Source of the DNA: Pseudodesulfovibrio thermohalotolerans
Lineage (GTDB): Bacteria > Desulfobacterota > Desulfovibrionia > Desulfovibrionales > Desulfovibrionaceae
Direction of reading: 5' to 3'
Assembly: GCF_021353295.2 (NCBI RefSeq)
Contig: NZ_CP120635.1
Coordinates: 683,501 to 747,500, forward strand
Length of the DNA: 64,000 nt
Below are positions 1 to 64,000 of this stretch, one piece after another. The notes beneath the pieces were generated by a model, which searched no databases, was not told where the DNA came from, and was given only the letters and a program-made list of their open reading frames with translations. The position numbers were made by a program, and so were the translations under genes. The number at the start of each line of letters is the position of its first letter. Position 1 is the stretch's first letter.

Positions 1-289
1 GCGGACAGCGGCGGGAGGCATCCCGTCAAAAAGACATACTTGGATTAGAAGTCGGGGTCGTGTCAACCGCTTACTGTCTGTGGTTGATGATATGAAAATA
101 TGTCTCGATATCTTCTCTCCCCCGGGGAAAGCGTCCGGATTAGCTTGACCCCGGCGATAGTATGTTCTATTTGAAGAACAGTCAGCCGGATTGACGTATA
201 TGCAGCCGCGTAGCTTTTTAAGGATTGCCGCGCGGCCTGTATCTTTTTTGTTACCCGGCGATGAAATCACTTTAGAGAGGTTTTTGACC
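1..289. other. Intergenic region upstream of greA
   Basis: I see no convincing gene here. A 33-codon open extension of the greA frame runs from 191 but has no ribosome binding site and no GreA-like residues. The first 20 bases could hold the start of a minus-strand gene leaving the window (ATG at about 21), but too little is present to support it. A possible greA promoter lies near 145-173. Confidence 0.5.
145..173 (+). promoter_or_regulatory. Possible sigma-70 promoter for greA
   Basis: TTGACC (145-150) is followed after 17 bases by TATTTG (168-173). The -35 box is good and the -10 box is weak. It would give a leader of about 110 nt before the greA start at 290. Visual match only. Confidence 0.3.
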
Positions 290-784
290 ATGGATCGCGT
301 TCCCATTTCTAAGCAAGGGTTTGAAAAGATCACCAAGGAGCTTGAGGACCTTAAGGCCCAGCGCCCGGCTATCATCCAGGCCATCGCGGAAGCACGCGCG
401 GAGGGGGACCTCTCCGAGAACGCCGGATACGACGCCGCCCGTGAGCGGCAGGGGATGTTGGAAGCCCGCATCAGCTACATCAATTCCCGTATGCCGTTGT
501 TCGACGTCCTCGATCTGGATGCTCTCTCCGGCGAACGGGCCATCTTCGGCGCCACCGTTGAGGTGGAGGATATCGACACCGAAGAGCGGCGCACCTTTAC
601 CCTGCTCGGTCCCGACGACGCGGATCACAAGAAGGGTTCCATCTCCGTACTTTCCCCGATGGGCCAAGCCATTCTGGGAAAAGAGGAGGGCGATGAAGTC
701 ATCGTGGACGCCCCGCGCGGCCGCATTGAGTACGAAATCGTTTCCGTTCAGTTCCTTGGCGCTGCCGGGCTGAACCTCAGATAG
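290..784 (+). CDS. greA: Transcription elongation factor GreA
   Basis: Encodes 164 residues, the usual GreA length. GreA enters the secondary channel of RNA polymerase and stimulates cleavage of backtracked RNA. The N-terminal half is the antiparallel coiled coil, with the acidic tip in the motif GDLSENAGYDAA; Asp40 and Glu43 match the residues that act at the polymerase active site. The C-terminal half is the FKBP-like domain. I chose ATG 290 because GAGAGG lies about 10 bases upstream and the protein then begins in the family's usual way; an in-frame extension back to 191 lacks both features. A strong terminator follows at 810. Confidence 0.95.
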   Translation: MDRVPISKQGFEKITKELEDLKAQRPAIIQAIAEARAEGDLSENAGYDAARERQGMLEARISYINSRMPLFDVLDLDALSGERAIFGATVEVEDIDTEERRTFTLLGPDDADHKKGSISVLSPMGQAILGKEEGDEVIVDAPRGRIEYEIVSVQFLGAAGLNLR

Positions 785-809
785 TGCGAAAGCCGCATCT
801 TGCATGACC

Positions 810-843
810 CGCCCCGTCGTCTTCCGGCGACGGGGCGTTTTTA
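810..843 (+). terminator. Rho-independent terminator after greA
   Basis: A 10-bp stem, CGCCCCGTCG (810-819) with CGACGGGGCG (828-837), is followed by TTTT. It ends only a few bases before the next gene at 850, so greA is probably its own transcription unit. Confidence 0.85.
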
Positions 844-849
844 TTTATT

Positions 850-1626
850 ATGAGACCCACACCCATCCGTTTCACCGGGGAGTTCGACCCCGCAGTCGCC
901 TGCCGGGGCAGGTGCGCCCGTTGCGATCGGGAGCACGTCCTTCCGGTCGGCCCGGCGCGCGGGCCCGCTCTCGACCTGTTCGAACGGATGGAGCGCGAAG
1001 GGCGTATCGATTTCGACGCCCCCGAGCCCGACCCGAGGTTTTCCACGGACTACCTCCACGGAGAGGCCGGCGGCCAGATGTTCGGCGTGCTTGCGGCCCG
1101 GGACGACTCGGGCGCGACCTTTGTTCTCAGAGCCTTCTCCGGCCAGTACAACTCCATATGGGAAGTGGAGGGATGGGTTCCGCCGCTTTTGGACACGGCC
1201 CGGTTCCGGCGCGAGACCAGCGAGGCCGAGCAACGGATCAAGGCCATGGGCAGGGAGATCGCCGGTCTGCCCGAGGGATCGCCCGGCCGCGATTCGCTCA
1301 TTCGCCGTCGCCGGGAGGCCTCGGCCGCGCTCATGCGAGAGATCCACGCCATGTACAGGCTGCCCAACTTCCGGGGCGGGATCGCGCCCCTGCCGAAGGC
1401 TGTGTACCCGGAGGGCAATCCGCCCACGGGCACGGGCGACTGCTGCGCGCCCAAGCTGCTCGGCTGGGCCGCCCTCAACGGCCTGACGCCGCTGGGACTC
1501 GCTGAATTCTATTTTGGCAGGACAAACAGGTCTGGTTCGAAAGAGCACGGCCGGTTCTACACGTCCTGCCTGGACAAGTGCGGTCGCATCCTCGGCTTCA
1601 TGCTCTGCGGCCTGGAGGACGCATGA
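850..1626 (+). CDS. RluA-associated N-terminal-type protein
   Basis: Encodes 258 residues of unknown biochemical role. In some gammaproteobacteria the same domain is fused to the front of a long RluA-family pseudouridine synthase. Shared landmarks visible here are QMFGVLAARDDSG near residue 76, the segment GTGDCCAPKLL near residue 195, AEFYFG, and a cysteine-bearing end FYTSCLDKCGRILG. The cysteine clusters (CRGRCARC near residue 18, DCCAPK, CLDKC) suggest a metal site, but this is inference. The stop codon overlaps the start of the pseudouridine synthase (ATGA at 1623), so the two products are almost certainly made together. It is a split version of that fusion protein. Confidence 0.7.
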   Translation: MRPTPIRFTGEFDPAVACRGRCARCDREHVLPVGPARGPALDLFERMEREGRIDFDAPEPDPRFSTDYLHGEAGGQMFGVLAARDDSGATFVLRAFSGQYNSIWEVEGWVPPLLDTARFRRETSEAEQRIKAMGREIAGLPEGSPGRDSLIRRRREASAALMREIHAMYRLPNFRGGIAPLPKAVYPEGNPPTGTGDCCAPKLLGWAALNGLTPLGLAEFYFGRTNRSGSKEHGRFYTSCLDKCGRILGFMLCGLEDA

Positions 1627-2267
1627 CCATATCGGAAGGGCTGAACATCGTTTACGAGGACGACTCCGTGGTGGTGGTCGACAAGCCGTCCGGCCTGTTG
1701 TCCGTGCCCGGAAAGGGCGAGGCCAATCAGGACAGCGTCGCCACCCGGCTCAAGGCCATGCGGCCCGGGTGCATCGACCAGCCCTCCGTTCACCGGCTTG
1801 ACCAGGATACCTCCGGACTGCTCGCCCTGGCGTTGACCTCGGAGGCCCATCGCGACCTGTCCATGCAGTTCATGGACCGGCTGGTGGGCAAGCGGTACAT
1901 CGCCCTTATAGACGGCGTTGTCGCCGAATCGGGCGGAGTCATCGAACTCAAGTTCCGCTTGGACCCGGACAACCGTCCGTATCAGGTCTATGACCCCGTG
2001 AACGGCAAGCTTGGCGTGACCCGCTGGCGAAACCTCGGCGTGGAGAACGGCCGTACCCGCGTCGAGTTCAAGCCGAACACCGGCAGGACCCACCAGCTTC
2101 GTCTGCATTCAGCCCACAAGAAGGGCCTCGGTTTTCCTATCGTCGGCGACCGGCTTTACGGCACCGGCACTGGTCCCGGCCAACTCAAGCTCCATGCCTC
2201 GCTTCTGCGGTTCCGCCATCCCGTCACTCGCGTTCCCCTGGAATTTATTTCCCCGGCTCCGTTTTGA
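1623..2267 (+). CDS. RluA-family pseudouridine synthase
   Basis: Encodes 214 residues. RluA-type enzymes convert uridine to pseudouridine in rRNA or tRNA. The catalytic motif HRLDQDTSG is present at about residues 58-66, with the Asp that attacks the base. The segments VVVVDKPSGLLSVPG near residue 18 and PNTGRTHQLRLH near residue 155 are family hallmarks. There is no N-terminal S4 RNA-binding domain. The start is ATG 1623, overlapping the previous stop. The RNA target cannot be read from the sequence; a short RluA without S4 resembles RluA itself, but I would not assign a subfamily. Confidence 0.92.
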   Translation: MTISEGLNIVYEDDSVVVVDKPSGLLSVPGKGEANQDSVATRLKAMRPGCIDQPSVHRLDQDTSGLLALALTSEAHRDLSMQFMDRLVGKRYIALIDGVVAESGGVIELKFRLDPDNRPYQVYDPVNGKLGVTRWRNLGVENGRTRVEFKPNTGRTHQLRLHSAHKKGLGFPIVGDRLYGTGTGPGQLKLHASLLRFRHPVTRVPLEFISPAPF

Positions 2268-2488
2268 CCCATCTCCGTTTACACATCGAGCGGTCCGTGA
2301 TGCCATTTTTGTGCTTTTTCCCCGGCGACCCCAAAATAGCCGTTTGCGTCCGCCAAAACGCCCGTGGTTACGGTCTGTTACACTTGCCAATTCCGTAAGA
2401 GACTTCCCCAGCTAAATGACGGGGTTGTGTGAAAACGGAATTTTTTTTGCAAATTTGTTATGCCGGATGGCCGAAAAAAGGGTGAAAA

Positions 2489-2504
2489 ACTACATTTTCG
2501 TAGT
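2489..2504. promoter_or_regulatory. Inverted repeat, candidate operator upstream of glnN
   Basis: ACTAC-ATTTTC-GTAGT is a 5-bp inverted repeat with a 6-base spacer, about 170 bases before the glnN start. It could bind a dimeric regulator. No matching regulator is recognised in the window. Confidence 0.25.
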
Positions 2505-2568
2505 AAATTTCGCGCGGCCGAAATAGTGATTCGACGTATCTTTTTGAATATACGGGTTTTTTTCTGTT

Positions 2569-2584
2569 TGGCATACAACTTGGT
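2569..2584 (+). promoter_or_regulatory. Sigma-54-like box upstream of glnN
   Basis: TGGCAT-N5-TTGGT has GG and GG separated by 10 bases, where the consensus has GG-N10-GC. The -24 element is good and the -12 element is one base off. It lies 90 bases before glnN, and nitrogen genes are classic sigma-54 targets, but the match is imperfect. Confidence 0.3.
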
Positions 2585-2673
2585 ACAGAGGGCGTCTAGA
2601 CAACAAGGGTCAGGCGCCCTTTGGCCGGCCGGACGCCGGAAAACCCACATCCAATTGCCTGAAGGAGCATTAC

Positions 2674-4857
2674 ATGAGCGGATATCAGACTCGTCAGAAC
2701 GCGATCAATGCGGTGACCAATTACAAACCCAGCATCGAGCCGCTGAATTTCGCGGAGACCTCTCCGGCCGAGATTTTTGGTTCCAATGTCTTCACCGACA
2801 AGGTTATGAAGGGGATGTTGCCCAAGGAAGTCTACAAGTCCCTGATGAACACCAAGATGACCGGCGAGAAGTTGGACCCGTCCGTGGCCGGTCCCGTGGC
2901 CGCCGCCATGAAGGAATGGGCCATGTCCAAGGGCGCGACTCATTACACTCACGTCTTCTACCCCCTGACCGGCCTGACCGCCGAGAAGCATGACGGCTTT
3001 CTGAACCCCGACGGCGAGGGCGGCGCCATCGCCGAGTTCGACGGCAAGCTGCTGATCCAGGGCGAGCCCGACGCTTCCTCCTTCCCGTCCGGCGGCCTGC
3101 GCGCCACCTTTGAAGCCCGCGGCTACACCGCCTGGGACGTGACCAACCCGGCCTACATCCTTGAGAACACCAACGGCACCTTCCTGTGCATTCCCACCGC
3201 GTTCGTCTCCTGGAAGGGACACGCCCTGGACAAGAAGACTCCGCTGCTGCGCTCCAATCAGGCCCTGAACAAGGCCGGCCGCCGTTTCCTCAAGGTCTTC
3301 GGCACGGACGACGGCTCCATGGTCGTGTCCAACGCCGGTCCGGAGCAGGAATATTTCCTGCTGGACCGCAACTTTTTCTTTGCCCGTCCCGACCTGATGG
3401 TCTGCGGACGCACCCTGTTCGGCGCCAAGCCCTCCAAGGGCCAGGAGCTGGACGACCACTACTTCGGCGCCATCCCGCGCCGCGTGCTCTCCTTCATGAT
3501 GGAGGTCGAGCGTGAGCTGTACAAGCTGGGCGTGCCGGTCAAGACCCGTCACAACGAGGTCGCTCCCGGCCAGTTCGAGATCGCTCCGGTCTACGAGCAG
3601 TCCAACCTTGCCACCGACCACAACCAGATGGTCATGATTACCCTGAAGGCCGTGGCCAAGAAGCACGGCATGGCCTGCCTCCTGCACGAGAAGCCCTTCG
3701 CGGGCATCAACGGTTCCGGCAAGCACCTGAACTACTCCATCTCCACCGCCACCCAGGGTTCCCTGTACGCTCCGGGCAAGACCCCGCACGAGAACATGCA
3801 GTTCCTGGCGGTCACCGCGGCCACCATCCGTGCCGTCGAGAAATACTCCAAGCTGCTCCGTTCCGTGGTCGCCTCCGCAGGCAACGACCATCGCCTGGGC
3901 GCCAACGAAGCGCCTCCGGCCATCATCTCCGTCTTCCTGGGCGACGAGCTGGCCGAGATCTTCAACCAGATCGAGCTGGGCGACCTCAAGGGCTGCAAGT
4001 CCAAGGGCTGCCTTGAAGTGGGCGTCGACACCCTGCCTCCCCTGCCCATGGATTCCGGCGACCGTAACCGCACCTCCCCGTTTGCCTTCACCGGCAACCG
4101 TTTCGAGTTCCGCGCTGTCGGTTCCAACCAGTCCATCGCCGGCGCTCAGGTCGCTCTGAACACCATCATGGCCGACTCCCTGGACTTCGTCACCGAAGAG
4201 ATCCTCAAGATCACCGGCGGCAAGAAGGCCGGTTTGAAGGCTGCCTGCCAGAAGGTCCTTCAGGACATCATGAAGCAGCACGGCCACGTGATCTTCAATG
4301 GCGACGGTTATGCCGATGCATGGCAGAAGGAAGCTGCCAAGCGCGGCCTGCCCAACCTGAAGACCACCCCGGATGCGCTGCCCTCCATGATCGAGAAAGA
4401 TGTGGTCGAGGTCTTCGAGAAGTACAGCGTCCTGTCCAAGGATGAACTGCACTCCCGCTACGAAATCTACCACGAGCAGTACAACCAGCACATCCTCACC
4501 GAGTCGCTGCTGGTCGTGAAGATCGCCAAGACGATCATCCTGCCCGCCGCCATCCGCTACCAGGGCGAGCTGGCTCAGGTCGCCGCGTCCATCAAGGCCG
4601 CAGGCATCGAGCCCCGCACCATCCTGCTTCAGGAAGTCACCGACAAGCTGCGCGACCTGCAGCAGAACATTCTGACGCTGGAAGAGATCATCGCCAAGGA
4701 CGAGTTCGATTCCCCCGAGGAAGACGCCCGCTACAAGGTCGACAAGACCCTGCCCGCCATGCTCGCCATTCGCGAAGTGGCCGACAGCCTCGAAGGCATC
4801 GTGGCCGACGATCTCTGGCCTCTTCCCAGCTACCAGGAAATGCTCTTCATCAAGTAG
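2674..4857 (+). CDS. glnN: Glutamine synthetase, type III
   Basis: Encodes 727 residues, typical of the long type III enzyme (GSI is about 470). It makes glutamine from glutamate, ammonia and ATP in the cytoplasm. Visible signatures are [10 protein letters not shown] near residue 225, [10 protein letters not shown] near 347, [15 protein letters not shown] near 405 and [15 protein letters not shown] near 473; these form the metal, glutamate and nucleotide sites. The start ATG 2674 has GAAGGAG about 8 bases upstream. It is monocistronic, closed by a terminator at 4882. The long open frame on the opposite strand is a codon-bias shadow. No GlnB or ammonium transporter is adjacent. Confidence 0.96.
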
Positions 4858-4872
4858 TAGCGCGCCCCGAAA

Positions 4873-4909
4873 CAAAAAAGAGGCCCCGGTTTTCCGGGGC
4901 CTTTTTTTT
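4873..4909. terminator. Bidirectional terminator after glnN
   Basis: GGCCCCGG (4882-4889) pairs with CCGGGGCC (4894-4901) over a TTTT loop. Eight T follow on the plus strand and an A-run (4873-4879) precedes it, so it can work on either strand. Confidence 0.9.
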
Positions 4910-4929
4910 GTTTCGGCGCGCGTCGTCGG

Positions 4930-5375
4930 CTTCCGATAGCGGGCCGTCTGCACATTTTCCGAAGGGGGCTTTCATCCTCACGTAGAAGGCTACGCTGCGG
5001 TGAAAGCCCCCTTCGGAAAATGCACATCCGACCCACTCTCGAAAGCCTTACATTTTGCCAGCGCGAGAGCCGCTGTCGAGGGGGGCTTTGCCCCCTCGAA
5101 TCGCTCCAGGTTGGGTGAAGAGGGGAGGAGCGTGGGGGCGTTACGGCGTGCCAGCGCGAGAGCCGCTGTCGAGGGTGGGCTTTGCCCCCTCGAATCGCTC
5201 CAGGTTGGGGGAATCCGGGCCATCCGTAATGCATAGAACAGGGCGTGTCGGAGATTTCCGTCCGCGAAGCGGCGATAAAAAGTTTGGGAAAAGAAGGGGA
5301 TGGGGGTCCGGGGGAAGGGGAGGAAAGAACCCATTTCAAAGGGTTTTTCCACCCCATCCCCCCGCCGCCGGAGGC
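4930..5375. repeat. Structured intergenic repeat, copy A
   Basis: A gene-free block between convergent operons, related in order and sequence to 26437-26893. It has three parts. First, a perfect 21-bp inverted repeat (4954-4974 with 5001-5021) encloses a smaller hairpin CGTAG-AAGG-CTACG. Second, a hairpin unit occurs twice in tandem (5057-5115 and 5150-5209, period 93) with stem TCGAGGGGG/CCCCCTCGA in the first unit. Third, a purine-rich then pyrimidine-rich block (5281-5374) can fold back on itself. Stem bases differ from copy B while pairing is kept. There is no transposase or coding signal. Confidence 0.85.
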
Positions 5376-5415
5376 AAAAAAAAAGACGCGGCCGCGCACA
5401 GGTGCGGGGCCGCGT
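5376..5415 (-). terminator. Terminator of the GAK operon
   Basis: On the minus strand, stem ACGCGGCC (read from 5415) pairs with GGCCGCGT (to 5386) and is followed by nine T (5384-5376). It lies just past the last GAK gene, which ends at 5437. Confidence 0.85.
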
Positions 5416-5436
5416 TCAATCACATTGTCCGGGGCG

Positions 5437-5889
5437 TTATTCGCCGGAGATTTTGATCGGGTCGATCCGGGAGCCGTCATCGAGCCATTCGAGCTCGATT
5501 TCGCATTTGGCCTTGTCTTTTTTGCGGGCGAGCTTGAGTTCTACCTGCATGGAGTCGGGCACGCTGAGGACAAGGGTTCCCTCCTCGTTTTCGGCGCGTA
5601 TGACGCCGGATTCGAGGGAGTCGGCCAGGTCCTTGAGATAGGCGGCCAACTGGGGCGTGTCCATGGTCTGCTTGATCTTGATTTTGCCTTTGCCCATCGT
5701 ATCCTCCTCGTTTTCGGTTCCGACGGGGCTGAACAGTCCTTTTCGCGGTGCGGCGGCTGGTCCGTCGGTTTTCCCCTTGTCTGATGGGGGCGTGGTTCGC
5801 GTGGTTTTGCCGGAGGGGCGGGCCGCGTCGGGCGCGGCATCGGGCGTGACCCAATCAAGAGGATTGGTCCCGAGTCTCTCGTCGCTCAT
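5437..5889 (-). CDS. Amphi-Trp domain protein with N-terminal extension
   Basis: Encodes 150 residues. Residues 65-150 form an amphi-Trp domain: an amphipathic helix (LAAYLKDLADSLESG), then beta strands ending in the family's acidic-Trp element IELEWL. Residues 1-64 are a low-complexity Pro/Ala/Lys linker headed by MSDERLGTNPLDWV. Two starts are credible. ATG 5889 overlaps the parA stop (ATGA), implying translational coupling. An internal ATG at 5697 has a near-perfect GAGGAGG site 5 bases upstream and would give the usual stand-alone length of 86 residues. Both forms may be made. It is the last gene of the GAK operon. The function of amphi-Trp domains is not known. Confidence 0.8.
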   Translation of the reverse strand: MSDERLGTNPLDWVTPDAAPDAARPSGKTTRTTPPSDKGKTDGPAAAPRKGLFSPVGTENEEDTMGKGKIKIKQTMDTPQLAAYLKDLADSLESGVIRAENEEGTLVLSVPDSMQVELKLARKKDKAKCEIELEWLDDGSRIDPIKISGE

Positions 5890-6641
5890 GGGGCACCTCT
5901 GCGGAGCAGTTCCAGGGCCAGATTCCGATAATCGGCGGCCCCGTGGCTGCGGGGTTTGTAGGTGAAGATATCCTTGCCGAAGCTGGGTGCCTCGGCCAGG
6001 GAAATGTTGTCACGGATGGTCGTTTCCAGGAGGGCGTCGCCGAAGTAGTCCCTGATTTTGCGTCGGATTTCGCGGTTGAGCTTTTTGGTGCGCTGATATC
6101 GGGTCATGAGAATGCCGGTCAGGGCGAGGGCGGGGTTCCAGCCCTTGCGGATGACCTTGACCGTTTCCATGAGTTTTCCCAGGGATTGCAGGGCCAGAAA
6201 TTCGGGCTGCACCGGGACGAGTAGCTCCCCGGCGGCTACCATGGCGTTGAGAGTGAGCATACCGAGGTTGGGCGGGCAATCGAGGATGGCGAAGTCGTAG
6301 CCTGAGACGGTGGAAAGCGCGTCGCGCAGGCGGGATTCGCGTTTTTCGGCGGAGGCCAGATCGACCTCGGTTCCGGCCAGGGCCACGGAGGCGGGCACCA
6401 CGTGTAGCGGGCCGACCTCCATGGTCACTGCGCCTGTGGGACATTCACGCATCAGGACCGCGCTGACGGTCCGGGGCAGCTCGTGGGCCATTATGCCCAA
6501 CGAGTACGTCAGATGCGCCTGGGGATCGAGGTCCAACAGCAGCACGCGTTGGTCCTGCCGGGCCAGGGCGGCCCCCAGGTTCACGGCAGTGGACGTCTTG
6601 CCCACGCCCCCCTTCTGGTTCAGCACCGCGATAGTGCGCAT
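5886..6641 (-). CDS. ParA/Soj-family ATPase of the GAK locus
   Basis: Encodes 251 residues. ParA-type ATPases form ATP-dependent dimers that position DNA or protein cargo. The deviant Walker A motif KGGVGKT is at residues 10-16, with the signature Lys10. Walker A' is LLLDLDPQAH near residue 36 and Walker B is FAILDCPPNLG near residue 115. The chosen start, ATG 6641, is preceded by GGGG; longer frames upstream run into the preceding gene. No parB follows. The downstream gene instead begins MSDERLGTNPLDW and carries an amphi-Trp domain, so the cargo may be GAK-related rather than the chromosome. That is inference. Confidence 0.88.
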   Translation of the reverse strand: MRTIAVLNQKGGVGKTSTAVNLGAALARQDQRVLLLDLDPQAHLTYSLGIMAHELPRTVSAVLMRECPTGAVTMEVGPLHVVPASVALAGTEVDLASAEKRESRLRDALSTVSGYDFAILDCPPNLGMLTLNAMVAAGELLVPVQPEFLALQSLGKLMETVKVIRKGWNPALALTGILMTRYQRTKKLNREIRRKIRDYFGDALLETTIRDNISLAEAPSFGKDIFTYKPRSHGAADYRNLALELLRRGAP

Positions 6642-6658
6642 TATCCCCGAAGCCTCGC

Positions 6659-6844
6659 CTAGTGCGTGGTTTGAAGGGTTATCTTCTTGATGATGTATTC
6701 CCTTCCGTAGCGGTCGGTCAGGGAGTTGATCCGTTCGAGAATGCGATCCCGTTCGGCCTCGACCAGGTCGGGGTTTTCCTCTTCGATGCCGAACAGGTCG
6801 GCCACCTCGTTCCACTCAAAGGATTGATCTTGTGTTTCAGCCAT
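6659..6844 (-). CDS. Small acidic protein upstream of the ParA gene
   Basis: Encodes 61 residues, rich in Glu and Asp, with no membrane segment. Motif WNEVADLFGIEEENPD near residue 11 is followed by a helix of alternating charge. I do not recognise the family. GGAGATC lies about 6 bases before ATG 6844, and the gene sits 17 bases ahead of the ParA gene within the operon, so it is probably real and co-expressed. A partner or regulator of the ParA protein is possible but not shown. Confidence 0.7.
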   Translation of the reverse strand: MAETQDQSFEWNEVADLFGIEEENPDLVEAERDRILERINSLTDRYGREYIIKKITLQTTH

Positions 6845-6876
6845 TGTCTTGATCTCCGCAATTTGCAGTGACGGTG

Positions 6877-7452
6877 TTATTTCTTTCCGGCCGATTTGGC
6901 CGGTCTCTTGGCGGTGGGCTTTCTCGCCGCGCTCTTTTTGGCCGCCTTGGCCGGGCTTTTGCCGGTAGCGGCCTTCGGGGCCGCGGACTTGGCCGCGGAT
7001 GCAGGCTTGGCCTCGGGTTTTGGCGCGGGTTCGGATTTGGGCTCGGGTTTGGCCGGGACCTTGGATTCGGGCACGGCGGGCTGCTTTGCCTCCGCGTTTT
7101 TTGCCGGTGGCATGGCCGGTTCTTTGGCGACCGGAGCCTGGGCCTCGGGCTTGACGGCGGGCGCGCCGCCTTGGGGCTGCACCGCCGGGGCGGCGTGAAC
7201 GGTGTCGCCGATTTTCAGATCGGTTTCGGACGTATCGTTCCAGCTCAGCTCGAAGCCGATCTTCTGTTTGTCGTTCTTGACCTTGGCCTCGACCTTGACG
7301 GCCACCTGGGCCGAAGGCTTCATGACCACCTGCTCCTCGCCGCTCTCCAGCACGATGGTGCCGGATCGAAAGCTCTTGGCGATGTCTTCGATGTAGGACA
7401 CCGCGTCCTTGTACTCCAGGACCTTCTTGACGCTGAGTTTCTGCTTTTCCAC
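6877..7452 (-). CDS. Amphi-Trp protein with histone H1-like tail
   Basis: Encodes 191 residues from GTG 7452, chosen because AAAGGAGG lies 8 bases upstream; a longer frame to 7485 has no such site. Residues 1-80 are an amphi-Trp domain (helix EYKDAVSYIEDIAKSFRSG, closing element FELSW). Residues 95-191 are a low-complexity Ala/Pro/Lys tail that becomes strongly basic at the end (KPTAKRPAKSAGKK), like bacterial histone H1-like proteins. The tail could bind nucleic acid or an acidic partner; this is inference. The gene lies between the CofD-like gene and the small acidic-protein gene in the GAK operon. Confidence 0.85.
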   Translation of the reverse strand: MEKQKLSVKKVLEYKDAVSYIEDIAKSFRSGTIVLESGEEQVVMKPSAQVAVKVEAKVKNDKQKIGFELSWNDTSETDLKIGDTVHAAPAVQPQGGAPAVKPEAQAPVAKEPAMPPAKNAEAKQPAVPESKVPAKPEPKSEPAPKPEAKPASAAKSAAPKAATGKSPAKAAKKSAARKPTAKRPAKSAGKK

Positions 7453-7478
7453 GTTCGCAACCTCCTTTCGGTTGGCCG

Positions 7479-8675
7479 TCAGCAAAGCGACAGCAAAAAT
7501 TCGCTTATTGCGTGTCCGTCGAGGAACGGAGCGCTCCGCTCGGTGACGAGCGGCCCGTCGATGACCGTGAAGCCGTTTGCCTTCAGCCGGTCCTTTCCTA
7601 TGCCCCCCGCGTATTCGCCGTTTTTCGAATCCACCAGAATGTATCCGAGGACTTCGGCGTCCGTGCTCCCGGCATCGGCCGAAAGATGGCGGCAGAGGAC
7701 TTCCGCCTGGTCCGCCACGGACATCCCTGTTGTTTCGGGGTCGGCCCCGGTGGATGGTATGAACACCTTGGGGCAGGTGTTGGAGGCCACGGCCTTGCCC
7801 ACGCCGTCGGCCAGCAGATTGGCCACCACGCTGGAGTAGAAGCTGCCCGGCGGGTAGCAGATGAGGTCCGCCTTGCCGATCCAGTCCTTGATCTTGTTGC
7901 GGATGGCGGTGTGGGTTTTTTCGTCGGAATCCAGGGAAGGAGTCAGCCAGATGTCTTCCACGGGCGAGGTTATCGGCGCGGATTCCTTGCCGGTAATCAT
8001 GTGCTGGCCCACGATGGTTTGACCGTCGGCCAGGCGGACTGCCAGATGCAGGTCCTTGTTCACGGTGGGACGGACCACGCCGCAGACCTGGACCAGCTTG
8101 GAGAAAAGATAGATGACCGGGTCGAGCTGGCGGCGATTGGACAGATAGCCCGCCGTCAGGACCAGATTCCCGATGCTCGCGCCCCTGAGATCGAAGTCCG
8201 TGGGCATACGGTCAAGAAATTCGTAGAAATGGTTCCGGATGAGCTTGCGCATGGGGTCCGGGATGCGCCGGACAAGGGGATGCACGCCCGTGGCCATGGC
8301 GTCGAGCTCCCCGCGCAGGAACTCGTTTTCCGCTTCCTTGGGCAGGCGGTGGGTGAAGAGGCTGTAGATTTCGGGGTTGCCCTTCACGGACTGGTCGGCA
8401 AGGGCCATGAGCCGGTTGCGGATGTCGCCCACGGCGGGCATTCCGAAGGCCCGGCGGATGACCGCCGAGCTGCCGCCCGAGTCGAAGGGGGTGATGAGAT
8501 GGATGGAGTTGTGCGTGTAGCGGATCAGTTCCCGGGAGGTGTCGCGCAGGGCCGAGCCGCCGCTGAAGAAGAGCACGGACGGACCGAGTTCGGGGGCTCG
8601 CCTGAACTGCTCAAGTTTGCGGGGATCGGGAATGGTGACGTTCCTGGTGACTCGAATGCGCAATGTCCGCTCCAT
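7479..8675 (-). CDS. GAK system CofD-like protein
   Basis: Encodes 398 residues related to CofD/YvcK. CofD transfers phospholactate in F420 synthesis, and YvcK-type proteins bind nucleotide sugars. Fold landmarks are LFFSGGSALRDTSREL near residue 35, PFDSGGSSAVIRRAFG near 63, GASIGNLVLTAGYL near 175 and CYPPGSFYSSVVANLL near 280; these align with the nucleotide and phosphate loops of the superfamily. The start ATG 8675 overlaps the kinase stop by one base (TGATG). No F420 genes are nearby, so a different transfer reaction within the GAK pathway is more likely. The substrate is unknown. Confidence 0.88.
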   Translation of the reverse strand: MERTLRIRVTRNVTIPDPRKLEQFRRAPELGPSVLFFSGGSALRDTSRELIRYTHNSIHLITPFDSGGSSAVIRRAFGMPAVGDIRNRLMALADQSVKGNPEIYSLFTHRLPKEAENEFLRGELDAMATGVHPLVRRIPDPMRKLIRNHFYEFLDRMPTDFDLRGASIGNLVLTAGYLSNRRQLDPVIYLFSKLVQVCGVVRPTVNKDLHLAVRLADGQTIVGQHMITGKESAPITSPVEDIWLTPSLDSDEKTHTAIRNKIKDWIGKADLICYPPGSFYSSVVANLLADGVGKAVASNTCPKVFIPSTGADPETTGMSVADQAEVLCRHLSADAGSTDAEVLGYILVDSKNGEYAGGIGKDRLKANGFTVIDGPLVTERSAPFLDGHAISEFLLSLC

Positions 8676-9772
8676 CAATCGGTTGGGAGAAGGCCGGTTT
8701 TCATGTAATGCAAGCATACCTCGGAAGCTCGGTCGAAGTCTATGCCTCCGGAGATTTCTATGAGGTCCGCTCCGGCCAGGAGATCGGCGTAGGCGTCCTC
8801 GTCGGGGTCGCCGCTTCGCGCCGGATCGTCCGGGAGATAGAACAGGCCCGTGGACTTCATGAACGCGGGCAGGAGATCCTTGCGCTCTCTCGGGTCCACG
8901 AGGCTTGCGCGCATGGGCAGGTCTTCGCGCTTCCAGTTGAGAATGACCAGGCCGTTCATGGGACAGCGCAGTTCGAACCGGCCCGGTCCGTAGCATTCGT
9001 CGATGAGGGCGTCGTATTTGTGTTCAAGTTGCCACAGCTCGTCCGGCGGCATGGACAGGAAGCGTTCGCGCAGGTCCGGCTCCACGATGCGGCACAGGTC
9101 CGGGTTGTGCAGGGCGGTGCCGGGGTTGATGCGGGGCTGTTTGGCCACTCCGTACATGAACAACCCCTCGCCGTTCTTCTCAACCATGATCCGGTCGTTG
9201 GAGACGAAGATAGTGCCCTTGCTCATGAGGTGCAGGGCCAGGGTGGATTTGCCCGCGCCCGAGAATCCGGCCAGAGAGATGCCGCGCTCGCCCGAACGGA
9301 CGCCCGCGGCGTGCCCCAGGAATCCGCCCCGGTTGAGCTTCCATTCGATGAACCTGTTGTTGATGAAATTGATGACCTGGTTGGAGTTCTCCAGGCACGG
9401 CCCCACGGCCACGTTTTCGCCCTCGCCGAAGATGAAGTGCATTCCGGTCAGCCGCTTGCGCACGACCCGGCCGCCGGGCAGGTCGATCCATTCTTCCTTG
9501 ATCTTGGTCTTGCCGGGATCGGGCTGCTTGACGTTGAAGTCGAGATCGGACTCCGGGGCCGGGGTCTCGTGAGCCGAGACGACGATGGCGGAATCGCCGC
9601 TCTCGGCGACGAATTCCTTGAAGTAGTCGGCCAGGGCGTCGTTGAGTTCGTCCGAGGAACTGTCCACCCGGATGCGGCAGCCGCCGAGGTCGAGGAAAAG
9701 TGTGCGGGAGGCGGGGCGTGCCGTCTTCACGGCCTCGGCCAGTTCCCTGCGGGTCGTGCCGGTCAGTTTCAT
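8675..9772 (-). CDS. GAK system HprK-related kinase
   Basis: Encodes 365 residues. HprK is the bifunctional Ser kinase/phosphorylase of HPr; this relative belongs to a family found in peptide-modification and GAK neighbourhoods. The P-loop GFSGAGKST is at residues 169-177, followed by FVSNDRIMV near 189, which corresponds to the acidic base region. No HPr or PTS gene is nearby, so the substrate is probably not HPr. ATG 9772 overlaps the ATP-grasp stop by 4 bases, and the stop overlaps the CofD-like gene by one base. The three enzymes are thus translated as a coupled set. Confidence 0.9.
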   Translation of the reverse strand: MKLTGTTRRELAEAVKTARPASRTLFLDLGGCRIRVDSSSDELNDALADYFKEFVAESGDSAIVVSAHETPAPESDLDFNVKQPDPGKTKIKEEWIDLPGGRVVRKRLTGMHFIFGEGENVAVGPCLENSNQVINFINNRFIEWKLNRGGFLGHAAGVRSGERGISLAGFSGAGKSTLALHLMSKGTIFVSNDRIMVEKNGEGLFMYGVAKQPRINPGTALHNPDLCRIVEPDLRERFLSMPPDELWQLEHKYDALIDECYGPGRFELRCPMNGLVILNWKREDLPMRASLVDPRERKDLLPAFMKSTGLFYLPDDPARSGDPDEDAYADLLAGADLIEISGGIDFDRASEVCLHYMKTGLLPTD

Positions 9773-10641
9773 TTCAGTTTCTCCATGACGTAGTCCACGT
9801 AGCGCGCGGCCGCGTCGATGCCGCTGGTTTCCTGGATGCCCCGGAAGCCTCCGAACACGGAGACCTCGAAGACGTATGGGCCGTCGTCGGTGATGGCAAC
9901 GTCCACACAGGTGAAGTCGAGGTTGAAGTTGGCCTGGGCCCGACGGGCCAGCTCTATGATCTCGGGGGCGGGCTCGTAGCTCCTGTACTTGCCGCCCGAG
10001 GCCGTGGTGGTGTTCCACGCCCCGTTGGTCTTGCACCGGGCGTAGGTGGTCAGATATTCGCCGCCGAGGAAGGCGATGCCCAGGTCCAGGTCGCCCAGGT
10101 CGATGGTCTTCTGGATGTACATGATCGGGTGCTCGGTCCGGTACTCCTCGATGGCCGCTCTGGCGTCGGGACCGTTCTTCAGCACGAACATGCCGCGCGC
10201 CTTGGAGGTGTAGAGGGGCTTGAACACGGCTTCACCGTAGTTCTCCAGCGCCGTCATGGCCTGGTCCACGCTTTCGGTGATGGTCGTGGGCGGCATGGGG
10301 ATGTCCTTGAGCTGGAGGGAGATGGTGCAGGACAGCCGGTCCAGGGCGCGCAGGATGGAGTAGGGCGAGCTGAATATCCGAAGCCCCTTCTCGTGCAGGT
10401 AGCGAAGTACCTCCAGCCGGTCCAGGAGGTCCGGGGAATAGCGCGCGCCGATCTTCTTGATGATGAGGGCGTCGAAGTCGTTGAGGGTGTGCCCGTTGTA
10501 GTATGCGTTGCCCGACGGCAGGTCCAGGCGGACGTCCTCCATGTTGATGAGCACGCGTTCGCCGCCGGTTTTCTCGGCCACGGTGTCCGCCAGCTTTTCC
10601 GAGGACCAGCCTCCTTCGATGCCTATGACTCCTATCTTCAC
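9769..10641 (-). CDS. GAK system ATP-grasp enzyme
   Basis: Encodes 290 residues of the RimK-like ATP-grasp type, which ligate a carboxylate, via an acyl phosphate, to an amine or thiol. The N-terminal preATP-grasp domain begins MKIGVIGIEGGW. The ATP site includes AVFKPLYTSKARGMF near residue 139. The metal-binding strand DVAITDDGPYVFEVSVFGG near 248-266 has Glu259, but Ser261 stands where many RimK enzymes have Asn. The start is GTG 10641 with AAGGAGCC upstream. It is probably the ligase of the GAK pathway; neither acid nor amine substrate is known. Confidence 0.9.
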   Translation of the reverse strand: MKIGVIGIEGGWSSEKLADTVAEKTGGERVLINMEDVRLDLPSGNAYYNGHTLNDFDALIIKKIGARYSPDLLDRLEVLRYLHEKGLRIFSSPYSILRALDRLSCTISLQLKDIPMPPTTITESVDQAMTALENYGEAVFKPLYTSKARGMFVLKNGPDARAAIEEYRTEHPIMYIQKTIDLGDLDLGIAFLGGEYLTTYARCKTNGAWNTTTASGGKYRSYEPAPEIIELARRAQANFNLDFTCVDVAITDDGPYVFEVSVFGGFRGIQETSGIDAAARYVDYVMEKLK

Positions 10642-10660
10642 GAAAAGGCTCCTTGGTTGC

Positions 10661-12313
10661 CTAGTAGTAGAGGACGTCTTCGGGCAGGGAGAACCGCTCC
10701 CATGCCCCGCCCCGGAATTGGTGTATCTTTTCCAGCAGGAACATGGACCTGTTGTACATTTCCTTGGCGAACTTGAAGTTCAGCTCGAACCGTGTGGAAG
10801 TGTAGAAGGACCGCGCCAGGGCGAACGCCAGCCGCGCCTGAACCGTGTGGTCGTCGTGGCGCTGGGCGAATTGGAGGATGAATTTGTAAAACTGCTCGAT
10901 GACCGAATTGAGGCGGGCGCGGTGCGCGCTGTCGAAGATGGGGACGCGGAAGTTGGACACCAGGAAGACCGATGCGTCCTGGATGTAGTCGAAGTCGCGC
11001 GAACGGTACAGGTCGATGTAGTGAATCTGCTGGGCCTCGTGGTTGTAGACCACGTTGTTGATGTTGAAGTCGCCGTGGATGAACACCGAGAACGGCGCTT
11101 CCAGTTCGTCTTCGAGTTTCGCGCAGGCTTCGAGCAGGGCCTTGGTGGAGGCGACCTCCGAGGAGCCCAGGCTTTTGGGGTCGCGCCAGAACTGGGGATG
11201 GGTCTGGAGCACGCCTTCCAGCCGGGATTGGATCTGCCGGATGTAGTTGGTCTTGATGGGCAGGCGGACCATGGTGGTGCCCCAGGTCTCCAGCAGGGTG
11301 TTTTCCAGGATGAAGAGCGCGTTGCGGACCAGCTCGGCATCGCCCGAGAGGATGACCTCGTCCAGGGTGCAGCCGTTGAGGAACTCCACCAGCATGGACC
11401 CCTTGTCGGCGTCCTCGTGGAAACCGTAGATGTCGGCCACCAGGTTGGGGAATATCTGCTTCCAGCGCTGGATGGACTCGCGTTCCTTGCGGATTTTTTC
11501 CAGGCTTCCTTCCTTGTAGATGGAGCCCTGCTTTTTTTCCTCGGGCGTTAGCTCGCTTTCGCGGGTCTCGACCTTGCCGATGCGGCAGCCGGAGCGGGTG
11601 CCCCAGATGGCGCTGAAGTCGATGTCCGAAAAAGAGTCGCTGAATCCGGATTTGCTCAGGGTCTGCTGCAACGCCTCGAACTGCTCGATCTTGATGCGCT
11701 CACCCAGAAGGGAGAAGATGATCGCCTCGCCGATGTTCAGCAGCGCGTCGCCCACCCGTTCGAAGTATCGGAAGATGAACAGCACCGTAATCAGGGATTG
11801 GGCATCGCGGCCCATGCCCATTTCGTTCATGACCCGGTCGAAGCGGACCTTGTACACGTCGTCGAGCAGGGGCTCGGCCTTGCAGATGTAGAGCGCCTTG
11901 GACATGTCCTCGTTGTCGAAGGAATCCAGGATGCTCCCCAGCCGGTCAAGGATGATCTCGAAGACCTCGGTGTAGCCGTAGCGCTGCACGAAGGACTGAT
12001 CGTCGAGATATTGCATCTGCTTGACGATGTTGACGAAATAGTCGGCGATCTTTTCGAGGTTCACGCAGATGACCTGGATGGCGCGGATCTTGTTGAGCTG
12101 CCGCTTGTCCAAGGTCCGGTCCGAGTGGATGCGCGAATAGCACTTGTTCTCGATGATCGTCTTGAGGTTGTCGATGTAGTCGTCTCGCGAGGTGATCTTG
12201 GCGTACCGCTTGCGTGAAGGGGCGTCCATGAACTTCTGCGTGGAGCGGGCCTGGTTTTCCACCTCGTAGACGATGAACTTGAAGTTCTCGCCCAGTCCTT
12301 CGAATGTAATCAT
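10661..12313 (-). CDS. PhoU domain-aminoglycoside phosphotransferase-like fusion
   Basis: Encodes 550 residues. Residues 1 to about 220 look like a PhoU helical-bundle region (KIRAIQVICVNLEKIADYF; FRYFERVGDALLNIGEAII), normally seen in phosphate-signalling proteins. Residues about 260-500 form an APH/choline kinase-like fold with the catalytic loop HGDFNINNVVYN at 413-424 (Asp415, Asn418) and the metal-binding Asp434 in IHYIDLY. The protein could phosphorylate a small molecule or a protein under control of the PhoU part. It starts 4 bases after the preceding amphi-Trp gene. The pairing of domains is clear by eye; the function is not. Confidence 0.85.
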   Translation of the reverse strand: MITFEGLGENFKFIVYEVENQARSTQKFMDAPSRKRYAKITSRDDYIDNLKTIIENKCYSRIHSDRTLDKRQLNKIRAIQVICVNLEKIADYFVNIVKQMQYLDDQSFVQRYGYTEVFEIILDRLGSILDSFDNEDMSKALYICKAEPLLDDVYKVRFDRVMNEMGMGRDAQSLITVLFIFRYFERVGDALLNIGEAIIFSLLGERIKIEQFEALQQTLSKSGFSDSFSDIDFSAIWGTRSGCRIGKVETRESELTPEEKKQGSIYKEGSLEKIRKERESIQRWKQIFPNLVADIYGFHEDADKGSMLVEFLNGCTLDEVILSGDAELVRNALFILENTLLETWGTTMVRLPIKTNYIRQIQSRLEGVLQTHPQFWRDPKSLGSSEVASTKALLEACAKLEDELEAPFSVFIHGDFNINNVVYNHEAQQIHYIDLYRSRDFDYIQDASVFLVSNFRVPIFDSAHRARLNSVIEQFYKFILQFAQRHDDHTVQARLAFALARSFYTSTRFELNFKFAKEMYNRSMFLLEKIHQFRGGAWERFSLPEDVLYY

Positions 12314-12317
12314 GGGC

Positions 12318-12584
12318 TCAGCGAACCTTGAGGAAGGCGTTTTCCGACGCCTGGACGGATGTGGATTCCTTCCAGGTCACCTTGATGGAGAGCTTGTTTT
12401 CCGTCCCTTTCTTCTTGGCCTTGACCGTGAAGTTGAGAAGGCCCTGGGGTTCGAGATGAATCTCGTTGCCGTTGGTGGACAGGTCTATGGAATGTTTTTC
12501 GAATCCCTCGATGAGGGCTTCGAGGAAGTTCTTGATGGTATCACAGTCCTGGAGCGAATCGAATACGAATTTTTCTTCTGCCAT
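12318..12584 (-). CDS. Stand-alone amphi-Trp domain protein
   Basis: Encodes 88 residues and consists only of an amphi-Trp domain. Helix TIKNFLEALIEGFEKHS is followed by beta strands with LEPQGLLNFTVKAKKKG, closing with IKVTWKES, which carries the conserved Trp. ATG 12584 is preceded by GGACACCCC. The gene is wedged between the PHP-like gene and the PhoU-APH gene with gaps of 17 and 4 bases, so it is part of the GAK operon. By analogy with other GAK loci it may be the small protein acted on by the enzymes, but this is inference. Confidence 0.85.
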   Translation of the reverse strand: MAEEKFVFDSLQDCDTIKNFLEALIEGFEKHSIDLSTNGNEIHLEPQGLLNFTVKAKKKGTENKLSIKVTWKESTSVQASENAFLKVR

Positions 12585-12601
12585 GGGGTGTCCTTGCCTG
12601 C

Positions 12602-13762
12602 CTATCCCGCCAGGCGGGCTTTGTATTCTTTGATGATCGAACGTCTGGAGATGTTGTTGATGATGAGCTTCTTGCGGATGCGCAGGTCGTCCCAGGCGGG
12701 CTGAAGGCCGATTTCTCGGGCCGCCTTGTCCGAATCCTGCTGCTCCAGAGGCTTGGTCTTCTCGCCCATGTGGCAGTCGTCGCCCATGAAGATGAGCTTG
12801 TCCCTGCCCGAGGCGCGTCGGCCGTTCTGTTCGTTGACCACGGAAATGAGAAATTCGGTGTATTCCTGCGACTGGGGGTTCCAGACCTCGATGCCGTCCA
12901 CGTCGTAGTCGCGCAGCAGGATGGGCCAGAATTGCTCCGGGTGGGGGATGACGATGCAGCCTCCCAGGGACCGGACCTCCTCGATGACCTCGCTGGCCCG
13001 GTAGAAGAAGGACAGGTCGAAACCCTCCTTGACCAGCTTCTTGACGACCTTGAGGTATGCCTGGACCCGGTCCACGGCGTTGTCGCCGAGCTCGCCCCGC
13101 ATGGCGTCGAACCAGTTGCGCAGCAGCTTGTTTTTGACCGACAGGCGCGGGACATCGGTCCAGTGCTCGTCGAGGAGACGCTCCACCTTGGAGACGTTGA
13201 TCCGGACGAAATCGATAAGTTCCTGATCGGCTCCCGTCGCCTTGGCGGCGCGCTCGATGCGGGCCTCGTCGGGCTTGGTGATGGTGTGCATGAAGTCGAA
13301 GAGCTGACCCGAACGGTATTTGAAGGTGTGGGCCAGCATGGACTTGAGCACGCCCGCGTCCGCGACCCGCTCGTTGGTGAAATGCAGCAGGAGCTGCACC
13401 TTTCGGTTGAAGCCGGAGGAGAAGCAGTCCACCTCCACCCCGGTGTAGCCGTCCCAGCTCATGAGCTGGTTGTGCTGGGTGGGGATGAGCAGTTCGTCCG
13501 TGCGGTTGGGGAACATGGCGTCCACCCGGGTCCGGATATGCTCCATGGGCACGAATTCCGGGTGCCAGTGCACGGCCAGCAGGGCCTCCTGGCGGACATG
13601 GACCTGTTGAGGGGTGACCACCTGCTCCACCTGCCACGGTTCCAGGTCCGTGGAGACCACGGCGAAGAACCGCGCCTGGTCGGCTTCGGTGATTTCCTCG
13701 TCGATGTGGGCCGGGAAGGCACGGCAGTCGCAGGCCTTCGGGTCGTTCTTGATGAGTTTCAT
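12602..13762 (-). CDS. PHP-like metal-dependent hydrolase of the GAK locus
   Basis: Encodes 386 residues. Features recall the PHP phosphoesterase superfamily: HWHPEF at residues 65-70, VIPHPEQFWP near 272, GIEVWNPQSQEY near 291 and FMGDDCHMGEKT near 328. These could supply the metal ligands of a PHP site, though the first motif is not the standard HxHxxxSDG. The N terminus has a Cys pair (CDC, residues 11-13). It follows the XXXCH gene after 24 bases. A phosphatase or hydrolase role opposite the kinases of this operon is an inference. Confidence 0.72.
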   Translation of the reverse strand: MKLIKNDPKACDCRAFPAHIDEEITEADQARFFAVVSTDLEPWQVEQVVTPQQVHVRQEALLAVHWHPEFVPMEHIRTRVDAMFPNRTDELLIPTQHNQLMSWDGYTGVEVDCFSSGFNRKVQLLLHFTNERVADAGVLKSMLAHTFKYRSGQLFDFMHTITKPDEARIERAAKATGADQELIDFVRINVSKVERLLDEHWTDVPRLSVKNKLLRNWFDAMRGELGDNAVDRVQAYLKVVKKLVKEGFDLSFFYRASEVIEEVRSLGGCIVIPHPEQFWPILLRDYDVDGIEVWNPQSQEYTEFLISVVNEQNGRRASGRDKLIFMGDDCHMGEKTKPLEQQDSDKAAREIGLQPAWDDLRIRKKLIINNISRRSIIKEYKARLAG

Positions 13763-13786
13763 GGGCGTCGTTCCGGGTCGGGTGTT

Positions 13787-14311
13787 TCAGTCATATTTGG
13801 CGTGGCAACGCCCCTTTTCATGGACCAGGGCGTCCACGGCGGCGTGCATCCGTTCCAGGTCGCCGGATTCATAGGCGGCCTTGAACTCCGCGCAGGCGGC
13901 CGTGTAGCTTTCGTAATATTCGTCCCCGTAGCCGGGGTATGTGACCATGAGAGCCGAGTCGGCCAGGAAGGCGTCCACGGCCTCCTGGGGCGGCACGCTG
14001 CCGTCGTGGATCATCTTGAGCAGTATCTTGAAGCTGGAGCGCATACGCTTCTTGAGGGCCTTGTACTTGGGCTTTTTTGGCTGCCCGTCTTCGCCGACGA
14101 CCTCCTCCGTACAGGGCTTGGCTGCCTTGAACTTGGCCTTGAGGCTGATCTGTCCGTATTCGTTCTTCACGCCGATCTTGATCTTGCGGAAATCGTCCAC
14201 GCAGGCGAACTCGTCATGTCCGCCGTTTTCGACGGCATCGGCCAGTTCGCGGAAGAAGGCGGCAAGCTCCTTCGGGTCAAGATATTTGCTGATGGTCATG
14301 TCGTTGCTCAT
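13787..14311 (-). CDS. GAK system XXXCH-type protein
   Basis: Encodes 174 residues and is the first gene of the GAK operon. The C terminus ends EKGRCHAKYD, which fits the short Cys-His signature of the XXXCH family (Cys169, His170). Residues 8-65 resemble a divergent amphi-Trp domain (LDPKELAAFFRELADAVENG, then IKIGVKNEYGQISLKAKFK). A helical middle and end carry several Tyr and acidic residues. ATG 14311 is chosen for TTGGAG 6 bases upstream; a TTG at 14323 would add four residues. The Cys-His end may be a heme, metal or modification site. No function is established. Confidence 0.85.
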   Translation of the reverse strand: MSNDMTISKYLDPKELAAFFRELADAVENGGHDEFACVDDFRKIKIGVKNEYGQISLKAKFKAAKPCTEEVVGEDGQPKKPKYKALKKRMRSSFKILLKMIHDGSVPPQEAVDAFLADSALMVTYPGYGDEYYESYTAACAEFKAAYESGDLERMHAAVDALVHEKGRCHAKYD

Positions 14312-14340
14312 AGAGGACTCCAATGGAATTAATTGTTATC

Positions 14341-14370
14341 TGTATACCTGAAAAAAACAGTTCAAGACAA
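14341..14370 (-). promoter_or_regulatory. Candidate promoter of the GAK operon
   Basis: On the minus strand TTGTCT (14370-14365) is followed after 18 bases by TATACA (14346-14341), a fair sigma-70 match. It lies about 30 bases before the XXXCH gene start at 14311 and would drive the 11-gene operon. Confidence 0.4.
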
Positions 14371-14657
14371 TGTGCTTCACAGGATTGTCACAATTATTCA
14401 CACAGGAAGGGGAGGTGAAGAGCGGGGCCGGGAAGCCGCCTCTGTTTCATTTGGGAGGGATGTCGCCAATAGGGCGGTCATGCCCGAAAGGCGCATGGCG
14501 CGTTTTCATTATGGATTTTAATTCGGCCGCCGCCATTGGGCGGATCGCTTTGCCGGGTAGTCGCTTCAATTCCTGATGGACGGCCGGGCGCGACTCGGGG
14601 GCGCGGTCCCGTGCGTCCGGCCTCTTTTTTCCCTATCTGTCGGCGGTCAGGGGCCGG
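14371..14657. other. Gene-poor region with an orphan plus-strand terminator
   Basis: About 290 bases separate the GAK promoter from the oxidoreductase gene, both of which read leftward. Plus-strand open frames here (up to 68 codons) lack family features and clear starts. The stretch is rich in short GC hairpins and ends in a plus-strand terminator at 14582-14628, which has no annotated gene to serve. Confidence 0.5.
14582..14628 (+). terminator. Orphan plus-strand terminator
   Basis: GGCCGGGCGC (14582-14591) pairs with GCGTCCGGCC (one G-U pair, 10 bp), followed by TCTTTTTT. The T-run is on the plus strand only, yet both flanking genes are on the minus strand. A small RNA or short peptide transcript may end here. 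Confidence 0.6.
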
Positions 14658-15653
14658 TCAGCAGGCGAGCCATTCCCCGAGGCGGGCGCTTCGGGCGAGT
14701 GTTTCGAGAACGTGCATATTGTCGAAGGCGTCGGAGAGCGGGGTGGGCACATCCGTGTTCTCAAGGATGGCCTCGGCGAACAGTTCGGCCTGGATGGCGT
14801 ACTGGTCGTAGGCGTCGAAGGTGATGGTCTCGATGACTCCCGCCGCGTCGTCCTGGAGAAGGATGATGCACGGCCTGTCGGGCGGGGCGTTGAAGGGGAT
14901 GGGAATCTGGATGCGGCCCGTGGTGCCGAAGATGTCGACTTGCTGGTAGGGGGTGAGCTGCGTGGAGCAGGTGAAGGAGGATATCCTGCCGCCGAAGTCC
15001 ATCATGCCGGAGAAAAGCCGGTCGGTGTTGAACTCGGGGTCGATGTCGGAGAAACCCGCGACGCGTTCGGGTTCGGAATCGAAGATAAGTCGGGACAGGG
15101 AGATGCTGTAGCAGCCTATGTCCATGAGCCCGCCGCCGCCTATGTCGGCCATGTTCCGTATGTTGGCGGGGTCGTCGTTGTAATAGGAGAAGAAGGACTG
15201 GATGGCGGTCGTTTCACCGATGGCCCCGGACCGGACAAGCTCCGCGGTTTTGATCCACTGCGGATGGAAGCGGTACATGAACGCCTCCATTATCTTGAGC
15301 TTCGGATGCTCGGCGGCGGCGTCGAGCAGGGTCTGGGCCTCGTCCGAGGTCAGGGCCACGGGCTTTTCGCAGAGCACGTGCTTGCCCGCTTCGAGGGCGG
15401 CCTTGGCCCAGGGCGTATGCAGGTGGTTGGGCAGCGGAATGTAGACCGCGTCGATGTCGGGATCGCCCAGCAGATCTTCGTAGCTGCCATAGGCTTTGGG
15501 AATGTTCAGCTCCAGTGCGGCCCGGCGGGCGCGGTCCTCGTCGCGGGAGGCGATGGCCGTGACCTCGCAGTTCGAGGCCTGGCGCATCCCCGGTATTACC
15601 TTGGTGCGGCCGATCTTGGCCGTGGAAAGAACGCCGATACGGACTGTTTTCAT
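14658..15653 (-). CDS. Gfo/Idh/MocA-family oxidoreductase
   Basis: Encodes 331 residues. These NAD(P)-dependent enzymes oxidise or reduce sugars, inositols and related polyols. The Rossmann start is RIGVLSTAKIGRTKVIPGM (residues 5-23), and the family EKP motif is in HVLCEKPVAL near residue 94, which holds the catalytic Lys. The C-terminal substrate domain contains GGGLMDIGCYSISLSRL. ATG 15653 has GGGGGA about 5 bases upstream. It is monocistronic and divergent from ppnP. The substrate is not predictable. Confidence 0.9.
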   Translation of the reverse strand: MKTVRIGVLSTAKIGRTKVIPGMRQASNCEVTAIASRDEDRARRAALELNIPKAYGSYEDLLGDPDIDAVYIPLPNHLHTPWAKAALEAGKHVLCEKPVALTSDEAQTLLDAAAEHPKLKIMEAFMYRFHPQWIKTAELVRSGAIGETTAIQSFFSYYNDDPANIRNMADIGGGGLMDIGCYSISLSRLIFDSEPERVAGFSDIDPEFNTDRLFSGMMDFGGRISSFTCSTQLTPYQQVDIFGTTGRIQIPIPFNAPPDRPCIILLQDDAAGVIETITFDAYDQYAIQAELFAEAILENTDVPTPLSDAFDNMHVLETLARSARLGEWLAC

Positions 15654-15760
15654 GGGTCCCCCAGGGTTGACGGTGATTGCCGCCACCCAGTATAAACGGA
15701 AATCGACACCACGCAAGCGCGGATATCCCCGCGAACCAGCCACCAGCAACCGGAGAGAGC

Positions 15761-16075
15761 ATGACCGCATTCGCCAACGCGACCATCAACAAAAAGGCAA
15801 ACGTCTATTATGACGGCAAGGTAACCAGCCGGACCATCACACTGAGCGACGGCAGCGTGAAGACGCTCGGCATCATGCTCCCCGGCGAATATGAGTTCGG
15901 AACCGAGAAGCCCGAATTCATGGAGATCACCGCCGGCGAGCTTTCCGTCCAGTTGCCCGGCTTCGACGAATGGGTGGCCATGACCGCCGGGCAGAGCTTC
16001 AACGTCCCCGGCGACGCCAAGTTTCGCGTCAAGGTCATTACCGTGACCGACTACTGTTGTTCATATATGGACTAG
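15761..16075 (+). CDS. ppnP: Pyrimidine/purine nucleoside phosphorylase PpnP
   Basis: Encodes 104 residues, the normal size of this one-domain cupin (formerly YaiE, DUF1255). It phosphorolyses nucleosides to base and ribose 1-phosphate. Diagnostic segments are NVYYDGKVTSRTI near residue 14, LPGEYEFGTEKPEFMEI near 41 and FNVPGDAKFRVKV near 82. ATG 15761 follows GGAGAGAGC. The next gene begins 9 bases after the stop. Confidence 0.93.
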   Translation: MTAFANATINKKANVYYDGKVTSRTITLSDGSVKTLGIMLPGEYEFGTEKPEFMEITAGELSVQLPGFDEWVAMTAGQSFNVPGDAKFRVKVITVTDYCCSYMD

Positions 16076-16083
16076 GAGGAGCC

Positions 16084-16494
16084 GTGTCCGATCAAGGCCG
16101 TAGAATTGAATTTGGAGGCGATGGCCCCTACCTGTTCCAGGTGTTGTCCGATCCGCCCGAGGCCACGCTGCTGGAGGACCATGAGGTCTGCCTCTTCCGG
16201 TTCAACCAGCTTTATCTGCCCGTTTCCCTGTCGGCCTGCGCTTCCCTGGCCGATGCGCTGACCCAAATGTCCCAGTCCGACATGGGCCCGGAGCGTGAGG
16301 GCATGATTCCACTGGAGTTCGACCTGTCCGAGATGCTGGAGTTGCCGCTGCTGACCGGCGTGGCCGGAACGAGTTTCCAGCACGGGGACATGGTTTACCT
16401 GGATGTGTTTTTCGGTGAAGCCGAAGGGCGGCTGTGTTTTTCCGTTCCGGCCGCCGCCGTTGTCGGCCAGATTCTGTCACAGGTGGCGGAGTGA
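16084..16494 (+). CDS. Conserved-looking protein of unknown function
   Basis: Encodes 136 residues from GTG 16084, chosen because the ppnP stop is followed at once by AGGAGGA 5 bases before it. The product is acidic, with no signal peptide or membrane segment, and has an all-beta look (LYLPVSLSACASLADALTQ; MVYLDVFFGEAEGRLCFSV). I do not recognise a family. It is tightly spaced after ppnP and 13 bases before the next gene, so it is probably in the same transcript. Confidence 0.65.
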   Translation: MSDQGRRIEFGGDGPYLFQVLSDPPEATLLEDHEVCLFRFNQLYLPVSLSACASLADALTQMSQSDMGPEREGMIPLEFDLSEMLELPLLTGVAGTSFQHGDMVYLDVFFGEAEGRLCFSVPAAAVVGQILSQVAE

Positions 16495-16506
16495 TGGTCT
16501 AACGGA

Positions 16507-17304
16507 ATGGATCAGGCTCAGATCTCTTTGAAAAACCGGCGGTTGCCGCGCCTTTCGGCGTTGCTGCTGTGGTGCCTCTTCCTTTGCGCCGTCCCCGCCC
16601 GGGCCGCGGATGTTCCCGACGTTGTCCTTCTGACTTCCGGGGAGTGGCCCCCGTTCTATTCCGAGGCCATGCCCGGAGGCGGGTTCGCCAACCGCGTCAT
16701 AAGCGAAAGTTTCGCCCTGGAGGGGATCAAGGTCCAATTCGAGTTCGTTCCCTGGCGGCGCGCCCTGGAAACGGCCGCTCGCGGCCCGGCCGTTGGGTCC
16801 GCCGGTTGGCTGCCCATGGAGGACCGTACGGCGCGGTTTTTGTTCAGCGACCCGGTCTTCGAATCCGAAAGGGTCTTCTTTTTCCGCAAGGACAAACCCT
16901 TCGATTGGCGGACCCTGGAAGACGTGCGCGACCTGCGGGTGGGCGTCACCCTGGGAAGCGCCGAGGAATTCCCTTTTGAAGAGATCCTGGGCGGGAAAGG
17001 GGGAAAGCTCGACGTGGCCCGGGATTATGTCTCGGGGATGAAGATGCTTATCGCCGGAAGGATGGATGTCTACGCCTGCAACAGGGCTGTGGGGCTTTTC
17101 ATCCTTGCCAACCGGATTCACGCGGGCGAGGACCTTGTCGTTCCGCATTCCCGCCCCATTTTCTCTGAAACCAACCACCTCATTCTCAGCCGTCGCGAAC
17201 CCTTTGCCCGCGCGCTCATGGACCGGTTCAACTCCGGGCTGCGCAAGCTCAGGGAATGCGGACGCTACGAGGATATCAGACGGGAATATCCCAGTCTGCG
17301 ATAA
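16507..17304 (+). CDS. Periplasmic solute-binding protein, family 3 type
   Basis: Encodes 265 residues. Residues 1-34 are a signal peptide (hydrophobic LSALLLWCLFLCAVPARA, cut after ARA). The mature part is a bacterial family 3 extracellular binding fold: LLTSGEWPPFYSE near residue 42, FVPWRRALETAARG near 81, and the C-terminal end MDRFNSGLRKLRECGRYEDI typical of amino acid-binding proteins. No ABC permease is adjacent, so it may be a stand-alone sensor or transport component. The ligand is unknown. Confidence 0.85.
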   Translation: MDQAQISLKNRRLPRLSALLLWCLFLCAVPARAADVPDVVLLTSGEWPPFYSEAMPGGGFANRVISESFALEGIKVQFEFVPWRRALETAARGPAVGSAGWLPMEDRTARFLFSDPVFESERVFFFRKDKPFDWRTLEDVRDLRVGVTLGSAEEFPFEEILGGKGGKLDVARDYVSGMKMLIAGRMDVYACNRAVGLFILANRIHAGEDLVVPHSRPIFSETNHLILSRREPFARALMDRFNSGLRKLRECGRYEDIRREYPSLR

Positions 17305-17351
17305 CCCTCCCGCGTTTGCCTTCGACAGGCGCGCTTTTCTCCCGGGCCTTG

Positions 17352-17380
17352 TTGACAAGGTGACGATTCTGTGATTTTTT
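17352..17380 (+). promoter_or_regulatory. Probable promoter of the gal operon
   Basis: A consensus TTGACA lies at 17352-17357. The -10 box is T-rich and weak (17375-17380 at 17 bases spacing). Transcription would begin close to 17387, directly at the LacI-type operator. Confidence 0.5.
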
Positions 17381-17390
17381 TTGCAGTGTG

Positions 17391-17420
17391 CCGCAAACGT
17401 TTGCGGCAACGTTTGCGTTG
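17391..17420. promoter_or_regulatory. LacI-family operator of the gal operon
   Basis: CCGCAAACGTTTGCGG (17391-17406) is a perfect 16-bp palindrome centred on CG, as LacI-family repressors prefer. A second, imperfect site (GGCAACGTTTGCG) follows with its centre 12 bp away. The operator overlaps the likely start of transcription, a repressing position. The regulator is probably the LacI-family protein encoded at 19855. Confidence 0.75.
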
Positions 17421-17492
17421 AGGCCCGAAAGGGCGGATATGGCGGACAGTTTTCTTTCTCCGGGAACGATTTCAAGAGGTTGAGGGGAAGGC

Positions 17493-18557
17493 ATGTTTTT
17501 CGAGGACAATCCGCACAGGCGATTGAACCGGCTCACCGGGGAATGGGTGCTGGTTTCGCCGCATCGCACCAAGCGTCCATGGCAGGGACAGCAGGAGGAG
17601 CCGGACCGCGAAACTCTGCCCGCCTACGACGAAAACTGCTACCTTTGTCCCGGCAACGGGCGGGCGGGCGGCGCGGTCAATCCCGAGTACACCGGCACAT
17701 TTGTCTTCACCAACGATTTCGCGGCGCTTTTGCCTGAGTCGTCTTCCCCCGCTCCCGGCGGACTCGGGGATGAACTGCTTGTGGCCGAGCCCGAGACGGG
17801 CGTTTGCCGGGTTATCTGCTACTCGCCGCGTCACGATCTGACCCTGGCCCGGATGGACCGCGAACAGGCATCGCGCGTGGTGAACGTGTGGTGCGACGAG
17901 TTCCGGCAGCTCGGCGGGCGGGACGACATCGGCTATGTGCAGATTTTCGAGAACCGGGGGGCGGCCATGGGCTGCTCCAATCCGCATCCCCACGGCCAGA
18001 TATGGGCCACCCGCAGCGTGCCCATGTACCCGGCCACCGAGGGCGTCCATCAGGCCGAGCACCTCCGGGACAAGGGCGAGTGTCTGCTCTGCGCCTACTT
18101 GGAAACCGAGCTTGCGCGGGGCGAGCGGATCATCTTTGAAAACGATTCCTTCGCGGCCCTGGTGCCGTTCTGGGCCTTGTGGCCGTTCGAAGCCATGATT
18201 CTGCCCAAGGCGCATCTTGCCAATATTCTCGAAATGACCCCGGCGCAGCGCATGGATCTGGCCGACGCCATGATCCGGCTGAATGTGCGCTACGACAATC
18301 TCTTCCAGACCTCGTTCCCCTATTCCATGGGTATTCATCAGGCGCCGACCGATGGCGGCGAGCATCCCCACTGGCATTTCCATCTGCATTATTATCCGCC
18401 GCTGCTCCGTTCGCGAACGGTGCGCAAGTTCATGGTCGGTTTCGAGATGATGGCCATGCCCCAGCGCGACCTGACCGCCGAGTCCGCGGCGGCGCGACTG
18501 CGTGAGCAGTCCGAGGTTCACTACATGAACGAGCTTGGCGGCGGGGAGGGCGAATGA
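17493..18557 (+). CDS. galT: Galactose-1-phosphate uridylyltransferase
   Basis: Encodes 354 residues. GalT exchanges UDP between UDP-glucose and galactose 1-phosphate in the Leloir pathway. Metal-binding cysteines are in CYLCPGN (Cys49, Cys52). The active-site NPHPHGQIW is near residue 167, where the second His becomes uridylylated. The C-terminal [11 protein letters not shown] near residue 290 is also diagnostic. ATG 17493 follows GAGGGGAAG. It is first in the operon, just after the LacI-type operator, and overlaps galK by 4 bases. Confidence 0.95.
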
Positions 18558-19858
18558 TGCTTGATACCTCCGCATACGTCGAGGCCCTGCTCCGTGGGGA
18601 TCTGGATCCTGTTCTGGCCGAGCTGTACCGCCCGGAGGAAAAGGCGGCCCAGCTAACCCGTTATCTTGATCTGGTGAGCCGGTTTGAGCAGTGGATCGGC
18701 CCCGGTCCCGTAGCCCTGGTCGTCGCGCCGGGCAGGACCGAACTGGGCGGCAACCACACCGACCATAATCTGGGCGTGGTCCTGGCGGCGGCGGTGCATT
18801 TCGACTGCCTCGCGGCGGCCCGGCCCAACAATGGCTCCGTGGTTCGCATCCGTTCCAAGGGATTCGACGAGGAGATTCTTGTGGACCTGGACGACCTCGC
18901 GCCCCGGCCCGGCGATGAAGGCACCCCCATGGCGCTGGTGCGCGGAGTGGCCGCCGAACTGGCCGCGAACGGCCGCCGGATCGCCGGATTCGACGCCCGG
19001 GTGGACGGCACGGTGCCAATGGGCGCGGGACTGAGTTCCTCGGCCGCCTTCGAGGTTCTGATCGGACGGATTTTCAGCGAGCTTTTCAACGAAGGGCAGT
19101 GTCCGCCGCTTGAACTGGCCGTGGCGGGCCGCGGCGCGGAGAACACCCATTTCGGCAAGCCGTGCGGCCTCATGGATCAGCTTTCCTGCGCGGCCCAGGG
19201 CATTCTTTCCATCGATTTCGCCGATCCGGCCCAACCGGCTATGACCCGGGTGGGTTTCGATTTCGAGGGGACAGGCTATCGCCTGACCGTGGTGGACACG
19301 GGCGGCAGCCACGCCGACCTGACCCCGGATTACGCGGCCATCCCGGAGGAAATGCGCCGGGCCGCCCGCGCCTTGGGGCAGGAAAATGCGCGCGGGCTGA
19401 CCGTGGACGCGGTCCTGTCCCACATCGGGCGGGTGCGCGAGGCCGCCGGGGATCGCGGAGCGCTCCGGCTCATCCATTTCATCGAGGAGACGAACCGCGC
19501 CGTCGAGCAGGCGCGGGTCCTGTCACGCGGCCGCATGGCCCCGTTTCTCGACCTGGTCCGCCGGTCCGGCGATTCCTCCTGGCGGCTCTTGCAGAACTGC
19601 ATTTCGGCCGTTGATCCGCTGTCCCAGCCCATCCCGATCGCCTTGATCCTGACCGAGCGGTTCCTGCGGGGCATGGGCGCGTACCGCATCCAGGGCGGCG
19701 GATTCGCCGGGACCATCCAGGCCTATGTGCCCGAGAAGCGGCTGGCCGCCTACACGGTCTTCATGGAAGAGGTCTTCGGGCCGGGATCGGTCATGTCCCT
19801 CAAGGTGCGCAGGCCCGGATTCGAGCGCATCCGCCTTCAGGGGGAGGGCCGCACATGA
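18554..19858 (+). CDS. galK: Galactokinase
   Basis: Encodes 434 residues of the GHMP kinase family; it phosphorylates galactose at C1. The substrate motif is [15 protein letters not shown] near residue 59, a variant of the usual GRVNLIGEHTDYN. The ATP-binding glycine motif [11 protein letters not shown] is near residue 155. The C-terminal [18 protein letters not shown] is the third GHMP motif. ATG 18554 overlaps the galT stop, and the stop overlaps the lacI-type start, so translation is coupled. The family also holds other sugar kinases; context supports galactose. Confidence 0.92.
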
Positions 19859-20883
19859 GCCAGTTCACCATAAAGGACCTGGCCCGCAAGCTGGGCGTGT
19901 CGCCGTCCACGGTGTCTCGCGCCCTGCGCGGCCATCCGGACATCAGCCAGGCAACCCGGCAGCGGGTGGCTGATGCCGCGGAAAAATACCACTATCACCC
20001 GAACCAGCTCGCCCAGTCCCTGCAAAAGAAACGCAGCAACGTCATCGGGGTCATCGTCCCCGAAATCCGACATCATTTTTTCTCCAACGCTATCAGCGGT
20101 GTAGAAGAAGTAGCCTACGACAACGGCTACACCATCATGGTCTGCCAGTCCAACGAGACCCTGGCCCGCGAAATTCTCAACGTTCAGGCCCTGGTGTCCA
20201 ACCGCGTCGCCGGTTTGCTCATCGCCATATCCTCCGAAACCACCCGCTTCGACCACCTGGCGCGGGTGATCCGGCAGAACGTGCCCCTGGTCCAGTTCGA
20301 CAGGGTGGTGGAGGAACTCGACACCGGCAAGGTGGTGGTGGACGACTACGCCGCTTCCTTCGGCGCGGTGGAGCATCTCATCGCGGCGGGCTACCGGCGG
20401 ATCGGGCACATGGCCGGACAGGCGGGCATCGCGCTCAACCGCAAGCGGTTCGAAGGATATCGCGACGCCCTCGCGGCCCACGGGCTGCCGCTGGAAGAGG
20501 AATTTCACCTTTTCGGGGGGTATCGCGAGGAGGACGGCCGGGCCGGAGCCGAGCTGTATCTGGCCATGGACGAGCTGCCCGAGGCTATTTTGGCCATCAA
20601 CGATCCCGTGGCCGTGGGGCTGTACACCCGGTTCAAGGAAGCCGGGGTGCGCATTCCGGACGACGTCGCCCTGGTCGGGTTTTCCGACACCCCTGCGGCG
20701 GCGCTCATCGACCCGGCCCTGACCACGGTTTACCAGCCCGCCTTCGATATGGGGCGGACCGCCGTTTCCCTGCTGCTGCGGCAATTCGCCGAGGGCGCGG
20801 ACTTCACGCCGGAAACGGTGGTGCTCGAAACCGAACTGCGGGTGCGGGGTTCCTCGGCCCCGAGGGAGGGGCTATGCAACTGA
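19855..20883 (+). CDS. LacI-family transcriptional regulator
   Basis: Encodes 342 residues. The N-terminal helix-turn-helix and hinge are typical: FTIKDLARKLGVSPSTVSRA (residues 3-22) and HPNQLAQSLQKKRSN near 51. The rest is a periplasmic-binding-like effector domain (VIGVIVPEIRHHFFSNAI; ILAINDPVAVGLYTRFKEAG). It lies inside the gal operon between galK and galM, overlapping both, so it probably represses its own operon through the palindrome at 17391 and is released by galactose or a related sugar. That link is inference from position. Confidence 0.93.
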   Translation: MSQFTIKDLARKLGVSPSTVSRALRGHPDISQATRQRVADAAEKYHYHPNQLAQSLQKKRSNVIGVIVPEIRHHFFSNAISGVEEVAYDNGYTIMVCQSNETLAREILNVQALVSNRVAGLLIAISSETTRFDHLARVIRQNVPLVQFDRVVEELDTGKVVVDDYAASFGAVEHLIAAGYRRIGHMAGQAGIALNRKRFEGYRDALAAHGLPLEEEFHLFGGYREEDGRAGAELYLAMDELPEAILAINDPVAVGLYTRFKEAGVRIPDDVALVGFSDTPAAALIDPALTTVYQPAFDMGRTAVSLLLRQFAEGADFTPETVVLETELRVRGSSAPREGLCN

Positions 20884-21926
20884 GCAAGCGCAGGTTCGGC
20901 GTCACCCCAGACGGCGTGGACGTGGACCTCTACACCTTGGCCAACGAAGCGGGGATGGAAGCGGACATCATCACTTACGGCGGAGCCCTCGTCCGGCTGA
21001 CCGCCCCGGACAGGAACGGCAACCTGGCGGACGTGGTCCTGGGCTACGACACGCTTGACGGTTACCTGTCGGACAGTTGCTATTTCGGGCGGCTGGTGGG
21101 GCGGGTGGCCAACCGCATCGGCGGGGCGCGACTGATCCTGGACGGGGAGGAATTCGAGCTGGACCGCAATCTGGGACGTCATCACTTGCACGGTGGTCGT
21201 GGCGGGTTCCACAGCCGGGTTTGGACGGCAAGTTCCATCGAAACCGAGATAGGTTCGGGCCTGGCCCTGACCTACGAGAGCCCGGACGGGGAGGAGGGAT
21301 ACCCCGGCAACCTCGCGGTTTCGGCGGTCTATACCCTCACGACCGACGGCCTTCGGTTGGATTTTTCGGCGGCCACGGACCGGGCCACGGCGTTGAACCT
21401 GACCGGGCACGGGTATTTCAATCTGTCCGGCAGGCCGGGCGAGAACTGTCTCGGCCACGTCCTGACCATCCCCGCCCGTCGGTATCTGGAAACCGACGGG
21501 GAGTTGATTCCCACCGGGCGGCTGGCCGATGTGGCCGAAACGCCACTCGATTTTTCGGACGGGGTCGGTATCGGCGAACGCATTGGCGAGGACTTTCCGC
21601 CGTTTGCCGCCCCCCATGGTTACGATCATTGTTACGTGTTGGATGACCGGAACGGGCTGCGGCTGGCCGCCTCGGTGTTCGAGCCGGTGGCCGGGCGGGG
21701 CATGGAGGTCTGGACCACCCAGCCGTGCGTGCAGTTCTATTCCGGTAATCATATCCCGGAAGGGTTGCCCGGCAAGGGCGGGGCGGTGTATGGTGAATGG
21801 TCGGGATTATGCCTTGAGCCCCAGGGGTTTGTGGATGCGCCGGGACATGGGGCCTTCCCGCAGGTGACGCTTCGCCCTGGCGAGGCATACAAGCAATCGA
21901 TTTTGTACAGGTTTTTCGTGAAGTAG
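20874..21926 (+). CDS. galM: Aldose 1-epimerase (mutarotase)
   Basis: Encodes 350 residues. GalM interconverts alpha and beta sugar anomers, feeding alpha-galactose to GalK. Expected features are FGRLVGRVANRIGGARL near residue 67, the first active-site His in HHLHGGRGGFH near 102, the second in LTGHGYFNLSG near 177, and the catalytic Glu in LCLEPQGFVDAP near 312. ATG 20874 lies inside the end of the lacI-type gene (10-base overlap). Confidence 0.93.
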   Translation: MQLSKRRFGVTPDGVDVDLYTLANEAGMEADIITYGGALVRLTAPDRNGNLADVVLGYDTLDGYLSDSCYFGRLVGRVANRIGGARLILDGEEFELDRNLGRHHLHGGRGGFHSRVWTASSIETEIGSGLALTYESPDGEEGYPGNLAVSAVYTLTTDGLRLDFSAATDRATALNLTGHGYFNLSGRPGENCLGHVLTIPARRYLETDGELIPTGRLADVAETPLDFSDGVGIGERIGEDFPPFAAPHGYDHCYVLDDRNGLRLAASVFEPVAGRGMEVWTTQPCVQFYSGNHIPEGLPGKGGAVYGEWSGLCLEPQGFVDAPGHGAFPQVTLRPGEAYKQSILYRFFVK

Positions 21927-21965
21927 CTCAATCCGGTTTTGCGGAGAAACAAAGAGACGGACAGT

Positions 21966-23063
21966 ATGGCGAATGTGCAATTGAAGAATGTGGTCAAGCG
22001 GTTCGGCGACGTGGAAGTGGTTCACGGCATCGATCTGGAGGTGGAAGACAACGAATTCATCGTCCTGGTAGGGCCGTCCGGCTGCGGCAAGTCCACGGTG
22101 CTGCGGATGATTGCGGGGCTGGAGCCTATCAGCAGCGGCGAGGTGCTCATCGGGGACCGGGTGGTCAACCAAGTTTCGCCCAAGGACCGCAACGTGGCCA
22201 TGGTTTTCCAGAACTACGCCCTGTATCCGCACATGTCCGTGCGCGACAACATGTCCTTCTCGCTGAAAATGCGCAAGGAGACCGGGAACGACGTCGACGC
22301 CAAGGTCGAGGAGGCCGCGCGGGTTCTCGAATTGCTGCCCTACCTGGACCGCAAGCCGTCCGAACTGTCCGGCGGCCAGCGGCAGCGCGTGGCCATGGGC
22401 CGGGCCATCGTGCGCAATCCGGACGTGTTCCTTTTCGACGAGCCGCTCTCCAACCTCGACGCGCAGTTGCGGACCCAGATGCGCATGGAGCTGAGGAAGA
22501 TGCATCTGCGGCTGGCGACAACGACCATCTACGTCACCCACGACCAGATCGAGGCCATGACACTGGCCGACCGGATCGTCATCCTCAAGGACGGGTACAT
22601 CCAGCAGGTGGGCACGCCCATCGAGGTCTTCGAGCGGCCCGTCAACGCCTTCGTGGCCCGGTTCATCGGCAACCCGCCCATGAATATCCTGGAAGGGACC
22701 TTCCGCGTGGAGGACGGCCGCCGGTTCGTCCAGGCCGGTCCCTCGAAGTTCCCGGTGGTGGGCGGCCTGAGCGAGTCCATGAAGGACGGCGCGCCCGTGC
22801 TGGCGGGCATTCGCCCGGACTCCATCAAGATGGGCGACCGCATCCGCAAGCTGCCCGAGGAGTGGTTGTGCCATGGCGAAGTGGTGGTTTCCGAAATCCT
22901 GGGCGGCCACTCTCATCTCGAAATCGTCGTGGACGGTGAAAACAAGCTCATAGCCGAGGTGGAGGGCCGCGTGGTCGCCCATCCCGGCGAGATCATCCCC
23001 ATTGGTTTCGAATTCGATCGCATGGTCCTGTTCGACCCGGAGACGGAGCTGGCCATTTATTAA
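21966..23063 (+). CDS. Sugar ABC transporter ATP-binding protein (UgpC/MalK type)
   Basis: Encodes 365 residues. Walker A is GPSGCGKST near residue 38, the ABC signature [15 protein letters not shown] near 135, Walker [14 protein letters not shown] near 155 and the H-loop THDQIEAM near 190. A regulatory TOBE domain follows from about 240, as in MalK and UgpC. ATG 21966 is chosen over an upstream in-frame ATG because the protein then starts [14 protein letters not shown]. It powers the permease pair encoded downstream. Confidence 0.93.
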
Positions 23064-23142
23064 ATTTACGGCCTGACATATATTTGATTTAATTGATAAT
23101 TGATTGGAAAAAAGTTGAGTTTGAAACCTGTAGGAGGTACGT

Positions 23143-24399
23143 ATGAAAAAGGTCTTTGCGAAAATGTTGATCGTGTTTGCGGCCGCGCTGCTGATCGGCG
23201 CTCCGCAAGCCGCTCAGGCGAGCGATCTGAAGGGTGATTTAGAGATATTTTCCTGGTGGGCCGGCGACGAAGGCCCGGCTCTCGCCGCACTGATCGACAT
23301 CTACAAGAAACAGAACCCCGGCGTGAACGTCATCAACGCCACCGTGACCGGCGGTTCCGGCGTCAACGCCAAGGCGGTTCTCAAGACCCGTATGCTCGGC
23401 GGCGAGCCGCCGGATTCCTTCCAGGTCCACGCGGGCCAGGAACTCATCGGCACGTGGGTCAAGGCCGACCGCATGGAAGACCTGACTCCGCTGTTCAAGG
23501 AGCAGGGCTGGCTGGACGTCTTCCCCGAAGGCCTCATCAAGCTTATCGGCACCGAAAACGGCATCTGGTCCGTGCCGGTCAACATCCACCGCTCCAACGT
23601 GATGTGGTATGTGCCCGCCAACTTGAAGAAATGGGGCATCGAGGCTCCCAAGACCTGGGACGACTTCTTCGCCGCCGCCGAAAAGCTGAAGGCGCAGGGC
23701 ATCGTGCCTCTGGCCCTGGCCCAGAACTGGACCGCCAACCACCTGTGGGAATCCGTTGCCCTGGCCTCCATGGGCCCCGACAATTGGGACGCCCTGTGGG
23801 CCGGCAGCCTGTCCTTCGATTCCCCCGAAGTGGTCAAGGCGTGGGAACTGTTCGGCAAGGTCCTGCAGTACACCAACAGCGACGCTTCGTCCCTGTCCTG
23901 GCAGCAGGCCACCGACATGGTTCTTGACGGCCGCGCCGCCTTCAACATCATGGGCGACTGGGCCGCGGGCTACATGACCACCACCAAGAAGCTCATGCCT
24001 GGCAAAGGCTACGGCTGGGTCCCGTCTCCGGGCACTTCCGGCGAGTTCATGTTCCTGGCCGACTCCTTCGGCCTGCCCAAGGGCGCTCCGCATCGCGACA
24101 ACGCTCTCGCCTGGCTGAAGGTCCTGGGCTCCCGAGAGGGCTCCGACACCTTTAACCCGCTCAAGGGCTCCATCTCCGCGCGCAAGGACTCCGACCTGTC
24201 CAAATACAACGACTACCTGAAGTCCGCCGCCAAGGACTGGGCCGGTGACCGTGTGGTCGGCTCCCTGGCTCACGGCGTCGCCGCCAACGAGACCTTCATG
24301 GGCGGTTTCGCCTCCATCATGGAGATGTTCCTGAAGAGCAAGAATCCCCAGGCTGCCTCCAAGGCTTGCGCACAGCTCGCCAAGAAGGCCGGGATCTAA
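23143..24399 (+). CDS. Sugar ABC transporter substrate-binding protein
   Basis: Encodes 418 residues. Residues 1-26 are a signal peptide cut after AQA. The mature start [20 protein letters not shown] and [19 protein letters not shown] resemble glucose- and mannose-binding proteins of the Gts type. ATG 23143 has a strong TAGGAGGT site. The ligand is probably galactose or a galactoside given the operon. A GC-rich hairpin follows before the first permease gene. Confidence 0.92.
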
Positions 24400-24423
24400 G
24401 AGAACAACATAACGGCCGCGCGC

Positions 24424-24448
24424 CGCGCCGGGGAGCATCCCCGGCGCG
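24424..24448 (+). promoter_or_regulatory. Intercistronic hairpin after the binding-protein gene
   Basis: CGCGCCGGGGA pairs with TCCCCGGCGCG (11 bp) over a GCA loop, with no T-run. Such hairpins after binding-protein genes usually protect the upstream mRNA or limit read-through, so that binding protein exceeds permease. Confidence 0.7.
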
Positions 24449-24476
24449 TGGCGGCCCGAAACAACCGGATTTGCTT

Positions 24477-25595
24477 ATGCGGGAAGCCTCGCGCGACAAA
24501 TGGAAAGCGTTTTTGACGCTCCTTCCGTCCATGATCCTCATCGGCGTTTTCGTCTACGGATTTATCGGCAACACCATCTGGACCTCCATGACCGACTGGG
24601 GCGGCGTGGGCTCGCTGGCACTCGTCCCCGAGAAGAATTTCGTCGGCCTGGAAAACTACATCGACCTGTTCACCGGGTTCCTGGGCAGCGGATTCCGCCA
24701 GGATTTGGTCAACGCGGTCTATTATTCGGTCATGCTTCTGGCCGGGGCCGTGGGGCTCGGCATGTTCATCGCCATCCTTCTCGATCAGAAGCCCAAGGGC
24801 GAGGACGTGTTGCGGACCATCTTCCTCTATCCCATGTCCCTGTCCTTCATCGTTTCAGGAACCATCTGGCGGTGGCTGCTCGCGCCCCAGGGCGGGGTCA
24901 ATGTGTTGCCCAAATACTTCGGCTTCGACCCCCTGAACTTCAAGTGGCTGTCCAGCCAGTCGGCCGTGCTGGTCTTCAACTGGCAGGACATCCTGCGCAT
25001 CCTGGTCTCCTTCGCCGCCTTCATTCTCATCCTGACGGGCGTGTACATGCTCCGGAAAGACCAGTCCAAGGCCATAAAACGATGGCTTGTTCCCGGCATC
25101 GCGCTCGGGGCCTTTGTCTGGCTGTTCGGCGACATCATCCCGAGCGCTCTGTTCATGGAGGAGGAGCATGGCTTCAACCTGGCGACGCTCGGAATCATCA
25201 TCGCCACCATCTGGCAGTATTCAGGCTATACGATGGCCCTCTACCTCGCCGGGTTCAACGGCATTTCCCAGGACCTGCGCGACGCGGCCATGCTCGACGG
25301 CGCGTCCCAGGCGGGTTACTACCGGCACGTGGCCATCCCCATGCTCAAGCCGATCACCATTTCCGCGGTCATCATCCTGTCGCACATCTCGCTGAAGATG
25401 TTCGACCTGATCTTCGCCATGACCGGACCGGACAACGCCGCCACCGGCCACCCGGCGCTGACCATGTACCTGACGACCTTCCGTGCCAATGATTTCGCCA
25501 AGGGCGCGGCCATCGCCATCGTCCTTTTCCTTATCGCGGCCATGTTCATCGTGCCCTATCTCATAGGCCAGTACCGGCAGCGGGGGAGACGTTAG
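24477..25595 (+). CDS. Sugar ABC transporter permease (MalF type)
   Basis: Encodes 372 residues with several membrane segments (TLLPSMILIGVFVYGFI near residue 13; YSVMLLAGAVGLGMFIAILL near 84). The EAA loop DLRDAAMLDGASQAGYYRHV near residue 264 docks to the ATPase. It is about 70-80 residues longer than a typical 300-residue permease because of an inserted pair of hydrophobic segments in the middle (ILVSFAAFILILTGVYML; WLVPGIALGAFVWLFGDII). ATG 24477 is chosen; an upstream in-frame start would read through the hairpin. Confidence 0.9.
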   Translation: MREASRDKWKAFLTLLPSMILIGVFVYGFIGNTIWTSMTDWGGVGSLALVPEKNFVGLENYIDLFTGFLGSGFRQDLVNAVYYSVMLLAGAVGLGMFIAILLDQKPKGEDVLRTIFLYPMSLSFIVSGTIWRWLLAPQGGVNVLPKYFGFDPLNFKWLSSQSAVLVFNWQDILRILVSFAAFILILTGVYMLRKDQSKAIKRWLVPGIALGAFVWLFGDIIPSALFMEEEHGFNLATLGIIIATIWQYSGYTMALYLAGFNGISQDLRDAAMLDGASQAGYYRHVAIPMLKPITISAVIILSHISLKMFDLIFAMTGPDNAATGHPALTMYLTTFRANDFAKGAAIAIVLFLIAAMFIVPYLIGQYRQRGRR

Positions 25596-26423
25596 ATGAT
25601 TACCCGAAAATTCACCCTCGGCAGCGTGTTCCTCTACGGAACCCTGACCCTGCTCGCGCTCTTCTTCCTCATGCCCGCCTACATGGCGGCCGTGACCGCC
25701 TTGAAGATGCCTGCGGACATCAGCCTGCCCACAGCCTGGGAATGGCCGTCCGTCATCAACTGGTCCAGCTTCTCCCAGGCTATCGAGAAGTTGAAGCCCG
25801 ATTTCATCAACTCCATCATCCTGACCATCTGCGCCACGATAGGGTCCACCATGCTCGGCTCCCTCAATGGCTATGTCTTCTCCAAATGGCAGTTCAAGGG
25901 GTCCGAGGTTATCTTCACGCTGTTCCTGTTCGGCATGTTCATCCCGTATCAGGTCATCCTGATCCCGCTCTTCCAGACGCTGCGGGCCATGAACCTCTAC
26001 GGCGGGCTTCCCGGGCTGATCCTGGCCCACATCGTTTACGGCCTGCCCATCACCTCGCTCATTTTCCGCAACTTCTACGCGCAGATTCCCACCGCCCTCG
26101 TCGAATCGGCCAAGCTGGACGGCGCGGGCTTTTTCTCCATCTACCTGCGCATCGTCTTCCCCCTGTCCATTCCGGGGTTCGTGGTCACGTCCCTGTGGCA
26201 GTTCACCCAGATCTGGAATGAATTCCTCTGGGGCATTTGTTTGACCCGGCACACGGCCAACCCCATCACCGTGGGACTGGCCAATCTGGCCGGCGGACAG
26301 GCCGTGACCTGGAACCTGCCCATGGCCGGTTCCATCATGGCGGCCCTGCCTGTGTTGGCCATCTACATCTTCCTCGGGAGATACTTCATTCGCGGCTTGC
26401 TTGCGGGCTCTGTGAAGGAGTAA
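25596..26423 (+). CDS. Sugar ABC transporter permease (MalG type)
   Basis: Encodes 275 residues with about six membrane segments ([20 protein letters not shown] near residue 11; [20 protein letters not shown] near 72). The EAA loop [20 protein letters not shown] is near residue 168. The ATG directly follows the stop of the first permease gene. It is the last gene of the operon and is followed by repeat copy B. Confidence 0.92.
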
Positions 26424-26436
26424 CGGCCGGGCGCGG

Positions 26437-26893
26437 CTTGGGATAGCGGGGCATCTGCACATTTTTCCCGGGGGGCTTTCATCCTCACGTAGACGGCTAC
26501 GCTGCGGTGAAAGCCCCCCGGGAGAAAATGCACAGCTCCCCCACTCTCCCAAGCCTATTCCTAGCACGGAGAGCCGTTGTCGGGTGCTGGAGCACCCGAA
26601 TCGCTCCATGGGTGAAGATTAGGAAAATGACGGCCGGGGATTTTTGGCGCGGAGAGGTGCTGTCGGGATGACCGAGTCACGCCCGAGTCGCTTCGAGTCG
26701 CTTCAAGACGCAGGAAAACAAACTTCTCGTGTGGTCGAGCGGCAACTTGCGAAAAAGAAAATCCCTCCCTGTGTCCTTATCCGCAAAGCGGCATAAGAAG
26801 TTTAGGAAAAGAAGGGGATGGGGGTCCGGGGGAAGGGGAGGAAAGAACCCTTTTCAAAGGGTTTTTCCTCCCCTTCCCCCGGCCGCCGGAGGC
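26437..26893. repeat. Structured intergenic repeat, copy B
   Basis: Same order of parts as copy A at 4930-5375. A long inverted repeat (26461-26481 with 26508-26529, one bulged base) encloses CGTAG-ACGG-CTACG. One hairpin unit has stem TCGGGTGCT/AGCACCCGA (26580-26599) inside the conserved flanks GAGCCG and ATCGCTCC. The final block at 26800-26893 matches copy A almost base for base and contains a long purine-pyrimidine inverted repeat. A 140-base stretch (26640-26780) has no counterpart in copy A. It lies between convergent genes. Confidence 0.85.
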
Positions 26894-26925
26894 AAAAAAA
26901 GGCCCGGACATTTATCCGGGCCTTT
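26894..26925. terminator. Bidirectional terminator
   Basis: GGCCCGGA (26901-26908) pairs with TCCGGGCC (26915-26922), with seven A before and TTTT after. It serves the sugar operon from the left and the small minus-strand gene from the right. Confidence 0.85.
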
Positions 26926-26953
26926 TCACTACCTTATCTACCGCTCAGGGTTG

Positions 26954-27073
26954 TCAATCGCGGTCTTCCTCGTCGTTGCGTTCGTCCTTGCTCTCCGTGA
27001 TGTTTTCATCCCACAGTCCGCAACTGTGGTCTATGCAGGAGAGGCACGGTCCGGGGTAATCCATGTTGGGCAT
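26954..27073 (-). CDS. 39-residue cysteine-containing acidic protein
   Basis: A short gene with ATG at 27073 and a strong GGAGG five bases upstream; the stop is TGA. The product starts MPNMDYPGPCLSCIDHSCG, with three Cys in the pattern C-x2-C-x4-C, and ends in a run of Glu, Asp, Arg and Asn. The good ribosome site, the compact Cys motif and a terminator just beyond the stop argue that it is real. Zinc or iron binding is possible. I do not know the family. Confidence 0.7.
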   Translation of the reverse strand: MPNMDYPGPCLSCIDHSCGLWDENITESKDERNDEEDRD

Positions 27074-27227
27074 AGTGTCCTCCGTGGCTGGAGTATCGAA
27101 TGGCCCGGCGTGAAGACCGAGCTAATTATACATGAGTATATGTGATAAATAACCACGTGAACGCGCTTGGCAAGAGCCGGTGGAGAAGAAAACGGGTCGC
27201 GGTGTCCCGGTGTCGCGGTGTCCCGGA

Positions 27228-27971
27228 TCAGGCGTGTTTCCGGCAATAGTTGAGGAATTTTTGCGCCTCGACAAAGGCGGGGTTGATCTTCAACGCCTGT
27301 TCGAGGTTGTCCATGCAAGAGTCGCTGCTGCCTTTTTCGTAGTAGACGCGGGCGAGGTTGAAGTAGACGTTCTCGTCCGTGTTCACGATTTCCAGGGACT
27401 TTTCGTAGTAGCGGATGGACTCGTCGTAGTGGCCATTCTTGCGCAGAGAGATGCCGAACGAGTTGAACTTATTGCGGAACTCAAAGGTAAATGCCTCGTC
27501 CAGACCGAGCAGGGTGTCGAGGACCTTCTTGAGCTTGTCGAATTGTTTTTTCTCGGAATAGACCTCGCCCAGCCCGTAATTGGCGTCGATGTTCTTGTCG
27601 TCGATCATCAGGGCCTTGAGGAACTGCCGCTCGGCCTCGTCCAGGTTGCCCTTGGAAAAGGCCTCCTGGCCCATCTCGATCTTGCGTCTGAGGGTTTCCA
27701 AGGCCGGGACCGTATGCACGCGGTAGTAGGTCGGTTCCGGGGTGTACTGGCGGAGGAAATCCAGCTCGCCAAGGACGCTGCGCACTCCGGAGGGGACATG
27801 ATGGGCGTTGAGGGGCTGGATTTCGAATTGCTCGGGAGAAAGTTGGCGGGCGTACCAGTATGTGATGTTGGCGTGACTCACCGAAGTGTGGCCGGTCCCC
27901 ACGTCGGCTTGGATTTGCAGCGAGTACACGCCCAGAATGGCCGGATAGTCGTCCACGGCTCGAATCTCCAT
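27228..27971 (-). CDS. TPR-repeat protein
   Basis: Encodes 247 residues. Residues about 95-240 hold at least three tetratricopeptide repeats (EAFSKGNLDEAERQFLKALM; LRKNGHYDESIRYYEKSLEI; YYEKGSSDSCMDNLEQALKI), which mediate protein contacts. Residues 1-90 do not match a family I know. There is no signal peptide. The ATG at 27971 lacks a good ribosome binding site, so the start is less certain than the end. It is monocistronic. Confidence 0.8.
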   Translation of the reverse strand: MEIRAVDDYPAILGVYSLQIQADVGTGHTSVSHANITYWYARQLSPEQFEIQPLNAHHVPSGVRSVLGELDFLRQYTPEPTYYRVHTVPALETLRRKIEMGQEAFSKGNLDEAERQFLKALMIDDKNIDANYGLGEVYSEKKQFDKLKKVLDTLLGLDEAFTFEFRNKFNSFGISLRKNGHYDESIRYYEKSLEIVNTDENVYFNLARVYYEKGSSDSCMDNLEQALKINPAFVEAQKFLNYCRKHA

Positions 27972-28070
27972 TGTTGATGGGTTTACATATCCTGAAATAT
28001 CGATGGCCCCAGATTAGAGCAGGTTGAGGCTTATATCAATACCAATTATTGTTTCGAGTTGTGGGCGCAG

Positions 28071-28098
28071 AAAAAAAGGCCCCGGTAGGGGGCCTTTT
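28071..28098. terminator. Terminator of the minus-strand tad block
   Basis: GGCCCC (28078-28083) pairs with GGGGCC (28089-28094). On the minus strand it is followed by seven T. It lies about 20 bases past the stop of the first tadE-like gene. Confidence 0.8.
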
Positions 28099-28118
28099 GT
28101 CGTCGGACGTGTTGCGTA

Positions 28119-28583
28119 TTATTCGCACGGCTTCCATGGTTCGTTGACCTTGCGGTCGAATCCCTTGAGGGGGATGGTCTCGGGAAGCAGAGGGCTTACG
28201 AGAGGAGTGAAGGGCTTGTAGTCGTATACCACCGCCACTTCAGCCAACTGGCAGGGCGCGCCAGGGTCGTTGTCGATGCCGTCGCCGTTGGCCGCCAGGT
28301 CGGGCCAGGAGCGGACCGTGATCTTGACGTTGGCCGAGTCCAGGGTGGTCAGTCCCGCTTGGGTGGCCGCGATGATGTCGGCCAGACGGGTGCCTTCGTC
28401 GGCTCCCCGGCCCGTGGCCGCGTACCGTGAACCTAGCTGGGCGGCCTTTTGCACCGTTACCCAGGCGTAGACGGCGTTGCCGCCTTCGATCACGGCCATC
28501 ACCAGCATGAACATGATGGGCAGGATCAGAGCCGTTTCCACGGCGGCCAAGCCTCGGCGGGCGTTCTTTCTATTGTTGCGCAT
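28119..28583 (-). CDS. TadE-like pseudopilin
   Basis: Encodes 154 residues. Short basic N terminus, then RRGLAAVETALILPIMFMLV, a prepilin-like segment with cleavage expected after Gly and a Glu five residues on, continuing as one membrane helix. TadE-type minor pilins are processed by the CpaA/TadV peptidase and assembled with the Flp pilus. ATG 28583 has GGGAGG upstream. It is the third gene of the minus-strand tad block, 15 bases after the tadG-like gene. Confidence 0.88.
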   Translation of the reverse strand: MRNNRKNARRGLAAVETALILPIMFMLVMAVIEGGNAVYAWVTVQKAAQLGSRYAATGRGADEGTRLADIIAATQAGLTTLDSANVKITVRSWPDLAANGDGIDNDPGAPCQLAEVAVVYDYKPFTPLVSPLLPETIPLKGFDRKVNEPWKPCE

Positions 28584-28598
28584 GGCTCAAAACCTCCC

Positions 28599-29930
28599 TT
28601 ACAGCAGTCGCCAGCCGAGCTGCTTGCCGATCTGCTTGAAGATGTCGGGAATGTCGTACACGGACGGGGCGTCGAAGTAGTGGTCGTCGGTCCCTTCCTT
28701 GCTTGAGGCGATCTCCTTCATGAGCTGGATGTCGACGTTGTCCGAGGAGCCGAAGCGGATGGTGAAGATCTCGATGCCCGCGTCCTTGGCCGCCTGGGCC
28801 TCGTCGAGGGTTTCCTGGTTGAGGACGCCGCCGTCCTCGCAGTGGGCCGTGTCCACGCCCATGCCGTAGTAGGCGTTGGTCCAGTAGACGTTGGGCCGAT
28901 AGGTGGCGCGGTAGGGACCGCCGCACTCGCCGTCCTCGGTGTCGCCGTCGGTGAGCACGATCATGATCTTGCGGAAGTCTTCCTTGCTGCCGGCCTGGGT
29001 GAAGGGCGGTGCCGGGGTGAGGAGGTTCCGTCCCCACTTGATGCCTTCCGAGATGAGCGTGCCCGAGGCCGCGCCTTGAGCGGTCTGGGAATTTATGGAC
29101 TGGATGATTTCGTTCTTGTTCTGGCTGAGCGCCTGTACGGTCGGGATGCTGGAGCAGGTGTCCAGGGCGATGCTGTATTTGTAGTAGTACGGCAGGGCGT
29201 TGTATTCATCCATGAAATCTTCGTGAATGCCGTTGTTGAGCGAGCCGTCCGCGTTCTGGCAGCCTGCGGAATGGCCGTCCACGTCGGCGCCGAGACGAAT
29301 CTTTCCGCGGAAGGGAACCAGGCCGACCTTGGTGTCGGGCGATGCTCCGTCGGGAATGAGCAGGTCGGTCAGTTCGGCGGAGGCCTGTCTGACCAGGGTG
29401 ATGGGCGTGCCGCGCATGGAGCCTGAGTTGTCGATGACAAAGACGACTTCGAGCTTGTTGAAGCCCGCCACGGCGCTGGCCTGAACTTCCTGGTCGGCGA
29501 GTCCGAGCACTTCCATGAGGAGCATGTTGACCGTGGCCCGGGCCGTGACCTTGACGCTGCGGATTTCGGTGCCCGCCGCGATGCTTGTGACCTCGGCGCT
29601 TTCCATGTTGGCGGCGACCATGTCGTTCACGGCCTTGTTGACGATGCCCTTGGTCAGGTCGGGGTCATAGGGCAGTTGCAGGCTCCCGGCGAGCGCGCCC
29701 GCGTCGACGGCGGCCTGGAGCTTGGTATGGGTCATGTACATGTTGCCCATGTCCACGGCGATGCCCGCCACTCCCAGAAGGATGGGGAGCAGCAGGGCCA
29801 TGATGGCGCTGGTGGAGCCCCTGCGGGATTCCCTAGGGAAGCGGCATGGTTGTCTGCGCGACGAGCGTAAACGGCTCGTTGTCGCCGAACATGCCTTCTC
29901 CGCTTTGCGATCCGAAAATCTTGTAAACAT
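28599..29930 (-). CDS. tadG: TadG-like pilus protein with von Willebrand A domain
   Basis: Encodes up to 443 residues. An N-terminal helix (RRGSTSAIMALLLPILLGVA near residue 36) is typical of TadG. A VWA domain follows with the MIDAS motif VIDNSGSMRG near residue 166 and MIVLTDGDTEDG near 325. TadG is an envelope-anchored component of Tad pilus assembly. The start is uncertain: ATG 29930 has GAGGTTTCC upstream but lies 98 bases inside the preceding tadE gene, while the next ATG (29801) would remove the conserved RRGS segment. Confidence 0.85.
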   Translation of the reverse strand: MFTRFSDRKAEKACSATTSRLRSSRRQPCRFPRESRRGSTSAIMALLLPILLGVAGIAVDMGNMYMTHTKLQAAVDAGALAGSLQLPYDPDLTKGIVNKAVNDMVAANMESAEVTSIAAGTEIRSVKVTARATVNMLLMEVLGLADQEVQASAVAGFNKLEVVFVIDNSGSMRGTPITLVRQASAELTDLLIPDGASPDTKVGLVPFRGKIRLGADVDGHSAGCQNADGSLNNGIHEDFMDEYNALPYYYKYSIALDTCSSIPTVQALSQNKNEIIQSINSQTAQGAASGTLISEGIKWGRNLLTPAPPFTQAGSKEDFRKIMIVLTDGDTEDGECGGPYRATYRPNVYWTNAYYGMGVDTAHCEDGGVLNQETLDEAQAAKDAGIEIFTIRFGSSDNVDIQLMKEIASSKEGTDDHYFDAPSVYDIPDIFKQIGKQLGWRLL

Positions 29931-30222
29931 AGGAAACCTCTACTGTGACGGTGTTGTCGACGGGGTCGGTGGTCACGTTGGTGGACACGTCTTCGGGGTC
30001 GAAATCGGCGAGCACGGCGGCGACGAGGCTCTGTACGTCGGCGGTCTCGCCTTCCATGAGCACGTGCCGCGCGCCCTCCCGGCTGGCTTCCACCAGCGAG
30101 GAGTATGTGTGCATGGCGTTGCCGCCCTCAATCAGAAGCAGGATCAAGAGCAGCACGACGGGAAGCAGCAGGGCGAATTCCACTGCGGCCATCCCCCGGC
30201 GTCTTTCTTCTCTCTTTCTCAT
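29833..30222 (-). CDS. tadE: TadE-like pseudopilin
   Basis: Encodes 129 residues. RRGMAAVEFALLLPVVLLLI near residue 8 is a classic TadE prepilin segment (cut after Gly, Glu at +5), followed by GGNAMHTYSSLVEASREGAR. The remainder is a periplasmic beta-rich part. ATG 30222 follows GGAGAACGG. It is the first gene of the minus block and lies about 55 bases downstream of a strong sigma-54 promoter. Confidence 0.9.
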   Translation of the reverse strand: MRKREERRRGMAAVEFALLLPVVLLLILLLIEGGNAMHTYSSLVEASREGARHVLMEGETADVQSLVAAVLADFDPEDVSTNVTTDPVDNTVTVEVSYVYKIFGSQSGEGMFGDNEPFTLVAQTTMPLP

Positions 30223-30276
30223 TCCCGTTCTCCTTCATTCCAAAATTGGCCCGGCGTAAGCACGGGTATCCGGATC

Positions 30277-30295
30277 AAAGCATTGTGCGTGCCAA
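30277..30295 (-). promoter_or_regulatory. Sigma-54 promoter of the tadE-tadG-tadE block
   Basis: On the minus strand the sequence TTGGCACGCACAATGCTTT has GG and GC exactly 10 bases apart and matches the -24/-12 consensus in nearly every position. It sits beside the divergent gene for an NtrC-type activator. GTGGAT half-sites lie farther upstream at 30366 and 30417. Confidence 0.8.
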
Positions 30296-30484
30296 GGTGC
30301 GAGGAGAAAGGGGAACAATAATGTTAATAATTTGTTTTAAAAGGATAAAAAAGTTTACGGAAGGGGTGGATGGGCGTATGGACGGAGACTGAGCGGTTCA
30401 TGATATCTATTTTTTGTGGATAATCGTCCCCGATTCCTGTAGGGTTCCGGCACGCGGGGGAGAATACCATCAGGGAGCAGACCT

Positions 30485-31870
30485 GTGGGCGAAAGAATTC
30501 TTGTGGTCGACGACGACCGTGCCTTTCAGGGCATGTTGGTCGAGGCGCTGGTCGAGAACGGCTATGCGGTTGAAACCGCGGCCAGCGCGGAGGAAGGCAT
30601 CAAGAAGGCCGGGACAACCGCCTTCGAGCTGATATTGCACGACATCCAACTGCCCGGCATGTCCGGGCTCGAAGCCCTGCGTCATCTGGCCGATGTGGCC
30701 CCCGGCGTGGACGTTATCGTCATGACCGGCTTCGGCTCCAAGGAGACCGGGATAACGGCCATGCAGCAGGGAGCCTATGATTATTTCGAGAAGCCGTTTT
30801 CCCTGCGCGAGATGGCCGTCGTGGTCCGCCGCGCCCTGGAGAAGCGCCTTCTCCAGACGGAGCTGGCCGAACTCAAGCGTCACGGCGGTTCCAGCCCCCT
30901 GAACAACATCATCGGGCACAGTGCGCCCATGATGGGGGTCAAGGAGCGCATCAGCAGGGTGGCCGAGCTCAATGCGGACGTGCTCATTATGGGCGAGACC
31001 GGCACCGGCAAGGAGCTGGTTGCGGACACCATTCATGCCCTGAGTTCCCGGGCAAAATCTCCGTTCGTCAAGATCAACTGCGCGGCCATTCCCGAAACTC
31101 TCATAGAATCCGAGCTGTTCGGCCATGAAAAAGGGGCCTTTACCGGGGCCACGTCCATGAAGCAGGGCAAGTTCGAGCTGGCCAAGGGCGGCTCCCTTAT
31201 GCTCGACGAGATCGGCGACATGCCGCTGCATCTCCAGCCCAAGCTTTTGCGCGCCGTGGAGCAGAAACAGGCCGAGCGCGTGGGCGGGGCCAAGCCCATC
31301 CACTACGACGTCCGCATCATCGCGGCCACCAACCAGGAGCTGGAGGAGCGCGTCCGGGATGGCGGGTTCCGCAGCGATCTATACTATAGACTTAATGTGG
31401 CCACCCTGATTTTGCCCCCCCTTCGCGAGCGCAAGTCCGACCTGCCGCAATTGGCCGAGTTCTTCCTGGACCGCGCCAATCGTCGGCTCGGCACGGATAT
31501 CGCGGGCGTCTCGTCCGAGGCCATGGAAATATTCTTCAACTACGACTGGCCGGGCAACGTCCGGCAGTTTGCCAACGCCGTGGAGCGCGCCGCGATCTTC
31601 TGTACCTCCAACCGGATCACCCCGGCCGAGGTGGACCAAGCCTTTTCCAACGCTCGACCCGCCGCGGACAACGCCGCGTACCTGCCCACGGGCGAAGGGC
31701 TTCCCCTGAAGAAGGCCCTTGCGGAATATGAGAAGACCCTCATCCAGAACGCCCTGAGAGCGTGCGGCGGGGTCCAGACCGAGGCCGCGTCCGCCCTTGG
31801 CGTGTCCGCGAAGAACCTCTGGAACAAACTCAAAAAACACGGCATCAATCCGATATTGTTCAAGAATTAG
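30485..31870 (+). CDS. Sigma-54-dependent response regulator of the tad locus
   Basis: Encodes 461 residues of the NtrC type. Receiver domain at 1-120 (phosphoacceptor Asp53, Lys103). AAA+ domain with Walker A GETGTGKE at 170-177, the sigma-54-contacting GAFTGA loop intact at 217-222, and a C-terminal Fis-type helix-turn-helix (TEAASALGVSAKNLWNKLKK). GTG 30485 has GGGAG upstream; a possible promoter is TTCATG/GATAAT at 30397-30424. It lies between two sigma-54 promoters that drive the two tad blocks, so it probably activates both. The partner kinase may be the hybrid kinase at 41885. Confidence 0.92.
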   Translation: MGERILVVDDDRAFQGMLVEALVENGYAVETAASAEEGIKKAGTTAFELILHDIQLPGMSGLEALRHLADVAPGVDVIVMTGFGSKETGITAMQQGAYDYFEKPFSLREMAVVVRRALEKRLLQTELAELKRHGGSSPLNNIIGHSAPMMGVKERISRVAELNADVLIMGETGTGKELVADTIHALSSRAKSPFVKINCAAIPETLIESELFGHEKGAFTGATSMKQGKFELAKGGSLMLDEIGDMPLHLQPKLLRAVEQKQAERVGGAKPIHYDVRIIAATNQELEERVRDGGFRSDLYYRLNVATLILPPLRERKSDLPQLAEFFLDRANRRLGTDIAGVSSEAMEIFFNYDWPGNVRQFANAVERAAIFCTSNRITPAEVDQAFSNARPAADNAAYLPTGEGLPLKKALAEYEKTLIQNALRACGGVQTEAASALGVSAKNLWNKLKKHGINPILFKN

Positions 31871-31950
31871 AATGTAGCCGAGTCTGTCCGCGCATTTTCC
31901 GTCTAGTCTGCCGCATAACGGCATCCACATTTTGTGGTTCGTCTACTCCC

Positions 31951-31986
31951 GGGAAAATCCCTCTTCGCAGGGATTTTCCCTTTTTT
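31951..31986 (+). terminator. Terminator after the sigma-54 activator gene
   Basis: GGGAAAATCCCT (31951-31962) pairs perfectly with AGGGATTTTCCC (31969-31980), followed by six T. It separates the regulator gene from the pilin operon. Confidence 0.9.
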
Positions 31987-32242
31987 ATGCCTTGAAATCA
32001 ATGTGTTGCCAAAGTCTGCACAAGATGGTCCACTAAAAATAGATCAATTAACCTGTTGTTTTTAAAGGGATATCCAGGGGGTGAGCCTTCGACAATGCGT
32101 GGCGGTGGTCCACGATTAGTGGATTTGGCCCGTTGGAAGAGGGGCCGTGAAAGGGCCTTTGGAGAGCTGTGCGCAACAGTGTAAAAAATATTTCCCGTGA
32201 TTGCAGTCGACTATGAACTTTTTTTCGACGCGGTTTTCGTTG
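31987..32242. other. Upstream control region of the pilin operon
   Basis: About 250 gene-free bases between the terminator and the pilin promoter, AT-richer than its surroundings. It contains two copies of TGGTCCAC (32026 and 32106), the second within an inverted repeat. This is where enhancer sites for a sigma-54 activator are expected. Confidence 0.5.
32106..32125. promoter_or_regulatory. Candidate activator-binding site for the pilin promoter
   Basis: TCCAC-GATTA-GTGGA (32109-32123) is a perfect 5-bp inverted repeat about 120-135 bases before the -24 element, the usual enhancer distance. A related half-site TGGTCCAC is at 32026, and GTGGAT half-sites occur near the opposite sigma-54 promoter. 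Confidence 0.4.
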
Positions 32243-32258
32243 TGGCACACGGGTTGCT
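32243..32258 (+). promoter_or_regulatory. Sigma-54 promoter of the flp pilin operon
   Basis: TGGCACACGGGTTGCT is a near-perfect -24/-12 promoter (GG-N10-GC), 75 bases before the pilin start at 32333. Confidence 0.85.
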
Positions 32259-32332
32259 GAATGGTGGGCGTGGCTGGTGCTGAAAGGCACAAAATTTCAA
32301 AAAGCAAAATTTGCAAACCAAGGAGAACGACA

Positions 32333-32509
32333 ATGACGAAGCTGATGAACCTCATCCGTGACGAAGAAGGCGCAACCGCTATCGAGTACGGCCTGATCGC
32401 AGCCTTGATCGCCGCCGGTATCGTTACCGCCACTTCCGCCCTCGGCGACCAGGTGGTCTCCACCTTCGAATTCATTAAGACCAAGATGTCCGAGGCTACT
32501 GTCCAGTAG
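32333..32509 (+). CDS. flp: Flp/Fap-type pilin
   Basis: Encodes 58 residues. The leader ends DEEG and is cut before ATAIEYGLIAALIAAGI, which has the Flp hallmark Glu-Tyr pair at positions 5 and 6 of the mature chain. The mature pilin is essentially one hydrophobic helix plus a short tail. ATG 32333 has AAGGAGAACG upstream. It is first in the plus-strand tad operon; a hairpin after it probably keeps downstream expression lower than that of the pilin. Confidence 0.95.
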   Translation: MTKLMNLIRDEEGATAIEYGLIAALIAAGIVTATSALGDQVVSTFEFIKTKMSEATVQ

Positions 32510-32561
32510 GTCTCGCGGAACAAAGCTAACCGTTTAACGGAAGCAGCCAGAGCAGCCGAAC

Positions 32562-32592
32562 CGGGGCTTTCGGGATGGTCCCGTTAGCCCCG
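32562..32592 (+). terminator. Attenuator-like hairpin after flp
   Basis: CGGGGCT and CGGGA pair with TCCCG and AGCCCCG, a two-part stem without a T-run, in the 140-base gap between flp and cpaA. It may stabilise the pilin mRNA or stop part of the transcription. Confidence 0.5.
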
Positions 32593-32651
32593 ATTCTGTC
32601 TCCAGGGGAAGTGGGGACGGCAAGCGGCCAATCAGGCACCTCGGGGGAACC

Positions 32652-33200
32652 ATGGATATTCTCATCATCATCGCGCTCGCGACCGCCCTGGTGACGGCCA
32701 CCGTCACCGATCTCAAAACCCAGCGCATATACAATTGGCTGACGTTCCCGCTCATCCTCGCGGGATTCGCCACGCACACCGTGTTCGGCGGCTTTGCCGG
32801 ACTGAAGTTCGCCGCCGGCGGCTTCGCACTCGGTTTCGTGGCCATGGCCATTCCATATTTCATGGGCGTGATGGGAGCGGGTGATGTCAAGCTCATGGCC
32901 GGTATCGGCGCATGGCTCGGCCTGGATGCGACCCTGACCGCCTTCCTCTTCACCTGCATCGCCGGCGGCGTCTACGCCCTGGCGGTTCTCGCTTTCAATC
33001 CGGAAATTCTCAAGCGGGTCCTGCGCAACATCGTGGCCACCTTTTCCGTGTTCATGGTCAGCCGCCGATTCGATTTCGCCCCCGTTACCGCTGAAAACGC
33101 CATGCCGAGACTGTGCTACGGCCTGGCCATCGCCGTCGGAACCGTCGTCGCCATGGGCCTCCAGGCCTGGCTCACCGGCTCCGTCTACACCGGCTATTAA
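32652..33200 (+). CDS. cpaA: Prepilin peptidase CpaA/TadV
   Basis: Encodes 182 residues with about five or six membrane segments. This type IV leader peptidase cuts the Flp prepilin and TadE-type pseudopilins. The two catalytic aspartates are in TVTDLKTQRIYNW near residue 18 and VMGAGDVKLMAGIGAW near 75. It is the short form without the N-terminal methylase region of PilD. The stop is followed at once by GGAGG for cpaB. Confidence 0.93.
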   Translation: MDILIIIALATALVTATVTDLKTQRIYNWLTFPLILAGFATHTVFGGFAGLKFAAGGFALGFVAMAIPYFMGVMGAGDVKLMAGIGAWLGLDATLTAFLFTCIAGGVYALAVLAFNPEILKRVLRNIVATFSVFMVSRRFDFAPVTAENAMPRLCYGLAIAVGTVVAMGLQAWLTGSVYTGY

Positions 33201-33211
33201 TGGAGGCCGCC

Positions 33212-34021
33212 ATGAGCAAGTCCAACAAGGCATTGATTCAGATAGGGCTGGCCCTGGTCCTGGCCATCGTGGCGGGCGTCATGATCTTTCGCTGGACCAG
33301 CACCATGAACAAGACCGTTCCGACTGCCGTGAACGACACCGTGCCCGTGGTCGTGGCCAAGTCCGACCTGATTCGCGGCGTCAAGCTGACCGGCGAGATG
33401 CTTGAGGTCCGCATGTTCACCAAGGATTCCCGCCCCTCGGGAGCCTTCTCCGAACTCGCGCAGATCGAAGGCCGGGTGCTCAATCAGCCCGTGGGCATGG
33501 GCGATGTCCTGACCCCGCTGAAGCTGGCCGACAAGTCAGTCATGGGCGGCGGCGTGTCCGCGCTCATCACTCCCGGCAAGCGCGCCATGGCCGTCAAGGG
33601 CAACAGCGTCATGGGCCTGTCCGGCTTTGTCCGTCCCGGCGACAACGTGGACGTCATCGTCTCCATGACCATCGGCCGCGAAGAGAAGCCCGTGACCAAG
33701 CTGGTCCTGGAGCGGGTCAAGGTCATCGCCACCGGCACCGAGCTGGCTCCGCCCACCGAGGACGGCAGGACCGCTTCCGTGGACGTCTACACCCTGGAGC
33801 TGACCCCGACCGAGTCCGAGCGGCTCGCCCTGGCCGCGACCCAGGGAACCCTGCATTTCGCCCTTCGAAACGAACAGGACGAATCGGATGTCCGGACCAA
33901 CGGAGCCACGGTGCCCAAGACCCTGGCCGCCCTGCGGCCCACCCGGCAGGTTCGCCAGACCCGGCGCAGCGTAAATATCGAAGTCATCACCGGCACAAAC
34001 CGCTCGTCGGTCAAGTTCTAG
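33212..34021 (+). CDS. cpaB: Flp pilus assembly protein CpaB/RcpC
   Basis: Encodes 269 residues. One N-terminal membrane helix (IQIGLALVLAIVAGVMIF near residue 9), then a SAF-type domain (VVVAKSDLIRGVKLTGEML near 47) and FVRPGDNVDVIVSMTIG near 133, as in RcpC/CpaB. It works in the periplasm with the secretin. ATG 33212 is preceded by GGAGG, which overlaps the cpaA stop region. Confidence 0.92.
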   Translation: MSKSNKALIQIGLALVLAIVAGVMIFRWTSTMNKTVPTAVNDTVPVVVAKSDLIRGVKLTGEMLEVRMFTKDSRPSGAFSELAQIEGRVLNQPVGMGDVLTPLKLADKSVMGGGVSALITPGKRAMAVKGNSVMGLSGFVRPGDNVDVIVSMTIGREEKPVTKLVLERVKVIATGTELAPPTEDGRTASVDVYTLELTPTESERLALAATQGTLHFALRNEQDESDVRTNGATVPKTLAALRPTRQVRQTRRSVNIEVITGTNRSSVKF

Positions 34022-34032
34022 GGGCGTGAGTG

Positions 34033-35460
34033 ATGAAGAAAACCGGAATCATACATTACAGCCTGATAATTCTTCTTGCCTGTCTGGTTCTGCTGACCGC
34101 CACCGCGGCCGGAGCCCAGGTGGTCAAGTCAGACAAGCCTGACATGATCTCCATGATCGTCGGCGAGTCCACCGTTATCACCACCGACAAGAACGTCAGC
34201 CGGATTTCCCTCGCCTCGGACGTCATTTGTTCCATCGTCGTCATTTCGCCCCGGCAGATTTACCTGACCGCCAACCAGATCGGGTCCACGACCCTGACTC
34301 TGTGGGCCGGTGAAGAGGTCTCGGAGATTTACGACGTGTCCGTCGACCCGGACACCACCCGCCTGAAGCGGATGATCTACGAGCTGCTTCCCAATGAGAA
34401 CAACGTCCGCGTGCTGACCTCCGGCGGCGTCATCACCCTGTCCGGGTACGTGTCCAACACCGCCAACCTCTCGTCGATCCTGGCCCTGGCCGAAGCGGCC
34501 GCACCGGGCAAGGTGGTCAACCTCCTGACCGTCGACGGCATCCAGCAGGTCATGCTGGAGGTGCGCGTGGCCGAGATGTCCCGCTCCGCGACCAGGCGGC
34601 TGGGCATCAACTTCGCGGCCATCGGCTCCAATTTTTCCGTGTACTCCATCATCAACAACCTGACTCAATACAATACCGATGACGATGTCTTCGAGTTGAC
34701 CGAGAACATCAACTTCACCGGAAATTACCGCACGGGCAACACCTCCATTCTGGGCATGATCGACGCGCTCAAGGCCAATGGCCTGATCCGCGTCCTGGCC
34801 GAGCCGAACCTGACCTGCGTGTCCGGCGAATCCGCCGAGTTCCTGGTGGGCGGCGAGATTCCGTTGCCCATGCCGGGCGCCTTGGGAACCGTGGGCATTG
34901 TCTTCAAGCCGTTCGGCATCGGACTGAAGTTCACGGCCACGGTCATGGGCACCGGCCGCATCAACCTTCAGGTCAACCCCGAGGTCTCCGAGCTGGATTA
35001 TTCCAAGGTCCTGAGCATCGACGGTTACGAGATTCCCAGCCTGACCACCCGCCGGGCCAACACCGTGGTCGAATTGGGCGACGGGCAGTCCTTCGCCATC
35101 GCCGGACTTATCAGCGATTCCCTCAGGGAGAACAGCAGCAAGTTCCCGGTGCTGGGCGAAGTTCCCGTGCTCGGCAGCCTGTTCAGCTCCAAGGACTTCG
35201 CTTCCAACAAGACCGAGCTGGTGGTGCTGGTCACCGCCCATCTCGCCAAGCCCGTGGACAGGAACTCCATGACCCTGCCCACCGATGATTTCCGGGCCCC
35301 GGACGACACGGAGTTCTATCTGATGGGCCTTTTCGAAGGGCGCGGAAAGCATTCGGACAAGTCCTCGTCCATGTCCGGCGGTTCGCCTGCTGGTCCCGAG
35401 GTCGTGGTCCGGCCTGAAAACGGATTCGACGGCGAATTCGGCCACTCCTGGCCTCAATAG
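34033..35460 (+). CDS. cpaC: Type II/III secretin CpaC/RcpA of the Tad pilus
   Basis: Encodes 475 residues. Signal peptide at the N terminus (hydrophobic SLIILLACLVLLTATAAGAQ). N-terminal BON-like part (VLTSGGVITLSGYVSNTANL near residue 135), then the secretin domain with EPNLTCVSGESAEFLVGGEIP near 256 and the closing VPVLGSLFSSKDFASNKTEL. It forms the outer-membrane pore for the pilus. A GTG at 34030 directly precedes the chosen ATG; either could be used. Confidence 0.93.
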   Translation: MKKTGIIHYSLIILLACLVLLTATAAGAQVVKSDKPDMISMIVGESTVITTDKNVSRISLASDVICSIVVISPRQIYLTANQIGSTTLTLWAGEEVSEIYDVSVDPDTTRLKRMIYELLPNENNVRVLTSGGVITLSGYVSNTANLSSILALAEAAAPGKVVNLLTVDGIQQVMLEVRVAEMSRSATRRLGINFAAIGSNFSVYSIINNLTQYNTDDDVFELTENINFTGNYRTGNTSILGMIDALKANGLIRVLAEPNLTCVSGESAEFLVGGEIPLPMPGALGTVGIVFKPFGIGLKFTATVMGTGRINLQVNPEVSELDYSKVLSIDGYEIPSLTTRRANTVVELGDGQSFAIAGLISDSLRENSSKFPVLGEVPVLGSLFSSKDFASNKTELVVLVTAHLAKPVDRNSMTLPTDDFRAPDDTEFYLMGLFEGRGKHSDKSSSMSGGSPAGPEVVVRPENGFDGEFGHSWPQ

Positions 35461-35476
35461 AGAGATTGGAGGAGTC

Positions 35477-35761
35477 ATGAAAAATATCATCATCTACCTC
35501 GGCATGATCGCCATCATGCTCCAGGCCGGTTGCGGAACCATGTTCGAGGCCGAGCACACCACGCCCGACTTCGGCAGCTCGGTGCGAGGCATCATGTTGA
35601 GCCAGACGGCGAACCCCGAAGCGGGGCAGGATGACGCCCCGGTGGTCGGCCTGGACGGCCGCTACGCCGCCAAGGTGGCGGAGAACTACAACAAGGGGCC
35701 CCGCGACAAGACCGAACGGAACAGACCGTCCATGTTCGGCGTGGTGGATACGAAGCTGTGA
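35477..35761 (+). CDS. Small Tad-locus lipoprotein
   Basis: Encodes 94 residues. A hydrophobic leader ends MLQAGC, so a lipoprotein is likely (Cys19), though Gln at -3 is unusual for a lipobox. The mature part includes FGSSVRGIMLSQTANPEAG and GLDGRYAAKVAENYNKGP, a pattern seen in small proteins beside Tad secretins. It may be the pilotin or a CpaD-like partner of the secretin; that is inference from position. ATG 35477 has GGAGG upstream. Confidence 0.75.
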   Translation: MKNIIIYLGMIAIMLQAGCGTMFEAEHTTPDFGSSVRGIMLSQTANPEAGQDDAPVVGLDGRYAAKVAENYNKGPRDKTERNRPSMFGVVDTKL

Positions 35762-35910
35762 CCGGCAGGGGCGGTTTCGGACACGGGCGCGGGCTGATCG
35801 CCATGCTTCCGAAGTCCCATCCGCCCGGCAACGGCCGGACGTTGTTTGAAAACATGCGGTCCCGCGGGGAAGACGACGGCCTGAATGCCGTGGTTGTCGG
35901 GACCGAATAG
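35758..35910 (+). CDS. Possible 50-residue coupled small protein
   Basis: A GTG at 35758 overlaps the lipoprotein stop (GTGA) and opens a 50-codon frame ending at TAG 35910. It fills an otherwise odd gap before tadZ. The product is Gly/Arg-rich with no membrane segment or known motif (start VTGRGGFGHGRGLIAMLPKS). The coupling is the only positive evidence, so it may not be a real gene. Confidence 0.35.
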   Translation: MTGRGGFGHGRGLIAMLPKSHPPGNGRTLFENMRSRGEDDGLNAVVVGTE

Positions 35911-35935
35911 GCAAGGATAGGGGAAAGGGGGAATC

Positions 35936-37129
35936 ATGAACAGCAGAGTGATACCCATATCGCTGGCAGTCATCGACAAGGAGCAGCGGGACCGTCTGGA
36001 AAAGATGGTCGCCGCCAATCCCATGGTTCGGCTGGCCGCCGACGATTCGGACGAGATGGGCGTGCTCATCTACGAGCCCGGCGACTCCGTCGAGGAGGAC
36101 ATGCCGCACATCATCCACGCCCTGGAGTCCGGTCAGGCCGAAGACGTCTACCTGACGGGCAACGCGGCGGACCCCGAGATTCTCATCCGGGCGATGCGCA
36201 GCGGCATCCGCGAATATCTCGAATTTCCCGTGGCCGAGAACGACCTGCGCGCGGCGGTTTTGCGCACGGCCATGCGCATGAGCCTGGGCGTGGACGAAAC
36301 GGACAAGGGGCGCATCCTCACCGTCATGGGCTGCAAGCCCGGCGTGGGGACCACCTCCCTGGCCGTGAACCTGGCCTGCGCCCTGAACGAGAACGCCCCC
36401 GGCCGCACGGTGCTCCTGGACCTCCGCCAGCCCATGGGCGAGATTCCCTATTTCCTGGACCTCAAATACGATTACACCTGGGGCGACCTGGTGGTCGACA
36501 TCTCCCGTCTGGACGCCACCTATCTGCGCAGCGTCATTTCCGAACACGAATCCGGCTTGCACGTTCTGCCCGGTCCGGTCTCCACGGACCGTCCCGACGA
36601 CCAGACCCTGCTCCTTATTCTGGAACAGCTCCGCGGCGCGTATGACTTCGTGGTGGTGGACGCTTCCACCCCCGGCGACGACGATCTGCCCAAGGAAGTG
36701 GAGTTGGCGGATTCCATCCTGCTGACCATGCAGCTCTCCCTGCCGTGTTTGGCCCACGTGGCCCGGCTGACCGAATCCCTCGGCGGCCAGGACCCGGACA
36801 CGGATCGGCGGCTTCGCGTGATCGCCAACCGCGTGACCCGTAACGCCTCCATCGGTATTGCCGAGGCGGCCGAGGTCCTGGGCCGCGAGATAGCCTGGTC
36901 CATTCCCGAGGACGGGGACTCCGTTCTTTCCGCCATCAACCAGGGCACTCCGCTGATCCAGGCCTTTCCCAAGTCGCCCTCGGCCAAGGCCGTGCGGACC
37001 GTCGCCAAGGGCTTTGCGCCCGAGCGGAAGAAGACCGGCAAGGGCTTCGGCCTGCCGTTCGCCTCATTCTTCCGCAAAAAAGGCAAGGACTCGGACACCA
37101 ATGACAATCTGGCGGGAGCGGCCTTATGA
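35936..37129 (+). CDS. tadZ: TadZ/CpaE-type ATPase
   Basis: Encodes 397 residues. The N-terminal 120 residues resemble a degenerate receiver domain (PISLAVIDKEQRDRLEKMVA), followed by a MinD/ParA-like ATPase. The P-loop is the atypical GCKPGVGTTSLAVNLA near residue 131, as in CpaE. TadZ locates the Tad machine at the pole. The gene overlaps tadA by 4 bases (ATGA at 37126). Confidence 0.9.
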   Translation: MNSRVIPISLAVIDKEQRDRLEKMVAANPMVRLAADDSDEMGVLIYEPGDSVEEDMPHIIHALESGQAEDVYLTGNAADPEILIRAMRSGIREYLEFPVAENDLRAAVLRTAMRMSLGVDETDKGRILTVMGCKPGVGTTSLAVNLACALNENAPGRTVLLDLRQPMGEIPYFLDLKYDYTWGDLVVDISRLDATYLRSVISEHESGLHVLPGPVSTDRPDDQTLLLILEQLRGAYDFVVVDASTPGDDDLPKEVELADSILLTMQLSLPCLAHVARLTESLGGQDPDTDRRLRVIANRVTRNASIGIAEAAEVLGREIAWSIPEDGDSVLSAINQGTPLIQAFPKSPSAKAVRTVAKGFAPERKKTGKGFGLPFASFFRKKGKDSDTNDNLAGAAL

Positions 37130-38550
37130 ACCTCGCGGAACGATTGAACAGGAACGCGGCAAGGCGCGGCGCGTCCGCTGCCTCCAAGGCGACGGACAAG
37201 CCCAAGGCCAAGGTCAAGATCAAGGCGAAGGCCGAGCCCCAGGCCGTCAAGGCCGAGGCGGCCGAACACTATTTCGACATCAAGACCCGCATTCATGACC
37301 GGCTCATCGACATGATCGACCTCTCGCTCCTGGACTCCCTGGCCGAGTCCGAGATGCGCAGCGAGATCGGCAAGGTCACCGAAGGACTGCTCTGGGGCGA
37401 GTTCCGCAACGCGCCTTTGAATCTGGCCGAGCGCAAGCGGATGCTGGCCGAGATCCAGGACGAGGTCATCGGCCTGGGGCCGCTGGAGCCCTACGTTCAG
37501 GACCCCACGGTCAACGATATTTTGGTCAACGGCTACAAGCAGATCTACGTCGAGCGTTCTGGCAAGCTGGAATTGACTCCGGCCCGGTTCAAGGACGACG
37601 ACCACCTGCGCAAGATCATCGACCGCATCGTCTCCCTGGTGGGACGGCGCATCGACGAATCCCAGCCCTTGTGCGACGCCCGCCTGCTCGACGGCTCGCG
37701 CGTCAACGCGGTGATTCCTCCCCTGGCCATCGACGGCCCGTCGCTTTCCATCCGTAAATTTTCCAAGGACCCGCTGGAAGTGACCGATCTCATCGGTTTC
37801 AATTCCCTGACGCCGGAAATGGCAATGCTCATGAAGGGCATCGTCCAGACCCAGCTCAACGTGCTTATCTCCGGCGGTACCGGCTCGGGCAAGACCACCC
37901 TGCTCAACTGCCTGTCGCGCAACGTGCCCGAGGACGAGCGTATCGTGACCATCGAGGACGCGGCCGAGTTGCAGCTCAAGCAGGAACACCTGGTCCGTCT
38001 GGAGACCCGCCCGGCCAACATCGAGGGGCGCGGCGAGATCACCATGCGCGACCTGGTCAAGAACTGCCTGCGTATGCGCCCCGACCGCATCATCGTCGGC
38101 GAGGTCCGTTCCGCCGAGGCCCTGGACATGCTCCAGGCCATGAACACCGGCCACGACGGGTCCCTTACTACCATTCACGCCAACACCCCGCGCGACGCGC
38201 TCATGCGTCTCGAAACCATGATCTCCATGGCCGGGCTGAATCTCAACCCCCTGTCCATGAAGCGCTACATCTCCTCGGCCATCGACGTCATCATCCAGGC
38301 CACCAGGCTGGTGGACGGCACCAGAAAGGTCATCTCCATCCAGGAAGTGACCGGCATGGAAGGGGAGATGATTACCATGCAGGAGATATTCGCCTTCGAG
38401 CAGACCGGCGTGAGCCCGGAAGGCAAGGTCGAAGGGTATTTCACCGCCAGGGGCATCCGGCCCAAGTTCGCCGAGAAGCTGGAACGCATGGGCTTCCCGT
38501 TCCCCACGGACATGTTCAACGTGACCCCCAGGCCCGCGAGGAAGGAGTAA
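37126..38550 (+). CDS. tadA: Tad pilus assembly ATPase TadA/CpaF
   Basis: Encodes 474 residues. Type II/IV secretion ATPase that drives pilus extension. The N-terminal 45 residues are Lys/Ala-rich. Walker A is SGGTGSGKTTLLN near residue 249, with the Asp box IVTIEDAAELQL near 273 and Walker B RPDRIIVGEVRSAEALDML near 318. The His box DGSLTTIHAN is near residue 345. The start overlaps tadZ. Confidence 0.95.
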   Translation: MNLAERLNRNAARRGASAASKATDKPKAKVKIKAKAEPQAVKAEAAEHYFDIKTRIHDRLIDMIDLSLLDSLAESEMRSEIGKVTEGLLWGEFRNAPLNLAERKRMLAEIQDEVIGLGPLEPYVQDPTVNDILVNGYKQIYVERSGKLELTPARFKDDDHLRKIIDRIVSLVGRRIDESQPLCDARLLDGSRVNAVIPPLAIDGPSLSIRKFSKDPLEVTDLIGFNSLTPEMAMLMKGIVQTQLNVLISGGTGSGKTTLLNCLSRNVPEDERIVTIEDAAELQLKQEHLVRLETRPANIEGRGEITMRDLVKNCLRMRPDRIIVGEVRSAEALDMLQAMNTGHDGSLTTIHANTPRDALMRLETMISMAGLNLNPLSMKRYISSAIDVIIQATRLVDGTRKVISIQEVTGMEGEMITMQEIFAFEQTGVSPEGKVEGYFTARGIRPKFAEKLERMGFPFPTDMFNVTPRPARKE

Positions 38551-38553
38551 GCC

Positions 38554-39528
38554 ATGACCATGACTCTTCTCATCGCCGCCGTGGGCGTGGTTTTCGTCTT
38601 CCTGCTCGTCATGGGCATCGGCTCGCTCATGCAGTCCGGCTCCGACAAGGTCGACCGCCGCGTCAAGGACCGCCTCCGCTCCATGGCCCTGTCCGCCGAT
38701 CTCAACGCCGAATCCGTGGACCTGGTCCTGCGCGAATCCGCCATGAGCGAAGTGCCCATGTTCAACAGGTTCCTCGAAAGTATGCGCTGGTCCGCCAAGT
38801 TCAGCAGGCTCATGTATCAGGCCGACGCCAAGGGCGCGCCGGGCATGTACCTGCTGCTTTGCATGTTGCTGGCGGTCATCGGTTTTTACGCGGGCACCTT
38901 CTCCGGCAGGGTGTGGGTTTCGCTGGCCGCGGCCATCATGCTCGGCAATATCCCGGTCTGGCTTCTGATGGCCAAGAAGCGCAAGCGCATGGACAGGTTT
39001 CAGAAGCAGCTCCCCGAGGCCCTTGATCTCATGGCCAGGGCGCTCAAGGCCGGACACACCTTCGGCGGCGGGATGCGCATGGTCGCCGACGAGTTCGACG
39101 GTCCCATCGGCCCCGAGTTCGGCAAGACCCTGGACGAGATCAACTACGGCATGGACGTGGACCGCGCGCTCTCCAACCTGCAGGAGCGGGTGGACTGCCC
39201 GGACCTCAAGTTCTTCGTGGTCTCGGTGAACATTCAGCGCGAAACCGGCGGCAACCTGGCCGAGATCATCGCCAAGATCGCCGCCCTGGTGCGCGAACGG
39301 TTCGCCCTGTTCGGCAAGATTCGGGTCCTGTCGGCCGAAGGGCGGGTGTCCGCGTACATCCTTGTGGCCCTGCCGTTCCTGCTGACCGGCATCCTGTACG
39401 TGGTCAACCCGGACTACGTCAGCCTGTTGTGGACCCGGGAACTCGGCCAGAACATGGTCTGGGCAGCGCTCATCTCCATGGTCTTCGGCGCGCTCATCAT
39501 CCGCAAGATCATCAAGATCAAGGTGTAG
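38554..39528 (+). CDS. tadB: Tad pilus inner-membrane protein TadB
   Basis: Encodes 324 residues. Type II secretion F (GspF) fold: a helix at residues 2-25, a central pair near 95-135, then a cytoplasmic GspF domain (FQKQLPEALDLMARALKAGH near 149; NIQRETGGNLAEIIAKIAAL near 228) and C-terminal helices. With TadC it forms the membrane platform of the pilus motor. Confidence 0.93.
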   Translation: MTMTLLIAAVGVVFVFLLVMGIGSLMQSGSDKVDRRVKDRLRSMALSADLNAESVDLVLRESAMSEVPMFNRFLESMRWSAKFSRLMYQADAKGAPGMYLLLCMLLAVIGFYAGTFSGRVWVSLAAAIMLGNIPVWLLMAKKRKRMDRFQKQLPEALDLMARALKAGHTFGGGMRMVADEFDGPIGPEFGKTLDEINYGMDVDRALSNLQERVDCPDLKFFVVSVNIQRETGGNLAEIIAKIAALVRERFALFGKIRVLSAEGRVSAYILVALPFLLTGILYVVNPDYVSLLWTRELGQNMVWAALISMVFGALIIRKIIKIKV

Positions 39529-39538
39529 GGAGGACGGC

Positions 39539-40495
39539 ATGAACGATCAGATTCTTCCCCTGTTCGCCGCAGGCATCGGCTTCGTCTCCGTGCTCCTGGC
39601 CGGCTACGGACTCATGGGCTACCTGAGCGGCGCAAGCGACTCCGCGCGCCTCAAGGAGCGGGTCTCGGGCACGGCGGTCAAGCGTTCCGACGCCCTGACC
39701 GCGCCGCTGGGCAGCGCAATAAAGCGGTTCGTGGACCTGTTCGGCAGGCTGGGCACCAAGATCGGCCCCACCGAGGCCGCCGAGATCGACAAGGGTCGCC
39801 TTCGCCTCATCCAGGCCGGGCTGCGCAAGGCCGATTCCTACAAGATTTTCCAGGGCCTCAAGGGATTCCTGGCCGTGGGGCTGGGCGGTGGCTTCCTTCT
39901 TTTCCGGTTCCTGTTCATGCCCGACATGGCCCTGCCCGCGACCGGCTTCGGCTTCGTCCTTCTGGCCGCCGTCGGCGTATACGGCCCAGAGTACTGGCTG
40001 AGCAAGAAGATCTCCAGGCGCAAGATGGACGTGGGCGACGAGCTGCCCGACGCCCTCGACCTCCTCGTGGTTTGCGTGGAGTCCGGCATGGGCTTGGACC
40101 AGGCCGTGGACCGCGTCTGCCAGGAAATGAAGACCTCCGGGCCGATCATCAGCTCCGAGTTCAAGCTGCTCACCCTGGAGCTTCGCGCGGGCAAGTCCCG
40201 CATAGAGGCCCTCCGCTCCATGGCCGAAAGAGTGGGGCTGGACGACCTGAACAGCCTGACCTCCCTGCTCATCCAGGCCGACGCCTTCGGCATCAGCGTC
40301 GGCCGGACCCTCCGCGTCTATTCGGACGCCATGCGCGTCAAGCGTTCCCAGCGCGCCGAGGAAAAGGCCGCGAAGATGCCGGTCCTGCTGCTCCTGCCGC
40401 TCGTGACATTCATTCTTCCGTCCCTGTTCGTGGCCATCCTCGGACCGGCGGTCATCATGAGCCTGGATATGTTCGTCGAGATGAACAAACAGTAG
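39539..40495 (+). CDS. tadC: Tad pilus inner-membrane protein TadC
   Basis: Encodes 318 residues with the same GspF-type layout as TadB: an N-terminal helix (LPLFAAGIGFVSVLLAGYGL), a central hydrophobic pair near 103-150, and GDELPDALDLLVVCVESGMG near 170. The end (MPVLLLLPLVTFILPSLFVA) is hydrophobic. ATG 39539 has GGGAGG upstream and lies 10 bases after tadB. Confidence 0.93.
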   Translation: MNDQILPLFAAGIGFVSVLLAGYGLMGYLSGASDSARLKERVSGTAVKRSDALTAPLGSAIKRFVDLFGRLGTKIGPTEAAEIDKGRLRLIQAGLRKADSYKIFQGLKGFLAVGLGGGFLLFRFLFMPDMALPATGFGFVLLAAVGVYGPEYWLSKKISRRKMDVGDELPDALDLLVVCVESGMGLDQAVDRVCQEMKTSGPIISSEFKLLTLELRAGKSRIEALRSMAERVGLDDLNSLTSLLIQADAFGISVGRTLRVYSDAMRVKRSQRAEEKAAKMPVLLLLPLVTFILPSLFVAILGPAVIMSLDMFVEMNKQ

Positions 40496-40520
40496 CGCGG
40501 AACCGTAAAGGAGAACCAAA

Positions 40521-41876
40521 ATGAAGAAGCTTTTCATCATCTCAATCGTCGTTTTCGCCGGGATCGCCCTGTCCGGTTGCGCGAACAAGTCCCTCAACGA
40601 CAAGACCTTCGACGAACTGGCGTACGGGGAGGAGTCCTCGGTCAACCTGTCCAGCGAACAGCACGAGCAGGTGGGCGACGGTTATCTCCGCCGCGCCAAG
40701 CCCGAAATGGCCATGGTTCATTTCAACAAGGCCATCGAGCTTGACGAAAACAATCTCGTGGCCCGCGTCAAGCGTGGCAACCTGTTGCTCTCCCAGGGGC
40801 TGGACGAACAGGCCCTGACCGAATTCAACGCGGTTCTCAAGAAGAACCCAGACCACGCCATCGCCAACGAGGCAGCGGGCTGCGTGTACTTCCGGGCCGG
40901 TCTGTACGACGAGGCCGAGACGCACCTGAGCCGTGCCGTGGCCCTCAACCCCATGCTTTGGAGGGCTCATAACTTCCTGGGCATCCTCCATGACCGCGCA
41001 GGCCGGTACGACAAGGCCGCCGAAGAATTTTCCGCCGCTCTCGAACTGCATCACGGGAATGGCGCAGAGGATATCTACAACAATCTGGGCGTGGTCTACA
41101 TCGCCCGGAAGCAGTACGACAAGGCGGTGGAAACCTTCCGCCGGGCATTGAAGAACGGGGGCGTTTCCGCCCGCACCTACAACAACCTCGGTCTGGCCCT
41201 GGCCCGCATGGGCCGCCTGGACGAGGCCATCGAATCCTTCAAGTACGCCGGTGGTGAAGCCAAGGCCAACAACAATCTCGGGTACGTCCTGCTGACGGAG
41301 AATCAGCCGGGCAAGGCCGTGCCGTATTTCGAGAAGGCCCTTGAGCTGTCCCCCCGCTACTACGTGAAGGCTGCCGACAACCTGAAGCGCGCCCGACTGT
41401 CGGCCCGCTTTCAGGAGACCGGCACCCAACTCAGTGGTTCCACCCCGAACCCTCTGCTTCGTCAGTCCTTCCCCGACCCGAAGCAGAACCCCGGCGAGCC
41501 TGCGGCATCTCCCGCGTCCGCAGGCTCGCCTTCCCCCTCCGCCAAGGTCGTCGAGGCGGCCGTGAAGGAGCAGGGTTCCGGGGGTGAGAAAATAACTTCC
41601 CGGCCGAAGTCCTACGGGTTGCACGTCAGCTCCTGGAACAACCGCAAGAACGCCGTCATCCATTGCGATGAGCTTCGCAGACAGGGATTCGAGACCTGGA
41701 TCAACCAGGTGGATCTCGGCGACAAGGGCGTTTGGTACCGCGTTTTGGTGGGCAACTTTGCCACGACCAGGCAGGCCAGGGCCGAACGCGCCGACGTGCT
41801 GGCCATCCTGAACCTCGATCACGCGCAGGTCTTCGAGCGCACGGACTCCATGCCCGCCGCTTCTGCGCAGCTTTAG
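40521..41876 (+). CDS. tadD: TadD-like TPR lipoprotein with SPOR domain
   Basis: Encodes 451 residues. Lipoprotein signal with lipobox ALSGC (Cys20). Residues about 50-290 hold six or more TPR repeats (LRRAKPEMAMVHFNKAIELD; YIARKQYDKAVETFRRALKN). After a Pro/Ser-rich linker the C-terminal 80 residues form a SPOR-like domain (YGLHVSSWNNRKNAVIHCDE; VWYRVLVGNFATTRQAR), which binds denuded peptidoglycan. TadD normally assists secretin assembly; the SPOR addition would tether it to septal or polar wall. Confidence 0.9.
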   Translation: MKKLFIISIVVFAGIALSGCANKSLNDKTFDELAYGEESSVNLSSEQHEQVGDGYLRRAKPEMAMVHFNKAIELDENNLVARVKRGNLLLSQGLDEQALTEFNAVLKKNPDHAIANEAAGCVYFRAGLYDEAETHLSRAVALNPMLWRAHNFLGILHDRAGRYDKAAEEFSAALELHHGNGAEDIYNNLGVVYIARKQYDKAVETFRRALKNGGVSARTYNNLGLALARMGRLDEAIESFKYAGGEAKANNNLGYVLLTENQPGKAVPYFEKALELSPRYYVKAADNLKRARLSARFQETGTQLSGSTPNPLLRQSFPDPKQNPGEPAASPASAGSPSPSAKVVEAAVKEQGSGGEKITSRPKSYGLHVSSWNNRKNAVIHCDELRRQGFETWINQVDLGDKGVWYRVLVGNFATTRQARAERADVLAILNLDHAQVFERTDSMPAASAQL

Positions 41877-41884
41877 CTCGATCA

Positions 41885-44200
41885 ATGGCCTTTAAAGGCA
41901 CCGGTCCACACGACACCCCGGACAGGCTGGCGGACGCCGACCGTTCCGGGGTGTCCGCCGCGTGGTTCAACCTTCCCTTTTTCGGTGGATTTCCGTATGT
42001 TTCATCGCAGGACATGATGCACGTTGCGGGCCTGAACCGACCGGGGAGACACAATTTGGCCGAACGCACCAACCGCTTCCGCGTTCTCACCGTGGACCAT
42101 GACGAGTCCATGCGTATGCTTTACCGCGATATCCTCTGCTACGAGAGCGAGGAGCCGTCGGCCCTGGAGGCGTTGTTCGGCGACGACGCGCGCCTGCCGT
42201 CCCGGGAGGAGATCGACGAGGACGCGATCCGGCCGGTTTTCGAAGTGGTCCAGGCAATGGATGCCGAGAGCGGGTATATGGCCATGGAACACTCCATCGC
42301 CAGGGGCGAGCCGTTCTCCATCGCGCTCGTCGACATTCATCTTTCCGATCTGGGCGAGGCGTTGCTTGGCCTCGAACTGGCCGAGAGCCTGCGGAGCCTG
42401 GACCCGAATGTGGAGATAGTGCTCCTTTCGGCCCGTCATAGCGTTCCTCTCAAGGAGTTCAACAAGCGGGTTCAGCCGCCCGAGAAGCTGCTCTTCGTCC
42501 AGAAACCGTTCCGCTCCCCGGAGCTGAAGCAGATCGCCCTGTCCCTCGGGTCCAAGTGGGATGCGGAAAATCGGCTGCGGGACCTGAACGAGACCCTGGC
42601 GAGCAAGGTCGAGGCCCGGACTAGCGAACTCAATGCGGCCAACCGGCGGCTGCGGCTGGACATCGCCAAGCGAGCGGCGGTACTGCGCGAGTTGCAGGCC
42701 TCGGAGAAACGCTACCGGCTGCTTTTCGAACGGAATATCACCGGCAACTTCGCGGCCGACCCGGACGGCGGCATTCTGGACTGCAACGCAACCTTTGCCG
42801 AGATGTTCGATTTCCTTTCTCCCAAGGACGCCCTGGGGGCGAACATCTTCGACTTGTGGGAGCGGGCCGGGGGCGGCGAGCCCCTGCGCGACCTGCTGTC
42901 CGTTCCCGGGCGCATGTCCAACCAGGAGGTGGTTTTCACGCGCGGCGTGCTCAGGCGACATCTCCTGGTCAGTTGCGACACGGTGGCCGGCGTCGAGGGC
43001 GATCCGGTGGAACTTCGCGGCTATCTTTTCGACATCTCCGAGCCCAAGCGGCTTGAGGAGCAGTTGCGCCAGTCCCAGAAGATGGAGGCGCTCGGCACCC
43101 TGGCCGGGGGCATTGCCCACGACTTCAACAACATCCTGGGCGTCATTCTGGGCTACGCCGAGATCATCGAATCGTCCGCCGAGCCGGATTCGGGCCTGGA
43201 GCGGCGAATCCGGGAGATATCCAGGGCGGGCCGCCGGGCGCGCGATCTGGTCACCCAGATACTCAATTTCTCCCGGCAGGGGCCACAGGAGCGGCACTCC
43301 ATGACCCTCACTCCGCTTATCAAGGAGGCGTTGAAGCTGCTCAGGTCCAGCGTGCCTTCCAACGTGGAGATCATCACGCGGTTCGAAACCGACCGGGACC
43401 AGGTCATGGCCGACCCCACCCAGATGCACCAGATTTTGCTCAATCTTTGCGGCAACGCCTCCCAGGCCATGCAGGTGACGGGCGGAGCTGTGACCCTCAC
43501 CCTGGCCGACGTGCGGCCGGACGATCCGGTGTTGCCGCCCGGCGATCTCGGCAAGGCCGAGCGGTTCGTGCGGATGACCGTGGCCGACACCGGGCCGGGC
43601 ATCGCCCCGGATGTGGCCGAGCGCGTCTTCGATCCCTTCTTCACCACCAAGAAGCAGGGGGAGGGAACCGGTATGGGGCTGGCCATGGTCCACGGCATCG
43701 TCAAGCGTCACGACGGCTACGTGGAGCTGGAGAACCATCCGGGCAGCGGCGCGGCCTTTCATGTCTTTCTGCCGCGCAGTTCCGAGACGGCTCGCCCGGA
43801 CGCGGACATTCCCGCCGACCTCGTGTTCCGCGAGGGGCGCATCCTGTTCGTGGACGACGAGAAGCCGCTCACGGACATCGGCCGCGAGATGCTGGAGTCC
43901 TTCGGATTCCAGGTGGTCGCGCGCACATCCTCCATCGAGGCGCTGGAAGCCTTCAAATTCCGGTCCGACGACTTCGACCTGATTATCACCGATCAGTCCA
44001 TGCCCAACATGACCGGCATGGAGTTTGCCCGCGAGGTCCTCAAGATTCGCGCGGACATTCCGATTATCCTGTGCACGGGCTTCTCGGACGCGGTGTCCTA
44101 CGACCGGCTGCGCGACATCGGCATCGGCGACTTCATCATGAAGCCCATCCTCAAGCACGACCTGATGGCGTCCATCAGCCGCCTGCTGTCCGGCGAATAA
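41885..44200 (+). CDS. Hybrid sensor histidine kinase with two receiver domains
   Basis: Encodes 771 residues and no membrane segment. Order: receiver-like domain at about 64-195 ([33 protein letters not shown]) with an insertion of about 45 residues, a coiled coil, a PAS domain near 273-385, HisKA with [12 protein letters not shown] near 408, HATPase at about 500-625, and a C-terminal receiver ([20 protein letters not shown]). The start is uncertain: ATG 41885 has a poor ribosome site, ATG 42017 is possible, and TTG 42056 has GGGGAG upstream. It follows tadD after 8 bases and may control the tad activator encoded at 30485 (inference). Confidence 0.88.
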
Positions 44201-44247
44201 CGCCGCGTGGATTCGGGGAAAACGGGACTAAGCGCGTTTCGGTCCGG

Positions 44248-45522
44248 CTATGCGGGGTTCACGTAGTAGGTGATGCGGGTGCGAGGGGAGAGATATTCGA
44301 GCATTTCCGGGGAGAGCTGGGCCAGGCGGATGGATTTTTCCACGCGCAGGTCCGGTTCGTCGGCCAGGTCCACGATGAGGGCTTCCTTTTTGGGCACGTC
44401 CGGATCGTAGAGCATGACGCTCGGGTTGAGCTGGTTCTTGGGGTTCACGGCCATGACCATGCCCACCTCGCCGTTGGACAGCTCCACCACGGTGCCGGGC
44501 GGGTACACGCCCAGGCAGCGGATGAACAGGGCGAGCAGCTCCACGTCGAAGAGGTGCTTCTGCTGGCCGAACATGTAGGACAAGGCCAGGTACGGGGTCA
44601 GGGACTCCATGGGATCGGGCCGGTTGCAGTGGTTGTCGTAGGCGTCGGCAATGGCGACCACGCGGGCCAGCCTGTCTATCCTGTCTCCGGCAAGTTTTTG
44701 GGGAAAACCCGATCCGTCCATGCGTTCGTGATGTTGCGCCGTAACCATGGCCGCCTTGCGCGGGAAGACGTCGATGGCCGCCAGCATGGCCGCGCCGTGG
44801 GCGGGGTGCCGTTCGAGGAGTTCCTTTTCCGGCCGGGTCAGTTCGCCTCGTTTCTTCAGGATTTTCTTCGGGATGCGGTCCTTGCCTATGTCGTGGAACA
44901 ACGCGCCCAGGCCCAGGATGGTCATCTCCTCTTCGGAGAGCCCGGCCTCCTTGCCCACGATCATGGACAGCACGGCCACGTTCATGGGGTGCGAGTACGC
45001 GGATTCGCCCCGGTCCATCACGTTCATCAGATGCAGGGTGGACTCGCGGTCGTCCAGAAAGTAGCCGGTCATGCGCGAAACGAAGCGCGCGGCGTCGGCG
45101 ACCGCGTCGGCCTGTCCGGCGGTCACGCCCTTGAGGATGTCGTTGAAGGCCCTGATGCAGGCGTTGAAGCGTTCCTCGCACAGGGCGATGCGCTCCTTCT
45201 TCCGTTTCAGCCTGAGGGTGCGCTCCTTCTTGACCTCCCACAGCCGGTCGATGACCTCGCGCGGCACGGGCTCGGATTCGGGCCGGGCCGTCTCCCCGGC
45301 CTTGGCCGGGACGGAGGGCAGGACGTCGCATTTTTCGGGAATGCAGATCACATGGGTGATGCCCAGGCTTCGTATGAGGGATATCTGGTCGTCATCCCTG
45401 ACCTTGAAACTGCTGAAAAGGAACGGGTGCTCGAACCAGTTGGTTTCTTCCAGCCGGATGAAGACGCCCGGCTTGAGCTGGGCTACCGAGATGCGGAGTT
45501 CGGGCACGTTTTTGTCCACCAT
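44248..45522 (-). CDS. HD-GYP domain protein, probable c-di-GMP phosphodiesterase
   Basis: Encodes 424 residues from ATG 45522; a TTG at 45558 is an alternative. An N-terminal DUF3391-like part (ISVAQLKPGVFIRLEETNWF) precedes a charged helix and the HD-GYP domain: HD pair in GLGALFHDIGKDRIP (residues 210-211) and HHERMDGSGFP at 264-274, where Phe replaces the Tyr of GYP. Such proteins hydrolyse cyclic di-GMP, controlling motility and attachment. It is convergent with the tad-linked kinase gene and monocistronic. Confidence 0.9.
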   Translation of the reverse strand: MVDKNVPELRISVAQLKPGVFIRLEETNWFEHPFLFSSFKVRDDDQISLIRSLGITHVICIPEKCDVLPSVPAKAGETARPESEPVPREVIDRLWEVKKERTLRLKRKKERIALCEERFNACIRAFNDILKGVTAGQADAVADAARFVSRMTGYFLDDRESTLHLMNVMDRGESAYSHPMNVAVLSMIVGKEAGLSEEEMTILGLGALFHDIGKDRIPKKILKKRGELTRPEKELLERHPAHGAAMLAAIDVFPRKAAMVTAQHHERMDGSGFPQKLAGDRIDRLARVVAIADAYDNHCNRPDPMESLTPYLALSYMFGQQKHLFDVELLALFIRCLGVYPPGTVVELSNGEVGMVMAVNPKNQLNPSVMLYDPDVPKKEALIVDLADEPDLRVEKSIRLAQLSPEMLEYLSPRTRITYYVNPA

Positions 45523-45796
45523 GCGCGGGAATATACAACATTGCGAAGTTTCCGACAACAGTTAAGGATGAAATGTTCGTTTAACCGCTTGATTAATAAA
45601 GAATTCATTAATTTTATGTTCGTTGTTCGCAATTTTGTACGGGACGTTGTCCCTAATCGGCCGGAAATCGGACAGACCCGCCTTTTCCGTGAAAAGCGTT
45701 GCCAATATATTCGAAATGGTTTAATTCTGTAGCAAGTAGGTAGGTTTTCCACATCCTTTCACTGTGGGAAAATTGAATTAAGGCGGTTTGTTTATT

Positions 45797-46285
45797 ATGA
45801 CGAAGAGCGCAGGCTCCGGGAGGCGCTTTCCGGTCGGCTTTTTTGCAGTCTTCTTCTTTTTCGTAGCCGTTGGCGGACTGGTTTATTTCCAGACGGATTT
45901 GTTCAAGAGCGTTTCTCGGGAACACGGTCTGTCGGGCATGGTCTCCGTAAGAGGGATGGTCTCCCTCGAACGGCTGGCGTTGTCCGACCGGGAGGTCGAG
46001 GACATCAACCGGGCCGTGGAGCGATATCGCGACACGTTTACCGGCGTGATCCTCACGGTGGACACCGTTGGGCGCGTGGACGAGATCACCCCGTCAACGG
46101 TGCTCGTCTTCGCCGTGGAGTTGCAGACCGGCGGGGATTTGGTGGTCAAGTCCTGGAGCCGCAAGGTCCCGCGAGAAAAGATGGTCTCCCAACTGGTCGG
46201 CTACATGGGAAAGGCCGCCGGGGAGTACAAGGATTTCAAGCGGTTCCCCGACGTTAAACAGAATTTCAAGACCTTGTATATCTAG
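45797..46285 (+). CDS. Single-helix membrane-anchored protein, unknown
   Basis: Encodes 162 residues from ATG 45797 (a TTG nine bases earlier is in frame). A short basic N terminus and one membrane helix (FPVGFFAVFFFFVAVGGLVY near residue 11) place the rest in the periplasm. The soluble part has GVILTVDTVGRVDEITPSTV and WSRKVPREKMVSQLVGYMG. I do not recognise it. The upstream 240 bases are AT-rich and probably hold its promoter; a strong terminator follows. Confidence 0.7.
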   Translation: MTKSAGSGRRFPVGFFAVFFFFVAVGGLVYFQTDLFKSVSREHGLSGMVSVRGMVSLERLALSDREVEDINRAVERYRDTFTGVILTVDTVGRVDEITPSTVLVFAVELQTGGDLVVKSWSRKVPREKMVSQLVGYMGKAAGEYKDFKRFPDVKQNFKTLYI

Positions 46286-46308
46286 CCCGCCGAAAAGCGT
46301 TTGCAAAA

Positions 46309-46341
46309 GGCCCCGGACAGTTGTCCGGGGCCTTTTTTTTT
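46309..46341. terminator. Terminator between convergent genes
   Basis: GGCCCCGGACA (46309-46319) pairs with TGTCCGGGGCC (46322-46332) over a 2-base loop, followed by nine T. Four A precede it, so it may also act on the minus strand. Confidence 0.92.
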
Positions 46342-46365
46342 TGTGTTGTCCGACAGCCTGTCGGA

Positions 46366-46758
46366 TCAGCGTTGTTCCATGTCCTGAAGGAGAATGTCCA
46401 GGGCCTGGATGGAGATGCGGATCTCGAGAAACGAGTAGAGCATGGAGATTATCAGGAACAGAAGGCTCGCGCCGAACAGGATTTGCCCTGCGAGCATTAA
46501 TTCCTGGAAAATGCAGACCATGGCGAAGATACAGGCGAGCATGGACAGGACGCCGTAGACCTGCATGTGGCGGATCATGCGTACCCGCGTCCGCAGATTG
46601 TCGATCTGGGCCAGGATGGATTTGTCCGGTGAACGCCGGTATTCGTCGTGAAGGGTGCGGATGCGGGCCGCCAGCGAGAGGAAGCGGTTGGTGAAGGCGA
46701 GCATGAACAGGGAGATTGCGGGGAAGAGCAGGGCCGGAGTGGTGACGGTCATCTGCAT
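46366..46758 (-). CDS. DUF2721-like membrane protein
   Basis: Encodes 130 residues. An N-terminal hydrophobic segment (TTPALLFPAISLFMLAFTNR), a cytoplasmic helix with many Arg, then two close membrane segments (YGVLSMLACIFAMVCIFQEL; ILFGASLLFLIISMLYSFLE). This pattern and the end EIRISIQALDILLQDMEQ fit DUF2721 proteins. The function is unknown. Monocistronic. Confidence 0.82.
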   Translation of the reverse strand: MQMTVTTPALLFPAISLFMLAFTNRFLSLAARIRTLHDEYRRSPDKSILAQIDNLRTRVRMIRHMQVYGVLSMLACIFAMVCIFQELMLAGQILFGASLLFLIISMLYSFLEIRISIQALDILLQDMEQR

Positions 46759-46914
46759 GGGAGCCTCGTACAGCGTCCCGGCTGTGCGGCCGAGCGCGTT
46801 TGGATAGCGGTTTCGGGGGACCGTCCGGCTTTCGTGGCGGAAGTCCGGACGATCGAATGCTAGCCGATCGGATGGCGGAAGTAAATCGGTGCGGGCCGGG
46901 CCGAGGCTGCCCGT

Positions 46915-46944
46915 AAAAAAGGCCGGACGCGCTCGCGCCCGGCC
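46915..46944 (-). terminator. Terminator after the GlmS-like gene
   Basis: On the minus strand GGCCGGGCGCG pairs with CGCGTCCGGCC, followed by six T (46920-46915), 26 bases past the stop codon. Confidence 0.88.
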
Positions 46945-46969
46945 TTTGCCGTTGTTTTGGTCCGTCCGT

Positions 46970-49795
46970 CTACCCCTGCGGCCTGGAGATGCCGACGGTG
47001 ACGGTTTTTGCCTGGTGGCGGATGGTGTCGATGGGGCGGGTCATTTCCTCGATGGCCTTGTTGAGGACCGTAAGGATGTCGGCCAGGCGCGCTTCGGTGG
47101 CGCAGATGGCCTCGGACTGGTTGACCAGCCAGAGCATATAGTTTGCCAGGGACGAGGCCACGCGGGCGGGCAGGGCCGAATCCGTCGCCCCGGAGGCGAT
47201 CCGCTCGTTGCATTTGTTCAGCGACACCAGGAGCTTGCCCCGGTCGAACCGGGCCGTGTCCTCAAGCATCTCCGCAATGAGGGCGCGGGCCTGGCGGAAG
47301 GGCTCGGCATGGGCGTCGATGGCCTTGGCCGCCGACACGCCCCACCAGTGGCCAGCCACGGTCTCCAGCACGAAATCCAGGCCGCCGCCCACGCGGGGCA
47401 CCTTGATGGTCGCCTCGGCCACGGCGTCGAAACGGTCCTCGTCCTCGGCGCAGAACACGATGGGCGAACCGTTGTGCGCCTTGAAGATCGTGGTCTCCTT
47501 GACCGTGTCCGTGACCACCATTTCGGGCAGGTCGGAGGCCATGACCAGGGTCAGCGGCTCGGTGGACAGGTCGATGTGCTTCTTGTCCTCGGTGACGTCG
47601 CACGGGATGGATTTATAGCACAATTCCGAGAGCTTGATGCGCACTTCCTGGGCGGCCACGCAGTTGGAGCCGTTGCCGACCAGCGCCCAGTAGCGGTGCA
47701 CGGGCGCGAACTTCCTCGCCACTTCGGCGATGGCCTCCTTGGTCTCCAGCACCCGGTCGATGCGGCCGGGCAAATTCTCCAGCGACTCGATCTCGCCGAG
47801 AATGGCGGGCCGGTCCAGGGTGCCGAGGATGTCGGCCAGCCACAGGGACAGCAGCTTGCCCGCCGCGATCTGGGAATAGAACGCCTTGGTCGAGGCAACT
47901 GCCATCTCCACGTCGCGGCCGTTGGAGGTGTAGATGTACGAGTCGGACTTCTGCACCAGCGGCGAGTTGCGCCGGTTGACGATGCAGTTGACCCACGCGC
48001 CCCGGTCGCGGCAAAGGTCCACCACCCGGTTGGTGTCCGTGGTGGTGCCCGACTGCGACACAGGGATCAGGAACGCGTCGTCCATGCGCTCTTCGCCCAT
48101 GAATCCGATCAGCTCCGAGCCGGTGTACGGCTCGATGGATATGCCCGTGCCCGACAGGGTGCGCCGCAGGAGTTGGGCCACGGCCATGGCGGCCACGGCG
48201 GCCGTGCCCTGGCCCACGCAGATTATCCGGCGGATGGGATGCTCGGTGTCGCGGAACCGTTCCACCAGGGCCGGGCCGTGCCCGAATCCCTCGGGCAGGA
48301 ATTCCACCCCGCCGTTCTTCTTGAGATATTTCCCGTGCAGGGTGTTGCGCACCGAGTCCGGGGCCTCGTGGATTTCCTTCTCGATGTAGTGGGTGAACTC
48401 GCCCCGGAAGATGTCCCTGGAGAAAATCTCGATCTTTTCCTCGGCCAGCTCGACGGGCTCGCCGTTGTCCAGGTACCGGGCCACGGGAATGGCGTCCTCG
48501 GGGTCGGTGTCTTTGAGGACCACGGATACGCCGCCCTGCCTGTGCACGGCCACGGGGAAGGAGGAGCGGGCGCGGGCGGCCATGCCGTAGGCCTCGCTCG
48601 CCACCAGCCAGCCGTCCCGGGTCCTGCCGATGTAGAAGGATTGGCCCGACCCCTTTTGGGCCAGGAACTGGGAGTCGAAATCATTGAGGTTCTGCATGAC
48701 CACGGCCAGGGAGCCATCGCACCGCCTGAGCACGTTGCGGAACCGCTCCTCGGCGTCGCCCTTGTTCTCCACGCCCAGGTGGAAAAGCACGGGCAGGATC
48801 TTGGCGTCCGTGGAGATGGCGGGCGGAATGAGCGCACCCTTGGCCAGGACCGACTCCTCGACCAGGGTGCGGTAGTTGTCCACGTCGCCGTTGAGCACGA
48901 ACATGGTCTTTTCCAGCCCGGTGGACATGTCGCCCTCGACCAGCCCGTCCACGGGGTGGCAGTTGGGCACGGAAATGATGCCGTTGGACGCCCAGCGGGT
49001 GTGGGCGATGATATTCAGGGTCTGCAACCCCTCGGACATGGTCCAGAGCAGGTCGTCGCGCCGGATGAAGTCGCGCAGGGCCGCGCCGTTGTCCCCGAGC
49101 TGGCCCACGAGCTGGGCCACCTTGTAGAGGAAGCGGCAGGCGGTCCGGCCGTCGGCGAGCTTGCGCACCAGCACCTGCCGGGTGTCGGCGTTGCCGATGG
49201 AGCAGCGGTCCGCCAGCTTCTGCTTCTGCTCGGCGGTCAGGGCCAGCTCCGGGTCCGCGCCCTCGGGCAGGATGAAGGCCAGGGCCACGCCCGCCGAGTC
49301 GCGGCCGCGCACTTCGAGCTTGTCGATGGACTGGAGGACCTGCTCGGCTCCCCAAGCCAGGAAATGCCGGTCGCGGGCGTCCGGTGCGTCGGCCAAGTCG
49401 CCGGGCATGAGCGACAGGGTGCGGTCCCTGTTGACCAGGACCTCCTGCTCGATCTGCCACAAATAGTCGTCCAGGGTCTCGCGCAACCCTTCGAGCTCGT
49501 CGGTGCGCGGTCCCTGCTCCAGCTTCACGGCAGCCGCGTTGCGCAGGTTCCGGAGGGTGTCCCGGATGGACGAAAGCGCCCGCAACGCCTCGGGATCGCT
49601 CACGAGCCGCATGTGCAGCCCAAAGGACATGAGGTCGTAGAACCGCTCCGCCAGCTCATCCAGCGGCTTGGCGGCGTCGAGAAGGTCCGGGGTTTCGCGG
49701 ATTTCAGTGAAAGCTGCGTCGAGAGAGAAGAGCCAGTCGATGTCCGGCGTCTCCAACCATTTTTTATTGCTTAAGAAACTGGCGATACCACACAT
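46970..49795 (-). CDS. Enlarged GlmS-like glutamine amidotransferase/SIS protein
   Basis: Encodes 941 residues, compared with about 610 for normal GlmS, which makes glucosamine 6-phosphate from fructose 6-phosphate and glutamine. The catalytic Cys2 is present (MCGIASFL). Glutaminase landmarks VRGRDSAGVAL (near 162), AHTRWASNG (near 265) and VLNGDVDNY are recognisable, but about 195 extra residues, mostly helical, lie before the second of these. Two SIS domains follow (VGQGTAAVAAMAVAQLLRR; PVSQSGTTTDTNRVVDLCR). The C terminus AKTVTVGISRPQG differs from the usual GlmS end. It may be a true GlmS variant or act on another sugar phosphate. ATG 49795 puts Cys at position 2. Confidence 0.88.
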   Translation of the reverse strand: MCGIASFLSNKKWLETPDIDWLFSLDAAFTEIRETPDLLDAAKPLDELAERFYDLMSFGLHMRLVSDPEALRALSSIRDTLRNLRNAAAVKLEQGPRTDELEGLRETLDDYLWQIEQEVLVNRDRTLSLMPGDLADAPDARDRHFLAWGAEQVLQSIDKLEVRGRDSAGVALAFILPEGADPELALTAEQKQKLADRCSIGNADTRQVLVRKLADGRTACRFLYKVAQLVGQLGDNGAALRDFIRRDDLLWTMSEGLQTLNIIAHTRWASNGIISVPNCHPVDGLVEGDMSTGLEKTMFVLNGDVDNYRTLVEESVLAKGALIPPAISTDAKILPVLFHLGVENKGDAEERFRNVLRRCDGSLAVVMQNLNDFDSQFLAQKGSGQSFYIGRTRDGWLVASEAYGMAARARSSFPVAVHRQGGVSVVLKDTDPEDAIPVARYLDNGEPVELAEEKIEIFSRDIFRGEFTHYIEKEIHEAPDSVRNTLHGKYLKKNGGVEFLPEGFGHGPALVERFRDTEHPIRRIICVGQGTAAVAAMAVAQLLRRTLSGTGISIEPYTGSELIGFMGEERMDDAFLIPVSQSGTTTDTNRVVDLCRDRGAWVNCIVNRRNSPLVQKSDSYIYTSNGRDVEMAVASTKAFYSQIAAGKLLSLWLADILGTLDRPAILGEIESLENLPGRIDRVLETKEAIAEVARKFAPVHRYWALVGNGSNCVAAQEVRIKLSELCYKSIPCDVTEDKKHIDLSTEPLTLVMASDLPEMVVTDTVKETTIFKAHNGSPIVFCAEDEDRFDAVAEATIKVPRVGGGLDFVLETVAGHWWGVSAAKAIDAHAEPFRQARALIAEMLEDTARFDRGKLLVSLNKCNERIASGATDSALPARVASSLANYMLWLVNQSEAICATEARLADILTVLNKAIEEMTRPIDTIRHQAKTVTVGISRPQG

Positions 49796-50014
49796 GGCGG
49801 TCGTGTACTCCTGGTGGATGGTTTCGGTGCAGGACGGCGGGGCGGCGCGGAAATGCATGGCGCGCCGGGCGTCTTGCATGGATTCGTTGAATTACTGCAC
49901 ATGCCTTGGCTTGGCAAGGGTGGGACGGGGTCGGTGGCGGGCCGGGAGCGGGGGAGGGGAGGAGTTGTGGGGGCGGGACATTTGAATGAAGAAAGTGATT
50001 AAAACAATCTTTTC

Positions 50015-50033
50015 AACATGTAATGAACATGTT
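50015..50033. promoter_or_regulatory. Perfect inverted repeat, candidate operator
   Basis: AACATGT-AATGA-ACATGTT is a perfect 7-bp inverted repeat with a 5-base spacer, in the gap between the divergent GlmS-like and binding-protein genes, 62 bases before the latter's start. Confidence 0.45.
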
Positions 50034-50094
50034 ACGGGTAAACCAAAATATGTTGGGAGGATCAGGGGAGTATGATGATCCAGGGGAAGCTTGC

Positions 50095-51342
50095 ATGAAG
50101 TCAGGCGCGGCGCGTTGTGTGTGGACCCTGATTGTCCTGTGTCTGGCGCTTTCGGGCGCGACGGCGCGGGCTCAGGACACGGCGCGCTACGTTCTCGGCA
50201 TGTCAGCGGCCTTCACCGGCTCCAGCGACGGCCTGGGGGTGGAGCTTTACCGGGGCTCCATGGCCTATTTCAACTATCTCAACGAGCACGGCGGCATCAA
50301 CGGCAAGCCGGTCTCCATCCGCATCCTGGACGACGGCTATCAGCCCGGCCCGGCCATCGACAACACCATCGAGTTCCTGCGGGGGGAGGAACCGCTCTGC
50401 CTGTTCAATTACGTGGGCACCCCCACCGTGACCCGCATTTTGCCCCTTCTCAAGGGATATTCCGGGCGCAGGAAGCTGCTCTTCTTTCCTTTTTCCGGGG
50501 CTGAACCGCAACGCGAGTTGCCCTATGGCCGCTACGTGTTCAACCTTCGCGCCTCCTACCGCAGTGAGCTGGCCGGTCTGGTGGACCGGTTCCTGCGCCT
50601 CAATCGCAAGCGGTTGGCGGTTTTTTATCAGGCGGACGCCTTTGGACGAAGCGGCTGGGACGGCGCGCACAGGGCGCTCAAGTCGCGGGGGTTCAGTCTG
50701 GTGGGCGAGGCGACCTACCGGCGCGGGGCGCGTTTCGGGGAATCCATGAAGCGGCAGGTGGAGATTCTCATGCGTGCGAATCCGGATGCCATCCTGTCCA
50801 TCGGTTCGTATGCGGCCTGTGCGGCCTTTATCCGGGACGCCCGCGACATGGGGCTTGAAGCGCCCATCGCCAACGTGTCCTTCGTGGGCAGCGAGAAACT
50901 CCTTCAACTGTTGCTCGATGCGGGGCGGATGCGGGGACGGGATTACACGACCAACCTGGTCAATTCCCAGGTGGTCCCGAGTTACGAGGATCTGAGTCTG
51001 CCCGCCGTGCGCGAGTATCGCGATCTCATGGACCGTTACGCCCCGGAGGCCCCGGAGCTGTCCGACCGGGATTATGCGCCCCTGCGCTACAGTTTCACCA
51101 GTTTCGAGGGGTTCCTCAACGCCAAGGCCATGGCCCGCATCCTGGAGGCGTACGACTCCGCGCCCGAGCAGGGGCTCGGGGCGGCGGCCGAGTCCATCCG
51201 CGAGGCGGATATAGGCATCGACGTGCCCATGCGCTTCGGCCCGGACCGGCACCAGGGCGTGGACAGCGTTTATTTCACCATTTTCCGTGACGGCAGGTTC
51301 GTGCCCATGGACGAGGGGCAGTGGCGGGCATGGCAACTTTGA
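50095..51342 (+). CDS. Periplasmic binding protein, branched-chain amino acid type
   Basis: Encodes 415 residues from ATG 50095 (CAGGGGAAG upstream). Signal peptide at 1-26, cut after ARA. The mature fold is the Leu/Ile/Val-binding (Peripla_BP_6) type: LGMSAAFTGSSDGLGVELYR near 34, FNYLNEHGGINGKPVSIRIL near 60 and LAVFYQADAFGRSGWDGA near 178. No ABC transporter is adjacent. Instead the gene overlaps a hybrid kinase gene, so the protein probably presents a ligand to that kinase. The ligand is unknown. Confidence 0.87.
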   Translation: MKSGAARCVWTLIVLCLALSGATARAQDTARYVLGMSAAFTGSSDGLGVELYRGSMAYFNYLNEHGGINGKPVSIRILDDGYQPGPAIDNTIEFLRGEEPLCLFNYVGTPTVTRILPLLKGYSGRRKLLFFPFSGAEPQRELPYGRYVFNLRASYRSELAGLVDRFLRLNRKRLAVFYQADAFGRSGWDGAHRALKSRGFSLVGEATYRRGARFGESMKRQVEILMRANPDAILSIGSYAACAAFIRDARDMGLEAPIANVSFVGSEKLLQLLLDAGRMRGRDYTTNLVNSQVVPSYEDLSLPAVREYRDLMDRYAPEAPELSDRDYAPLRYSFTSFEGFLNAKAMARILEAYDSAPEQGLGAAAESIREADIGIDVPMRFGPDRHQGVDSVYFTIFRDGRFVPMDEGQWRAWQL

Positions 51343-53855
51343 GGGGCATGTCCCTGTTCAAGAAGACCGGGTTGGTCACGTTCTGCCTGTTCGGGATCAT
51401 CTCGGGCCTGACCTCGGTTCTGGCCGCCTGGACCCTGTATGGAATGATGACCAAGGAGTACCTGAGCAAGGGCACGGCCATCGCCCAGTCCATTGCCGGG
51501 GCCAGCCAGGATGTTCTGCTCAACCGCGACGCGGCCACGATCCAGTCCATGATCGACCAATATCTCGATATCGAGGGCGTGGCCTACGTGTTCGTGGTGG
51601 ACGCGGACGGGCTGGTGATTTCGCACACCTTCGTGCCCGAGTTTCCGGCGTTGCTGCGCGATGTCAAAGGCTTTCGGCACGAGATCGCCATAACCTCCCT
51701 GGAAATAGAGCCCTATGGGCGGGTTCTCGACGTCAGCGCGCCGGTTTTGGGGGGCATGGCCGGGCATGTGCACGTGGGGATGGGCAGGGAGTTGATCCTG
51801 GCGTATTTCTGGGGGGTGCTCCTCAAGATGCAGGGCCTGCTCTTCATCGTATTTTGGGTGTGCGTGGGCATTCTCTATCTGATGATGCGGCGAATTTCAC
51901 GCCCTCTGGGGCAGCTCACCGATTACGCGAGAAGGCTGGCGGCTCATGATTTTTCGGCGGACATCGACATCCGCTCCCGGGACGAATTGGACGTGCTCGG
52001 CCGGGCCATGAAATCCATGGGGCTGGAGTTGGCCCTGCTCTTCTCGGAGATGGAGAGCGAGGTGGGAAAGGCCACCGCCGAGCTGCGGGACAACATGGCC
52101 TATCTCTCGGCCATTATCGACAACCTCGCGGACGGCCTGCTGGTGGTGGACGTGAACGGACGGATTTCCGTCATCAATCCGGCCATGCGCGAGTTTTTCG
52201 ATTTGGGCGACGTGCCTTGCAGCGGAGAGTTCCCCTCCCGATTTTTTCCCGTCGAAGTCACGACCGTGGCCGAGAGAATCCGCCGATGCTCCGGCGAGGT
52301 GCTGGCCGCCGAAATTCCGCTGTCCCGGGGACGGACGGGCAAGGCCGTGGGCTCGTCCATTTTTGCCGAGAAGCCTGCCCGTCAGTGCATGGGCGGGGTG
52401 CTCCTGGTTCGGGATATCTCCAGGGAGAAGGAGCTGGACCAGCTCAAGACGGATTTCATCTCCACCGTTTCCCACGAGCTGCGGACTCCCATGACCTCTG
52501 TGCTCGGTTTTTCCAAGATCATCAGGAAGAAGCTGGAGCAGGCCGTGTTCCCCCTGCTCGCCGGACAAAAGGGCGTGGAGAGGCCCATCAGCCAGGTGCG
52601 CGGCAATATGGATATCATCGTGGCCGAGGCCGAGCGGCTGACCGAGCTTATCAACGACGTTCTGGATATCGCCCGCATGGAGGCCGGGGAAATCCGGTGG
52701 CGGGACGAGCGCGTGTCCATGGCCGGGGTCCTGAAGCAATCCGTGGAGGCCACCCTTGGTCTGTGGCAGGCCAAGGGGCTTGTCGTGGAAACGGTCGTCG
52801 AGGACGGCCTTCCGGATGTGCGGGGCGACCGCGCCCGGCTGGTGCAGGTTGTGGTCAATCTCCTGTCCAACGCGGTCAAGTTCACCGACAGGGGAACGAT
52901 CCGGTGCGCGGCCGGGCGCGACGGCGACTATGTGCGCGTCTCGGTGGAGGATGAAGGGGCAGGCATCGACATGGACGATCTGCGCATGGTTTTCGACAAG
53001 TTCAGGCAGGTGGGCGACACCCTTACCGGCAAGCCCGAGGGCTCGGGGCTGGGACTGCCCATCTGCCGCCAGATAGTGGAACGCCACGGCGGCTCCATTT
53101 GGGCCGAGAGCCATGTCGGCAAGGGCAGCGTCTTCACCTTCACCATCCCTGTGGCGGAGGCGAAAGCCCAGTCTGACGGCGAAGCTCCCGTGGCCCCGTT
53201 GCCCGGGGTGGAAAGCGCGGTTTGCCGGGCTTGCGGCGAGGTGGTGAAGGAGGCGCGGACCTCGCCGCTGATTCTGGTGGTGGACGACGATCCCTCCCTG
53301 CTCGAATATCTTTCCCAGGTTTTCGAGGAGCAGGGATTCGCCGTGTGCGAGGCGCGGAACGGCCAGGACGCCGTGGCCGCGGCCCGTTCGGCAATGCCCG
53401 ATCTGATTACCATGGACATCATGATGCCGGATATGAACGGCTGCGAGGCCATCGCCCGGTTGCGGGCCATGCCGGAAACCCGCGACATTCCCATTCTGGT
53501 CATCACCGCCCTGAGCGGGACTGAGGCCGAGGTGGGGGACATCTCTCTCGTCAAGCCCGTGGACGAAGCCGCTGTACTCGGTTCCGCCCGGGCGCTGCTG
53601 TACGGCAGTTCCTGCGGCGACTCCTGCCTCGTCCTCGGCGGGCGGGAGGATTGCGATCTCGACGGGCTGCGGGCGTTGTGTTCGGGCGAGGTGGCCTTCG
53701 TCGCGCCCGACGATTTCTGGCATCTGGTCGAGAACGGCTTCAAGGGGACCGTGTTCATTCCCCCGACAGCGGCGGACAAGGTGGACCTGGAGCGACTGAC
53801 CGGCATCGACGGCGTGTCGGCTGTCATTCTGCCGCCGACGGCTTGCGACAATTAG
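51330..53855 (+). CDS. Membrane hybrid histidine kinase
   Basis: Encodes 841 residues. Membrane helix at about 15-35, a periplasmic sensor of about 130 residues (VAYVFVVDADGLVISHTFVP), a second helix near 165-190, HAMP to about 245, a PAS domain near 265-330, HisKA with STVSHELRTPMTSVLGF near 378, HATPase (NLLSNAVKF near 510, GSGLGLPICRQIV), and a receiver from about 647 with phosphoacceptor in LITMDIMMPD. The final 75 residues are unassigned. ATG 51330 overlaps the binding-protein gene by 13 bases; ATG 51348 is possible. The pair probably forms one sensing complex in the periplasm. Confidence 0.9.
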   Translation: MATLRGMSLFKKTGLVTFCLFGIISGLTSVLAAWTLYGMMTKEYLSKGTAIAQSIAGASQDVLLNRDAATIQSMIDQYLDIEGVAYVFVVDADGLVISHTFVPEFPALLRDVKGFRHEIAITSLEIEPYGRVLDVSAPVLGGMAGHVHVGMGRELILAYFWGVLLKMQGLLFIVFWVCVGILYLMMRRISRPLGQLTDYARRLAAHDFSADIDIRSRDELDVLGRAMKSMGLELALLFSEMESEVGKATAELRDNMAYLSAIIDNLADGLLVVDVNGRISVINPAMREFFDLGDVPCSGEFPSRFFPVEVTTVAERIRRCSGEVLAAEIPLSRGRTGKAVGSSIFAEKPARQCMGGVLLVRDISREKELDQLKTDFISTVSHELRTPMTSVLGFSKIIRKKLEQAVFPLLAGQKGVERPISQVRGNMDIIVAEAERLTELINDVLDIARMEAGEIRWRDERVSMAGVLKQSVEATLGLWQAKGLVVETVVEDGLPDVRGDRARLVQVVVNLLSNAVKFTDRGTIRCAAGRDGDYVRVSVEDEGAGIDMDDLRMVFDKFRQVGDTLTGKPEGSGLGLPICRQIVERHGGSIWAESHVGKGSVFTFTIPVAEAKAQSDGEAPVAPLPGVESAVCRACGEVVKEARTSPLILVVDDDPSLLEYLSQVFEEQGFAVCEARNGQDAVAAARSAMPDLITMDIMMPDMNGCEAIARLRAMPETRDIPILVITALSGTEAEVGDISLVKPVDEAAVLGSARALLYGSSCGDSCLVLGGREDCDLDGLRALCSGEVAFVAPDDFWHLVENGFKGTVFIPPTAADKVDLERLTGIDGVSAVILPPTACDN

Positions 53856-53959
53856 GTTGTCCCCGTTATTCCAATTGCGAGACCCGCCACTCTTGTGGCA
53901 TGGTCATACAATTGCAAAATTCTGCTTGATTATGTTCAAACCAGTAAGGAGATTGTGTG

Positions 53960-54340
53960 ATGGCCAAGAAGATCCTCATTGTTGATGACGAGGTTCACAT
54001 CAAGATGCTGCTTGAGCAAACGCTTGAGGAGCTTGAGGACGAATTCGAAGTGGACCTGTACACCGCCTCCGATGGGGAAGAGGGCTTGGAGTTCATCCGA
54101 AGCAAACGCCCCGATCTGGTTTTTCTCGATATCATGATGCCCAAGATGAACGGTTACGAAGTTTGCCGGATCATCAAGGACGATGCCTCCCTCGCGGATG
54201 TGAAGATCATTCTGCTTACGGCCAAGGGACAGGAAGTGGACCGCAAACAGGGGTTGGAGCTCGGCGCCATGATGTACATGACCAAGCCGTTCGATCCCGA
54301 CGAAATCCTGCGGGTGTCCAAGGAACTCCTGGAGCTGTAG
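53960..54340 (+). CDS. Single-domain response regulator
   Basis: Encodes 126 residues, only a receiver domain: ILIVDDEVHIKMLL near residue 5, phosphoacceptor in LVFLDIMMPKMNGYEVC near 53, and the conserved Lys in YMTKPFDPDE near 105. With no output domain it probably passes phosphate to, or binds, a partner. It sits between the hybrid kinase gene and the HD-GYP gene, suggesting a relay among them. ATG 53960 has AAGGAGA upstream; a GTG three bases earlier is also in frame. Confidence 0.92.
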   Translation: MAKKILIVDDEVHIKMLLEQTLEELEDEFEVDLYTASDGEEGLEFIRSKRPDLVFLDIMMPKMNGYEVCRIIKDDASLADVKIILLTAKGQEVDRKQGLELGAMMYMTKPFDPDEILRVSKELLEL

Positions 54341-54371
54341 CCGGAGCCTTGCCGAAATAGACTCTTTCCGC

Positions 54372-56111
54372 ATGACATTTCTCAAAAAATACATACGTCC
54401 CGGCGTATTGCGAAACCTCCTGCGCAAGGCGGCCAAGCTGATCGGCGGCCAGTGTTCCCTGGCCATCAGTTTCGACGGCCAAGTGCTCATCGTGGAAGGT
54501 CCGGCCTCCGCCGAAGGGTTCGGCGAGGGCGAGCCGGGAGTGGTCAGCGTTCCGATCCGTTTCGACGAGGAGCATTCGGGCCGGTTGTTCCTGCGTGCCG
54601 ACGGTTCCGAGGAAGGAACCGGCCTTGCCGACCTGCTCGACCTCGTCGCCTATTCCATCCAGGAACTGGTGGACATGGAACGCGCCCGGCGTTCCATCGC
54701 CGAAGAGGCGCTCGCCAAGTACCGCGAGTTGGCCCTGCTGCATCGCTCGGTGCCGAATATCAATACTTCCCTGCACATGCGCGATGTGGTCAACGCGCTC
54801 ATAGACGAGTGCCGGCTGGAGAACTATCCCGGCGAGCTGGGCATGATCTTCCTGCTGGAACCCAGCCGCAAAATTTTCCGTCTGGCCGTGCAGTTCGGCT
54901 TTCCCTTCGGCACCTATCTCCAGCCCATGGTGGACAGCGCGCTGTTCCAGGAGGTCGTCTCCTCGGGCCGGGGCGAGATCGTCAACGACCTGGACAAGGA
55001 GTCGCGTTGGGACAATGAACTGCCGGGGCTCGGGTCCATGCTCCTCATTCCCGTCAATTCGCCCAATAGATGCGAGGGCGCGCTCATCCTCGCATCCCGG
55101 AACACAGGGGTGTTCGAGGCCGCGCACCGGCGAAGCCTGACCACCCTTGCCTCGGTGGCGGGCATTTCGGTCTCGAATGCCTTCAACTTCGAGGGCATTC
55201 AGAAGCTCATGAACGCCATCCTCCAGGCTTTGGCCGAGGCCATCGATTCTCGGGACCCGTACACCGCGGGCCATTCCGAGCGGGTGGCCCATCTGGCCGT
55301 GGCCTTTGCCCACGCGTTGAACGAGGCCGGCGGATGCCGGGGTGAAACGTTCAACGACGACGAACTGCGCGAGATTTATTACGCGGGTATCCTGCACGAT
55401 GTGGGCAAGATCGGCATCAAGGAGGACGTTCTGACCAAGCGCACCCGGCTGTCCGAGCGGCGCATGGACGTGGTCCGGGCGCGGTTTCAGCTCCTGGGCC
55501 AGTTCGACGGGTTCGATTGGGGAAGGGCCTATGATTGCCTGTGCGATGTGAACAAGGCCATGGTGCCGGACGCGGCCGATCTGGATTTCGTCCGTGAACT
55601 GGGCACCAAGGTCATGCGCCGCGACGGGACCGACCTGCGCTATCTCTACGACGACGAACTGGAGAATCTGCTGCTCACCTACGGCAACCTGACCAAGGAC
55701 GAGCGCAGGGAGATTCAACGTCATCCGGCCGAGAGCGAGCGCATTTTGCAGCACATTCCCATGCAGGACGGCTACGGCAATCTCCTGACCATCATCCGCC
55801 AGCATCATGAGCGGCTGGATGGATCGGGCTACCCCGACGGGCTGGAGGCGGAAGATATTTTGCCGCAGAGCCGACTCATGGCCATCGTGGACATCTACGA
55901 CGCGGTCACGCAGGAACGGCACTACAAGCCCGCCTATACCCGCAGCGAAGCCATGAAGATTCTCCGCAGGGAAGTGGACGAGGGCAAGCTCGACGCCGAC
56001 CTGACCGATTTCTTTCTCGCGAATATCGAAAGTATCGAGATGCTTTCCGATCAGGTCAAGGTGACCAGAACCACCCACCTGTCGTCCCTCGGCAATATGT
56101 CCAGCCTTTAA
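54372..56111 (+). CDS. GAF-HD-GYP protein, probable c-di-GMP phosphodiesterase
   Basis: Encodes 579 residues. Residues 1-110 are unassigned, then a GAF-like sensor at about 125-275 (ELALLHRSVPNINTSLHMRD; LGSMLLIPVNSPNRCEGALI) and a C-terminal HD-GYP domain. The HD pair is in AGILHDVGKIGIKED near 340, and HHERLDGSGYP near 477 is canonical. An unusually long loop (about 90 residues) separates these two motifs. It would hydrolyse cyclic di-GMP, probably in response to the kinase and regulator encoded just upstream. Confidence 0.9.
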   Translation: MTFLKKYIRPGVLRNLLRKAAKLIGGQCSLAISFDGQVLIVEGPASAEGFGEGEPGVVSVPIRFDEEHSGRLFLRADGSEEGTGLADLLDLVAYSIQELVDMERARRSIAEEALAKYRELALLHRSVPNINTSLHMRDVVNALIDECRLENYPGELGMIFLLEPSRKIFRLAVQFGFPFGTYLQPMVDSALFQEVVSSGRGEIVNDLDKESRWDNELPGLGSMLLIPVNSPNRCEGALILASRNTGVFEAAHRRSLTTLASVAGISVSNAFNFEGIQKLMNAILQALAEAIDSRDPYTAGHSERVAHLAVAFAHALNEAGGCRGETFNDDELREIYYAGILHDVGKIGIKEDVLTKRTRLSERRMDVVRARFQLLGQFDGFDWGRAYDCLCDVNKAMVPDAADLDFVRELGTKVMRRDGTDLRYLYDDELENLLLTYGNLTKDERREIQRHPAESERILQHIPMQDGYGNLLTIIRQHHERLDGSGYPDGLEAEDILPQSRLMAIVDIYDAVTQERHYKPAYTRSEAMKILRREVDEGKLDADLTDFFLANIESIEMLSDQVKVTRTTHLSSLGNMSSL

Positions 56112-56133
56112 TTCGGTCGGGTCGGGAGCGCGG

Positions 56134-57723
56134 TCAGCGAATCTGTCGGCGCGCGATGCAGGGCAGGGGCAGTTGTCCCTCGGCGAACAGGGTCTTGCAG
56201 AAGAGCGGCAGGTCGAGCCGCCATTCACGCCGCAGTTCGGTCAGCTCGTGCAGGCCGAGAATGGGCATGATCCGGTGACCCGGGGCCGTGCGGATGAGCT
56301 TGGCCTCGGCCAGCCCTTCTTCCCTGGTGAATCCGGCCTTGTCCAGGATGGTCAGGCAGTGGTCCTGGTCGAGATCGCCGGAGGCCAGCTCACAGTCGAT
56401 GCGGGCCAGGGCCGCCCGGCGCAGGCCGCGCACGTGACGGACCAGCCGGTCCAGGTCGGTTTCCAGATAGCCCAGCTCGTCCAGGAGATGCTCGGAGAAG
56501 GCCAGCCAGCCCGCCATGAACAGGGGGTTGGTCACCTGGCTGAGGATCGGGTCGTCCAGCGCACGGCGTTGGGAGTCGAGCAGGTGGCGTCCCGGGTAGG
56601 TCTGCATCGCCGTCAGGAAGGGGAACTCGCGGCGGATGCGCGCCAGATGGGCCGGGGTGTCACGAAATCTGTTGCCGGTGAAAATCTGTGGGCTGACGTA
56701 GCAGCGGGACGGTTCGTTTTCCCAGGCCCCGAGCACGGGGTCGTGGTGAATGGGCCGCAAGCCGGACGCCATGTGCCTGGGCTGTGGCTCTATACGCAGG
56801 CCGGAGTCCGTGAAGACCCCGGACAGGGGACCGTTCTGCACGAAACTGCGAAGCCTGTGTATCTCGCGGATAATCAGGTCCAGGGGAGCCAGCCCGTCGG
56901 TCGGCGGCCCTTCGTACCCCTCATACAACTCCTGCCACGACCCGCCGCCGATTTCGGATTCCAGCCGCTTGAGGGAGGTCAGCCGGGCGTCGAACTCGGC
57001 TTCGGCCAGGTCGCGCAGTTCCTCTGCGGACCGGCTCGTGCCGAGGACGTGTTCAGCAGTATAGCTGAAGGGCGGCCCGTCCGGATCGGGGATCACGGGC
57101 CTTGAGGTGACGAACCGATCGTATTCGCGCAGGGAGGCCAGGGCGTCGGCCAGAAAGCGGGGAGCCCTGCCCGTGCGGCCCAGCTCCATGCCGCTCAGTT
57201 CGGTCAGGTAGCGGGCACAGTCTCGGACCATGGTTTGGGAGTTGGCCCGTCCGGCCGCGCTGGCGGCCTCGACATTTTTGATGGCGTGGGCGAGCAGGGC
57301 GGGAACGGCCTTGAGCCGGGCAATGAATCGCTTCTGTCTGGCCCGCTCGTTTTTTGCGGGCAGGTCGGCGGCCTGCTCCAGCCCGGTGAAGGCCACCTGA
57401 AGATAGAGTTCCGGGGCCCGTTCCCAGGCGCGGATGCCGTCGAGTTCGGCGATGGCGCCGCTGGCGTTCATGGCCAGGGCCTCTGCCAGTGCCTTGTCCG
57501 TCGGGACCGTGGCTTTGTCCGCTTCGGCCAGGAAGGTGCGGCGGAAGGATTCCAGGGAGGCCAGGTGGCGGGCGATGCCCTTGCGGGATAGATCGTCCAG
57601 CCGGTCGAGCCGTTTGGAGGCGTCCGTCACGGGCGGCATGAGCGGAAAGGCACCGGAGGCGCACATGACCGGGTAGTGTTTTGCCAGGTAGGCGAAGAAC
57701 TTTTTGGCGATTCCGGGTTTCAT
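56134..57723 (-). CDS. DUF885-like protein lacking the metalloprotease motif
   Basis: Encodes 529 residues with no signal peptide. The all-helical body and the pattern TAMQTYPGRHLLDSQRR near residue 370, followed by LFMAGWLAFSEHLLDELGYL, resemble DUF885 proteins, whose usual motifs are HExxPGHHxQ and EGWAxYxE. Here the HE pair is replaced by QT and EGW by AGW, so zinc peptidase activity is doubtful. The assignment is moderate. It follows cheV after 26 bases on the same strand. Confidence 0.55.
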   Translation of the reverse strand: MKPGIAKKFFAYLAKHYPVMCASGAFPLMPPVTDASKRLDRLDDLSRKGIARHLASLESFRRTFLAEADKATVPTDKALAEALAMNASGAIAELDGIRAWERAPELYLQVAFTGLEQAADLPAKNERARQKRFIARLKAVPALLAHAIKNVEAASAAGRANSQTMVRDCARYLTELSGMELGRTGRAPRFLADALASLREYDRFVTSRPVIPDPDGPPFSYTAEHVLGTSRSAEELRDLAEAEFDARLTSLKRLESEIGGGSWQELYEGYEGPPTDGLAPLDLIIREIHRLRSFVQNGPLSGVFTDSGLRIEPQPRHMASGLRPIHHDPVLGAWENEPSRCYVSPQIFTGNRFRDTPAHLARIRREFPFLTAMQTYPGRHLLDSQRRALDDPILSQVTNPLFMAGWLAFSEHLLDELGYLETDLDRLVRHVRGLRRAALARIDCELASGDLDQDHCLTILDKAGFTREEGLAEAKLIRTAPGHRIMPILGLHELTELRREWRLDLPLFCKTLFAEGQLPLPCIARRQIR

Positions 57724-57748
57724 GTGTTCTTTGCCTCTGGGGTCCGGT

Positions 57749-58702
57749 TTAGTCGGCCTGCGTTTCGAGCAGTCGCAACGCCCGAGGGGCGAGTTCGCTC
57801 AGTTCGGCTTTGGAAATCTGCGCATCGGCCCCGACGGCCATGCCTTTGTGATGCAGGGTTTCGCTGATGATGGAAGAGCAGAGGATGACCGGCAGGCGTC
57901 TGAGGACGCCGTCTTCCTTGATGCGCCGGGTCAGGGTGTGTCCGTCCATGGAGGGCATTTCGATGTCCGTGACCACCAGGTTCACGAACCTGTCCAGGGA
58001 GCACCCCTCTTCGGCCGCCTTGGCCTTGGCCTTGAGCAGGTATTGCAGGGCCAGTTCGCCGTTTTCAGCGGTTTGGACCCTGAATCCCGCCGAGGTCAGG
58101 ATGTTGGCGATCATCTTGCGCGCCATGGTGGAGTCGTCGGCCAGGAGCACACGGTATTCCCTGTGGGCGATCGTTTCCCTGACCGCATGGGCGGGAGCCA
58201 GGTCCGGCTCGTCCTCGGGGTTGAGGTCCATGCAGATCTTCTCCATGTCCAGGATGAAAGTGATCCGTCCGGAAATCTTGACCACGCCGGTGATGGAGTT
58301 GACCGTCAGTGCCGAGACGTAGTTGGTGGGGGCCTCCACCTCCTGCCAGCCGATGCGGTGGATGCGGGTCACGCCCGATACCAGAAATGCGCTCTTGGTC
58401 CGGTTGAACTGGGTGACGATGACCTTGGGCGGCTCTTTTCCCGCGCGCGTCTTGCCCAGCCATCCGGCCAGGTCGATGAGCGGAATGACCTCGTTGCGGA
58501 GGGTGAACGCGCCGAGCACGGATTCGTGGGGCGCCTCGGGCATCTCGGTCAGCTCGGGCATCTGGATGATTTCCAGGACCTTGGCCACGTTGATGCCGTA
58601 ATATCCCCGGTAGTCGCCGTTCGCACGCATTTCGTCGAGATAGAATTCGACGATTTCGAGCTCATTGGTGCCCGACTCCAACAGGATCTTGGTTTCGCTC
58701 AT
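57749..58702 (-). CDS. cheV: Chemotaxis protein CheV
   Basis: Encodes 317 residues. A CheW domain at 1-165 (YYGINVAKVLEIIQMPELTE; VIPLIDLAGWLGK) couples receptors to CheA. A receiver domain from about 183 follows (RVLLADDSTMARKMIANIL; phosphoacceptor in LVVTDIEMPSMDGHTL), which tunes the coupling on phosphorylation. ATG 58702 has TGGAGA upstream. No other che genes are nearby. Confidence 0.95.
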   Translation of the reverse strand: MSETKILLESGTNELEIVEFYLDEMRANGDYRGYYGINVAKVLEIIQMPELTEMPEAPHESVLGAFTLRNEVIPLIDLAGWLGKTRAGKEPPKVIVTQFNRTKSAFLVSGVTRIHRIGWQEVEAPTNYVSALTVNSITGVVKISGRITFILDMEKICMDLNPEDEPDLAPAHAVRETIAHREYRVLLADDSTMARKMIANILTSAGFRVQTAENGELALQYLLKAKAKAAEEGCSLDRFVNLVVTDIEMPSMDGHTLTRRIKEDGVLRRLPVILCSSIISETLHHKGMAVGADAQISKAELSELAPRALRLLETQAD

Positions 58703-58818
58703 TAACAGGTGTCTCCAGGGGGGCCTCTGCGGACCCGGCGGTATCGTGACCTAGAACATATACAAGCGGTTTGCCGTGCGCAACCCCGGACATGGGGCTA
58801 TTCCCGGAGGAAATGCAG

Positions 58819-60210
58819 CTATTCCCCGTCGATGCCGTATTTTTTGATTTTGTAATGTATGGCCCGGCGGCTGATGCCCAGCCGGTCGGCGGCGTCCTTT
58901 CTCACTCCGCCCGCCGCCTTGAGGGCGCGGATGATCGTTTCCCGTTCGTTGTCCTCAAGGGACAGGCTTGCCGAGGAGACATGCGGAGAATCAGGGGGCG
59001 GCGTTTCGAGCTGGAGGTCGTCGGCCCCGATGGTGTCCTCGTCGCAGAAGACCAGGGCCGCTTCCAGGGCGTTTTCCAGTTCGCGGACGTTACCCGGCCA
59101 GGGGTGGGTTTCGAGCCGTCGCGACGCCTCGTCCGAGAGCGTGGCGCGCGGCCGTTCCTGACGGGCGCAGAGCCGGTCGAGGAGTCCGTCCGCCAGAGCC
59201 GGGATATCCTCGCGCCGTTCGCGCAGGGGAGGGATGGTCAGGGTGACCACCTTGAGGCGGTAGTAGAGGTCCTCGCGGAACCCGCCGTCCGCGACCATCT
59301 TCGGGAGGTTCGCGTTGGTGGCGGCGATGACCCGGCAGGACACGGTCCGTTCGCTGTTGTCGCCCACCCGTCGGATGGTCCCTTCTTGGAGAAAACGCAG
59401 CAGCCGGGTCTGCATCTCCGGGGAGATGTTGCCGATCTCGTCCAGGAACAGGGTGCCGCCGTCGGCTTCCTCGATGAGTCCCTTCTTGTCCTTGACCGCG
59501 TGAGTGAAGGACCCTTTGACGTGGCCGAAAAGTTCGCTTTCGAGCAGGGTGGGCTGGGTTGAGCCGCAGTCCACCACCACGAAGGGGCCGCCCGCCCGGG
59601 GGCTCGACTCGTGCAGGATGCGCGCGGCCATCTCCTTGCCCGTGCCCGACTCGCCGAAGAGCAGGACCGTCGCCGTGGACCGGGCCACGCGGTCCAGCCG
59701 TTCGAGAAATCGTGCCATGGATGGGGCCTTCCCGCCGATCAGGCCATGCGTGCCGGGTTTGGATGCGGAGCCGTAAGGGGACGGACCGGCTGTTTTCGCA
59801 CCGGGCGTGCCGCCGTTTGCAGCCGCTTCGCCGCGCGCTTCGAGCCGGACGCGGATTCTGCGAACCAGCTCCTTGCCGTCGAACGGCTTGGTCAGATAGT
59901 CGGCGGCCCCGGCCAGAATGGAACCGACGGCGTCCGGGATGGTCCCGTGGGCCGTGAGCATGATGATCGGGATGTGCGGCCAGTTCTCCATGACCTCCTT
60001 GAGCAGGCCCCGGCCGCCCATGCCGGGCATCTTCACGTCGGAGACGATCAGGTCCACCGGCTCGTCCGCCAGCATTTCAAGGGCGGTCTCGGCGCGGTCG
60101 GCCAGAAGCGGGCTCAGCCCGGCGGAGAGCAGGCGCGCTTCGAGCACCTGCAGGATGTTTTCGTCGTCGTCGACCACCAGGATGGTCGGAATGTCCGGTT
60201 TCGCGCTCAT
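58819..60210 (-). CDS. NtrC-family response regulator with altered GAFTGA loop
   Basis: Encodes 463 residues. Receiver domain with Asp58 and Lys108; AAA+ domain with Walker A GESGTGKE at 186-193 and Walker B GGTLFLDEIGN near 255; C-terminal Fis-type helix-turn-helix (DAADRLGISRRAIHYKIKK). The loop that contacts sigma-54 reads GSFTHA (233-238) instead of GAFTGA. The Phe-Thr core is kept, but Ser and His replace Ala and Gly, so sigma-54 activation may be altered. It overlaps the kinase gene by 4 bases, a cognate pair. Confidence 0.93.
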   Translation of the reverse strand: MSAKPDIPTILVVDDDENILQVLEARLLSAGLSPLLADRAETALEMLADEPVDLIVSDVKMPGMGGRGLLKEVMENWPHIPIIMLTAHGTIPDAVGSILAGAADYLTKPFDGKELVRRIRVRLEARGEAAANGGTPGAKTAGPSPYGSASKPGTHGLIGGKAPSMARFLERLDRVARSTATVLLFGESGTGKEMAARILHESSPRAGGPFVVVDCGSTQPTLLESELFGHVKGSFTHAVKDKKGLIEEADGGTLFLDEIGNISPEMQTRLLRFLQEGTIRRVGDNSERTVSCRVIAATNANLPKMVADGGFREDLYYRLKVVTLTIPPLRERREDIPALADGLLDRLCARQERPRATLSDEASRRLETHPWPGNVRELENALEAALVFCDEDTIGADDLQLETPPPDSPHVSSASLSLEDNERETIIRALKAAGGVRKDAADRLGISRRAIHYKIKKYGIDGE

Positions 60211-61637
60211 GAATGCTCCTCGTCGGGACTGGCGGGCAGAGTGAAGTGGAAGACGGAGCCCCGGCCCGGTTCGCTTTCGACCCAGATGCGGCCGCCGTGC
60301 GCCAGGACGATGCGCCGCGAGATGGCCAGGCCCAGCCCGGCCCCGTCGACACTCTCCCGCACGCCGGGCTCGCGGTAGTACTTGAGAAAAATGCGTTTCT
60401 GCTCATCGGGCGGGACGCCCGGCCCGTCGTCTGCGACGCTGAAGACCACTTCTTGGTTCCTGCGTGCGGCGCTTACCAGGACCGTGCCCTCCCGGCCGGA
60501 AAATTTCACGGCGTTGCCCACCAGATTGGTCAGCACCTGGCGGATGTGCGCGGGATCGGCCCGGACGGCAAGGTCCGGCCCGACCTCGCCTTTCAGTGTC
60601 ACGGAAGCCGCCCTGGCCGTGGGCGTAATTCGTTCCAGGGTGGAGTGCACCAGCTCTGCCGCGTCCACTCGTTCCGGAGCGAGTTCCAGTTCCTCGGCCT
60701 CCAGGCGCGAGACCGAAAGGAGCCGGGTCAGCAGGGCGGACAGCCGGTCGGATTCCTGCTCGGCGATGTCCAGGAACCGCTTCTGTTTTTCGTTGACCTC
60801 GCCGAAGGTCCCGGACCCGATGAGGTCAACGGCCTCGCGCACCGAGGTCAGCGGAGTGCGTATCTCATGGGAGAGCATGGCGATGAAGTCGGCGCGCATA
60901 CGTTCCTCGCGCCTGAGCCGCGCGGCCATGGCGTTGAAGGCCAGGGCCAGTTCGCCCAGCTCGTCCCCGGACAGGATGCGCACGTCCCGGGGGGCGGCCC
61001 CGTCGCCGAGGTCGCGGATGCCCCGGCGTACTTCGCTCAGCGAGCGGTTCAGGGTGTAGGCCAGCAGCAGGCTGCCGCCCACGCCGATGACCAGGCAGAA
61101 GGCCAGCCCGTACATGCCCACGTTCGCCGCATGGCGTCCCGCGTCGCGCAGGGCGGTCAGACGCGCTTCGAGGTCGGCCTGGTTCTCCAGCAGGGATTGT
61201 TCGAGAATGTCGGTCCAGTCGCGGACCGTGTCGTCCGGGGCCAGGTTGTCGCCCGGGGAATTGGCCGGGTCCAGGGTGATCTCGTATTCCGAGGTCAGAT
61301 CCTTCCATTCGTCGGCGTATCGGGGATGTTTCCGGATGGTCTCGTTGAGAATCTCGCCGAATCGGGTCAGGTCCTCGACGATGAAGCCCACGGCCGCCTG
61401 GTCGCCGCCCAGGATGCGGTAGCGGCGGATGTTGTTCTGCACGTTGCCGAGGCGTTCGAGCATTCGCTGGATGGCCGAGTCCAAGGCGTGGTTCTCGGTG
61501 ACGATGAGTGCGGCGATGTCGGCGTCCTGCCTGACCTGGCGGAAGAGATAGGCCGAGGTGGCGAAGAACACCGCGATCAATGCGCACGACCAGATGGTCA
61601 GCTTGGTTGCGATGTTCAGGTGGCGGGCCTCGGGCAT
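60207..61637 (-). CDS. Sensor histidine kinase
   Basis: Encodes 476 residues from ATG 61637. Two membrane helices (KLTIWSCALIAVFFATSAYL near 12; GMYGLAFCLVIGVGGSLLLA near 175) flank a helical periplasmic sensor of about 135 residues. HAMP near 195-245, HisKA with AMLSHEIRTPLTSVREAVDL near 255, HATPase with NLVGNAVKFSG near 363 and GAGLGLAISRRIV near 435. It shares a 4-base overlap with the response regulator gene that follows. The signal is unknown. Confidence 0.93.
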   Translation of the reverse strand: MPEARHLNIATKLTIWSCALIAVFFATSAYLFRQVRQDADIAALIVTENHALDSAIQRMLERLGNVQNNIRRYRILGGDQAAVGFIVEDLTRFGEILNETIRKHPRYADEWKDLTSEYEITLDPANSPGDNLAPDDTVRDWTDILEQSLLENQADLEARLTALRDAGRHAANVGMYGLAFCLVIGVGGSLLLAYTLNRSLSEVRRGIRDLGDGAAPRDVRILSGDELGELALAFNAMAARLRREERMRADFIAMLSHEIRTPLTSVREAVDLIGSGTFGEVNEKQKRFLDIAEQESDRLSALLTRLLSVSRLEAEELELAPERVDAAELVHSTLERITPTARAASVTLKGEVGPDLAVRADPAHIRQVLTNLVGNAVKFSGREGTVLVSAARRNQEVVFSVADDGPGVPPDEQKRIFLKYYREPGVRESVDGAGLGLAISRRIVLAHGGRIWVESEPGRGSVFHFTLPASPDEEHS

Positions 61638-61753
61638 GGCTAGTCTCCTACCGCATCCGGGTGGGCGGCGCAATCGGGGCGCGCGGGGCAAACAATACCG
61701 CCCGTCACGCCGGAGGGCGCGGCGGGCGGGCCGGTTGACCGAGGACCGAAAAA

Positions 61754-62026
61754 TCAGCCCCGGATTTCAAATACGTCGTACGTCTTGTCGTGGTCGATGG
61801 CGTTGCAGGAGATCTCGATCTTGTCCACGATGGGGGCCTCGGTCCTGAGGTGTTCACGGAAGGCCGCGTACTGCGCCGCTTCTCCCTGCAGCAGGATTTC
61901 GGCCTTGCGATCGGCGATGTTCCGCACCCAGCCCTTGAGTCCCAGGCGTTGGGCGGTGCTCTGGACCCATGACTGGAAGTTGCCTCCGGTGACCTTGCCT
62001 TCGACGATACAAGTGTAGCTCAGCAT
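61754..62026 (-). CDS. Acylphosphatase-like protein without catalytic Arg
   Basis: Encodes 90 residues, the normal acylphosphatase length. The catalytic Asn36 is in LKGWVRNIADRKAEI. The phosphate-binding loop, usually GxVQGVxFR, reads GKVTGGNFQSW, so the essential Arg is Gln18. Canonical acylphosphate hydrolysis is therefore doubtful; a binding or regulatory role is possible. Monocistronic; the start ATG 62026 has GGAGGTTCATC upstream. Confidence 0.88.
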   Translation of the reverse strand: MLSYTCIVEGKVTGGNFQSWVQSTAQRLGLKGWVRNIADRKAEILLQGEAAQYAAFREHLRTEAPIVDKIEISCNAIDHDKTYDVFEIRG

Positions 62027-62201
62027 GATGAACCTCCGATTTCGTGTTTCCGCTTATCTGTCGCTATAGGATAAAATCGGAAAAGAGAAAAGGGGATGGC
62101 CGAGAAAATGAGCGCATTGGCGGTTGCCTTGGCGGGCCGGTCCGTGTATGGTCTAAACCTGCTCTGAGCGCTTCACTGTCGTGAAGCGGAGGAATCCCCC
62201 A

Positions 62202-62795
62202 ATGCGCGTATTGTTTTTTATTGTCGCCGTGATCGCGATGATCATTTTTTCGGCTCCGGTCTGGGCGTCGCTCCCCTATTGCAATCCGGACGTGGGCTAT
62301 ACCATCTGGCTGCCCCAGGACTGGACCGAAGCTCCGGCGGAATACCTGGACTCGGTCGAGCGGGCGCGTATGCCGTGGCCTGTCCAGGGCATGGCCCCGG
62401 ACTGGAAGGCCGGCTACGTCAACTCCGACGGCCGGGGATGTTCCCTCCTGGTGGAGGTCAAGCCGGGCCGCAAGATGCAGACCTCGGACATCTCCAATTT
62501 CAACAGGTTCCTGATCCGTTCCCTGACCCGATCCATTCGCGACGAAGTCCGCCTGCCCGGCGATCCCGTTACGGTCTTCAAGGACGCCGTCTATTTCAAG
62601 GACAAGAAGACCCTGCGCATCGAGACCGAGGTGTCGCGGGACGGCAAAACCAAGCTCAATCTGGCGTACATAGTCTACACGCGTAAGGGCATGTTGGCCT
62701 TTGCCGCCTACGTGGACCCCGATGACGCCAAGGCCCGCCGCGCTGTGGACGAGGCCGTGCTTTCGGTCTACCTGGACGACAAGCTGCGCTACTGA
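62202..62795 (+). CDS. Secreted protein of unknown function
   Basis: Encodes 197 residues. Signal peptide at 1-24 (VLFFIVAVIAMIIFSAPVWA). The mature protein contains GYTIWLPQDWTEAPAEYLDS and IVYTRKGMLAFAAYVDPDDA, the pattern of periplasmic proteins with a PsbP/DUF1795-like look, but I cannot assign a family firmly. ATG 62202 is chosen for GGAGGAA 7 bases upstream; a GTG at 62181 is also in frame. A small hairpin CGGGAAC/GTTCCCG (62841-62859) follows. Confidence 0.75.
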   Translation: MRVLFFIVAVIAMIIFSAPVWASLPYCNPDVGYTIWLPQDWTEAPAEYLDSVERARMPWPVQGMAPDWKAGYVNSDGRGCSLLVEVKPGRKMQTSDISNFNRFLIRSLTRSIRDEVRLPGDPVTVFKDAVYFKDKKTLRIETEVSRDGKTKLNLAYIVYTRKGMLAFAAYVDPDDAKARRAVDEAVLSVYLDDKLRY

Positions 62796-62966
62796 CCGGC
62801 CGTTGACTGGCGGGAGCGGGCCGGATACCATTGCCCCGAGCGGGAACGTATGGTTCCCGAGTGCGCATTTTTCGGTGCGCGAGGATAGTCATCAAAGGGT
62901 ATCGTCTTGAAATCATGGCGATTCATTTTGGGAACGCCCTTTGCTTGAAGTGCACAGGAGGCCCGA

Positions 62967-63212
62967 GTGAAGAAAATACTATTGGCAACAGTCCTCACTC
63001 TCGTGATGCTCTCCCCGTCCTGGGCGGCGGACGTTCGCTTCCCGGCGGGTCCTTTGCTTGCGGCCTCCGAACAAGGCGACCGGAGAAACGGCCATGCGGT
63101 TCATGGAGAGCGGGACAAGAAGCACCCCGAGACCATCATCATCAAGGGCAAGGGCGGCAAGGTCACCGGCGTGGAGCGGGAGCCTGAAAGGCGGCCGCGC
63201 AAAAAGAAATAG
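62967..63212 (+). CDS. Small secreted basic protein
   Basis: Encodes 81 residues from GTG 62967, with a strong AGGAGG site 6 bases upstream. Signal peptide at 1-20 (ILLATVLTLVMLSPSWA, cut before ADV). The mature part of about 60 residues is charged, with KHPETIIIKGKGGKVTGVER and a basic end RRPRKKK. No family recognised. A bidirectional terminator follows. Confidence 0.75.
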   Translation: MKKILLATVLTLVMLSPSWAADVRFPAGPLLAASEQGDRRNGHAVHGERDKKHPETIIIKGKGGKVTGVEREPERRPRKKK

Positions 63213-63224
63213 CCGCGTATCGAA

Positions 63225-63276
63225 GCGCACGAAAAAGCCCCCGGCGCCAATCGGCAGCGGGGGCTTTTTCGTGCGC
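63225..63276. terminator. Long bidirectional terminator
   Basis: An 18-bp perfect stem (63225-63242 with 63259-63276) containing GAAAAAGCCCCC and its complement, so the T-run lies within the stem on each strand. It separates two convergent genes. Confidence 0.88.
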
Positions 63277-63287
63277 TTGAGCAGGAG

Positions 63288-63791
63288 CTATTGGGCGGTG
63301 TCGCAGGCGGGGACCTGCGGGTCGGTGCCGCTTTGGAGCAGCTTGGTGCGGTACTCCTTGACTTCGTCCAGGGAGTTCCAGCCTTCGTACATCTCCATCC
63401 ATTCACTGAAATCGAGGTATTCCTCGTCCAGGTGTGGCTCGTGCATTTTCTGCCACACGTTGAACAGATACATCTCCACCTTGAACCGGACGTCATCGAA
63501 GACCTGCGGCAGGACCGTGGGCTCGTATTTTTCGCCGTCCAGGCGGGATGCCACGAAGGAGCAGACGTTGTCCTGGGAGCGTTTATAGTCGAGGGGAGCG
63601 TCGTTGACCATGTCCGCGAACCTGAAGAGGACAGGGTTTTCCTCCTCGATCTTCCGCAGCTTGTCCTCCGGAATCTCAATCCGCATTCCGCCGTCCTTGT
63701 CGACCGTGAAATAAAATCTTACCCATTGGTCGAATTGGAAGATTTCGAGGGCATCCTTGATGGCATTTTTTACGCTGACGCTTCTGAGCAT
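63288..63791 (-). CDS. Conserved-looking cytoplasmic protein, unknown
   Basis: Encodes 167 residues, acidic and rich in Glu, Asp and aromatics, with no signal peptide. Segments include FQFDQWVRFYFTVDKDGG near residue 18 and YLFNVWQKMHEPHLDEEYLD near 108. I do not recognise a family. ATG 63791 has AAAGGAGCAACGCC upstream, which supports the start. Confidence 0.72.
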   Translation of the reverse strand: MLRSVSVKNAIKDALEIFQFDQWVRFYFTVDKDGGMRIEIPEDKLRKIEEENPVLFRFADMVNDAPLDYKRSQDNVCSFVASRLDGEKYEPTVLPQVFDDVRFKVEMYLFNVWQKMHEPHLDEEYLDFSEWMEMYEGWNSLDEVKEYRTKLLQSGTDPQVPACDTAQ

Positions 63792-63964
63792 GGCGTTGCT
63801 CCTTTGGATTTATGCTTGGATTCGGGAATATGGACATCATACCGTTTCGAGTCAAGGGGAAATCCGGCGAGCCGGGGGTAGACAAAGCGGATGCAGTTGT
63901 TATATGAAGTGCGGCTCGCAAGAAAGAAAAGCCCCTTCGGGCCTAAATATCTAAGGAGACAACC

Positions 63965-64000
63965 ATGGCACGCCACAAAAAGCATGAGCGCAAGAAGGAA
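63965..64000 (+). CDS. Start of a gene cut by the window end
   Basis: ATG 63965 is preceded by AAGGAGACAACC, a strong ribosome site. Only the first 12 residues are present (MARHKKHERKKE), very basic. The run recalls the N termini of MotB-type or ribosome-associated proteins, but 12 residues cannot support an assignment. Confidence 0.7.
   Translation, partial: MARHKKHERKKE

Follow-up and report, generated by a model that had tools for sequence, protein, structure and literature searches.

The GAK system is known from the protein family database NCBIfam, where five families (TIGR04354 to TIGR04358) are named for it, and a literature search by system and family names, judged by title, found no paper on it. 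Its proteins resemble components of other systems, namely, the RimK, MptN, and CofF ligases; HprK/P, which is a phosphate-reversible kinase; the YvcK/GlmR (UPF0052) and CofD proteins; PhoU of Pst-PhoR-PhoB signaling; PHP phosphoesterases, such as BAD_1165 and RNase AM; cytochrome b562; and the class II cytochrome c'. The window analyzed here, a 64,000-nucleotide stretch of the Pseudodesulfovibrio thermohalotolerans genome, carries the five families adjacent to one another and in the order seen elsewhere. The named set omits the PHP and PhoU-APH genes, which are linked about as tightly as the named enzymes, and the locus here also differs in adding a ParA-type ATPase, a small acidic protein, and a third amphi-Trp protein.

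Organization of the GAK operon

The operon consists of 11 genes, all on the minus strand, with intergenic gaps of 4 to 32 bases or overlaps of 1 to 4 bases, which agrees with the close-set arrangement described in an earlier, sequence-only reading. The gene order is XXXCH, PHP-like, amphi-Trp 1, PhoU-APH, ATP-grasp, HprK-like, CofD-like, amphi-Trp 2, small acidic, ParA, and amphi-Trp 3. The features, in window positions, are as follows.

14377..14393, minus strand: PhoB-box-like 11-bp direct repeat, TTGTGAC-AATC-CTGTGA, 66 to 82 bp upstream of gene 1
13787..14311, minus strand: gene 1, XXXCH protein (TIGR04358 and predicted fold)
12602..13762, minus strand: gene 2, predicted PHP-fold metal phosphoesterase, core (predicted fold)
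12318..12584, minus strand: gene 3, amphi-Trp protein 1, short, stopping just past the domain (TIGR04354, 69 bits)
10661..12313, minus strand: gene 4, fusion of a PhoU domain and an APH-like kinase, core (PF01895 and PDB profile matches)
9769..10641, minus strand: gene 5, GAK ATP-grasp ligase, RimK/MptN-like (TIGR04356)
8675..9772, minus strand: gene 6, HprK-related kinase B (TIGR04355)
7479..8675, minus strand: gene 7, GAK CofD-like protein, YvcK/GlmR-type (TIGR04357)
6877..7452, minus strand: gene 8, amphi-Trp protein 2, with a GTG start codon and a long histone-like Lys/Ala/Pro tail (TIGR04354, 64 bits)
6659..6844, minus strand: gene 9, small acidic protein, lineage extra (without family match)
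5886..6641, minus strand: gene 10, ParA-type ATPase, lineage extra (NF041546 below cut-off, KGGVGKTS motif)
5437..5889, minus strand: gene 11, amphi-Trp protein 3, N-terminal LGTNPLDWV extension (TIGR04354, 62 bits)
5386..5399, minus strand: terminator-like hairpin and T run after the last gene (hairpin scan)

The hairpin at 5399 to 5386 is weak alone because 20 such sites occur in the region versus 11.3 expected. An Rfam search of positions 4850 to 15000 of the window matched nothing. All five named NCBIfam models scored over their curated cut-offs in this one cluster (bits/cut-off: XXXCH, 114/40; grasp_GAK, 451/300; HprK_rel_B, 553/200; CofD_rel_GAK, 544/340; amphi-Trp, 69, 64, and 62 for genes 3, 8, and 11 against 31), and the GAK identification made in the sequence-only reading is thus confirmed by profile searches. 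The Pfam scan took in 10 of the 11 operon proteins, all but ParA, and genes 1, 2, and 9 had no match in it.

Co-occurrence and distribution

The locus set comprised the best 80 of at least 296 relatives, and genes were counted in the 54 of these loci with at least 5.5 kb upstream and at least 3.5 kb downstream of the kinase. The ligase was present in all 54, PhoU-APH and amphi-Trp in 53 each, PHP in 48, CofD in 47, and XXXCH in 32. PHP is absent from six loci (L055, L075, L090, L092, L095, and L103), five of which keep the ligase, kinase, and PhoU-APH, and CofD is absent from seven (L055, L075, L090, L103, L105, L112, and L114). As the records are labeled, the core set with its fixed order is found in Desulfobacterota-type sulfate reducers, Zixibacteria, Nitrospinota, Eisenbacteria, Phycisphaerae, and Lambdaproteobacteria.

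Among 158 genomes, 13 were ligase positive, including G078, which has only a ligase fragment scoring below the cut-off. The kinase was found in 12 of these and PHP in 11, as was PhoU-APH, counted as matches of at least 600 bits, in 12; none of the three occurred in the 145 ligase-negative genomes. CofD was found in 9/13 (one broken and sub-cut-off) and 3/145, and XXXCH in 6/13 and 3/145. G118 has the ligase, PHP, and PhoU-APH, with no kinase found. The GAK genes therefore co-occur rather than assort independently; this holds for the ligase, kinase, PHP, and PhoU-APH and is weaker for CofD and XXXCH, which, like amphi-Trp, also stand alone without GAK enzymes. PHP and PhoU-APH are two unlisted core parts of GAK. 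The sequence-only reading had spoken of extra components, a term that fits ParA, the small protein, and amphi-Trp 3 but not these two.

Gene 9 had neither an NCBIfam nor a Pfam match, and its relatives were found only in L036 and L038 among the best 80 of at least 296 loci. Gene 10 carries the KGGVGKTS motif and scored 113 bits with NF041546, under the cut-off of 180; other ParA-type families also matched it below their cut-offs. Its close relatives adjoin GAK in L037 and L039, and a ParA of this type lies beside GAK in 2 of the 54 well-covered loci (among the best 80 of at least 296), not 3, because the profile match in L086 is a distant Mrp-like gene. The amphi-Trp counterparts of gene 11 in L037 and L039 share its LGxNPLxWV motif.

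Core enzymes

Gene 2 was not identified by PDB, Pfam, or NCBIfam profile searches, and no PHP model was listed in Pfam for any of 27 family members at E values up to 1. Predicted-structure comparison found the PHP fold, with neighbors including 2yb1, a structure containing Mn, AMP, and phosphate, and the residues invariant in the 27 sequences include 11 candidate metal-binding His, Asp, and Glu. Gene 2 thus resembles PHP phosphoesterases in fold and invariant residues, although its sequence does not significantly match any PHP protein of Pfam or PDB, and its model identifies it as a predicted PHP-fold metal phosphoesterase. The label "PHP-like" in the sequence-only reading is accordingly backed by the predicted fold and not by any sequence family.

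Gene 4 matches Pfam PhoU (PF01895, 61.9 bits; cut-off, 23.5) and, among PDB profiles, PhoU (E, 1e-18) and APH (E, 2.5e-4). The protein has an invariant H413-G-D415-x-N417-x-x-N420 and D434. In contrast to the PhoU of Pst-PhoR-PhoB signaling, the GAK PhoU is fused to a kinase and falls below the PhoU equivalog cut-off (TIGR02135, 81 versus 130.25 bits).

The ligase (gene 5) aligns at full length with the RimK/MptN/CofF group; after TIGR04356 (451 bits), its nearest named NCBIfam family is MptN (146 bits), RimK scores 103 bits, and RimK is matched in PDB (E, 7e-23). However, it is below the equivalog cut-offs of that group, and the C-terminal EVN of the RimK structure is EVS (S261) in 35 of 35 relatives. 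Gene 6 has a Walker A motif (G-x-GKSTLAL) with a neighboring catalytic Asp motif of the HprK/P type, and Walker A and SNDR are invariant in 12 sequences; its PDB match to HprK (E, 7e-5) is confined to profile positions 147 to 198. Gene 7 has 2ppv as its best PDB match (E, 7e-36), followed by UPF0052 proteins, and a CofD Pfam match over the cut-off. Its D65-SGGSS and G83-D84-x-R86 motifs, invariant in 35 sequences, align to the PDB relative, whereas its YvcK model score (120 bits) is under the cut-off of 196.

XXXCH and amphi-Trp proteins

The XXXCH protein consists of an N-terminal amphi-Trp-like domain (residues 3 to 71; profile match to amphi-Trp, E 1.4e-7) and a C-terminal four-helix b562/c'-like bundle (residues 83 to 173) carrying C169-H170. 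This build, like the Pho box and pst/phoU linkage described below, was absent from the sequence-only reading. Pfam found Cytochrom_B562 in 14 and Cytochrom_C_2 in 11 of 32 XXXCH relatives, with no b562/c' match in the window's own protein. In the alignment of the 32 sequences, the second Cys is nearly invariant, the His is invariant, and the first Cys of CxxCH is lost. Against PDB profiles, the top match was a designed porphyrin-binding protein (E, 0.001), with cytochrome c' after it. The predicted structure is a four-helix bundle with a putative C-terminal His ligand position; Foldseek returned nothing at an E value of 0.001 or below for this model, and helical bundles inflate Z in such comparisons. 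YiiS (2k3i) appeared at Foldseek rank 40. The likeness to cytochromes b562 and c' thus lies in the bundle and in a C-terminal CHxxYK on the heme-ligand motif, but the CxxCH heme-attachment motif of cytochrome c' is incomplete and a cytoplasmic-looking amphi-Trp domain stands in front. If the b562/c'-like reading of the model is correct, it would predict a colored cytoplasmic protein.

The tail of gene 8 has a net charge of +12, and among 33 downstream amphi-Trp proteins with tails of at least 40 residues, 7 are basic and 9 are acidic. Matches of amphi-Trp to de novo designs in PDB (E, 3e-5 and 0.002) were taken as chance. Outside GAK, amphi-Trp and XXXCH genes showed no clear recurring partner, apart from what the close relatives L116 and L117 share and a two-gene set common to G009 and G047. 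By inspection, this set encodes an exported-looking protein of 233 residues and a deaminase-like one.

Probable link to phosphate

The repeat upstream of gene 1 scored 13.3 bits, which none of 300 shuffles (first-order Markov resamplings) reached, with a matrix built from the E. coli consensus, which is also given in PMC3333781. The exact pattern occurs eight times in the 3.9-Mb genome, including the window copy (reversed control, three), and another of the eight lies 113 bp before pstB. The window has no further exact match; when one mismatch is tolerated, it has 3 versus 1.75 expected, which is not above chance.

The test set comprised 69 of the 80 loci (best 80 of at least 296) plus the window, and the other 11 had at most 320 bases ahead of the first detected gene, or none upstream of the kinase. 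A coding-strand box at the 11-bp period was present in 18 of the 70 upstream regions, against 0 to 2 at periods of 8 to 10 and 12 to 16, and in 13 of 36 kinase clusters; the minus strand gave sites in 6 of 70 at period 11 as well. The box was found in 15 of 429 control upstream regions (Fisher, 1e-8), a rate lowered because some of the control genes, mechanical ORFs of at least 200 amino acids, are not real genes, while the spacing control is independent of them. With the same matrix, 1 of 10 other GAK genomes (G130) had a box of at least 11 bits, and G015 gave a P value of 0.013 (against shuffles of the kind used above), yet scored better at another spacing. A Pho box in every relative was rejected, as an 11-bit site is missing from 52 of the 70 upstream regions and from nine of the ten replicate genomes. 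The GAK repeat resembles the D. vulgaris PhoB box, in which a (c/t)GT(n)AC unit is directly repeated (PMC3333781). That paper gives the repeats as 6 bp long and the spacer as 4 bp, which taken literally makes a period of 10 bp; this period occurs in 1 of 70 GAK regions.

Genes for pst/phoU were found in 8 of the 80 loci (best 80 of at least 296), against a rough expectation of 0.4 to 1.3, and lie in a same-strand run in L071 (pstSCAB-phoU-XXXCH), L065, L068, and L084. Other neighbors include OlsF-like and GT4 genes. In D. alaskensis, mutation of olsF or agt impairs growth when phosphate is limiting, according to PMC5193443. Neighbor clusters were single-linkage BLAST groups with one or two members of each annotated, and the histidine-kinase, regulator, and ABC groups may therefore mix subfamilies.

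Alternative explanations and proposed model

We hold it slightly more probable than its contrary that the best explanation as a whole is a GAK operon that, in this bacterium, most likely belongs to the Pho regulon; it draws on the computed families, predicted folds, active-site motifs, gene order, and co-occurrence, together with the statistical Pho box and pst linkage. A cofactor pathway is an unlikely alternative, in which the CofD-like transferase, MptN/CofF-like ligase, kinases, and phosphatase would together make a small molecule bearing a phosphodiester-linked acid and an amino acid tail, similar to the side chain of F420 or tetrahydrosarcinapterin, and amphi-Trp proteins would carry it. 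MptN as the nearest named family after grasp_GAK, the CofD Pfam match, and the ligands of 2yb1 favor it, but all five PDB matches of gene 7 are of the YvcK/UPF0052 kind, with none named 2-phospho-lactate transferase, no CofC- or CofE-like gene is among the annotated recurrent neighbors, and the PhoU domain and phosphate linkage are left without explanation. The HprK and YvcK genes lie side by side in Bacillus, and a signaling triad like Bacillus HprK-Crh/HPr-YvcK is a similarly doubtful possibility. Here, amphi-Trp would take the part of HPr/Crh and be phosphorylated on a serine by the kinase, a nucleotide sugar would be read by the YvcK-like protein, and the output would tune envelope or carbon metabolism. 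The HprK-like and YvcK-like genes do adjoin, with 85-residue partner domains. The amphi-Trp-like part of the XXXCH model, however, is predicted as strand, helix, strand, strand, which differs from the order in HPr, and such a triad leaves the ligase and PHP without a role. In its favor, GlmR/YvcK is described as binding UDP-GlcNAc and, in Listeria, as serving as an accessory uridyltransferase.

Storage or positioning of phosphate or magnesium, with tailed amphi-Trp proteins coating a phosphorus-rich granule that ParA spaces and whose making the enzymes control, is less probable still. The basic tail of gene 8, the ParA with its linked amphi-Trp, and a P-type cation ATPase that adjoins the kinase in L075, L090, and L103 (the L103 copy of the Mg2+ kind) would suit it, but the long tails are split between basic and acidic, the ParA is rare beside GAK, and no polyphosphate kinase is among the annotated neighbors. 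A search for tripolyphosphate-granule literature on Desulfovibrio found none. A conflict or defense island rather than physiology is highly improbable: GAK is patchy in the family (G000 and G040 are positive; G076, G109, and G138 have no kinase, ligase, or PHP match), but PADLOC, run on 10 of the 11 proteins, gave no match except a weak one to ParA (24.5 bits), and the phosphate-gene neighborhood and promoter also argue against it.

In the preferred Pho regulon model, phosphate starvation would lead PhoB to bind the predicted direct repeat and turn the operon on. The PhoU half of gene 4 may act as a reporter of phosphate or metal status, or of the PstB/PhoR complex, that gates the fused APH-type kinase. 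The HprK-like kinase, the RimK/MptN-like ligase, and the YvcK-like CofD would attach phosphate, an amino acid, and a group derived from a nucleotide, either to the amphi-Trp proteins or to a small molecule carried by them; the PHP phosphoesterase would reverse or recycle a phosphate step, and XXXCH would combine the amphi-Trp build with binding of a heme-like or metal cofactor. Control by PhoB in vivo, every substrate, the way each reaction runs, and the cofactor are what we infer here. The earlier idea that the set ligates, phosphorylates, and dephosphorylates something, with amphi-Trp proteins as carriers or substrates, fits the active-site motifs, the PHP fold, and the strict gene order.

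Significance

GAK is a conserved multienzyme system in six phylum-level groups (as the records are labeled) that has been known by its database names. The pst, phoU, olsF-like, and glycosyltransferase neighbors, together with the PhoB-type box, suggest a first concrete condition for its activity, and a widespread uncharacterized cluster that looks like part of the phosphate starvation response gains a first testable role. More speculatively, and rather unlikely as a whole, GAK may be a new class of phosphate-responsive protein modification, in which a PhoU-gated kinase, an HprK-type kinase that may be phosphate reversible like HprK/P, and a RimK-type ligase mark amphi-Trp proteins, one of them a cytoplasmic b562/c' heme protein, with phosphate and amino acids; if true, phosphate supply would be coupled to redox or envelope state. 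Anoxic, stratified settings host sulfate reducers. Phosphorus is thought to limit microbes in many such settings, according to the abstract of PMC5193443, and a phosphate stress modification system, if true, would therefore bear on the survival of sulfate reducers there.

The GAK operon and its conserved gene set

The genome hosting the window consists of one contig of 3.89 Mb. The operon and its 3' flank are organized as follows.

14311 to 5437, minus strand: GAK operon, 11 genes, with intergenic gaps of 4 to 32 bases or overlaps of 1 to 4 bases
5399 to 5386, minus strand: terminator-like hairpin, 3' of the last operon gene
2674 to 4857, convergent with the operon: glutamine-synthetase-like reading frame, named by inspection

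A direct repeat of about 75 bases, in two copies with a spacing of 93 to 94 bases, lies at 5045-5213, between the operon and the glutamine-synthetase-like gene. In a profile search, all five NCBIfam GAK families exceed their cut-offs in the operon, which bears out the sequence-only reading of this region as a complete GAK system. Pfam assigns gene 4 a PhoU domain and, weakly, an APH/EcKL kinase, and genes 2 (PHP-like) and 9 (small acidic protein) have no match in the Pfam and NCBIfam scans. A second RimK-type ATP-grasp gene, scoring 85 bits against the ligase model grasp_GAK, is located about 9 kb ahead of the window start (G000:C1:673659-674486).

Relatives were found by a scan using a kinase alignment (A1, 12 sequences), and the best 80 of 296, all from named records, were scored for gene content with iterated profiles built from the window proteins. 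With some rearrangements and losses, these 80 loci share a single order: XXXCH, PHP, amphi-Trp, PhoU-APH, ligase, HprK, CofD, and amphi-Trp. Among the 54 of them with at least 5.5 kb upstream and 3.5 kb downstream of the kinase, the ligase is present in 54, PhoU-APH in 53, PHP in 48, and CofD in 47; amphi-Trp proteins occur in 53, of which 34 have two copies. XXXCH was detected in 32 of the 54, possibly an undercount, as the profile may overlook divergent members, and the small acidic protein in 2.

The same grouping is seen across the 158 genomes of the phylum set, of which 13 are ligase positive (12 above the cut-off and a fragment in G078). The kinase is found in 12 of these 13, PhoU-APH in 12, and PHP in 11, versus 0 of the 145 other genomes for each; PHP is missing from the ligase-positive genomes G042 and G078, which have completeness values of 67% and 62%. 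CofD occurs in 9 of the 13 (8 above the cut-off and one split in two pieces) versus 3 of the 145, XXXCH above the cut-off in 6 versus 3, and the amphi-Trp family above the cut-off in 28 of the 158 genomes. The expectation that the operon genes co-occur thus holds in these genomes for the ligase, kinase, PHP, and PhoU-APH and holds in part for amphi-Trp, XXXCH, and CofD, which are (sometimes, for CofD) also found alone. On the basis of the locus and genome counts, the functional GAK unit includes PHP and PhoU-APH.

The CofD-like model CofD_rel_GAK exceeds its cut-off in three genomes of the same taxonomic family as the window, G138 (locus L152), G076 (L153), and G109, in which profile searches gave no kinase, ligase, PHP, XXXCH, or amphi-Trp match. 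By inspection, the lone CofD gene adjoins an mnmE-like gene in G138 and G076, plus an rluA-like gene in G138. Eight loci (L116-L123) encode two-domain amphi-Trp-XXXCH-like proteins outside GAK operons, which retain the Cys-His but not M122; seven are from genomes without GAK enzymes, and the eighth, L123, is an additional copy in G089. In L124 and L135, an XXXCH-like bundle (about 93 residues) is encoded on its own, ahead of a gene for an exported-looking protein and one that is deaminase-like.

ParA and the third amphi-Trp protein

The ParA profile matches 3 of the 54 well-flanked loci among the best 80 of 296, and a ParA of the gene 10 type adjoins GAK only in L037 and L039; the match in L086, a distant Mrp-like gene, was rejected as a counterpart. 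ParA and amphi-Trp 3 co-occur in the window, L037, and L039, and the amphi-Trp 3 proteins of all three (5889-5437 in the window) share the N-terminal motif [LM]GxNPLxWV, which reads MGVNPLAWV in L037. This shared peptide may contact ParA, and such contact would perhaps serve to place modified proteins in the cell. Elsewhere in the window, a CpaE/TadZ-like ParA-family gene, named by inspection and unrelated to the operon, is located at 35921-37126 (plus strand).

Association with phosphate regulation

Upstream regions of the first GAK gene were available for 69 of the 80 loci and the window, and these 70 were scored for PhoB-type direct repeats (Pho-boxes) with a matrix from the E. coli consensus. 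A repeat with an 11-bp period reaches at least 11 bits on the coding strand in 18 of the 70 regions and on the opposite strand in 6, and eight other periods reach 11 bits in 0 to 2. Control regions ahead of other ORFs from these loci have the box in 15 of 429 (Fisher, 1e-8 versus 18/70), and several of the top control matches precede pst-, phoB-, or olsF-like genes, where a genuine box would be expected. Counted per kinase cluster (60% identity), the box is found in 13 of 36 versus 1 to 2 at four other periods, and its median position is 114 bases ahead of the profile-match start of the first gene. The window site, TTGTGAC-AATC-CTGTGA (14377..14393, minus strand), lies 66 to 82 bases upstream of gene 1, and none of 300 shuffles scores equally high. 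The exact pattern occurs 8 times (two overlap) in the whole genome versus 3 for the reversed control; one occurrence is 113 bases ahead of pstB, and another precedes a PhoR/PnpS-like kinase gene that scores under the cut-offs. In D. vulgaris, the PhoB box has been identified as (c/t)GT(n)AC in direct repeat, described as repeat units of 6 bp separated by a 4-bp spacer (PMC3333781); taken literally, this is a 10-bp period, whereas the GAK relatives show 11, like E. coli.

A replicate set of ten GAK genomes yielded one site of at least 11 bits and one weaker, spacing-unspecific site; most relatives among the 70 regions have no good box; and with one mismatch allowed, the pattern in the window is not above chance. 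Given these contrary results, we rate the predicted phosphate link as strong at the level of statistical association across lineages and as moderate for the single operon of the window.

Synteny with pst and phoU genes and the other recurrent neighbors provide two further lines of comparison. In the fetched stretches, pst or phoU genes are present in 8 of the best 80 of 296 loci (L046, L058, L064, L065, L068, L071, L084, and L095, the last being a short PstS piece at a contig end), versus 0.4 to 1.3 expected by a rough Poisson estimate. In L071, pstS-C-A-B-phoU leads straight into XXXCH, and in G089 the GAK operon is closely flanked on its XXXCH side, on the same contig, by a pstB match together with phoU-, phoB-, and phoR-like genes, the latter named by inspection. 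Among the same 80 loci, recurrent neighbors include GT4 glycosyltransferases (14 loci), response regulators (11), histidine kinases (10), OlsF-like acyltransferases (6), and P-type ATPases (6); less specific are the EAL/GGDEF, MCP, and ArsC-like groups, which recur as well. The one annotated regulator is nearest PhoB and the one annotated histidine kinase nearest PnpS/PhoR, both under the cut-off, and two annotated OlsF-like proteins, at 390 and 412 bits, fall short of the 620-bit cut-off. In Desulfovibrio alaskensis G20, genes of importance when phosphate is limiting include those for Agt, a glycosyltransferase, and for OlsF, Pst, and PhoR (PMC5193443); the GT4 proteins here are candidate Agt. 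The one NCBIfam-annotated ATPase, in L103, is Mg2+ translocating and above its cut-off. A P-type cation ATPase directly follows the GAK kinase or CofD gene in L075, L090, L103, and L042, the first three of which are without CofD, PHP, and XXXCH.

Predicted reactions of the GAK proteins

GAK families have database names, but our literature search found no paper on the system; as far as those searches go, the two added core parts, the XXXCH domain make-up, and the phosphate link are new. The gene 5 ligase is RimK/MptN-like in family and PDB comparisons, the gene 6 HprK-like kinase keeps the Walker A and SNDR motifs in the 12-sequence alignment, HGDxNxxN and the downstream invariant Asp are conserved in the APH half of gene 4, and the CofD-like gene 7 groups with YvcK/GlmR. 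The sequences suggest no dead enzymes in the operon.

RimK-type ligases usually add Glu onto a protein C terminus or a small acid. Amphi-Trp 1 proteins mostly stop directly past the last strand, often with ISS or IGS, and many amphi-Trp 2 proteins have long tails beyond the domain, so the ligase could be offered two kinds of C terminus, the short end of amphi-Trp 1 and the tailed end of amphi-Trp 2. HprK/P can run in reverse, consuming phosphate and forming pyrophosphate, and thus the HprK-like protein could act as an additional phosphate sensor. PhoU ordinarily signals phosphate sufficiency to PhoR; since it is fused to a kinase in gene 4, the phosphate state could gate phosphorylation directly.
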